Shown piece by piece: positions 1 through 34,367 of a DNA stretch of 34,367 nt (its first letter is position 1; every line of letters begins with the position of its first letter). Location of the stretch: contig JAKFVC010000002.1 of assembly GCA_021732415.1 (NCBI GenBank), positions 1 to 34,367 of the forward strand, in the 5' to 3' direction. Origin of the DNA: Planctomycetaceae bacterium. GTDB taxonomy: Bacteria; Planctomycetota; Planctomycetia; Planctomycetales; Planctomycetaceae. The notes under the pieces were generated by a model that made no database searches, was not told the DNA's origin, and worked only from the letters and a program-made list of their open reading frames with translations. A program made the translations under genes and the position numbers.

Positions 1-174
1 ATGCCGAAAGATACGATCATCGAGGCCGGTTGCGAACCGATGAAACAAAGGGATTGGTTTCGGCGCATCGACACCGTCAATCAAATAGATTTCGCCATGC
101 CGAGTTCCTACGGCGACCCGGCGATCCGGAAGCACCGCGAAGGCACCGGCCTCGATGATCGTATCTTTCGGCAT
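1..174. repeat. 30-bp perfect inverted repeat at the window edge
   Basis: Bases 1-30 are the exact reverse complement of bases 145-174; pairing stops at base 31. The spacer is 114 bp. The arm at 145-174 belongs to the minus-strand dehydrogenase-like gene; the arm at the edge makes that protein read GLDDRIFRH where its family would be expected to continue differently. A fold-back or chimeric contig end explains this best. Confidence 0.85.
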
Positions 175-327
175 TGGAATGTTGACGATTGGATAATACT
201 CACGCTCGCGTTCCTCGGTTCCCCAACGTTCGCCAACCTCCTCGGCGCGAAGAACACCAAGGGCAGACATCACGATCGGAAGCAGAAGACAAAGGAGTCG
301 CCGGTGACTACTTCTTGAGTGGTTCAT
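1..327 (-). CDS. Membrane-bound-dehydrogenase-like secreted protein, N-terminal part (runs off window)
   Basis: The gene has no stop inside the window; 109 codons are visible. The ATG at 325-327 follows a GGAG Shine-Dalgarno-like sequence by about 8-9 nt, and the product starts with a signal peptide (basic SRSSHRR, hydrophobic LLCLLLPIVMSALGV, then RAEEVGERWG). The stretch with YYPIVNIPMP, IEAGAFAVLPDRRVAVGT and GEIYLIDGVDAP resembles the start of the beta-propeller dehydrogenase-like proteins (PVC type, L-sorbosone-dehydrogenase-like) of Planctomycetes. It starts 17 nt inside the end of the upstream five-haem cytochrome gene, so the two are probably translationally coupled and act as dehydrogenase plus electron acceptor in the periplasm. 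The last ten codons lie in a 30-bp inverted repeat and may not be genuine. Family assignment is from memory. Confidence 0.7.
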   Translation of the reverse strand, partial: MNHSRSSHRRLLCLLLPIVMSALGVLRAEEVGERWGTEEREREYYPIVNIPMPKDTIIEAGAFAVLPDRRVAVGTRHGEIYLIDGVDAPKPIPLFHRFATGLDDRIFRH

Positions 328-2746
328 AAAGTAACTCCAGGGAAGATTTGCCTTGGGGGATTTGCAGTCGCAACAACAACTCAGAACGCTTGGGGTCGTT
401 CGGTAGCGGCCTCAATTTCGTTTTGGCCGTGGGAAGCGTCAGCCGCAATCGACCAATTTGATAGACACGTTCGGACTGCTGGCTGATGTCTCCCGTGAGT
501 GCTCGAAACCAGACGGCTTGCGGCATCGGAGACTCGAAGGTCAGAACCCGTTCGAGCTGTCGTTGCTCATCAGATCCTGCGGCTACCGACCGATCTTCGA
601 TCTCAATCGTGCCGCTGCGATACATGAACGTGGGAATTAAGGATTCGCCGAGGAAGTATCCTCGGAATTGATAGCCCAGGTTTTTGGGATAGAGCGGGTT
701 GGGATTGGATCGGGCGTCTTTGGTCATCACCGGCAGCAACGGCCACGGAGCATTTTCATCCGCGAGTTGCACGAACGAAACATCCTGAGCCAGCGTCAGC
801 GGTTCGCTGGCAGGATTGAAATCCCCGGAACCCTGGCCACTCCAATTGACGCCAATGAAGTCATCCAGCCAGATGGCAGACAACGTTCCCGTCTCGGCGT
901 TAAACGCATAGTTCAATTTTTCTGGGAAGCCGACGGCGATGCCTCGAAAGCCCGCAACTCGACTGCGTCCACGAAACGTCTTGGCATGACCTTCCACCAA
1001 AAGTTTCGTACTGACACTGCGGACACCGGACGGATCGGCGGCGGACGTCCCGAGCGAGAGGTAGTACCAGATGGCTTCAATCTGCATGTCCGTGTTGCCA
1101 TCCAGAATCGTATTGTATGCGGCCACACCATTGGGCCAACCCGTCGGCATAATAGTCCGCGGACGAAACGCACCAGGATTTCGCAAGTAGCTGTTGAACC
1201 AGCCGGGCTGGAGCCGCTGAGACGTTGTCAGCAGGTCAATCCCTTGATTGACCTGTGCCACTTTGCCATTGAAGTTGTGGCAGGCAATGCAGTTCAGGCC
1301 CTTGTCGCCCAGCAATTCTCGACCCGCCGCGCGAAGCAGTTTCTCTCGTTCGCGCTCACCTTCCGAGCGACTCTCTGGATTCGGAATCTTCATTTCTCTG
1401 CTTTTCAACACGTCCAAGCGAGCGAAGACACTCGGCAAATGCTGGAGATTGGAGTTGCCGTATTGCGGCATCCGAGTCGCCATGTAATGGCGGACACTTT
1501 CACCGTCGAAAAGCACCTTCTTCATCCAGGCCGGTTGCAGCTTGGCCCCGACCAGTGTCAGCGGCGGTGGGATGCGACCATCGTCCCCCAGCTTCTGTTC
1601 GCTGGTGGCAAAGAACGGGTTGTGTGTTTCGTGAACGCCGCCAAAGTCATCCCGAATATGACAGGCGATGCAGTGAAATGCGGTCATTGTTTTCGCAGCC
1701 ACAACTCTGTCCGAGTCGGCAGCCGGTTGTTCTCGAAGCGATGCCTGAATCGCCTGAACCTGAGCGCCATCGAGATCGAAACGGGGACTCCGAGTACTCG
1801 TCTTGGACAAACAGCCGCGGGTGAGATCCGCAGTTCTCAGTGAAACGACCAAGGGAGCCGGCGCAGTACCGAGGAGTGAATGGCAAGCAGCGCAGTTCAG
1901 TTCCTGAAAGTATAGTTTTCCTTTCGCCACCAGCGGTGCCTCTGGAACCAAAGCCTTTCCCGGTAGTCGCGTTTCTCCAATTAGATAACCTGCAATCGCC
2001 AGCGACTCTGCGGGAGTTAGTTTCATATCCGGCATGCGCCCCGAATTTCTGACACGCAACGGCTGAAACAGGAACTCGCCGAGAGACTTCGCACTGTATT
2101 TGGCGGCAACATGCCCCAGTGGGACGGCCATCGGCTTGACGCTCTTTTTCTTAGGAGCAGGATCGTCGTCGTCATCCTCATCGTTGCGTGTTGGTTTCTG
2201 CGGCGCGTCGGCGAGTGCATCCTTCGGACCATGACAGGCCACACAGCCGACCGAGTGAAACAGCGCTTTGCCTTGCCGACGATCAATCGGCTCGGTTGCT
2301 TCAGTTGGAAAAACGGACTTCGACTGGGCGATCAGAAAGTGAGTCAGAGCTTCCGCGATTCGGTCTCTTTCCGCCTTCGGTTGCGACGTCAACACGTCCG
2401 GCATCGTTGTTCCGGGATGAGCCGACGACGGCGATGCGAGAAATCGTCGGAGGTAATCTGGCGAGATCCGCGCACCAGCTTCCGTCAAATCCGGGGCGGT
2501 CTTCTCCGGCAGGGAACCTCTTTCGACGCCACTGTGACACACCGCGCAGCGCAGTTCCGAGATCAGCAAACTCCCAGCCTGAGACTGAGTCAGCGGATGG
2601 TTGCCGGGCAGAGCCGGTTCGCCGGGTTCCGCGGTGGCCGTGCCGACCAGTAGAGCCGAAATCAGTGTCCCCAAAATCATCCGGCCTGTTCTGTGGGCCG
2701 TGAAATCCCGTCTTCGCAACTCAACCACCGATCGATGGTTTCTCAT
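308..2746 (-). CDS. Secreted five-haem cytochrome c (PVC type)
   Basis: The 812-residue product has five CXXCH haem c motifs: CAVCH, CVACH, CAACH, CIACH and CIACH at about residues 67, 168, 285, 359 and 486. The ATG at 2744-2746 is chosen because GCGAGGA lies just upstream; a TTG at 2782 would add 12 residues without a ribosome site. A hydrophobic segment MILGTLISALLVGTATA at about residues 23-39 should be the export signal. An acidic-then-basic stretch (NDEDDDDDPAPKKK) separates haem domains 2 and 3 and is probably a linker. After residue 600 the protein has no haem motif and looks beta-rich. It probably passes electrons from the dehydrogenase-like protein encoded immediately downstream (17-20 nt overlap). 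The exact redox partner is inferred. Confidence 0.88.
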   Translation of the reverse strand: MRNHRSVVELRRRDFTAHRTGRMILGTLISALLVGTATAEPGEPALPGNHPLTQSQAGSLLISELRCAVCHSGVERGSLPEKTAPDLTEAGARISPDYLRRFLASPSSAHPGTTMPDVLTSQPKAERDRIAEALTHFLIAQSKSVFPTEATEPIDRRQGKALFHSVGCVACHGPKDALADAPQKPTRNDEDDDDDPAPKKKSVKPMAVPLGHVAAKYSAKSLGEFLFQPLRVRNSGRMPDMKLTPAESLAIAGYLIGETRLPGKALVPEAPLVAKGKLYFQELNCAACHSLLGTAPAPLVVSLRTADLTRGCLSKTSTRSPRFDLDGAQVQAIQASLREQPAADSDRVVAAKTMTAFHCIACHIRDDFGGVHETHNPFFATSEQKLGDDGRIPPPLTLVGAKLQPAWMKKVLFDGESVRHYMATRMPQYGNSNLQHLPSVFARLDVLKSREMKIPNPESRSEGEREREKLLRAAGRELLGDKGLNCIACHNFNGKVAQVNQGIDLLTTSQRLQPGWFNSYLRNPGAFRPRTIMPTGWPNGVAAYNTILDGNTDMQIEAIWYYLSLGTSAADPSGVRSVSTKLLVEGHAKTFRGRSRVAGFRGIAVGFPEKLNYAFNAETGTLSAIWLDDFIGVNWSGQGSGDFNPASEPLTLAQDVSFVQLADENAPWPLLPVMTKDARSNPNPLYPKNLGYQFRGYFLGESLIPTFMYRSGTIEIEDRSVAAGSDEQRQLERVLTFESPMPQAVWFRALTGDISQQSERVYQIGRLRLTLPTAKTKLRPLPNDPKRSELLLRLQIPQGKSSLELLYEPLKK

Positions 2747-2801
2747 CGTGATCCTCGCTTCGGACTTGCCCACTGGATTCAAAGGAAGCTCTTGGAAGCG
2801 A

Positions 2802-4340
2802 TCACTCTGATCGCTGATTTCGACTTATTTTCTTGCCGGTAATCACCAGGCGGTGCTTGGGGATCGTGAAGATGAACGCCACTACTGACGATGCTGTCAT
2901 GCGCGCGTCGGAGCCGTAGCCGGCATTGTCGCGGTTGGGCTGGTAATAGAAGCTGCCGTCGGTGCAGTGGGCCATCGTGAACCACCAGCGGTTGGCGTCC
3001 ATGAGCTTTCGGAAGCTGTCGGAGTCGATGTTCGCCGCGAGTGCGGTGTAGGCCATGCCCATCGGGGGCGAACCGTGAGTATCGGGGAAGCTCTGCGGAT
3101 GCTGGCCGATCACTTTCGCATGAGACATCGCTCGTTCCCGATAGACAGGTTCGGCATAAGGGCTGAGGAAGTTGGCGATCCCCGTGGCTCCGGTTCGTCC
3201 CATGTCGGCCCAGCCGTTGGGAGGTCCGCCGATCTGATCGCCGTACCAAACGTAGCCGTTGGGCCCCGTCCCCTTCTTGAGGAATGCGAAAGCCGCGTCG
3301 TGCTTCTCGCGATCGATCTTAATCCCGCAGCGGTGCATCAACGAGTAAGCCAAGGCACCCTGCCCGGTGATCATCGCGATGGGACCGTAGCCCTCGAAGC
3401 CAGGGTTGTGTCCCCAGCCACCGTGAGAATCCTTCGGGCCTTTCGGAAACGAATCCGGGTGCGACTTCTTCGCCTTCGGATTGATCTGCGACATGTGGAG
3501 GTACTGGCCCTTCGCCAAATGATCGTGAACTTCCTGAAGCTCCGGCAGCACCCATTTTTCGCCGGTCGCCAAGTGGTACTCGCAGAGGACGATCGCGGCG
3601 CTCATGTAGGTCCAGTTCATCAAATCGGCATATCGCTTGTCGTTCGGACGAGTCTCCCGGCAGTGCCATCGCACATTGCGTTCAACGGCTGGCAGATATT
3701 TTTCTTTGCCGCTCGCCAGCAGCGCCAACGGTGCGAAGGTGTTGTGAACGGGATCGCCGAACGAACCGTCTTCTTGTTGATGCTTGGCGACGTACTCCAG
3801 TAACTCGGCGAGAATTTTGTCCGACTTGGCACACGTCCCCGGATAGGTCGCTGCGAAGCTGCCGTACTTCTGACCGACATCGAGGATGACCTCTTTGGTC
3901 TCGCCACCGCGTTGCAGTGTGAGCGAGAGCTTGCCCTTCCCGTCACCGCTCTGACTCGCTTCGAGCACGTTCGCCAGTTCCAAGATGGGCCCGTCAGCAC
4001 CAAAGACTTTCTCGCCGTATCCATTGCGGTGCTTCTCTTTGAACGACTGTCCGCCAGCGCCGATGATGAGATCGCCGATCTGGACGTGACCATCCGCCGG
4101 TGACTTGGGGAAGACATACTTGATCAGCAATGCCTTCGGTTGATCGGCAACCAACTGTGCTCGCAAACCAGTGATGCCCAGGTTGTAGAACCAACCGAGC
4201 ACCGCCGCATCCGGCCCCGATTCCGCTCGCTCCCCCCACGGGCTGTCGTTGCCGTGATAATCGACCTGCGCCTGCAACGGCGCTGCGAGGCTAAGAAATA
4301 CGAGGCATGTCAGTCGCAGCATCAGGGGGCGGATTGTCAT
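2802..4340 (-). CDS. Secreted DUF6288 protein (PDZ-like plus alpha/alpha-toroid region)
   Basis: The 512-residue product starts at the ATG at 4338-4340, preceded by AAGGA at about 9 nt; the same context is kept in the paralogue at 13550, which fixes the start. A signal peptide (MTIRPLMLRLTCLVFLSLAAPLQA) is followed by a PDZ-like segment (about 50-158, with SPADGHVQIGDLIIGAGG) and a long helical region with terpenoid-cyclase-like repeats (QEDGSFGDP, GGWGHNPGFEGYG, TDGSFYYQPNRD). It is a close paralogue of the first 510 residues of the protein at 10866-13550 but ends soon after the shared VITGK. It lies 55 nt before the cytochrome gene. The biochemical role of DUF6288 is not known to me; a secreted binding or structural role is possible. 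Confidence 0.82.
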   Translation of the reverse strand: MTIRPLMLRLTCLVFLSLAAPLQAQVDYHGNDSPWGERAESGPDAAVLGWFYNLGITGLRAQLVADQPKALLIKYVFPKSPADGHVQIGDLIIGAGGQSFKEKHRNGYGEKVFGADGPILELANVLEASQSGDGKGKLSLTLQRGGETKEVILDVGQKYGSFAATYPGTCAKSDKILAELLEYVAKHQQEDGSFGDPVHNTFAPLALLASGKEKYLPAVERNVRWHCRETRPNDKRYADLMNWTYMSAAIVLCEYHLATGEKWVLPELQEVHDHLAKGQYLHMSQINPKAKKSHPDSFPKGPKDSHGGWGHNPGFEGYGPIAMITGQGALAYSLMHRCGIKIDREKHDAAFAFLKKGTGPNGYVWYGDQIGGPPNGWADMGRTGATGIANFLSPYAEPVYRERAMSHAKVIGQHPQSFPDTHGSPPMGMAYTALAANIDSDSFRKLMDANRWWFTMAHCTDGSFYYQPNRDNAGYGSDARMTASSVVAFIFTIPKHRLVITGKKISRNQRSE

Positions 4341-4397
4341 CGAATGATCCTTTGAATTGGCTTCTACTGCGAAAAGTGATTTCGAGTTCAACACACT

Positions 4398-5336
4398 TTA
4401 TTCCTTGCCTGGCCACTGACGCCACCACTGTTGGAAGAGCTTCAATTGCGCTTCGGCAAAGTGCATTTGACTTTGTGAGAGCCGATCGGATTCATTGAAG
4501 TGTAATTCATAGTCGGCATCACCGAGCAACACGAGCAGATACTTGTAGTACAGCACCAGGTCAGGCCCTTCGTCGAAACGCGACAACTCGGAGAGAGCAT
4601 CTTCCAGTTCTCCCGCCAATCGCCGGGCTTCGACATCACCGGTCGCAGCCAGTTTGCAAAGCGAGAGCAGGTGCAGCACTTCACGGGGCAGACAATTCCC
4701 GATTCCAGTGATCGCGCCAACGGCACCGCAGCGAATGAAGCCATGACACACTTGCGTATCCACGCCCACCATCAGCAGGACGTTGCTGTCGGCATGAGTG
4801 ATGTGCTCGGCGGCGTAGCTCAAAGAATTCGCTCCGCCGAATTCCTTGAAGCCGACGAGATTCGGAAACTCGCGCCGCAGATCGAAGAACAGGTTCGCCT
4901 TGGTCTCGAACCCGTAGTAGGGACTGTTGTAAATCACGGCGGGCATATTGGGTGCCGCCGCCAGCACTCCCGCGAAGTGTGCTCGCTGAGCCGCCGGAGA
5001 AGTGCCACGGGACAGGAGGCGGGGAATGACCATCAACCCCTTCGCCCCCACTCGCTGCGCGTGAGCGGCATGAGCAGCGGCTCGCGCGGGATTCTGAGCA
5101 CCCGTGCCGACGATGACGGGGACTCCGGCTTCGGTCAGGCGGCGCACACCTTCTTGTCGTTGCTCATCTGTCAGCAGCGGCCAGTCTCCCATCGAGCCGC
5201 AGTACACGACTCCGTTCATGCCAGCCGCCATCAGAGCCTGAGCCTTCTTCACCAGGGCCGGATAGTTCGGGGTTCGATCCGCCACGCACGGCGTCATCAG
5301 CGCTGGGACACAGCCTTGGAAAATGTTGGAGTTCAT
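4398..5336 (-). CDS. DapA-family aldolase/lyase (dihydrodipicolinate synthase-like)
   Basis: The 312-residue cytoplasmic protein has the length and motifs of the DHDPS/N-acetylneuraminate lyase superfamily: GSMGDWPLLT (about 47-56) in place of the pyruvate-carboxylate loop, Tyr136 in VIYNSPYYG, and the Schiff-base Lys164 in LVGFKEFGG. No signal peptide is present. It lies 95 nt downstream of the enolase-superfamily dehydratase gene. In hydroxyproline catabolism a DapA-type enzyme deaminates a pyrroline carboxylate, and in sialic-acid catabolism one cleaves Neu5Ac; either could fit this cluster. The substrate cannot be told from sequence alone. The family is secure, the role is inferred. Confidence 0.88.
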   Translation of the reverse strand: MNSNIFQGCVPALMTPCVADRTPNYPALVKKAQALMAAGMNGVVYCGSMGDWPLLTDEQRQEGVRRLTEAGVPVIVGTGAQNPARAAAHAAHAQRVGAKGLMVIPRLLSRGTSPAAQRAHFAGVLAAAPNMPAVIYNSPYYGFETKANLFFDLRREFPNLVGFKEFGGANSLSYAAEHITHADSNVLLMVGVDTQVCHGFIRCGAVGAITGIGNCLPREVLHLLSLCKLAATGDVEARRLAGELEDALSELSRFDEGPDLVLYYKYLLVLLGDADYELHFNESDRLSQSQMHFAEAQLKLFQQWWRQWPGKE

Positions 5337-5361
5337 CGCGTTTCCTCACAAAAAGTTTTTG

Positions 5362-5425
5362 TAGCCACGTTCGCCAGAACGTGGGCCGAGAGACATGCGA
5401 ACCCACGCTCTGCCGAGCGTGGCTA
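5362..5425. repeat. Intergenic palindromic repeat, REP-like
   Basis: Two 24-nt arms, TAGCCACGTTCGCCAG... at 5362-5385 and its imperfect reverse complement at 5402-5425, differ at about three positions and flank a 16-nt loop. It fills most of the gap between the dehydratase and DapA-family genes. It lacks a T-run, so it is more like a dispersed REP-type element than a terminator, although the transcript could form a hairpin that shields mRNA ends. Confidence 0.8.
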
Positions 5426-5431
5426 TGACGA

Positions 5432-6535
5432 TCACATCACCTCGACGACTCGTTTACCGAGCACGTTCATCTTCGGTTCGATGCCCAGCCCCGGCGACGT
5501 GCTGGCGGCCATGAAGCCGTGCTCACGTTGCGGCGCGCCATCCGCCGTGCTGACGGTGACGTAGCTATTGAAATCCGTGCTGGTGAAACGGAACTCTTCC
5601 GGAGTACTGTGCGCGAGATGCGCGATCGCCGCCGTCGTGATGTCGCCTCCCCAACTGTCTTCGAGCGTCATCGCAATTCCCATCGAGACACACAGGTCGC
5701 GGGCTTGCTTCGTTTTCGTCAGCCCTCCGAGTTTGCTGATCTTCAGATTGACGACGTCCATCGCCAGATCCGCTTTGCCACGCAGCAGCATGTCGAGCGA
5801 GTCGATGTTCTCGTCGAGCACAAACGGATGGCTCGTGTTGCGCCGCACCGCGAGGCACTCCTCGTAAGTCAGACAGGGTTGCTCGATGTAAACGTCAATG
5901 TCTTGTACGGCTCGGACCACGCGCATCGCTTCGTGCTGAGTCCATCCGGTGTTGGCATCCGCGACCAGCCGGTCCGTAGGTTGCAACATCCCGCGCACCG
6001 CGCGAATCCGTTCGATGTCGGTATCAGGATCGCCGCCCACTTTCAATTGGAACCGTGTGTAGCCCTGCTCGCGGTAGCCTTGAACATTCTTCGCCATCTC
6101 ATCGGGAGCTTGTTGCGAGATGGCTCGGTACAGTCGCACGCTCTCGCCAAAGCGGCCTCCCAGCAACGTGCAGACCGGCAGTTGCGTGGCCTTGCCGAGA
6201 ATGTCCCAGCAGGCGATGTCGATTCCCGTTTTCACATACGGATGCCCCTTGAGCGCGGCGTCCATTCGATGGTTGAGCTTCGTCAGTTCGCGCGGATCAA
6301 AGCCGATCAGATGGGGTCCCAGTTCGCGGAGTCCGGCTCGCACTCCTTCAGCATACGCCGGCAGGTAGAACGGCCCCAGCGGACAGACCTCGCCGTAACC
6401 GATGAGTCCGCAGTCGGTCTCGACACCAATGATCGTGCTGTCGAACACTGACACCGACTTCCCGCCGGACCACTTGTACGAGCCTTCGACCAACGGCAGC
6501 TCAACCCGGTGAGCAAAAATACGTGCGATCTTCAT
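5432..6535 (-). CDS. Enolase-superfamily dehydratase, probable cis-3-hydroxy-L-proline dehydratase-like
   Basis: The 367-residue product is a mandelate racemase/muconate-lactonizing-type enzyme. ATG 6533-6535 follows AGGA by about 10 nt; an upstream in-frame extension to 6622 passes through the promoter and is rejected. Visible catalytic and metal residues are Lys165 (QLKVGG), Asp193 (VADANTGW), Glu218 (YIEQPC), Asp241/Glu242 (VLDENI) and Lys265 ([15 protein letters not shown]). The EQPC...[10 protein letters not shown] and [11 protein letters not shown] blocks recall cis-3-hydroxyproline dehydratases more than 4-hydroxyproline-betaine epimerases. That enzyme would make pyrroline-2-carboxylate from cis-3-hydroxyproline in the cytoplasm. 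The gene carries its own promoter with an operator shared with the head of the cluster. Superfamily certain, substrate tentative. Confidence 0.85.
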
Positions 6536-6578
6536 CTGAGGCGTTCCTGCATGGCGTATGATGAAATTGAAGGATTGA

Positions 6579-6656
6579 ATTCTAGTGTCAGAGGCAACGA
6601 ATCTCTTGGCCCAGAATCGCATCGAACCGTGAATCCGCGCACAAACTTCCCGAATC
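6579..6656 (-). promoter_or_regulatory. Promoter with shared operator block (copy A)
   Basis: A -10-like TAGAAT (minus strand, 6579-6584) lies 43 nt upstream of the dehydratase ATG. Exactly 18 nt further upstream begins a block (6603-6656) nearly identical to 20946-21000. The block contains GAATC at 6614, 6631 and 6652; the first two start direct repeats of the type GAATCNGC...AAAC, spaced 17 nt, as expected for an AraC-family site. No good -35 hexamer is seen, which suits activator dependence. Confidence 0.65.
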
Positions 6657-6698
6657 TTGACAACCTCCGCGCCTTTGGGCGTTGTTGGTCGTTCAGCA

Positions 6699-8255
6699 TC
6701 AGTGTTGGCCGGGTCGGCTGCGGCCGGTGGATTTGGATTGTTCGAGAAGTGCTTTCAGTTCGGTCGCGATTTCCGGACGCTCGATCGAGAGGTTCTTCGT
6801 CTCGCCCGGATCGGTTGCAAGATTGTAGAGCTGGCCGGGCGCGTCGGGGGCCGTGTCGGGAAGTTGGAACGGCTTGAGGCCGGGGTCGTTCTCGTAGCGA
6901 TTGCCGCCGGAACCGGTGTGGTCGAGGTACTTCCAATCGCCGCGACGGATCGAAAGCGTGCGCTGTCCGCCGAAGGCTTGCTGCAAGAGATAGGGACGGA
7001 TCGGTGCCTGATCCTCGCCAAGCCATGCGGGCAGCAAATTAAAACTGTCTTCCGCAGCGTTGTCCGGGAGCTTCGCGCCGATGATGGCGGCGACCGTCGC
7101 CATCACGTCGGTGAGACTGGTGAGCTGCGCGCTAGTCGCACCGGGTTTCACCTTGCCGGGCCAGCGGACGAGGAACGGCACGCGATGGCCCCCTTCCCAA
7201 CTGTCGCGTTTGACTCCGCGCCAAGGTCGAGCGCCGTCGTGATTGTAGTCCGCGCGCATGTGAATGACGCTGGCCGTTTCCGGGCCGTTGTCGCTGGTGA
7301 AGATGACAATTGTGTTGTCGGCGACGCCGAGTTGTTCCAGTGTCGTCAGCAGCTCGCCGACCACATGATCGAGCTGATGGATGAAGTCGCCATGCGGGCC
7401 GGCCTTGGTCTTCCCTTGGAACTCCGGCGCAGCGAACGATGGCAGATGCACGGCCTGCGCGGAGTGAAAGAGGAAGAACGGTTTGCTCGGAGACTGACGA
7501 ACGTGCTGCTCCAGAAACTCGCGACTCTTCTTCAGGAAGACGAGGTCCACTTCCTCCATCGGAAAATCCGGTGAGATCAGCCCGGCGCGGCAATCGTTCG
7601 CGTAGGGATGCTTGGGCAGCCGCGACTTGTCGAGCGGTCCAGTCGGCGGCACAGGCACGCGGTCGTTCTCAATGAAGGCATACAGCCAGTCGGTTGTCGG
7701 ACAGCAAGCGGTCCCGAAGAAACGCTCGAAGCCATGATCGACCGGCCCGCCTGCGATGCGTCGCGAGAAATCGACGCGACGAACCGCCTCGACCCCATCA
7801 CCGCGGACCGGCTTTCCCTCCTTGTCGAAGAACGTCAGCCCGACGTGCCACTTGCCGACGCACGCCGTGGCATAGCCGTTGTCGCGAAGCATGCTCGGCA
7901 GCGTGAGCCGACCGGGCGCGATCAGCGACGGCCCGCCGACTCCCGTGAAGACCGTAGCGCCATTCAGTACGCGAAAGGCCATCTGCCCCGTCATCAGGCT
8001 GTAGCGCGTCGGCGTGCAGACTGTGCAAGGACTATGAGAATCGGTGAATCGCATCCCTTCGCGAGCCACGCGATCAATGTGCGGAGTCGGAACTTTCGAC
8101 TGGTCGTTGTAGCAACGCACATCCCCGTAACCGAGGTCATCGGCGAGGATGAGAACGATGTTCGGCTTCTGCTGTTCGGCCTTGACGGCCGCGAAAGCAA
8201 CGCAGGCCAAGGGCAGCAGAGATAACGTGGCGAAGAAAAGTGCGGCTGTTTTCAT
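6699..8255 (-). CDS. Secreted sulfatase (formylglycine-dependent)
   Basis: The 518-residue product has an N-terminal signal peptide ([21 protein letters not shown]) and the type I sulfatase core: [15 protein letters not shown] (about 32-46, metal-binding Asp39/Asp40), then CTPTR with Cys80 as the residue converted to formylglycine and Arg84, then GKWHVG and FTSDNGPE. It hydrolyses sulfate esters, probably on a polysaccharide or glycoprotein glycan, outside the cytoplasm. Its ATG overlaps the stop of the preceding GH99-like gene by four bases (ATGA), so the two are translationally coupled and may act on the same substrate. The substrate class cannot be set from sequence. Confidence 0.93.
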
Positions 8256-9394
8256 GGTTTTGCGTTTCGGAGAGACTGGAGCGCACGGAGTGCCTTCCCC
8301 AAAGCGTGGATGCGGGAGTCGTCGGCCTTCTCATCGGCACCGCGCGTGGGCTGGAGCCAGCCGCCTTCGTCGTGCTCATTCCAGGCATAGATGATGATCG
8401 CATTGGCGGGATTGATATCGCGATTGGCCTTCGTCCATTCGATGGCCTCGCGAATGTGGGCGGTGAGCTCCTCCGGGGTTGCGGTCGTGGCATCAATGAG
8501 TGGTTTTTGCAGTGCGGGTGGTGTTGGGTCGGGCATGGCGACTTTGACCAAATCCTTGCACCACACCGGAGGACGCTCCTGGCGTGGACGAGTATCCCAG
8601 CCAGCGGTGGCAAAGGTGATGCAGGGAGTGCCATCCTGCTTCCATTGGTCCCACAGTTGACGGCGCACGTCGAACGACGTGAGTTCCGCGTAGGATTTAG
8701 GATCAGCCGTGTAGCCTTTGCCTGATGCCGCATAACGTGAGACTGCATCAAAACCGAGACTCAAACGCCCCGCCTCTGGCTTTCTCCAGTCCATGAGCAC
8801 GAGATAGGGTGCTTTCAGACCGGCTGCGATGGTTTGTTGCTTCAACTCGTCCCACTCCGCCCTGCCAAGCTCGGTAGTCTTCCCGAACAAACACAGCAGC
8901 GGTCGGCCATCGAGCACGGTTTGGTAATCAGGTTGCCGGAAGTGCTCCACGAGCCTGCCCCAAGCCTTCGTCCCTGCCTTGTCGAGCCGCGCGCCCTCCT
9001 CGACGAGGCAGTAGTGGATTCCTTTTTTGTCCTTCGCCGCCAGATAACGATTCATCGCAATACTCATGCCCGGCGCTTCATCGAGGTAGTCCACAACTGA
9101 CCAGTAGTTCAGCCCTGCCTGCGCCGCATAGGCAATCTCATCGTCCATGATCGCCTGCGAATCGCCGTTGATCTGCACCTTGCCATCGCCCATCACAACA
9201 GCGAACCACGGCAGGCGAAAATGATACTTTGGCTGTCCGAGCGATGCCTCGACAGCCTTTGTCACGGTCACATCTCCGTACCAGCCATCCCAGCGGATCG
9301 CGCCGACGATGGGTCCATCGTCACCAGCCTGCAACGCGGCCAACGGCGCGAGCAGCAAGCACAAGGCGGCGAGACGGATTGCTATTGTCTTCAT
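8252..9394 (-). CDS. Secreted GH99-like (WbsX-type) glycan-active protein
   Basis: The 380-residue product has a signal peptide (TIAIRLAALCLLLAPLAALQA) and a TIM-barrel-like body with GAIRWDGWYGDV, LNYWSVVDYLDE, DGRPLLCLFG, FATAGWDTRPR and, near the end, YAWNEHDEGGWL (about 337-347). This last block resembles the NEWxEG end motif of glycoside hydrolase family 99 and WbsX-like proteins, whose characterised members act on mannose-containing glycans. It overlaps the sulfatase start by 4 nt and follows the DUF4832-like gene by 40 nt. Catalytic activity is assumed from the fold; Glu/Asp in NEHDE are candidates for active-site acids. Confidence 0.7.
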   Translation of the reverse strand: MKTIAIRLAALCLLLAPLAALQAGDDGPIVGAIRWDGWYGDVTVTKAVEASLGQPKYHFRLPWFAVVMGDGKVQINGDSQAIMDDEIAYAAQAGLNYWSVVDYLDEAPGMSIAMNRYLAAKDKKGIHYCLVEEGARLDKAGTKAWGRLVEHFRQPDYQTVLDGRPLLCLFGKTTELGRAEWDELKQQTIAAGLKAPYLVLMDWRKPEAGRLSLGFDAVSRYAASGKGYTADPKSYAELTSFDVRRQLWDQWKQDGTPCITFATAGWDTRPRQERPPVWCKDLVKVAMPDPTPPALQKPLIDATTATPEELTAHIREAIEWTKANRDINPANAIIIYAWNEHDEGGWLQPTRGADEKADDSRIHALGKALRALQSLRNAKP

Positions 9395-9434
9395 TCAGTA
9401 GTTCCAAATCTGATCATTTTGCATTTGTCGTTAC

Positions 9435-10670
9435 TCATGGATTCAACTTGGCTTCAAACCCGATGCGTTGACCTGGGACGAGCCGGTCGGACTCGATGGT
9501 CAGCGCTGGCGCGGTGCCACCTGATGCGATCGAGAAATCGCGGTGCTCGCCGGGCAGCAGAACCGCGAGCGATTCGGCGGCTCGGACCCCGTTCACGGCG
9601 GGATAGGCATCGTAGTAAATGGGTGCGACTCCGATGTTGGCGATCGTCACGCGGGCGGCGGATTCGCTGGCCTCGAAACGCTCCACCTGGAACCGGTATC
9701 CGCATGCCGCGCTGTGGCGCGCGAGCTCGTCCTCCTTCATCCAGCGAGGCCATTGATCGGCGATCATGAAACTGATGTGGAAGGCGCTGGCCTGAGTCTG
9801 CCATTGCCCGCTAATCATGCGCGCGAAGTCCGCGGAATCCATCAGTTGCTCACCGCCCGCTGGCGAGCGCTGCCATCGGTCGCGGCCGAAGAAATCGCCG
9901 CCGGTACGGTTGTAGCCGGGCTTCCAGGCACGATGGAACGTATCATCGAAGATTCCGAATGGCAGCGCCAGCAAGTCGGGCATGGCTTTGAAGGGCGTGC
10001 GTTCGGCAACGTGCGCGTCCTTCGAGATCAGCCATCGGGTCACTTTGAATTCATTGGCCATATGCCGCATGAACTCCGCCTGAAAGGACTTGTCAGGAAA
10101 GTTCACGCCGACTTTTTCGCCCGGATCGTAGATGTGATATTCCGCCCAGAGTCCGAAGCCAACTTCGAGAAATGCGACGCGCGGATCTTTGTCATACTTC
10201 TGGGCAAACTCGGTCCAAAACTCAAGGACGAAACGCCGCCACTCCGCATTCGTCCAGTCAGGAAAGCCAGTCGGCTGACCCTCGCTCTTCTCGGAGTGGT
10301 CGTGATAGCCGGGCGCGGCCTTGATCCACGCGGGCACGCCGCTCGGGCGGCCCGGATAGGTGTCGTGCATGCGGAGGATGAGCTGATGCCCGCGTGCCGC
10401 CGCCTCGCTCATCAATCGCTCGACCCTGCTCCAATCGTAAATGCCGCGCGCCGTGGCGACTTCATCGTAACGCAGGTAGGCAAACTCCATCGAGATCGCC
10501 GGTGACTTTCGATGCTCCGACGTACTCCAGAAGACAAGCCCGGTCATCGGCAGCGTCCCTTTGATTTTGGCGCGAAGCGGAATCGAATGAAATTCATCGG
10601 CTCCATACGCGCAGCTCAACGTCAGGAACAGTAAGGACCAGGTGGCGACGCGGAGTGCGGTTGACTTCAT
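9435..10670 (-). CDS. Secreted DUF4832-like putative glycoside hydrolase
   Basis: The 411-residue product begins with a signal peptide (STALRVATWSLLFLTLSCAYG). Its first half reads like a GH42/GH5-type barrel start: LRYDEVATARGIYDWSRVERLMSEA, ILRMHDTYPGRP, then VAFLEVGFGLWAEYH, where Glu in EVGFGLWAE is a plausible catalytic acid. The C-terminal part (VERFEASESAARVTIANIGVAPIYYDAYP to PGEHRD) looks like the beta-sandwich of DUF4832 proteins. It is followed at 40 nt by the GH99-like gene and preceded by a pseudogene remnant rather than an intact gene. The family label is moderate; the enzymatic role is inferred from context. Confidence 0.6.
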   Translation of the reverse strand: MKSTALRVATWSLLFLTLSCAYGADEFHSIPLRAKIKGTLPMTGLVFWSTSEHRKSPAISMEFAYLRYDEVATARGIYDWSRVERLMSEAAARGHQLILRMHDTYPGRPSGVPAWIKAAPGYHDHSEKSEGQPTGFPDWTNAEWRRFVLEFWTEFAQKYDKDPRVAFLEVGFGLWAEYHIYDPGEKVGVNFPDKSFQAEFMRHMANEFKVTRWLISKDAHVAERTPFKAMPDLLALPFGIFDDTFHRAWKPGYNRTGGDFFGRDRWQRSPAGGEQLMDSADFARMISGQWQTQASAFHISFMIADQWPRWMKEDELARHSAACGYRFQVERFEASESAARVTIANIGVAPIYYDAYPAVNGVRAAESLAVLLPGEHRDFSIASGGTAPALTIESDRLVPGQRIGFEAKLNP

Positions 10671-10703
10671 TGCTGCGTTTTTTCGATCAGGGAGCGCGAG
10701 TTA

Positions 10704-10869
10704 GAGCCGTATCCGGCGTTGTCGCGGTTGGGCTGGTAATAGGACGTGCCGTCGGCGCAGTGGGCCATCGTGAACCACCAGCGATTGCGTCCATTGGATT
10801 CGTCATGGCAGAGGCACGGGCGTTGGCGGAGCGAACTGTGCCGAATCGTTTCATTGCTTCTTCTATCAC
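10704..10869 (-). pseudogene. Mosaic remnant: metallopeptidase-like fragment joined to DUF6288 fragment
   Basis: Read on the minus strand, 10869-10790 encodes RFGTVRSANARASAMTNPMD, clearly related to RFGDGRSANVRAYAITNPME of the protein at 19237-20883. At the shared ATGGA the sequence switches to the DUF6288 family: 10794-10704 encodes NRWWFTMAHCADGTSYYQPN and RDNAGYGSN after a one-base shift, with only a few mismatches to the intact copies at 2802 and 10866. It breaks off just before the next gene. No intact frame spans both parts. It appears to be the scar of a deletion between two cluster genes at short homology. Confidence 0.8.
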
Positions 10870-13550
10870 TGAGTCGCCTGCAAATTTGCCATCTCTTCGG
10901 CAAAGGCTTTGCCAATCGGCGCCATAATCTTGGCGGCACCGAGATAGTGGTAGCCCCCGTCGGAAGCGCCCTTCAGACGTTTTAACTCATCAGGCTTGAA
11001 GTTTTTCGCGATGGTCTTTTTGAGCGTCCTTTCTTTCGCCGCAGGAGTGAGCTTCGGATTTTTTTCGGCCTGTTCCTCAAACTTCGACTCCAACTGCTCC
11101 ATCCGCTCTTGCAGCTCGGCCAACTGGTCGTCCCAAAATGGTGCCGTCTGCACCGCCACCACGTTGCCTTGAAACTCTGAAAGAGACACGGGGGCAACCT
11201 GAGCTTCGCGAAAATACTTCTGGGGTGGCTTCTTCCCTTCCTCCACACCGCCGATTCCCATGACGCCAATCACGAAGGGCATCTTCGGCGCGGAGAGATC
11301 GTTGCGGACATCGCGGATGAAATGCGCCAGCAGTTCTCCGTAAAGGTCGTACCCACCGGGCTGCATCTGTTTGTCGTAGGTCCAGTCGGAAACCAAGTCG
11401 TTAAACCCTTGGAACCAGACGAAACCAGCGAGTTCGTAGCCCTGTTCTTCATCGTATTCCGGCACCACCTGTTTGATGTCCGCAAGAACCTTTCGTACAT
11501 GCTCGATCATGTGGCGGTAGAACAGGCCTGTGTCCTTTGCCTTCTCGGCCTTGATCTGTTCCAAGTCGTCCCCCTGCTCCTTGAGCTGAGCCAACTCGTA
11601 GTCACTCCACACGTAGGGCCCAGCGCTGGGTGGACGGAAATCCGTGTGCAGACTCTTTCCGCCCCAGGAAGCTTTAATGATGAGTATGGGCTCATCAAGC
11701 AGTTTCTCCATGTAAATGCCGAACGTGAATTCGGGACCAATCTCTTCGGTCGAGGCGCCGAAACCCGCCGTCAGCTTGCCTTTCTGCTCGATGACATCAG
11801 ACACGCCATCGCCCTCACAGCCGACCGACGAAATCCAGACCTTCTCACACACTCGTGGTCTGTCGTCGGCATCGCGCATCTCCTTGAGAATTGGCAGCGT
11901 CTTGGGGTCATCGGCCAAGGAATCGAACGTCGATATGTTCACATGCCCTTGCATGTTCGACTGCCCCGCGAGGACGAACACCTTCATCGGCTTGTTGGCC
12001 ACACGGGGCTTGTCGGCCGGTTTGACGGCGAACTTCGCATCCTTGCCGGTGATCACCAGGCTGTGCTTGGGAATCGTAAAGATGAACGCCACCACGGACG
12101 ATGCCGTCATGCGGGCGTCGGAGTCATAGCCGGCGTTGTCGCGGTTGGGCTGGTAATAAAAACTGCCGTCGGTGCAGTGGGCCATCGTGAACCACCAGCG
12201 GTTGGCGTCCATGAGCTTGCGAAAGCTGTCGGGATCGACGTTCGCGGCGAGCGCGGTGTAGGCCATACCCATCGGGGGTGAACCGTGCGTATCGGGGAAG
12301 CTCTGCGGATGCAGGCCGATCACCTTGGCGTGAGACAGCGCGCGCTCGCGATAGACAGGTTCGGAGTAGGGACTGAGGAAGTTGGCGATGCCCGTGGCAC
12401 CAGTTCGGCCCATGTCGGCCCATCCGTTTGGAGGTCCGCCAATTTTGTCGCCGTACCAAACGTATCCGTTTTGCCCGGTTCCCTTCCTGAGGAATGCGTA
12501 AGCAGCATCGTGATGTTCCCGATCAACCTTGATCCCGCAGCGGTCCATCAACGAATACGCCAATGCACCCTGTCCTGTGAGCATCGCGATGGGACCATAA
12601 CCCTCGAAGCCTGGATTGTGACCCCAGCCGCCATGAGAGTCCTTGGGCCCTTTCGGAAAATCATCCGGGTGTGATTTCTTGGCCTTGGGATTGATCTGCG
12701 ACATGTGCAGATACTGGCTTTTCGCCAGGTGATCATGGACCTCTTGCAGCTCCGGCAGCACCCATTTTTCACCCGTCGCCAGGTGGTATTCGCTGAGCAC
12801 AATCGCGGCGCTCATGTAGCTCCAGTTGATCAAATCGAAGATCCGTTTGTCCTTCGCACGAGTCTCGCGACAGTGATACTGCACGTTGAGCTTAACGGCT
12901 GGCAGATACTTCGCATCGCCGCTTGCCAGCAGAGCCAGCGGCGCGAACGTATTGTGGACAGGATCGCCGAACGAACCATCTTTCGCCTGATGTTCGACGA
13001 GGTACTTGAGCAACTCGGCGAGAATCTTGTCCGACTTCGCGCATGTGCCAGGGTAGGTCGACGCATATGCGCCGTACTTCTGACCGACATCAAGTTCGAC
13101 GTCTACGATCTCTTTACCGCGTCGAAGCGTGAGCGCGAGCTTCCCATTACGAGCAGCGCCCTGACACCCTTCAAGCACGTGTGCCAGTTCCGCAATGGGA
13201 CCGTCAGCGCCGAAGACTTTCTCGCCGTAACCGTTGCGGTGTGGCTCTTTGAACATCTGGCCGCCAGCGCCGACGATGAGATCTCCAATCTTGATGTGAC
13301 CATCCGCTGGTGACTTGGGAAAGACATATTTGATCAGCAATGCCTTCGGTTGATCGGCGACCAACTGAGCTCGTAAACCGGTGATTCCAAGATTGTAGAA
13401 CCAACCGGGCACTTCCGCGTCCGGCCCCGCGTCCGCTCGCTGCCCCCACGGACTGTCGTTGTCCTGATAATCAACCTGCGCCGGCAATGGCGATGCTAGG
13501 CCAAGAAACACGAGGCACGCCAGTCGTAGCATCGGAGAGCGAGTTGTCAT
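10866..13550 (-). CDS. Secreted DUF6288::SASA (sialate O-acetylesterase-like) fusion
   Basis: The 894-residue product starts at ATG 13548-13550 after GAAGGA and carries a signal peptide (TTRSPMLRLACLVFLGLASPLPA). Residues to about 510 are a close copy of the DUF6288 protein at 2802-4340. A short linker (KFAVKPADKPRVANKP) joins a SASA/CE6-like SGNH esterase: VFVLAGQSNMQGH (nucleophile Ser near 531), FVWFQGFND, and SDGGYHYLG supplying the His. A charged, probably coiled-coil insert (LQERMEQLESKFEEQAEKN, about 810-860) sits before the His block and is absent from the SASA domain at 19237. It probably removes acetyl groups from glycans while the DUF6288 part binds or positions substrate; this split of labour is inferred. 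Confidence 0.85.
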   Translation of the reverse strand: MTTRSPMLRLACLVFLGLASPLPAQVDYQDNDSPWGQRADAGPDAEVPGWFYNLGITGLRAQLVADQPKALLIKYVFPKSPADGHIKIGDLIVGAGGQMFKEPHRNGYGEKVFGADGPIAELAHVLEGCQGAARNGKLALTLRRGKEIVDVELDVGQKYGAYASTYPGTCAKSDKILAELLKYLVEHQAKDGSFGDPVHNTFAPLALLASGDAKYLPAVKLNVQYHCRETRAKDKRIFDLINWSYMSAAIVLSEYHLATGEKWVLPELQEVHDHLAKSQYLHMSQINPKAKKSHPDDFPKGPKDSHGGWGHNPGFEGYGPIAMLTGQGALAYSLMDRCGIKVDREHHDAAYAFLRKGTGQNGYVWYGDKIGGPPNGWADMGRTGATGIANFLSPYSEPVYRERALSHAKVIGLHPQSFPDTHGSPPMGMAYTALAANVDPDSFRKLMDANRWWFTMAHCTDGSFYYQPNRDNAGYDSDARMTASSVVAFIFTIPKHSLVITGKDAKFAVKPADKPRVANKPMKVFVLAGQSNMQGHVNISTFDSLADDPKTLPILKEMRDADDRPRVCEKVWISSVGCEGDGVSDVIEQKGKLTAGFGASTEEIGPEFTFGIYMEKLLDEPILIIKASWGGKSLHTDFRPPSAGPYVWSDYELAQLKEQGDDLEQIKAEKAKDTGLFYRHMIEHVRKVLADIKQVVPEYDEEQGYELAGFVWFQGFNDLVSDWTYDKQMQPGGYDLYGELLAHFIRDVRNDLSAPKMPFVIGVMGIGGVEEGKKPPQKYFREAQVAPVSLSEFQGNVVAVQTAPFWDDQLAELQERMEQLESKFEEQAEKNPKLTPAAKERTLKKTIAKNFKPDELKRLKGASDGGYHYLGAAKIMAPIGKAFAEEMANLQATQ

Positions 13551-13630
13551 CGATTGATCCTTCGGTTTGGTCATTGACTGCGAGAGTGTTCATTCGCAGC
13601 CCACCATGCCTGAATCGGCCTTAGCGACAG

Positions 13631-16003
13631 TCAGTCTTGCTTCTGGACAGGCAGGTGAGCGTGCAAGAAGTTTGTCAGCAATGAATAGAAATGCGGAACG
13701 GTATTATTGCCTTCATTGATCGCATGAGAACGTGCCGGGTAGGGCATTACTGTGAAACGCTTGTTGTGAGCGATCAACTCGTTGATCAGCATCTCGGTCC
13801 CCTGATAATGGCCGTTGTCGTCTCCGGTTCCGTGGACAAGCAGCAGGTTTCCCTTCAACTGCTTCGCATGGGTGATTGGTGAGCCGAGTCGATAGCCGTC
13901 GGCGTTGTCAGCGGGCAACCCCATGTAGCGTTCCTGGTAGATCGTGTCGTAGAGAAGCTGATCGGCATTGGGGGCGACGGCGATGGCGGTGTGATACAGA
14001 TCGGGATGGCGGAAGAGGGCGTTCAGGCTCATGCTGCCGCCGCCGCTCCAACCCCAGATTCCCACCCGTTTCGAGTCGGCGAAACTCCAGCGTTTTAGCA
14101 AGGCTTGCGCGGCCGCCGCCTGTTCCTCCGGCGCAATGATGCCGATCTTCCGGTGGATGCACTTTCTCCACTCGCGCCCGCGCGGCGCATTCGTTCCCCG
14201 ATTGTCGACGCTGGCGACCAGATAGCCCTGTTGTGCAAGCATCCAATGCCACAGTCCCCGCGGTCCCTGCCAGGCGTCTCGCACTGTTTGACCATGAGGT
14301 TCGCCGTAGACATGGAACAGCAGGGGATGTTTCCCCGATGGATCGGGCGACGGCGGCTTGAGGCACCAGCCGTCGAGCAGCAAACCGTTCCCGATATCGA
14401 CCCGGAAGAATTCGACGCCCGGAGAATCGAGCTCGGCGAGCTTCTTTCGCAGTTTCCCGTTGTCCGCCAGCACTCGAACCACACGGTGATCATCCAGCCG
14501 AATCAGCTCAACGACTGGCGGTGTCGTGAAGGTTGAGCATCGATGGATCGCCCAGATCGCATCGGGTGAAACATCGTAGGTATGCCAACCGGGCTGGCTC
14601 GCCGGCGACAAGCGCTCGGGTTTCCCGCCGTCGAGCGACACCCGGTACAGGTAGCGCTGAGTCGGATTGTCCGGTGATGCAGCAAAGTAGAGTCTTCCCT
14701 GGGCTTCGTCGATTGATTCCACCGTCAGCACATCGAAATCGCCAGCAGTGATCGCAAAGAACCCCTTGCCATAGGCGCTTGCGCGATAAGCATGCCGCCA
14801 TCCATTGCGTTCACTCAGCCAGACGACGCTCTTTCCGTTGTTCATCCAGCGTACGGGATTCTCATTCTCCAGCCATGCCGGATCTGTTTCTGTCAGCATC
14901 GTTCGAATCGCGCCGGTCTTCACATCCCACAGCATGACGCGGTTGACGTTCTGCAGGCGGTTCATCTGCTGGATCAGAATCGCTCCGCCGTCGGGAGCCC
15001 ACTCCATCTGCGGGAGATAGTGTTCGCGCGGATCACCCGGCAGGTCGAGCCAACGGGCCTCGCCGCCTGCGGTGGTGATCACGCCGATCCGACTGGCCGA
15101 GTTCGTCTTGCCAACCTTGGGATACGGGAATGAAGTGAGGCGAGGATAGGTTCCCTGCGTGTTGTCAATGAGGTGGAATTCTTCGACGCCTGTGGTATCA
15201 AATCTCCAAAAGGCAATTGACTGCCCGTCAGGGCTCCAGCGATAGCCGTCGCGGATCGTTAGCTCTTCTTCATTGACCCAGTCCGCGGTGCCGTTGATGA
15301 GCTTGGCCGACCCGTCGGTCGTCAGTGCCATGATGCTCATCTCGCGTAAATCCTGAACGTAGAGGTTGTTCTCACGGACATAGGCCACGCGTGAGCCATC
15401 GGGCGAGAACTTCGCGAACATCAGCGTTGACGGCGATGCTTGCCCGCCCAGCTTTTTCAGTTCTCGGCTGGCGATATCCAGAACCCAGTAATCTCCTCGC
15501 GAGTTGAGTCGCCAGACACGCTGGCTATTGGTATAAAGTAAGAGTCTTGATTCATCTCCCGAAAACGCGAAACCGTCCACGGAAAGAGGCTTTGACTCGC
15601 CAGAAGGGATGAATGCACTAGCCGGCACCACGATTTCCTCGGTGCCGCTGGCCGCGTCAACGCGAAGCACAACTTGGCCATCTCTATCGGCCGTAGTTCC
15701 GTTCAGCGTAAAGTAGCCTGCGCCCAACTTGCTCCAGACGATAGTGCCGATTCGATCCTCTTGGAACTCATCTGCGGAGAAAATTCGCTCCACCGTCAAC
15801 TGACTCCTTGAGTTTTCTGATCTCATCGGGATCTTTTCTGAGTCGGAACCTTGTCGAGGATCGGTGTGGGATTTGACCTGATTGCGAGTGCGAGGAGGTG
15901 TGGCAGCGTCGGCAGCACAGGCATTCCCGCACATCAATTGAAGCATCACGAAATAGACACTGCAGACCAGCATGTTACTTGGGATGGATTGGAGTTTTTT
16001 CAT
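13631..16003 (-). CDS. Dipeptidyl peptidase IV-type serine peptidase (family S9)
   Basis: The 790-residue product has a signal peptide starting MKKLQSIPSNMLVCSVYF, an eight-bladed-propeller-type N-terminal region and an alpha/beta-hydrolase C-terminal domain. DPP-IV marks are the double-Glu amine-binding motif in ADWVNEEEL, the DNRGTNAPRGREW block, the nucleophile Ser653 in GWSGGGS, the acid in HGTGDDN and the His in ARSHAINEG. Such enzymes release N-terminal dipeptides, preferring Pro or Ala at position 2, in the periplasm or at the surface. An in-frame start at 16075 would overlap the upstream SASA gene and hide the signal peptide, so 16003 is preferred. Proximity to a hydroxyproline-type dehydratase hints at Pro-rich peptide substrates. 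Confidence 0.9.
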   Translation of the reverse strand: MKKLQSIPSNMLVCSVYFVMLQLMCGNACAADAATPPRTRNQVKSHTDPRQGSDSEKIPMRSENSRSQLTVERIFSADEFQEDRIGTIVWSKLGAGYFTLNGTTADRDGQVVLRVDAASGTEEIVVPASAFIPSGESKPLSVDGFAFSGDESRLLLYTNSQRVWRLNSRGDYWVLDIASRELKKLGGQASPSTLMFAKFSPDGSRVAYVRENNLYVQDLREMSIMALTTDGSAKLINGTADWVNEEELTIRDGYRWSPDGQSIAFWRFDTTGVEEFHLIDNTQGTYPRLTSFPYPKVGKTNSASRIGVITTAGGEARWLDLPGDPREHYLPQMEWAPDGGAILIQQMNRLQNVNRVMLWDVKTGAIRTMLTETDPAWLENENPVRWMNNGKSVVWLSERNGWRHAYRASAYGKGFFAITAGDFDVLTVESIDEAQGRLYFAASPDNPTQRYLYRVSLDGGKPERLSPASQPGWHTYDVSPDAIWAIHRCSTFTTPPVVELIRLDDHRVVRVLADNGKLRKKLAELDSPGVEFFRVDIGNGLLLDGWCLKPPSPDPSGKHPLLFHVYGEPHGQTVRDAWQGPRGLWHWMLAQQGYLVASVDNRGTNAPRGREWRKCIHRKIGIIAPEEQAAAAQALLKRWSFADSKRVGIWGWSGGGSMSLNALFRHPDLYHTAIAVAPNADQLLYDTIYQERYMGLPADNADGYRLGSPITHAKQLKGNLLLVHGTGDDNGHYQGTEMLINELIAHNKRFTVMPYPARSHAINEGNNTVPHFYSLLTNFLHAHLPVQKQD

Positions 16004-16052
16004 GATGTGGCACACCAAGACGGTTCCTGATTCAATGTGCGGCGATGGCAGT

Positions 16053-19000
16053 TCATTCCGCTTCAATCGGCACATCGCAGAACGTCAGTGCGGCAAGACC
16101 ATTTTGGCCATAAAGCAGGTTGTCGGGGTTCCAGTTGGCGCTGTCGAGGTAGGTCACGGTCTTGGACGTTGATGGCTCCTTCAACTTCAGCGTGATGCGA
16201 TTTCCATTCGAAGTGCCAGCAACTACTTGCTTTGATTCTCCGTCGAGATGGAACTGACTGACGAGTGCGTCCGACCAATTGATTTGGTAGTCGAACTCCA
16301 GAATCAGTCCGTCGCGCTGTGCCGAAGTGAAGTACGCTCGCTTCAGGTTCGGCGGATTGAATGGGCCGACATGTCGGTGATAGAGGTGGTACTGCATCAT
16401 CGGATGTAGGAACCGAGCGAACTCGGCGTAACCCGCAGCGGGGAAGTGACAGCCGCCGGGCGGCTTGATGCCGAGCGTCGAAATCACGCTCAGGTTCGAG
16501 AACAGCTTGGGCAGCGTGCGTTGCACTTCGCGCAGGCGATTGTCCGAGCCGTTAATGCCCATCGCGCATGACTTCGGCCAGATCTGGAACGCATAGTAAT
16601 GCTGGATGTTCGGGTAATCCTCTTTCCAACTCGCGGCGAGGTCGATGAAGAACTGGCGATAGGTCTCATAGCCGTAACCGCCGGTCGGGCCGTCGGCACC
16701 TTGATCGTTCTCTCCTTGATGCCAGATGACGGCGCGGATGCCGTGCGTCAGCTTCGCTTGTTGGGTTCGCCATAGCTGTCGACCATAGATCGTGTTGACG
16801 TCGGTCGGGTCGGCGTTGTTGCGTTGATGCTGGTCGATGCGCGTGCCGCCCACTGCTCCGTTGATGATGCAGATCGGGATCTTCTCGCTCTCGACCAACC
16901 GTCGGCCGAGCTCCATACCCCAATAACCGATCTCCGACCTGCCGCCAGGACTGCGCGCTTCTGCATTGGCCCAGAGTTTCAACCGCGAGCCATTGGGATC
17001 GCCCGCCGTCGCTCCGAATGTACGAACCCACTCGCTTGGCACAAGCGGGTTCTCTTTGCCGAAGTCGTTCGCCACCGCGTTCGACTGGCCGATGATGAGG
17101 AACGCGTCGCCGCAGACGATGTTCTTTGCGGTGTGCAGCAAGGTCTCTTTGTTGCCGGTCCTCGAACCGAACTCGGTGCGGTACTTGATGAGCCCCAAGT
17201 TCAGCTTCGCGGACAGCACATACTTCTTGTCCGCAGTCAACTTGGCCGTTTCGGTCGTAAAGAGTTGATCGTCGGCGAAGACTCGCACAAAGACCGAGTC
17301 GGCGGCGGCGGCGAGCGTTCCGGCATAGACCAGCGACCCGAATTGCGAACTGCCTCGTCCCGGGCCGTCGCGCGGTATGAACTGGTTGTCTTCCGGCTGC
17401 TCTGAATCGGGGAGCGGTCGCGAAACCCAAACGTCTTTTGACGGTGTTGGCTCCTGTACAGAGATCGTAATCGACTGGACAACCGTTACGCCGCCGTTGT
17501 CGATCGAGGCGGTCACTCGCATCGCGCCGTTGCCTTGCGCCCGCTTCAGGATCAGCTTGCCGGCTTCGATTCGCTTGATGACCGCTACCTCGTCGACGGT
17601 CCAATTGACGTTCAACTGTCCCGCGCCTTTGGTCTGCATCGCAGCGATGTTGCTGATCTGCGGCACGACTTCGATCGTCTCACGGCCGTCCCATTTCGCC
17701 GGAGCAGCGAGCCTGAAAACGGGCTCGGGGATGTCGTCGCTGATCGTGATCGCGATGTCTTTCGTTTTCACTTCGTTGGCGTAGATGGTTTTGACAGTGA
17801 GCGTTGCTGTCAGTCCATTGTCGCCGTTCTTCTGCGGAGCAAAAGCCGACACTCGTCCCGCATCGAACGAATACTTGAACCGGTCCGTCGCCACGATCGA
17901 TTCATGTCCGTCGCGTTTTAAAATCCACAGCACCTTCTGAGCTCCGCCTGCCTTCGCAGTGATCGTCGCGCTCCGACCTTCGGCCACGGCAAGTTGTGTT
18001 TGCGAAACCGAGAACTCATTCCCCGGCTGGACGAGCGGACCTACCAACGTTTGATTCGGCTTCTGGTTGGCGTATTGCAGCTTGATCCATTCCGCCGTGC
18101 GCGCGACTTGCGAGACGCGAACCTCGTCGAGATCGCCGACGAAGTCATAATTGTTGTACCAACCACCGATCCACAGCCGGCATGGGCTTTTTAGGTTGAG
18201 CGGCCCACCTTCCTTGAGATTGGTGCCGTCGAGAACACCGTTCACATAGATCTTCGATTCCCCTTCACGATAGGTGTGGACGACGTGCGTCCAATCGCCG
18301 AGCGGCACGCGGTTGTCACTCTCCACGTTGCCGCCGGAGAAGTAGCAATCCATCCGGATGTGCGGTGGACTGCTGAACTGCATCACGACTTTGCCTTGAG
18401 CTTGTTCGTTGCCCCAGGCGATGAGCGTCGTATTCGGTCGCTCGGGACGAAACCACGCTTCGGTGCTGTGGGAATTCGCACCGGTCGGATAATTCGGAAT
18501 CTTGTCACCTCCGAAGATGCCTTTGCCGCCGGGCAGGTGCCGCGCCGTTCCGATCATCCCCGCAATCGGCGTCGAGCCGTTGTCGGTGCTGTTGAGCGTT
18601 CCCACTTCATCCTGCACTTGGTCGTTCATGTGCCAAACGCTGAGATAACCGTTCGACTCATTGAATACCGCCTTGCCATCGGACTCGCTGGACGCATTGG
18701 CGTTGCCCCAATGCGCCTTGATCTCCTGGCGCGAATTCCCGGTGATCAGCGGAACGCGCACCCAAATGCTTGCGATGCCCTTCGCCGCATCCCACTCTTC
18801 AATTTGAAACGTGAGCCGTTCGCCAGTGCTTGACGAGAACCGCAAGTCGGCACCATTCGGCTTCGCTTGAGTGAAGTCAAAAAAGTCTCGATGCAACCGC
18901 ACAAGCACGGGGAATTGTTCGGCTTTCGCATCGGCAGGCAAGTCCACGCCGTCGGGCGTCGTGAGCAACCACATCGAACCGGAATGATTCCAGTCCTGAT

Positions 19001-19124
19001 ACCTCGCGGCAGCCGGCACTGGTTTGTCATCCGCGACGCTTGACATGGTCAGCGCGAGCGGCAGTAGGGCGACGGCAACGAAAACAGATGCACGAAGGCA
19101 TTTCTTCAAGGGGATGAGATTCAT
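16053..19124 (-). CDS. Secreted DUF2341/LamG::SASA multidomain esterase
   Basis: The 1023-residue product starts at ATG 19122-19124 behind a strong AGAGGG. After a signal peptide come a DUF2341-like region (about 40-140; FPVLVRLHRDFFDF, DLRFSSSTG), a LamG/concanavalin-type lectin domain (about 160-330; STEAWFRPE, WTHVVHTYREGESKIYVNGV, GDLDEVRVSQVART), an Ig-like/linker stretch and a C-terminal SASA esterase: LIIGQSNAVANDFG (Ser), VIWHQGENDQG and GGCHFPAAG (His). The nucleophile motif lacks the usual Met (GQSNA). It probably deacetylates a polymer held by its lectin-like module. The downstream peptidase gene starts 50 nt after this stop. Confidence 0.85.
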   Translation of the reverse strand: MNLIPLKKCLRASVFVAVALLPLALTMSSVADDKPVPAAARYQDWNHSGSMWLLTTPDGVDLPADAKAEQFPVLVRLHRDFFDFTQAKPNGADLRFSSSTGERLTFQIEEWDAAKGIASIWVRVPLITGNSRQEIKAHWGNANASSESDGKAVFNESNGYLSVWHMNDQVQDEVGTLNSTDNGSTPIAGMIGTARHLPGGKGIFGGDKIPNYPTGANSHSTEAWFRPERPNTTLIAWGNEQAQGKVVMQFSSPPHIRMDCYFSGGNVESDNRVPLGDWTHVVHTYREGESKIYVNGVLDGTNLKEGGPLNLKSPCRLWIGGWYNNYDFVGDLDEVRVSQVARTAEWIKLQYANQKPNQTLVGPLVQPGNEFSVSQTQLAVAEGRSATITAKAGGAQKVLWILKRDGHESIVATDRFKYSFDAGRVSAFAPQKNGDNGLTATLTVKTIYANEVKTKDIAITISDDIPEPVFRLAAPAKWDGRETIEVVPQISNIAAMQTKGAGQLNVNWTVDEVAVIKRIEAGKLILKRAQGNGAMRVTASIDNGGVTVVQSITISVQEPTPSKDVWVSRPLPDSEQPEDNQFIPRDGPGRGSSQFGSLVYAGTLAAAADSVFVRVFADDQLFTTETAKLTADKKYVLSAKLNLGLIKYRTEFGSRTGNKETLLHTAKNIVCGDAFLIIGQSNAVANDFGKENPLVPSEWVRTFGATAGDPNGSRLKLWANAEARSPGGRSEIGYWGMELGRRLVESEKIPICIINGAVGGTRIDQHQRNNADPTDVNTIYGRQLWRTQQAKLTHGIRAVIWHQGENDQGADGPTGGYGYETYRQFFIDLAASWKEDYPNIQHYYAFQIWPKSCAMGINGSDNRLREVQRTLPKLFSNLSVISTLGIKPPGGCHFPAAGYAEFARFLHPMMQYHLYHRHVGPFNPPNLKRAYFTSAQRDGLILEFDYQINWSDALVSQFHLDGESKQVVAGTSNGNRITLKLKEPSTSKTVTYLDSANWNPDNLLYGQNGLAALTFCDVPIEAE

Positions 19125-19236
19125 TTTCCCTCTTCATCGAAACAGCGTTGGGGCCAACAAATCGGAGACGCCACTTTAATTACACGGTGCCAGGTGTGAG
19201 TTGGATTCCTGTTTTGCGGGTTGCAGGATCTCTGCA

Positions 19237-20883
19237 TCACTTCGTCTCGATGAGCTTTTTCATCGCTTCGCCCATTGCCTCGCCGATGAGGTAATAGGTC
19301 TCGGCGTTTGTATTCCAATGGTAACCTTGACCGCTCGGTGAGATTTCCTTTGGACGCCAGAACGCTTTCGTGCCGACGAGGGCGACGTTGCCTTGGAATT
19401 CCGGACGTTCGGCGACGGCAGCCTGGGCTTTCATCAGCGACAAGGCGCGCGGATGTTTCTCCTCGGGACCGGTCATGCCTGTTTCGGCGATGACAAACGG
19501 CAATGCGGGGACGCCCAAATCTTTGCGAATGTCGCGGATGAAGTTGGCCATGTTCTCTTCGTACTCGGCGTTGAACTTGTCGTTGATGCGATCGTTCCAG
19601 CCTTGATGCCAGCCGAATCCGGCAATCTCGTAGCGACCATCGGAGCCGGGCACGAGTTCCTTCACCTTGGCGAGTGAGGCTTTCGTGAGCGTCAGTGTTT
19701 CAAGGTAATACTTGCCGACGATTCCAGGAACAGCAGCGACCTCAGCATCCTGCTTCTCTCCGAGCGAGTACGGAACCTTGCCCGAACTCGGCGGTCGAAA
19801 ATCCACCGCGAGACTCTTCCCGCCCCACGCGCACTTGATGAGCAACACCGACTCGGTCATCGCGTCTCCCATGACCCAACCGAAGCTCAGTTCCGGGCCA
19901 ATGCGGTCCGGCTTTGGACCATAACCCACCGTGAGTGGCCCCTGGCGGTCGAGATACGAAATCCAAACGTCGTCGCGCACCACCCACTTCCCGTCTTTGC
20001 CAACGAGATGGCCGAAACGCGCCGAAGTGCCGGGGTCTTTCACGAGATACTCCAGGCTCCCTTTGCCTCCGTTGCGTTTGGGATCCGCAGCGATGAATCC
20101 CTGCCCTTCCATATTGGACTGCCCGGCGAGAATGAAAACCTTCACCGGCTTTGCCGATTCGGCCGTCTCGCCCCAAAGCGTCTTCAACACCGCGAACATC
20201 TCCGGATCGTGATTCGCCAGTTGCTCGCGAGTGAACGGGAAAAAGTCGTTCGTGGAGAAGAATGCTTCGCTGCACTCGGCGAAATACTCCATCGGATTCG
20301 TGATCGCGTAGGCACGAACGTTGGCCGAACGGCCGTCGCCGAATCGCTGTTCGACCTTCTCATAAAGGCCCTTCGCTTTGGCTTTCTCGAAAGCGACTTT
20401 GATTTCATCGTTCCCGAAGCCTTTGGGGATGACTCGATCATGGTAAGCATGGGCCAGTTCGTGCAGAGTGAAATTTGGCATCCGTTTGGTTTCACCCTCG
20501 AAGTTACGGATGTCAGAGAACTCGACGGCTTTTGCCATCGCGGGGTCTCGTTTGTTCGCTCTTAACCAGCCGGCATCGGGGTGATATTCGGCGCGCGGCT
20601 GCACACCGGCATATTGAGGAGAAAACCACAGCGGAACCTTGCGCAACTCCGCGACGGCCGCGGCAGGTACAACACGGGTAATCTCTTGAAGCTGAACCGT
20701 CAGGAGTTCCAAGGCTCGCTCCGTCGCGGCTTTGTCCTTTTCGAACAACTCGTCGCTGATATGCAACGTCCAGCCTTCGACCGTTTTCGTTTGTCGGCCG
20801 GGAACTTTGGATGGCTCGGCGGAATAGACCAGATAAGTTCCCGCAAGAAAGACGAGGCAGACAACGGTGATGCAGGGCTTCAT
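19237..20883 (-). CDS. Secreted metallopeptidase-like::SASA fusion
   Basis: The 548-residue product has a short signal peptide (PCITVVCLVFLAGTYLVYS). The N-terminal half (about 30-240) holds HELAHAYHD at 141-149, an HExxH zinc motif, followed by TNPMEYFAECSEAFF (about 195-209), where a Glu can serve as third zinc ligand as in gluzincins. The C-terminal half is a SASA domain: VFILAGQSNMEGQG (254-258 GQSNM), GFGWHQGWNDR and GQGYHWNTNAE. It is the first gene of the cluster behind the divergent regulator, with an operator-linked promoter 38 nt upstream. A fusion of protease and acetylesterase suits a glycoprotein substrate, but the peptidase activity is only predicted from the motif. Confidence 0.82.
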   Translation of the reverse strand: MKPCITVVCLVFLAGTYLVYSAEPSKVPGRQTKTVEGWTLHISDELFEKDKAATERALELLTVQLQEITRVVPAAAVAELRKVPLWFSPQYAGVQPRAEYHPDAGWLRANKRDPAMAKAVEFSDIRNFEGETKRMPNFTLHELAHAYHDRVIPKGFGNDEIKVAFEKAKAKGLYEKVEQRFGDGRSANVRAYAITNPMEYFAECSEAFFSTNDFFPFTREQLANHDPEMFAVLKTLWGETAESAKPVKVFILAGQSNMEGQGFIAADPKRNGGKGSLEYLVKDPGTSARFGHLVGKDGKWVVRDDVWISYLDRQGPLTVGYGPKPDRIGPELSFGWVMGDAMTESVLLIKCAWGGKSLAVDFRPPSSGKVPYSLGEKQDAEVAAVPGIVGKYYLETLTLTKASLAKVKELVPGSDGRYEIAGFGWHQGWNDRINDKFNAEYEENMANFIRDIRKDLGVPALPFVIAETGMTGPEEKHPRALSLMKAQAAVAERPEFQGNVALVGTKAFWRPKEISPSGQGYHWNTNAETYYLIGEAMGEAMKKLIETK

Positions 20884-20921
20884 GTGATTACTCTGGTAGA
20901 ATCATCGGTTATAAAATTGTC

Positions 20922-21000
20922 ATTGTACCTTCAGCGACCACCACGCTCTTGGACCAGAATCGCATAAAACTGTGAATCCGCGCACAAAACATCCCGAATC
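20922..21000 (-). promoter_or_regulatory. Divergent promoter with shared operator block (copy B)
   Basis: TACAAT on the minus strand (20922-20927) lies 38 nt upstream of the metallopeptidase::SASA ATG and exactly 18 nt from a block (20946-21000) almost identical to 6603-6656. GAATC occurs at 20957, 20974 and 20996; GAATCGCATAAAAC and GAATCCGCGCACAAAAC form a direct repeat spaced 17 nt. The block ends a few bases before the regulator ATG on the other strand, so binding could both activate the cluster and repress the regulator gene. Confidence 0.65.
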
Positions 21001-21004
21001 CGCC

Positions 21005-21721
21005 ATGCATTCCCGCGTTGCGCCGGTGGACGTCGCATTATTGGAACGGCTGTTTGACAGGTCTCCGGATGTGGCATTTTTCGTTAAAGACGGTGTGGGA
21101 CGTTACGTTGCCGTGAACGAGTCGCTCGTGGCACGCCATGGATTGAAGAGCAAGTCGCAAGTCATCGGCAATTGCCCGCGTGACATTTGCCCCGGTGACT
21201 TTGGCCGGATTCCCACCGAACAGGACGAGAAAGTCCTACGCACCGGCCGTCCGTTGGTTGACCATCTCGAAATGCAATGGCATCGACCGAACGACCCGGT
21301 CTGGTGCCTGACGACGAAGCTGCCGATGCTGGATTCAAACGGTGCCGTCGTTGGCCTGATCGGATTCTCGCGCGATGTCCGCGTGCCGGTCGAACCTCAC
21401 GAGATTCCCAAGGACTTCGCACGTGCCCTCGAAGAATTTGAGCAAAGCCTCTCGTCTGAGGTGACTCCCGCCTGGCTCGCACGTCGTTCCAAACTTTCGT
21501 CTCAACGTCTGGCTCGTCTGACCAAGCGACTCTTCGGTCTGACGCCGAGCCAGTTCATTACCAAGTCGCGGATCGCAGCCGCGTCGCGGATGCTGCGCGA
21601 TCCCGATCAATCTGTCTCCGAAATCGCACACGCTTGCGGTTTCTACGACCACAGTGCCTTCACCCGCGCCTTCCGATCCGCCACCGGTATCACACCCTCT
21701 GAGTTTCGTACTCAACAGTAA
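21005..21721 (+). CDS. PAS-AraC family transcriptional regulator
   Basis: The 238-residue cytoplasmic protein has a PAS sensor domain at about 10-125 (LLERLFDRSPDVAFFVKD, GRYVAVNESL, WCLTTKLPMLD, VVGLIGFSRDV) and an AraC-type double helix-turn-helix at about 145-238 (TPAWLARRSKLSSQRLARL, QSVSEIAHACGFYDHSAF, TRAFRSATGITPSEFR). ATG 21005 gives the family-like MHSR...DVALLERLF start; a GTG at 20972 would lie inside the operator block. It is divergent from the 20-kb catabolic cluster and next to copy B of the repeated operator, so it is the likely regulator of both promoters. PAS ligand unknown. Confidence 0.9.
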   Translation: MHSRVAPVDVALLERLFDRSPDVAFFVKDGVGRYVAVNESLVARHGLKSKSQVIGNCPRDICPGDFGRIPTEQDEKVLRTGRPLVDHLEMQWHRPNDPVWCLTTKLPMLDSNGAVVGLIGFSRDVRVPVEPHEIPKDFARALEEFEQSLSSEVTPAWLARRSKLSSQRLARLTKRLFGLTPSQFITKSRIAAASRMLRDPDQSVSEIAHACGFYDHSAFTRAFRSATGITPSEFRTQQ

Positions 21722-22045
21722 GTTACATGACTCGGGCGCCACAACCGTCTCGTAGCTGGGAGTTGCCGTCAGATCTTGGACGCGTCGGTGGCATCGACGT
21801 GGCATCGACCGACGCATTCTCGGGCTCGCCGATAATTCCACTCATGACGCCCATCTCAGCATTGATCGACCCTCGTCGTCATCGGGAGAGCGAAACGCTC
21901 TCGATCCCGAGATTCCCACCAACCAATCGGTGAAGGCACGCCTCCGTTGCTGCCTTCTGATGAGTCCGCACCGATTTCTTGCAAAATTGAATTCAACAAA
22001 GTTTGCCGCCTTGTATCATGGCAAATACTACGGCATTCTGCCGTT
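21722..22045. other. Non-coding stretch with one hairpin
   Basis: I find no convincing gene in these 324 bases. An inverted repeat GAGAGCG-AAA-CGCTCTC (21886-21902), with an alternative outer pairing CGGGA/TCCCG, could act as a weak terminator behind the regulator gene, but no T-run follows. The last 80 bases are richer in A and T and probably hold the promoter of the next small gene. Confidence 0.4.
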
Positions 22046-22339
22046 ATGAGTTACCCAGAAGGAGTGCATTCTAAACATGACTCGGACGAAATCCGTGAGG
22101 AAATTTCGTGGGTGACTCGCAACGGATTGACCTTGCGAACTCCACTTCCCGTCTCACCGGTTCTGAAGCGAATGGCGCTTGATCCGATGGCTGCGGACTG
22201 GGGCGAACGACTCCAGATCGTGCGGCAGGAGTGTGAAGCGGCTGATGCGGAGGCCCCACCGGTTCAACCGGCCGCCACGCGAAAACCGCCCCCTGGGCAA
22301 CTCTTTTCCAAGCCCGGCGACCAAGGTCGCCTGTTCTGA
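22046..22339 (+). CDS. Small hypothetical protein ending in QGRLF
   Basis: The 97-residue protein is not one I recognise. It is charged and hydrophilic at the start (PEGVHSKHDSDEIREEISWV), has TLRTPLPVSPVLKRMALDPM in the middle, and a Pro-rich tail ending KPGDQGRLF. The last five residues fit the QxxLF pattern of beta-sliding-clamp binding peptides. ATG 22046 has no clear ribosome site; AAGGAG at about 22059 precedes an out-of-frame 12-codon ORF (ATG 22077), so the real start could be an in-frame codon elsewhere. Coding status is supported by an open frame with an ordered amphipathic composition. Confidence 0.5.
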   Translation: MSYPEGVHSKHDSDEIREEISWVTRNGLTLRTPLPVSPVLKRMALDPMAADWGERLQIVRQECEAADAEAPPVQPAATRKPPPGQLFSKPGDQGRLF

Positions 22340-22498
22340 TTCATCGCCTCACCCGGCAGCGAAAAAACGGTTTTGAATGTTTAGAACAGGTTGCGCTGGT
22401 GGATTCCGCGTGGCACGCTCCCTTGGGACCTTGCGTGTGACAGGTCCTGCCTTCGGGCGTCAGGCACTTTCGCATCACGGGCAAACGGGAGATGAATC

Positions 22499-22696
22499 AT
22501 GAAGGTGGATTTGAAGGACGGTGTGTGTCGCAGTTGCGGTGGGGAACTCGAAATCACTGACGTCGATGACGCTACGATGGGCGTGGAATGCCAAGACTGC
22601 GGTGATGCCTACGACGTCGAACCCGACGCCTTCGGTGACGGCTGCATGACGTATTACGTGGAATTTCTGGCCAATCACGAATCGGAAGAGGAGTGA
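22499..22696 (+). CDS. Small zinc-ribbon protein
   Basis: The 65-residue acidic protein holds two CxxC pairs, CRSCGG (about 10-13) and CQDCGD (about 31-34), spaced as in a zinc ribbon, followed by an acidic tail ending ESEEE. GGGAG lies about 8 nt before the ATG. It is followed after 9 nt by a small helical protein gene, suggesting a two-gene unit closed by a hairpin at 22989. Likely a nucleic-acid or protein binding adaptor; no function is known to me. Confidence 0.75.
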   Translation: MKVDLKDGVCRSCGGELEITDVDDATMGVECQDCGDAYDVEPDAFGDGCMTYYVEFLANHESEEE

Positions 22697-22705
22697 TACC
22701 GAGCC

Positions 22706-22951
22706 ATGGATCCACAAGCTGCATTGAATGAATTGCTAGATGCGGTAGGGGAGCGAGATTGGGACCGAGTCGAGGAACTTGCCGCGGGACTGCTACAATG
22801 GTTACAGAATCAGGGCTTTCCGCCACAGACGATTGGGCGGGAGACGCTGGGGCGGAATTGGCATCGTACAGTCGCCGAGTTCGTCTGCTACATGGCTCAA
22901 GCGAAGGTCAGAGAAGCCCGCAAACGGCGAGAACGACGACAAGGTGGCTGA
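22706..22951 (+). CDS. Small helical hypothetical protein
   Basis: The 81-residue protein is predicted mostly helical: NELLDAVGERDWDRVEELAA, GLLQWLQNQGFPPQT, then a basic C-terminus (KVREARKRRERRQGG) that could contact nucleic acid. It starts 9 nt after the zinc-ribbon gene and is probably co-transcribed with it. I do not recognise a named family. Confidence 0.7.
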   Translation: MDPQAALNELLDAVGERDWDRVEELAAGLLQWLQNQGFPPQTIGRETLGRNWHRTVAEFVCYMAQAKVREARKRRERRQGG

Positions 22952-22988
22952 AACCATCTCGTCACGACTTCCGTGCCTGACTGGCATT

Positions 22989-23019
22989 GCCCTGTATTCG
23001 AGAGAATACGGGGCGTTTT
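22989..23019 (+). terminator. Rho-independent-like terminator
   Basis: An 11-bp stem (GCCCTGTATTC / GAATACGGGGC, one G-T pair) with a GAGA loop is followed by GTTTT. It lies 37 nt after the helical protein gene and should end the two-gene zinc-ribbon unit. Confidence 0.7.
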
Positions 23020-23076
23020 CAACGCAATTGTCGTGATTTCCTGTTGTGAAACACTGATTTGTGGTAAACTTCAAAC

Positions 23077-23481
23077 ATGGCTATTCGAGTTTCTGATCAG
23101 CAATTGGATGAAATTGAACACGGCCGGGAGCCTGCGCTCATCGTGCATAGCAAGCGGACCCGCAAGGGATACGCGTTGATTTCGGAAAGCGTCTACGAAC
23201 AGGTTCGCCCGCTCCTCCAATTTGTCGCATTACGCCTCGATTCTGAAACTCCCAGCGAAGAAACCTCGCTCTGGACTGAGGAGAATAACGGGCGGCGTGT
23301 GGAATTGATCAACAAGAAGTTTAATGGAGGTTTGACGTCTATCGAACGAAAAGAATTGGCGGGTCTGAATGCGGCTGCCGAGAAATTTCGTGATCAGACG
23401 TCAGGAGCGCGTACCGAAATCCTGGAACTCATCTTGGCCGGATTGAAGTTGCAGCAGAATTCAAAGCCAGTCACCGGTTGA
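23077..23481 (+). CDS. Antitoxin-like protein without visible toxin
   Basis: The 134-residue protein starts MAIRVSDQQLDEIEHG, followed by PALIVHSKRTRKGYALISES, a layout like Phd/antitoxin-type proteins that precede a toxin gene. The middle (NNGRRVELINKKFNGGLTSI, then ERKELAGLNAA) matches a pattern I associate with planctomycete antitoxins. No toxin gene follows; instead the frame of a 5'-truncated methylase begins within its last codons. It may be an orphan left when the neighbouring DNA was rearranged. Function is inferred from pattern. Confidence 0.6.
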   Translation: MAIRVSDQQLDEIEHGREPALIVHSKRTRKGYALISESVYEQVRPLLQFVALRLDSETPSEETSLWTEENNGRRVELINKKFNGGLTSIERKELAGLNAAAEKFRDQTSGARTEILELILAGLKLQQNSKPVTG

Positions 23482-23614
23482 GGCATGGACGGATACAATT
23501 AAGCGGCTTGCCGAAGAAACTCGAAAATGGGGGGATTGGATCCAACAACAGGCAGAAGAAAAACTGAAAAGGTTCTACCCAGCCGATTGCGATGGTGGTG
23601 AACCGCTTGCTTAT

Positions 23615-25954
23615 TTGTGGGCTCGCACGATCATCTCAGAAGCCCCCGGCACTGAGGAGGCACCGGTTGAAGTTCCGATGATGCGATCTATGTGGTTAGC
23701 GAAGGGAAGCAATGCGAACCGCGCCCTCCGTTGGGTGCGCGACTCGCAGGGGCGCGTCAAGACAACCATCGCAAAGATCGTACAGACTAATGGACGATCA
23801 ATTACAGTCCGTCGCCCGCAGTTTGAAGTTTTTGCCCCTAAGCGGCCGTCTGAAGTTGATCAAGGGACTGTTGCACGTGGTGCCGTTACCTGTCCTGTGA
23901 CTGGTTACACGACTCCTGTCGCTAGTGTGCGAAGACAGCTTCAAGAAAGGCTTGGAGGAACAAGAGATGCCCGATTGTTAGCCGTTAGGGAGTCGAATCC
24001 GAAACTTAATGACAGAGTCTGGAGGCAGCCATCGGATATTGACGGGGCAGCAATAGACGCAGCAACTGTTGCAGCCAAGACGCTGACCGAGTCCGACTCC
24101 CCAACCGCGCCGTCAATTCCAGGAGAAAAGCTTCCGCCTCAGGGCACACTCGGATTTCGCGTTCAGCTATATGGCATCCTCAAATGGGGCGATCTTTTTA
24201 CGGCCCGCCAACTGGTGGCTCTTACGACTCTTAGTAGTCTAATCAAAGATGCATCGAAGAGAATTCGTGAAACGCACGATGAGGCCTTTGCAGATGCGGT
24301 TCAATGTCTGCTTTCACTGGCACTCGGCCGACTGACGGATTTTACATCATCATGTTGTGTGATGAAGGCGATGGGTAATCGTGGAGTTGTGCATACATTT
24401 GGTCGCCAAGCACTCCCAATTGTTTGGGATTTTGCCGAGACAAATCCGCTGAATGCATCGAGTGCAAGTTGGCTGAATATGATCGACTACATGGAACGTG
24501 CGATTGAACCACTTTGCGTCATAAAATCAATCGGACATGCAGAAGCCGCAGATGCAGCGAAGCATCCACTTTTCGATGGATATGCGGCATGTATTGTGAC
24601 GGATCCACCTTATTATGATTCGGTTCCATATGCAGACTTGTCCGACTATTTTTATGTTTGGTTGAAACGAATTGTTCCGATTTCGGCAGGGTTCACAGGC
24701 TATCTAACGCCTAAAAGTGAAGAATGTATCGTTGATCCTTCGAAAGGAAAGGACAAGGCCTTTTATGAGCGTACGATGAGCACCGCCATGGCGGAGTCAC
24801 GGCGGATTCTGTCGCCAACGGGGATTGGGGTTGTCGTATTCGCCCACAAATCTACATCGGGCTGGGAAGCTCAGCTTAGAGCAATCATTAACGCGGGATG
24901 GATTGTCACCGGTTCTTGGCCAATCGATACCGAGCAACCCACTAGGCTTCGCGCGAGAGATTCTGCTGCACTAGCATCATCAATTCACCTCGTTTGTCGG
25001 CCCCGAGAAGGTGTCGGTGACATCGCAAATGAATCGATCGGCGAGTGGCGAGATGTGCTCGGTGAGTTGCCGAAGCGAATTCACGAGTGGATGCCGCGAC
25101 TGGCGGCCGAAGGCGTCGTCGGAGCGGATGCAATCTTCGCCTGCTTGGGGCCGGCGCTCGAAATCTTCAGCCGGTACAGCCGTGTTGAAAAGGCCAACGG
25201 CGAGCCCGCCACGCTCCGCGAGTACCTCGAATTCGTTTGGGCAGCAGTCTCGACTGAAGCCCTGTCATTGATCTTCAAAGACGCCGACGCCAGCGGTTTG
25301 GAACCCGACGCCCGTCTGACTGCAATGTGGCTGTGGACGCTCGGCGGCGGTGCCTCGAACGGAAGCGGCAAGTCATCCACTGACGACGTTGACGAAGCCG
25401 AATCTGATTCGGATGAAGACGAAGAATTTTCGGGCTCAGGTGGTAAGGTAAAACCCACTGGTGGTTTCACGCTGGAGTACGATGCCGCACGCAAGATCGC
25501 GCAAGGGCTGGGAGTGCATCTGGAACAGAGCCAGTCGCTAGTCGAGGTGAAAGGGGATAAGGCTCGCCTGTTGCCGGTCTCCGAGCGCGCTCAACATCTA
25601 TTTGGAAAAGGCGAAGGCAGAATTGAAGGTAGTGGAGGGAAGCCGAAGAAAAAAGCCCAACAGCGTTCTTTGTTCGAGGAATTAGGAGACGTTGAAGCGG
25701 CCGAGGCCGGTTGGACCGACATTAAAGGTCCGTCCGCCGGGGCCACGGTCCTGGACCGAGTCCACCAGTCGATGATCCTATTCGCCGCGAACCGAGGTGA
25801 ACTGTTAAAGCGATTTCTTCTGGAAGACGGAGTCGGCAAGGACGCCCGCTTCTGGAAACTCGCCGACAACCTCAACAAGCTGTATCCGTCCGGCACCGAA
25901 GAACGCCGCTGGGTCGAAGGGGTGCTGGCTCGAAAGAAGGGTTTAGGGCAATAG
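23615..25954 (+). CDS. DUF1156-type adenine-specific DNA methylase, 5'-truncated
   Basis: The 779 codons start at a TTG inside what reads as family sequence. Related sequence continues upstream in frame without a start codon to about 23465 (SPVEAWTDTIKRLAEETRKW, then GDWIQQQAEEKLKRFYPAD), just before LWARTI. Present are the catalytic DPPY block (VTDPPYYDSVPYADLSDYFY), the target-recognition-like region and an acidic linker (DDVDEAESDSDEDEE). Missing, compared with full DUF1156/COG1743 proteins, is the N-terminal DUF1156 domain and the SAM-binding DPFAGGG-type motif, so methylation is unlikely. Base composition shifts inside the gene: roughly 38-50% GC in sample stretches before about 24950 and about 62% after, suggesting a recombinant. 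It heads the defence-like operon. Confidence 0.8.
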   Translation: MWARTIISEAPGTEEAPVEVPMMRSMWLAKGSNANRALRWVRDSQGRVKTTIAKIVQTNGRSITVRRPQFEVFAPKRPSEVDQGTVARGAVTCPVTGYTTPVASVRRQLQERLGGTRDARLLAVRESNPKLNDRVWRQPSDIDGAAIDAATVAAKTLTESDSPTAPSIPGEKLPPQGTLGFRVQLYGILKWGDLFTARQLVALTTLSSLIKDASKRIRETHDEAFADAVQCLLSLALGRLTDFTSSCCVMKAMGNRGVVHTFGRQALPIVWDFAETNPLNASSASWLNMIDYMERAIEPLCVIKSIGHAEAADAAKHPLFDGYAACIVTDPPYYDSVPYADLSDYFYVWLKRIVPISAGFTGYLTPKSEECIVDPSKGKDKAFYERTMSTAMAESRRILSPTGIGVVVFAHKSTSGWEAQLRAIINAGWIVTGSWPIDTEQPTRLRARDSAALASSIHLVCRPREGVGDIANESIGEWRDVLGELPKRIHEWMPRLAAEGVVGADAIFACLGPALEIFSRYSRVEKANGEPATLREYLEFVWAAVSTEALSLIFKDADASGLEPDARLTAMWLWTLGGGASNGSGKSSTDDVDEAESDSDEDEEFSGSGGKVKPTGGFTLEYDAARKIAQGLGVHLEQSQSLVEVKGDKARLLPVSERAQHLFGKGEGRIEGSGGKPKKKAQQRSLFEELGDVEAAEAGWTDIKGPSAGATVLDRVHQSMILFAANRGELLKRFLLEDGVGKDARFWKLADNLNKLYPSGTEERRWVEGVLARKKGLGQ

Positions 25955-26091
25955 CCGTTCGGCGGGAGCCAGATACTCGCGCATTGAGAGATTCGTATGG
26001 CCTCGGATGACATCCTCACTGCCCGCGAATTTCCGTTACAATCTTACAGTAAGTGAGATTCAGCGACTGACTGGGAATTGAAAGGCGGACT

Positions 26092-27060
26092 ATGGAAAAT
26101 CTTCATGTGGGAATCCGCGGCATCAAGATTCGCGACTTTCGGGGAATCTCAGAACTCGAACTGTCATTCGTCGGGCTGCAAAACCTTCCTTCGCCCGTCG
26201 TCGTGATCGGCGGGCCGAATGGTTCGGGCAAGACGACCGTCTTGGAAGCGTGCCTGTGGGCTGCTGGTTTTACGGGCGTCTTGAATGGCAAGACGGGCAT
26301 GGACGCCATTCGCTCCGGCGCGAAATCATTTCACATCGAAATCAAGGTGCAGACGGGACCAGCGAGCGGTCAGACTTATGGCTATAGTCCTCAGTCGTCA
26401 CCGAAAGGCGACTTTCCCTGCGTCTATTTCTCGTCGTGGCGGGCACCAGGCTTGGTCGGTGCGCTGGGCGTTACGTCGGGAAAGCGCGGTCGTCGGCCCG
26501 ACAAGACGGAGCAAAACCGCTTCTGGAGAATAAAGCAACATTTAATCAACGCTCGCTTTCATGATCTGTTTCCCACCACACCCACAGCCCCGGAGAAGAA
26601 CGGCGATTCCCGATATCAGAAGATGATGACCGCCTTGAACAAGGCTTGGGTCATGTTTTATCCCGGCGAATCATTCATCGTCGAACCTGTCTCAAACGAT
26701 CCCGACGCGGGATTTGATGTGTTCCTGAACACGGCCCAAGGGCCACGCCTGTCGATTGAGGTGCTCAGTTCTGGTCAGTTGGAACTGTTCTCTTTCGCGG
26801 GAGGCCTGCTCGTCGAGACCTTTGCGGAGGGACTGATCGTCATTGATGAACCGGAACTACATCTCGATCCTCAATGGCATCGACAGTTGCTGCGGGCGCT
26901 GGTTTCTTTGAAGCCGGAATGCCAGATCATCGTCGGGACTCATTCGCCCGAGATTTACGAATCCGTGCATTCGTTCCAACGCCACTTCCTTGTTTCTGCC
27001 GATGATCCACGCGCTCAACTGTGGAAACTTGAACCAGCAGTAGAACAGGTGATCGACTAA
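26092..27060 (+). CDS. AAA15/ABC-type ATPase, PARIS AriA-like
   Basis: The 322-residue protein has an SMC/RecF-like start (GIRGIKIRDFRGISELELSF), Walker A GPNGSGKT (41-48), ABC signature LSSGQ (225-229), Walker B LIVIDEPE (248-255) and a switch His in GTHSPE (about 284). This is the AAA15 pattern of defence ATPases such as OLD and AriA. Its stop is immediately followed by the ATG of a DUF4435 TOPRIM-like gene, the gene pair that defines PARIS (AriA+AriB), although it is shorter than typical AriA. In PARIS the ATPase senses phage anti-restriction proteins and releases the TOPRIM effector; that role here is inferred. Confidence 0.85.
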   Translation: MENLHVGIRGIKIRDFRGISELELSFVGLQNLPSPVVVIGGPNGSGKTTVLEACLWAAGFTGVLNGKTGMDAIRSGAKSFHIEIKVQTGPASGQTYGYSPQSSPKGDFPCVYFSSWRAPGLVGALGVTSGKRGRRPDKTEQNRFWRIKQHLINARFHDLFPTTPTAPEKNGDSRYQKMMTALNKAWVMFYPGESFIVEPVSNDPDAGFDVFLNTAQGPRLSIEVLSSGQLELFSFAGGLLVETFAEGLIVIDEPELHLDPQWHRQLLRALVSLKPECQIIVGTHSPEIYESVHSFQRHFLVSADDPRAQLWKLEPAVEQVID

Positions 27061-27897
27061 ATGCCAGTTGATGCCGACCTGCCAAAGCTGCACCGCGGTC
27101 CCATGAATTTGTGGGTCGAAGATGCGTTGACCAGCGAATATCTCAATGGAGCCTGGGGAGAGCCACGCATTCTGTTCCTGATTGCGGGTTCGTCTGACAG
27201 TGTGAGACCAGTCGTCAAACATGCCTGCCTTAACGGTGCGAAAAACGTGTTCGGTCTCATTGACCGGGATTTTGAGGCGACGAATGAACCGCGATGGGCG
27301 AACCCCGAGCTTCGCCATTTCATACTCCCCGTGCATGAAATGGAGAATTATCTGCTGGATGCAAATGCTCTCGCCGGATGTGACGTCCACAATCGTGGCA
27401 GATCGGTCGCGGAAATCGAAACGAGGATGTTGGGCGTCGCGGGAAGCCTGTTGTACTGGATGGCGGCAAATTCTGTCATCAAACGAATGCGGCAAACGTG
27501 CCTGGACGACTTCATGGCTCGGCCAAAGCAAGGCGAACTGCATAGCGAGGCAGAGATTTGGACGTACATCGAAACAACTCCGTGGTATCAGCACTTCCCG
27601 GCAAAAGTGTTGGACATCAATACTCCGGCAACCATCCAAGGCTGGATCAACGAGGCGGTCACACAGTTCACCGCAGACCTGGGAAATGACGCTTGGAAAC
27701 GCTCGTTTTCTGGCAAGGAGATTCTTCGAGATGTCCGAGGATTTATTTACGATCCTCCGCCTTCACCCGTTGTGTCGTCAGCCACCCATGATGTCGATCT
27801 GGCGCAGTCGATCGCCCGATGGCATATCACGAACAATTGCGTACCCGCCGATTTATCGATCCTATTGGGCCACATCCGAACCAAGGCCGGCGTCTAG
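27061..27897 (+). CDS. DUF4435 TOPRIM-like effector, PARIS AriB-like
   Basis: The 278-residue protein begins directly after the ATPase stop (TAA-ATG). It has the TOPRIM-like acidic pattern: Glu20 in LWVEDALTS, DxD at 68-70 in GLIDRDFE and a Glu in MENYLLD (about 95), typical of DUF4435. In characterised PARIS the effector cleaves tRNA after release by its ATPase. The fully kept acidic residues suggest the pair is intact even though neighbouring methylase and DUF499 genes are damaged. Confidence 0.8.
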   Translation: MPVDADLPKLHRGPMNLWVEDALTSEYLNGAWGEPRILFLIAGSSDSVRPVVKHACLNGAKNVFGLIDRDFEATNEPRWANPELRHFILPVHEMENYLLDANALAGCDVHNRGRSVAEIETRMLGVAGSLLYWMAANSVIKRMRQTCLDDFMARPKQGELHSEAEIWTYIETTPWYQHFPAKVLDINTPATIQGWINEAVTQFTADLGNDAWKRSFSGKEILRDVRGFIYDPPPSPVVSSATHDVDLAQSIARWHITNNCVPADLSILLGHIRTKAGV

Positions 27898-27943
27898 GTC
27901 GCATCCTTGTGAAAGAACTCGAAAACGGAAATAGAGGTCAAGA

Positions 27944-28537
27944 TTGTCTTCGCCGGGCCGCTTTCAACTTTGGAGTGACGCTTTCCTGAAGGTCGTTCAG
28001 GAACCGGAAACTGCTGCGCCCTTGAAAGCAGCGTCGTTGGCAGAGGATTTGAAAGCTTGGACCGCGTGTCTTACGTCGGCAGTCGTAGCGTCGTGCGGCC
28101 AATTGGGCTGGCCTGCCGCCGCTAAGGGGCACAAGTTGGCGGAACTACCGCAAGCTGGCCAGGAATACCTGAGTATCGACGTGATGGCATTTCCAGTCGC
28201 GTCAGATTGCGGACGCTGGCGATTGCCGATGGCCGCGTTCGAGTTGGAGAATCATCGCACCGATGATCGGGTGTCATATTCCCTTTGGAAATTACTCTGT
28301 GTCCGATCACGACTCCGCGTGGTGTTCGCATTCCGTCGCGAGTGGGACGAGAGCCGAAAGACAGTAGATGCGGTCTGCCACGATGTCATTGGCAGCCTTT
28401 CACCCACCGAAAGAACCGAAATCACTGGTGAGACGGCAATCATCATTGGAAACCGAGGAGAGGGTGAAACGTTTCCGTGGGGATACTTCAAGATGTGGTT
28501 GCTCGACACAAACGTCGGGCGGTTTGCCAAGGTCTAA
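27944..28537 (+). CDS. Small protein, possible PD-(D/E)xK-like nuclease
   Basis: The 197-residue protein starts at a TTG preceded by AGAGG at about 7 nt, right after an in-frame stop. I do not recognise a named family. It contains EYLSIDVMAFPV and LPMAAFELENHRTDDRVSYS, followed by LWKLLCVRSRLRVVFAF; an Asp, then ExxN on a strand, then a helix with WK is reminiscent of a PD-(D/E)xK core, but the expected Lys is Asn, so activity is doubtful. It lies 46 nt after the DUF4435 gene and 38 nt before the DUF499 gene, in the same operon. Confidence 0.65.
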   Translation: MSSPGRFQLWSDAFLKVVQEPETAAPLKAASLAEDLKAWTACLTSAVVASCGQLGWPAAAKGHKLAELPQAGQEYLSIDVMAFPVASDCGRWRLPMAAFELENHRTDDRVSYSLWKLLCVRSRLRVVFAFRREWDESRKTVDAVCHDVIGSLSPTERTEITGETAIIIGNRGEGETFPWGYFKMWLLDTNVGRFAKV

Positions 28538-28575
28538 CCGAAGAAATACGTCTGAATTCTGAAAGTGAGCGCGGA

Positions 28576-31218
28576 ATGGCGAAACTAAAACCTTGGTATC
28601 AGGTCGTGACACCTCGCGAAGATTTACGCGATGGTCGCCCGTTGGATGCATCGGAATTCGCCGTCCACCTGGACCACATCCGTACGGGACGCGGATCAGT
28701 GTCGAAGGACTATACCGATCCGGCTCGTTTCTTTGAGCGAACATACCTCACTGGAAGCCTGCTGGAATTGTCGTCTCAGGTCGCTCGACGCCTGAACGGA
28801 ATTCAGCTTGAGACTTCAGCCGTATTCAATATGGCCACGCAGTTCGGTGGTGGTAAGACACACTCATTGACCACGCTGTTTCATCTGGCTCAGCATGGTG
28901 ATGCTGCCAAGAATTGGAAGGGTGTCAGCTCGATCCTTCTGAAAGCGCAGGTGGATTCGATCCCGAAGGCAAAAACTGCGGTCTTCGTGGGCACCGAATT
29001 TGACGTCATCACCGGTCGCAAAGGGGATGGCGAGCCGACACGAAAAACACCCTGGGGTGAAATTGCCTGGCAACTCGGCGGGCCAGAGGCTTTCGCAAAG
29101 GTGGCCCAGCATGACGCTCAAGGGGTGTCCCCGGCCGGCGATGTCATCCGTGACATGCTGCCCACCGGGCCGACGCTAATTCTGATGGATGAGTTGCTCA
29201 ACTACATCAGCAGTGGGCGCAAGCTGGGGATGCGCGATCAATTCTTCAATTTCCTACAGAACATGTTTGAAGAGGCACGGGCACGGACGAACCTTGTGCT
29301 GTGTGTGTCGATTCCTCGGTCGGACCTGGAAATGAATCCGGACGATCAGCGGGACCACGATTCGATCAAGAAATTGTGCGACCGGACTGGGAAAGCGATC
29401 CTGATGTCCGCCGACAAGGAGATGTCCGAGATCATCCGGCGTCGCCTGTTCGAGTGGGATGGCCTTACCGCGGATGCCAAGGCGACCTGCTCAGCCTATG
29501 CCGAATGGGCCGCAGATCATGCCCAGGAATTGGCTGGCGTTAATCGGGATGCGATCCACGAACAGTTTCGTGCCTGTTACCCATTCCATCCGTCGGTCGT
29601 TTCGGTCTTCGAGCGGAAATGGCAGAGTCTGCCGCGATTCCAGCGAACTCGCGGCGTGTTGCGACTCTTGGCACTGTGGGTGGCACACAACTTCCAGGAT
29701 GAGCATCGCAACAATTCGAAAGAGCCACTGATCACGTTGGGACTTGCCCCACTGGAGAGTCCGTTGTTTCGGGCAGCACTGTTCGAGCAATTGGGCTCGT
29801 CCGAGTTGGAAATTCCCGTCACAGCGGACATCGCGGGCAAGGCGAATGAATCGCACAGTCTGAAGCTCGACAAAGAGGCATCGGAGGCAATCCAGAAGGC
29901 TCAATTGCACCGCAAGGTGGCGACGACGATTTTCTTCGAGTCGAATGGCGGTCAAAGCCAGTCGCAGGCCGAGGCATCGCTCCCCGAAATCAAGACCGAT
30001 GTTTGCGGTCCCGATATCAACACGGCCGACGTGGATACCGTGCTGGAAGGACTGGCGGGTGCAGCCGGATGCCTGGTCGAAGTTTACTTGCAAAGGCTGG
30101 GCAGCAGCGGGGGACTCGACGAGGTTGTCGACTCTGTACCAGCCCGAAAGCTTCCGACTTACTGGCCAGCGTCGATGGCCGAGTGGTCAACAAAGGGCGT
30201 GCGCGATGCGTTCTACTCGTCACCGCTGTTGCCGCGATTGATTAATCCGGACGTGGTCAAGCGAGCGATTGCGGACGGGGTCACGCAGGGGATCTTCGGC
30301 TATGCGATAAAGGACGCTTCCGGCCGTTTGAAACTGGAAAAGATGAAGGAAAGCCTGTTCGACGCCGATGTCGAGATTTCAGACGATGTCTACATCCTCA
30401 AGGCCGAGGAAGCCCAGAAGCTCAAGGAACCGCCTCGCCTCGCGCAGCTTCTGGTGAGGCCAGAGCACACGACGATCAAGATTGGCGAACAGGCCGCGTT
30501 GACATGTTCGGGAATCGACCAATACGGTCTCCGCAGGAAGGAAGTTGCGAGTCTGAATCGTCGCAGCTTTGACCTGAAGTCAGCTCAGCCGACCGTCACG
30601 GTTGAAGCAGAGTCGTCGAAGCATCGGAAAAAGGACGTTCTCCCGCTGCACCATGATCTTGTCAGCCGCATCCCCACTTGGTTCGCTCATCTGAGCCTCG
30701 ATGAGCCGCTTTTCCCAAAGTTGAAGAACCGCCGCACCTGGCTCATGGTCAAGAGGGATCTGGAGCGGGCCGGAATCCCCTACGAGACTCCGGAAGGTAT
30801 CGCGGACTTCCACGCGGCTGGCCGGCACAGTTACATCACCGGCCTAATGACGAACGGAGCGTCACTTCCCGAGGCGAAGGAACTGGCCCGACACAGCGAC
30901 GTAAAACAGACGATGAAGTACACCCACATCGGGATGAAGGAACAAGCGGCAGCCTTGAAGAACCTTCCGTATCAGGAGCGCATTGGGAGCGCTTCCGCTG
31001 GCTCTGGCAGTCCTCCGGCGTCACCTGCTGGCACCAAGAAACGCAAAAATAAGCAATCCAAAGAAACAACAAACCCCGCTGGAGTGCGGGGTTATGTCGT
31101 TCTCTGTCGTCCTTTGGCACTGAATGGCCTCGAGGGGCATTTCAGTGTACAGGAGTGGAGGCGGCGGGAATTGAACCCGCGTCCTGTGATGCTTGGAAAT
31201 GAGCCTCTACGTGCGTAG
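28576..31218 (+). CDS. DUF499 ATPase fused to tyrosine recombinase catalytic domain
   Basis: The 880-residue product starts at ATG 28576 (MAKLKPWYQVVTPREDLRDG). Residues 1-650 are DUF499 (COG1483): Walker A QFGGGKTH (89-96), Walker B LILMDEL (201-207), and near the end an Ig-like strand set (RPEHTTIKIGEQAALTCSG). The family is usually longer; the segment around VLEGLAGAAGCLVEV seems to join two distant parts, suggesting an internal in-frame deletion. At about residue 651 (30526) the protein becomes an integrase: GLRRKEVASL (Arg), SKHRKKD, FHAAGRHSY (His...Arg, one residue longer than HxxR), ARHSD (His) and KYTH (Tyr782). Its DNA-binding N-terminal half is absent. The last codons translate the 3' end of ssrA. 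Confidence 0.82.
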   Translation: MAKLKPWYQVVTPREDLRDGRPLDASEFAVHLDHIRTGRGSVSKDYTDPARFFERTYLTGSLLELSSQVARRLNGIQLETSAVFNMATQFGGGKTHSLTTLFHLAQHGDAAKNWKGVSSILLKAQVDSIPKAKTAVFVGTEFDVITGRKGDGEPTRKTPWGEIAWQLGGPEAFAKVAQHDAQGVSPAGDVIRDMLPTGPTLILMDELLNYISSGRKLGMRDQFFNFLQNMFEEARARTNLVLCVSIPRSDLEMNPDDQRDHDSIKKLCDRTGKAILMSADKEMSEIIRRRLFEWDGLTADAKATCSAYAEWAADHAQELAGVNRDAIHEQFRACYPFHPSVVSVFERKWQSLPRFQRTRGVLRLLALWVAHNFQDEHRNNSKEPLITLGLAPLESPLFRAALFEQLGSSELEIPVTADIAGKANESHSLKLDKEASEAIQKAQLHRKVATTIFFESNGGQSQSQAEASLPEIKTDVCGPDINTADVDTVLEGLAGAAGCLVEVYLQRLGSSGGLDEVVDSVPARKLPTYWPASMAEWSTKGVRDAFYSSPLLPRLINPDVVKRAIADGVTQGIFGYAIKDASGRLKLEKMKESLFDADVEISDDVYILKAEEAQKLKEPPRLAQLLVRPEHTTIKIGEQAALTCSGIDQYGLRRKEVASLNRRSFDLKSAQPTVTVEAESSKHRKKDVLPLHHDLVSRIPTWFAHLSLDEPLFPKLKNRRTWLMVKRDLERAGIPYETPEGIADFHAAGRHSYITGLMTNGASLPEAKELARHSDVKQTMKYTHIGMKEQAAALKNLPYQERIGSASAGSGSPPASPAGTKKRKNKQSKETTNPAGVRGYVVLCRPLALNGLEGHFSVQEWRRRELNPRPVMLGNEPLRA
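31072..31093 (-). terminator. Terminator of ssrA
   Basis: An 8-bp stem AACCCCGC/GCGGGGTT with a 6-nt loop is followed on the minus strand by TGTTGTTTCTTT. It lies about 63 nt beyond the ssrA 3' end and overlaps the coding frame of the recombinase fusion on the other strand. Confidence 0.65.
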
Positions 31219-31510
31219 TTGGTTGATTGGTCTCGTTGCGGAAGGCTCGACCAACAAGGCCTTCTCGCCGCTAGTCCACCACAAATCTTGCTCCGGGCGT
31301 AGTGGGCATTGACCCGGAGCCAGCCTGATATTGCGACTGACTTTCGGACTCCTCAGGCAGGGATTCCTAGGCCAGAGCTACCTATTACTAGGCAGCCATT
31401 GAGAATTGCTTGTTGGCAATTATTGTGTGATCAGCTTTTTACGTGGCCATCTGATCAACCACGGCACGCCACCCAAGTCACCGGCGATCCAGTCGAAACC
31501 GTTCGCCCCC
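31156..31510 (-). ncRNA. ssrA: Transfer-messenger RNA (tmRNA)
   Basis: The 5' end GGGGGCGAACGGTTTCGACT at 31510 and the 3' end ...GGGTTCAATTCCCGCCGCCTCCA at 31156 form the tRNA-like acceptor (GGGGGCG with CGCCTCC) and T-arm. The 355-nt length is typical. The tag frame at 31417-31388 reads A-N-K-Q-F-S-M-A-A followed by TAG, TAA, TAG; the hydrophobic AA end is what proteases recognise. CCA is not encoded. It rescues stalled ribosomes in trans-translation. The 3' end is a frequent integration site, and the recombinase fusion gene runs into it from the other side. Confidence 0.93.
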
Positions 31511-31757
31511 CCTTGCGCTGCAATCGACACCGACCTAACTGCTTTGATCTTCACTCTACACTGCTAACGGTGACTCGGCTTAATGAGATCGCCGTTGTGT
31601 CTCCCAAAAATAAATCCTGACCAACCCCAGCCGCTTCGCCCCCTCCTCGCCACTCGGGCGATTCAGGTTCTCTGCGGCCTACGCTGAATCAGGCATATCC
31701 AATTATCGGGGCACGTCCTGTCCAGTCAACACCCTGTCGAGACAATCGTCACGATTT

Positions 31758-32567
31758 TTAAGGGTTTTCCGTTCCACGCTGACCTCCGATGACGCTGGCC
31801 GCGGGTGTTGCGGGGCGAGTCTGGCTAACCAGATCAAGGATTCGCTTGCGGATTGCCGCGTGGATCCGTTCGTCCCACTCGGCTGCGACGTGGGCACTGA
31901 AGTCGAACGTGGAATCATATGCGGGGCCATTGGGTGTCCGAAATCCGTGCTTTTCGTCTCCCAGATCGATGTTCTCGATGCGGTCCTCTTTCGGCCATTT
32001 CCCCCAACCAAATAGATTTCGCGTATGGAAATTCGTCGCGCGGTTGATGTTGATTGGCAATCGCTTGGGGCGGGCAGTGTCGGCGCGGCCGGTTGAAGAG
32101 GGGTCGAGAAAGACGACGTAGTCGATCGCGACGGGGGTCGCTGAATTGGCCAGCTCCTGGCAGACCTCGAAGGTCGTATGACCGCCCCAACTGTTGCCCA
32201 CCAGGACGACGAGGTCTCGCGGGTGCTTTCGTATATGTCCGCGAATTGCTTCGGCGATGATTGCGGTTTGTGGGGCTGGTTTGGATTTGATCTGGCCGGC
32301 ACGCGTGCAGTTCCAGTTGAAGTATTCAGTGACGAGCTGCGGGTGTCGGAGGTCGCCTTGCAGTCGATAGAGGCCGCTGTTGCCTGCGCTCCTGGGGGAT
32401 GTGCCCGCGATTTGCTCCGGAGTTGGATCTGAATCCATGCCGCCAATCAACACGACCAGCGCATTCCGTTGCTGTCGTTTCGCTTCAGGAGTTTGAGCGG
32501 CGGTTGGATGAAGCGCTGCTCCGATGAGCATGATCGCGACGCACGCAATTCTGATTGGTTGTATCAC
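31758..32567 (-). CDS. Secreted alpha/beta-hydrolase (lipase-like)
   Basis: The 269-residue product starts at a GTG (32565-32567) with a signal peptide (IRIACVAIMLIGAALHPTAAQ). The nucleophile elbow LVGNSWGGH puts Ser126 in a GxSxG motif; VVFLDPSSTG can supply the acid and a His lies in NFHTRN or FSAHV. This suits an esterase or lipase in the periplasm or outside the cell. The gene stands alone between ssrA and the DUF1501 gene. The substrate is unknown. Confidence 0.72.
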   Translation of the reverse strand: MIQPIRIACVAIMLIGAALHPTAAQTPEAKRQQRNALVVLIGGMDSDPTPEQIAGTSPRSAGNSGLYRLQGDLRHPQLVTEYFNWNCTRAGQIKSKPAPQTAIIAEAIRGHIRKHPRDLVVLVGNSWGGHTTFEVCQELANSATPVAIDYVVFLDPSSTGRADTARPKRLPININRATNFHTRNLFGWGKWPKEDRIENIDLGDEKHGFRTPNGPAYDSTFDFSAHVAAEWDERIHAAIRKRILDLVSQTRPATPAASVIGGQRGTENP

Positions 32568-32660
32568 GCACTAATCCATTCGCGAATGATCTTAATTTCT
32601 GTTATGGAATTCCGAAGAATTCCTGCTGCCTCAGGAGTATTCTAAACGAAGGAGAATCCC

Positions 32661-32726
32661 GGTGTGAGCCCAGTCGCACGAGGGTTCGGAATACGAAGAA
32701 TCCCGGGCTTACGCCGCCGGGCTCGC
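32661..32726. repeat. GC-rich intergenic repeat, planctomycete type
   Basis: On the minus strand the region reads GAGCCCGGCGGCGTAAGCCCGGG, with CCGGGCT repeated at 32703 and 32717 and CCCGG/CCGGG able to pair. I recall this motif, with the following AATACGAAG-rich segment, from many planctomycete intergenic regions. It sits between the DUF1501 and hydrolase genes and may also end transcription. Confidence 0.55.
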
Positions 32727-32752
32727 CTAAATCGTGATTTCAACGAGTTTGC

Positions 32753-34162
32753 TCAGAGGATCTCGTGAATGATCTCGCCACGGCTGATGGGGAGGGGACG
32801 GCCGAGCGTGTCGTGCATCTCCGTCATGGGGTCCAGGCCCAGGCAGTGGAAGATAGTGGCGGTGAGGTCTTCGGGGGGCACCTTGCCCTCTTGTGGATAG
32901 GCCCCGATGGCGTCTGACGCTCCGTGAATGATGCCGCCACGGATGCCGCCGCCGGCGAGTGCGACCGAGTACACGCTGCCCCAGTGATCTCGGCCGCCGG
33001 CTCCGTTCATGCGGGGGCTGCGACCGAATTCCGCCATGCAAACGACCAGCGTTTCGTCGAGCAAGCCGCGGGTCTGCAAGTCTTCGAGTAGAGCTGATAT
33101 CGCTTGATCGGCCGGCGGCATAAGGTTCGTTTTGAGACGCAGGCTTTCGCGGGCGTGACTGTCCCAGCAGGGGGAGTCGGATGGTTCCTCGGGACCGCGA
33201 TGCCAGTTGACCTGGACCAGGCTGACGCCCGCTTCGACGAGACGGCGGCCGAGCAATACGCTTTGACCGAATTGTGTTCGGCCGTAGCGATCTCTCATTG
33301 TCGGTGTTTCACGGTCGAGATCGAAGGCCTGGCGGGACTGCGTGGAGCCGAGAAGATCGAATGCCTGCTGTGCGTAGCGCCCGTAAGCAAGAGGCAGCCC
33401 CGATTTGGCCGCTGAATCGAATTGCGTGTTGATCTGCTGCAGCAAAGAGAGCCGGTCGGACATGCGGCGGTCGTTGACATCGACGCTGAGTGAGAATTCC
33501 GGGACTCGAAAATTAGGATCGCCGGGCGAGCAATTCATCAGCCAGGGCTCGGCGGCGCGGCCCATGAAGCCTCCGTCCTGACCCGGCCAGACACTGCCAT
33601 CGGTATTGAATATTCTGTGAGGCAGGCGAATTGCCGCGGGTAGCGAACTACGGGCCGGAATGTATTTGCGGACGACGGCACCCATGTTGGGATAGTCGTT
33701 TGGGAAGCCAGGGTTGGCGTTTTCGGTATTCATCGGGGCATGTGGCTGCCCGGTCAACATGTAGTAGCCGCTGGAGGAATGTGCGTTATCGCCACTCGAC
33801 ATGGCGCGCAAGATTGCCAGCCGGTCTGCGACTTTGGAGGTCTGAGGGAATAGTTCGCAAATCTGCATGCCGGGGACTGCGGTGTCGATAGGGCCGAATT
33901 CACCTCGTACCTCAATCGGAGCCTTGGGCTTGGGGTCCCAGGTCGAATGTTGCGGCGGGCCACCCATCAGAAAGAGGATGATGCACGACTTCGCCGAACC
34001 ACGTCCCGCGACCTCTGCCGCCGGGGTCGCCGCTTTGGCAGCGCGGGCCTGGAGTAAAGTCGGAAGGCTGAGGCCAAGTGTTCCCAGACCACCAGCGCGA
34101 AGCATCTCTCTGCGGGAGAGGCCATCACACAAGCGAGATCTGGCTCCGAGAATATTGAGCAT
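32753..34162 (-). CDS. DUF1501 protein with Tat-type signal
   Basis: The 469-residue product starts MLNILGARSRLCDGLSRREM, typical for DUF1501, with SRREML as a twin-arginine-like export motif followed by GGLGTLGLSLPTLLQARAA. Later blocks are ILFLMGGPPQHSTWDPKP, RAMSSGDNAHSSSGYYMLTG, VVCMAEFGRSPRMNGAGGRD and HWG, with the alkaline-phosphatase-like fold that DUF1501 is thought to have. In planctomycetes these proteins usually pair with a DUF1549/DUF1553 cytochrome-like partner, which is not in the 205 bases upstream that are visible. Enzymatic role unknown. Confidence 0.9.
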   Translation of the reverse strand: MLNILGARSRLCDGLSRREMLRAGGLGTLGLSLPTLLQARAAKAATPAAEVAGRGSAKSCIILFLMGGPPQHSTWDPKPKAPIEVRGEFGPIDTAVPGMQICELFPQTSKVADRLAILRAMSSGDNAHSSSGYYMLTGQPHAPMNTENANPGFPNDYPNMGAVVRKYIPARSSLPAAIRLPHRIFNTDGSVWPGQDGGFMGRAAEPWLMNCSPGDPNFRVPEFSLSVDVNDRRMSDRLSLLQQINTQFDSAAKSGLPLAYGRYAQQAFDLLGSTQSRQAFDLDRETPTMRDRYGRTQFGQSVLLGRRLVEAGVSLVQVNWHRGPEEPSDSPCWDSHARESLRLKTNLMPPADQAISALLEDLQTRGLLDETLVVCMAEFGRSPRMNGAGGRDHWGSVYSVALAGGGIRGGIIHGASDAIGAYPQEGKVPPEDLTATIFHCLGLDPMTEMHDTLGRPLPISRGEIIHEIL

Positions 34163-34367
34163 GGCGAGTTGGCAGGCAGGGCGGCAAAGCGAGTCAGATG
34201 GAGTGACTCATCATTGTCGGGGGGGCAATCATGCATCCATCACCACTTATGTTATCGGCCGTTTGGATGATTGCCAATGGGGGAATGTCCGATGAACGCG
34301 GACTGGGGGTAGCCGCTATTTCGCGCGCACTGTCACCAAACAACGTTAGCTCCCCTCGCCCTGGTAC

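Follow-up and report, generated by a model that had tools for sequence, protein, structure and literature searches.

A shared control site before a dehydratase operon and at the start of a PAS-AraC regulator gene in a planctomycete, a predicted operator of an LhpR-like activator

Two nearly identical blocks of DNA precede two groups of genes in the window (the whole stretch analysed here, 34,367 nt from a Planctomycetaceae bacterium), and the locus raises the question of what these blocks are and which protein recognizes them. They constitute a DNA control site common to a dehydratase operon and to the start of a regulator gene, and with a probability of roughly 0.85 they are operators of an LhpR-like PAS-AraC activator encoded at 20972-21721. 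The elements concerned are:

6603..6656, minus strand: predicted operator block A, with TGTGC at 6639-6643, N30 and CAAG at 6605-6608, all on the minus strand
6579-6584, minus strand: -10-like hexamer TAGAAT of promoter A, 18 nt from block A
20946..21000, minus strand: predicted operator block B, with TGTGC at 20982-20986, N30 and CAAG at 20948-20951, minus strand, overlapping the araC start codon
20922-20927, minus strand: -10-like hexamer TACAAT of promoter B, 18 nt from block B
20972..21721, plus strand: PAS_4 + HTH_18 (AraC-family) regulator gene, with its GTG start inside block B

An earlier note, made from the same DNA, described blocks A and B as near-identical between unlike flanks, and this description holds: 38 of 44 bases match in the ungapped core (the full 54/55 nt differ by one 1-nt indel as well), compared with only 27/60 and 22/60 in the 60-nt flanks. 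A 17-mer common to both blocks is present in two exact copies in the window, against 0.22 expected when as many as 3 mismatches are allowed; two copies likewise turned up in 2 of 100 shuffles. The 18-nt gap to TAGAAT or TACAAT, the position of the hexamers before the ATG of the minus-strand operons (43 nt at A, 38 nt at B) and the lack of a -35 box were all measured as claimed; at spacers of 16-18 nt the -35 consensus is absent both at A (AGAGAT, AAGAGA, CAAGAG) and at B (AGAGCG, AAGAGC, CAAGAG). Promoters of this type fit the need for an activator. No promoter of araC itself was recognised.

The regulator carries a PAS_4 domain at residues 28-137 (62.7 bits, cut-off 23.1), N-terminal to an HTH_18 domain of the AraC/XylS type at residues 169-247 (83.2 bits, cut-off 33.6). 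Its association with copy B, proposed before, is correct, the gene starting inside the block (codon GTG 20972) rather than next to it; GTG or ATG stands at this position in many orthologs, and the araC reading frame runs through the 3' half of the block. A codon test for constraint on the DNA itself at araC codons 4 and 5 placed Arg 4 third among 65 conserved columns, and Thr 5 fell below the 90% filter; this mild support, from 27 rows chosen for an ATG/GTG beginning, was not used. The protein is homologous along its full length to the AraC protein of a P. aeruginosa lhp cluster, taken as LhpR by its cluster (39%, 91/236 aligned positions identical).

Throughout the 9.87 Mb genome, a 35-nt pattern gave three forward matches, none on the opposite strand and none with the reversed-pattern control. 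Two of these strong copies lie at PAS-AraC genes and one before the dehydratase, the copy other than A and B adjoining a PAS-AraC paralog 90% identical to the window regulator. When the model was built without A, A was the top match of the genome (54.6 bits), B scoring 48.9 bits. The test suggested in the earlier note, when carried over to relatives, revealed further copies at an equal -10 distance and near related genes.

Copies were counted in relatives, in the 170 genomes returned alike by the family-level and the order-level search. Fifteen copies not followed by araC were found, one of them N-masked; TANAAT occurs at offset 19 in the 14 readable ones, and across offsets 0-59 none of the rest gave three near-matches to it. 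If each copy is assigned the first gene of a window family that its promoter faces, thirteen of the fifteen have one (dehydratase 8, SASA type 4, S9 peptidase 1) and the other two have none close. As a control, the block was absent from all 20 dehydratase upstream regions that have no neighbouring araC. ATTNTA lies at one fixed place (A22 T17 T19. T21 A23) in the 26 ortholog 5' regions chosen for comparison, a set that excludes L025 and L027, where the block is not visible by eye, and L036-L038, L008 and L009, likewise unplaced; six of the 26 were left out of the model alignment. CTTG-N28..30-[ACG]GCACA was found at the araC start of 46/61 named orthologs (0.07 expected). The loci share ancestry, and some of the named ones come from genomes on which the model was built, so these counts are not independent. 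Among 59 named loci the divergent gene within 600 nt was a dehydratase in 20 and none was present in 32. The block is also present in three genomes (G139, G147, G163) where no araC of 50% identity was detected, all drafts of at least 1340 contigs. The geometry of operator and promoter, its conservation, its tie to a neighbouring araC and the gene families present are directly observed in these data, and the promoter-linked operator before two sub-operons put forward in the earlier note gains support from both the geometry and the copies of the relatives.

The proposed mechanism is as follows. The PAS-AraC protein would bind the TGTGC (N30) CAAG pair, with the CAAG half occupying the place of the -35 box, and once bound it would recruit RNA polymerase to the -10 hexamer about 20 nt on; the PAS domain would sense a hydroxyproline-type compound, by which operons A and B would be switched on. 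Since at B the operator covers the start codon of the regulator, the protein, once bound there, would be expected to lower its own production as well. Binding by this protein, the ligand, activation and autoregulation are inferred here from sequence, so that of the likely autoregulated activator suggested previously the PAS_4 + HTH_18 gene at B is confirmed, and its activating and autoregulatory roles stay predictions.

The alternative that retains most credit, yet is improbable, is that the same protein binds the block as a repressor site. The operator occupies the binding region of polymerase next to the -10 hexamer and covers the araC start codon, and among hydroxyproline regulators HypR acts as a repressor (PMC5343134); against this, neither A nor B has a -35 box, and PMC6608401 gives LhpR the role of an activator.

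Rather less probable is the explanation that B is simply the 5' part of the araC coding sequence, conserved as such, and A a functionless remnant of a split or duplicated dehydratase-block-araC locus. The in-frame coding of the block's 3' half is in its favor, as are nine loci in which dehydratase and araC diverge around a single block (in G103, G112, G113, G114, G154, G138, G140, G142 and G106), the dehydratase-side copy of G001 followed by an araC relic (residues 1-46, 54%) and that of G103:C259 followed by a C-terminal araC piece. However, the non-araC copies retain the noncoding half and the -10 at one place (14/14 readable), A outscores B though no araC follows it, and the core is found outside araC, ahead of other genes, in Deinococcus and Burkholderiales. 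A split or duplicated locus is likely as the history of A's origin; a functionless A does not fit. A short mobile or repetitive element, lying near promoters by chance, is a scarcely credible reading of the block in spite of its near-identical copies in unlike flanks, considering that the genome holds only three strong copies, that dehydratase upstream regions without a neighbouring araC lack it (20/20) and that the -10 offset is fixed.

For the block as an operator of the PAS-AraC activator, the earlier note had proposed direct repeats spaced 17 nt, and these were not sustained (column permutation on 39 copies, shift 17, z 0.66, P 0.25). Over shifts 15-24, which include the ~17-22 bp of AraC-type operators, the lowest P was 0.06; of the 27 shifts tried in all, shift 28 gave P 0.049 and shift 30 gave P 0.0095, the latter failing correction for 27 trials. 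The best inverted repeat (6.9, versus a permuted maximum of 5.6 +/- 1.2) is not convincing. Textbook AraC sites contain repeats, whereas none that is significant was detected in this block. The two-promoter regulon of the earlier note keeps its operator, promoters and regulator, loses its 17-nt repeats and is extended by a third copy with a paralogous regulator, a bipartite core, kinship to LhpR and targets suggestive of hydroxyproline-type substrates.

The deeper core is T[AG]TGC-N30/31-CAAG, followed by TANNNT about 20 nt on, and the PAS-AraC loci that carry it are numerous in Verrucomicrobiota, Deinococcota and Proteobacteria, 4-hydroxyproline operons included. In 18 plasmid loci (7 of 26 plasmid records were left out of the set) T[AG]TGC-N31-CAAGA gave 24 matches, compared with 5 for the remaining spacings between 22 and 40 taken together, and shuffles yielded a mean of 0.73 and a maximum of 3; TANNNT lies 19-20 nt beyond the core in 20 of the 24. 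Beside DHDPS and 4-hydroxyproline epimerase genes of the planctomycete genome itself stands a paralog of the regulator, and the intervening DNA contains TATGC-N30-CAAG and TATAAT. Near araC, a spacer of 30/31 was found in 48/62 named orthologs, 12/20 planctomycete paralogs and 11/19 loci of a third set; the core is missing in 14/62 and 8/20 of the first two, with four paralog loci having a spacer of 36 instead, and L206 and L208 contain no T[AG]TGC-CAAGA site at all. Several Deinococcus relatives adjoin transporter or other genes and not hydroxyproline genes.

The predicted target operons are composed of the following genes:

5432..6535, minus strand: dehydratase, first gene of operon A (NF043002 equivalog, 619 bits, cut-off 500)
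4398..5336, minus strand: DHDPS-family gene, operon A, 67% identical to the DHDPS of a 4-hydroxyproline operon
2802..4394, minus strand: DUF6288 protein, operon A
308..2782, minus strand: cytochrome c-type protein, operon A
19237..20883, minus strand: SASA-type acetylesterase, first gene of operon B
16053..19124, minus strand: DUF2341 / LamG / SASA protein, operon B
13631..16075, minus strand: DPP-IV / prolyl-oligopeptidase-type S9 peptidase, operon B
10866..13574, minus strand: DUF6288-SASA protein, operon B
9435..10670, minus strand: 411-aa protein with no Pfam or NCBIfam match, operon B
8252..9394, minus strand: WbsX-like protein, operon B
6699..8255, minus strand: sulfatase, last gene before block A

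With enzymes of the hydroxyproline type at the head of operon A (the dehydratase equivalog and the DHDPS relative), the targets probably point to the breakdown of hydroxyproline-type compounds; we infer the operon limits and the control of these genes by the regulator. Neither a 4-hydroxyproline epimerase nor a D-hydroxyproline dehydrogenase was detected among the 17 window proteins scanned, and the sole epimerase match of the genome is on C76.

Among known systems the closest is the LhpR regulon of P. aeruginosa. PA1261/LhpR contains a PAS part (PMC8694187) and is described as an AraC-family protein that activates on binding L-Hyp (PMC6608401); the window regulator shares both the PAS and the AraC parts and the proximity of hydroxyproline-type enzymes. 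It differs in an operator spacing of 30 instead of the 31 of the lhp cluster, in an operator overlapping the regulator start codon, and in an enolase-type dehydratase accompanied by sulfatase, acetylesterase and peptidase genes, with no epimerase or dehydrogenase recognised among the window proteins scanned. The plasmid lhp cluster of P. aeruginosa has TATGC-N31-CAAG before the 4-hydroxyproline epimerase, reading CAAGC and with no TANNNT in the range examined; the core match is stronger in Burkholderiales and Deinococcus. In the HypR regulons of Sinorhizobium, Shewanella and Streptomyces, as described in PMC5343134 and PMC6608401, an operator precedes the regulator and the enzymes of hydroxyproline catabolism, but HypR is a GntR-family protein, reported as a repressor in S. 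meliloti, and no GntR match was obtained among the 17 window proteins scanned. LhpJ is described as an enolase-superfamily dehydratase (PMC5144071); the dehydratase of operon A belongs to a cluster of planctomycete genes that also encodes a PAS-AraC regulator and hydrolases of carbohydrate esters, sulfate esters and peptides. Searches of open PubMed Central papers gave no report of a planctomycete AraC regulon, nor of this system under hydroxyproline in Planctomycetes or dihydroxyproline dehydratases.

For a planctomycete regulator these results predict the operator, the promoter and the target genes, and they provide a rigid recognition rule for LhpR-type regulators that could locate hydroxyproline regulons in other genomes. 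They also place sulfatase, esterase and peptidase genes, so far without an assigned purpose, in a hypothesis on hydroxyproline-rich glycoproteins. Diatom walls contain glycoproteins bearing 3,4-dihydroxyproline. A tentative and rather unlikely extension is that PAS-AraC regulators of Planctomycetota, Verrucomicrobiota, Deinococcota and Proteobacteria have retained one operator-promoter module, which was recruited in aquatic planctomycetes to a regulon for 3,4-dihydroxyproline glycoproteins. If so, the product of the enolase-type enzyme, formed by dehydration at the 3-hydroxyl, would itself be what the DHDPS-family deaminase acts on, and a cluster in which no epimerase or dehydrogenase is seen would be accounted for; against it, of 20 named loci with a dehydratase divergent from araC only 6 have a DHDPS gene of more than 60% identity in the limited stretches covered.

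The predicted regulon is similar to that of LhpR, the hydroxyproline regulator of Pseudomonas aeruginosa, and its operator geometry has long been kept. An earlier note had described a promoter-linked operator regulon, which proved largely right; its start for the regulator gene needed correction and the direct repeats it placed in the block were not borne out. Blocks A (6603-6656) and B (20946-21000), fronting the minus-strand operons A and B, are near-identical between unlike flanks as proposed, with 38 of 44 core bases shared and a single 1-nt indel in the alignment, whereas the 60-nt flanks agree at only 27/60 and 22/60 positions. The promoter layout was likewise confirmed: the minus-strand -10-like hexamers TAGAAT (6579-6584, A) and TACAAT (20922-20927, B) both lie 18 nt from the block and 43 and 38 nt before the ATG codons at 6535 and 20883, respectively, and a -35 consensus is absent at both promoters. 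Searching the 9.87-Mb genome with a 35-nt pattern at no more than 3 mismatches gives 3 forward hits, none on the other strand and none for the reversed-pattern control. Contig C11 carries the third copy at the beginning of a PAS-AraC gene 90% identical to that of the window, and a 756-N run opens about 46 nt upstream of it.

The PAS-AraC gene (20972-21721, plus strand) is indeed found at copy B, but instead of starting next to the block, as had been stated, it most likely starts within it, since the GTG at 20972 is matched by GTG or ATG in many orthologs (GTG 21, ATG 6 in 27 rows chosen for beginning with either codon) and where the window has its downstream ATG, L001 has CTG and L010 has AAG. 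With this start, the 3' half of block B doubles as araC coding sequence; the same half is retained in A and other copies lacking an araC neighbour.

PAS-AraC relatives occur in 68 of 170 family genomes (E <= 1e-30, paralogs counted in). Among 26 ortholog 5' regions, picked because a block could be seen, with its CGCACA (or GAGCACA) as anchor, plus-strand ATTNTA, the complement of minus-strand TANAAT, occupies one fixed place (A22 T17 T19. T21 A23). A sequence-only block model of 44 positions, built from 20 of these 26 copies with A excluded and B and C11 included, scored 54.6 bits for A, 50.8 for C11 and 48.9 for B in the genome itself, the next-best match reaching 16.3 bits; across the family, 29/170 genomes have a match at E <= 0.01 and 23/170 at E <= 0.001.

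Dehydratase genes provided a control. By hand count, 52/170 genomes encode a dehydratase at least 80% identical to that of operon A (enolase-type, 5432-6535, minus strand). An araC of at least 50% identity is present in 21 of them, 16 with a strong block (E < 1e-5); among the remaining 31, a strong block was detected in two (G139, a draft in 1560 contigs, and G147, one in 1340). Neither a block (all best scores < 0) nor an araC match was found in 20 dehydratase upstream stretches that lack a neighbouring araC; 19 of them belong to genomes with no araC of 50%, the last to G125, where araC is on another contig. Two stretches were short (306 and 192 nt), and the sole CTTG-GCACA match lay in the 192-nt one, within the dehydratase coding end.

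The 36 fetched stretches and the window hold 40 block copies; 25 have an araC match no more than 900 nt away and 15 do not. The check set out in the earlier note, whether further copies also sit 18 nt from a -10 near related genes, came out positive for the latter. In all 14 readable copies TANAAT lies at precisely 19 nt beyond the 44-nt block (TAAAAT 7, TAGAAT 6, TACAAT 1), with three near-matches to the hexamer at no other offset. In promoter direction, 13/15 face a window-family gene: the first is the dehydratase in 8 (a partial match of 56% in one, about 0.7 kb away in another), SASA-type in 4 and S9 peptidase in 1; the other two are an N-masked stretch and a stretch whose next window-family gene is about 1.5 kb away. 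The araC-side group is loose, including an inverted araC neighbour (G107), araC relics (G001, G103:C259), a partial araC (G114:C265) and one weak site (G011), and 13 of its 25 copies match all five hexamer positions at offset 19 and 21 at least four, with near-matches at offset 33 in 5/25. The layout dehydratase, block, 11 to 14 kb, SASA gene, block, araC is common to the window, G104 and G001, representing three genera. The araC relics follow two operator copies, residues 1-46 at G001:C46:50029 (L082) and a C-terminal piece at G103:C259:5395 (L089); these copies are traces of how extra operators arise.

The core extends beyond the family. CTTG-N28..30-[ACG]GCACA is found at the araC start in 46 of 61 readable loci (66 named), against 0.07 expected, judging by the 12 matches that 1.77 million strand-bases gave elsewhere; the named loci partly overlap the family genomes, and all loci share common descent. 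The two halves are 29 nt apart in 31 loci; in the other 15, which have 41-50% identity and are mostly Verrucomicrobia by record title (titles of metagenome bins can be wrong), they are 30 nt apart. Read from the promoter side, the core becomes T[AG]TGC-N30 or N31-CAAG. Across 18 plasmid-record loci (PAS-AraC 38-47% identical), T[AG]TGC-Nn-CAAGA matches 24 times with n=31 and 5 times with all other n from 22 to 40 together (30 rounds of shuffling: mean 0.73, maximum 3), and TANNNT follows 19-20 nt on in 20/24 of the n=31 matches; the site is absent from L206 and L208. Paraburkholderia L198 carries three cores, before DHDPS, substrate-binding-protein and 4-hydroxyproline epimerase genes, as does L200, and in Deinococcus L207, L209 and L212 the core separates araC from an operon of proline racemase, oxidoreductase and DHDPS genes. 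On Deinococcus plasmids L197, L199, L202, L203 and L205, PAS-AraC relatives with the same core are divergent from genes for DMT-family transporters; the module thus reaches beyond hydroxyproline enzymes. Near araC, n=30/31 occurs on the operator strand in 48/62, 12/20 and 11/19 loci of three sets, with 2 opposite-strand matches and 9 in total at other n from 20 to 40. Four of these, all in the planctomycete paralog set, have the halves 36 nt apart, perhaps a shifted operator of one clade.

LhpR is reported to be an activator of the AraC family with L-hydroxyproline as its ligand (PMC6608401) and to contain a PAS domain (PMC8694187). The window regulator is identical at 91/236 aligned positions to the AraC protein of a plasmid-borne P. 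aeruginosa lhp cluster, where TATGC-N31-CAAG precedes the epimerase gene, but this site reads CAAGC and lacks TANNNT in the range inspected. The operon A dehydratase scores 619 bits with the NCBIfam equivalog NF043002 (cut-off 500) and has 4mgg as closest solved structure, and the DHDPS-family gene (4398-5336, minus strand) shares 67% identity with its counterpart in the Paraburkholderia 4-hydroxyproline operon. Two LhpR-like circuits aimed at different targets seem to coexist in the genome, since on contig C76 a PAS-AraC paralog (37%) adjoins genes for DHDPS and 4-hydroxyproline epimerase, and TATGC-N30-CAAG and TATAAT lie in between. The enzyme pair accompanies 16/20 planctomycete paralog loci of this type, and TANNNT lies 18-19 nt beyond 11/12 paralog core sites near araC. 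The planctomycete paralog loci L221, L222, L224, L225 and L226 have both enzyme genes without an N30 core near araC. Among the open PubMed Central papers listed, 15 of 266 in one search, and in passages of PMC5343134 and PMC3223726, neither a planctomycete regulon of this kind nor a cross-phylum motif appeared.

In the proposed mechanism, the regulator would bind the T[AG]TGC and CAAG pair with the CAAG half in the -35 position, and would activate the promoters of operons A and B when it senses a hydroxyproline-type compound; at B, it would cover its own start codon, and its own expression should drop. The substrate of the dehydratase and DHDPS-family pair could be guessed to be 3,4-dihydroxyproline, which would fit a window cluster where these enzymes are present and no epimerase or dehydrogenase was recognised. 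This compound is reported from diatom cell walls (PMC4557024), and weak activity on one of its isomers is described for an aconitase-type dehydratase (PMC5144071). It stays a guess because a DHDPS gene of >60% identity occurs in only 6/20 named loci with divergent dehydratase.

Compared with G104, G135, G113, G103, G001 and G076, the window araC is closer to genes of other genera (88-92%) than to that of same-genus G076 (64%), which suggests that the cluster moved by horizontal transfer. A defence-type island lies beside the regulator (23615-31218):

within 23615-31218, HmaB-like methylase (254 bits)
within 23615-31218, AriA- or PtuA-like ATPase, then a weak AriB-like match
within 23615-31218, ORF with HmaC-like N-terminal part (299 bits) and, close to its end, a phage-integrase domain
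31153-31510, minus strand, tmRNA gene (RF00023, 155 bits)

The tmRNA gene overlaps the end of the integrase-bearing ORF, suggesting integration of the island at ssrA. In the operon B acetylesterase (19237-20883), two metallopeptidase-like Pfam matches, both below cut-off, precede the SASA domain.
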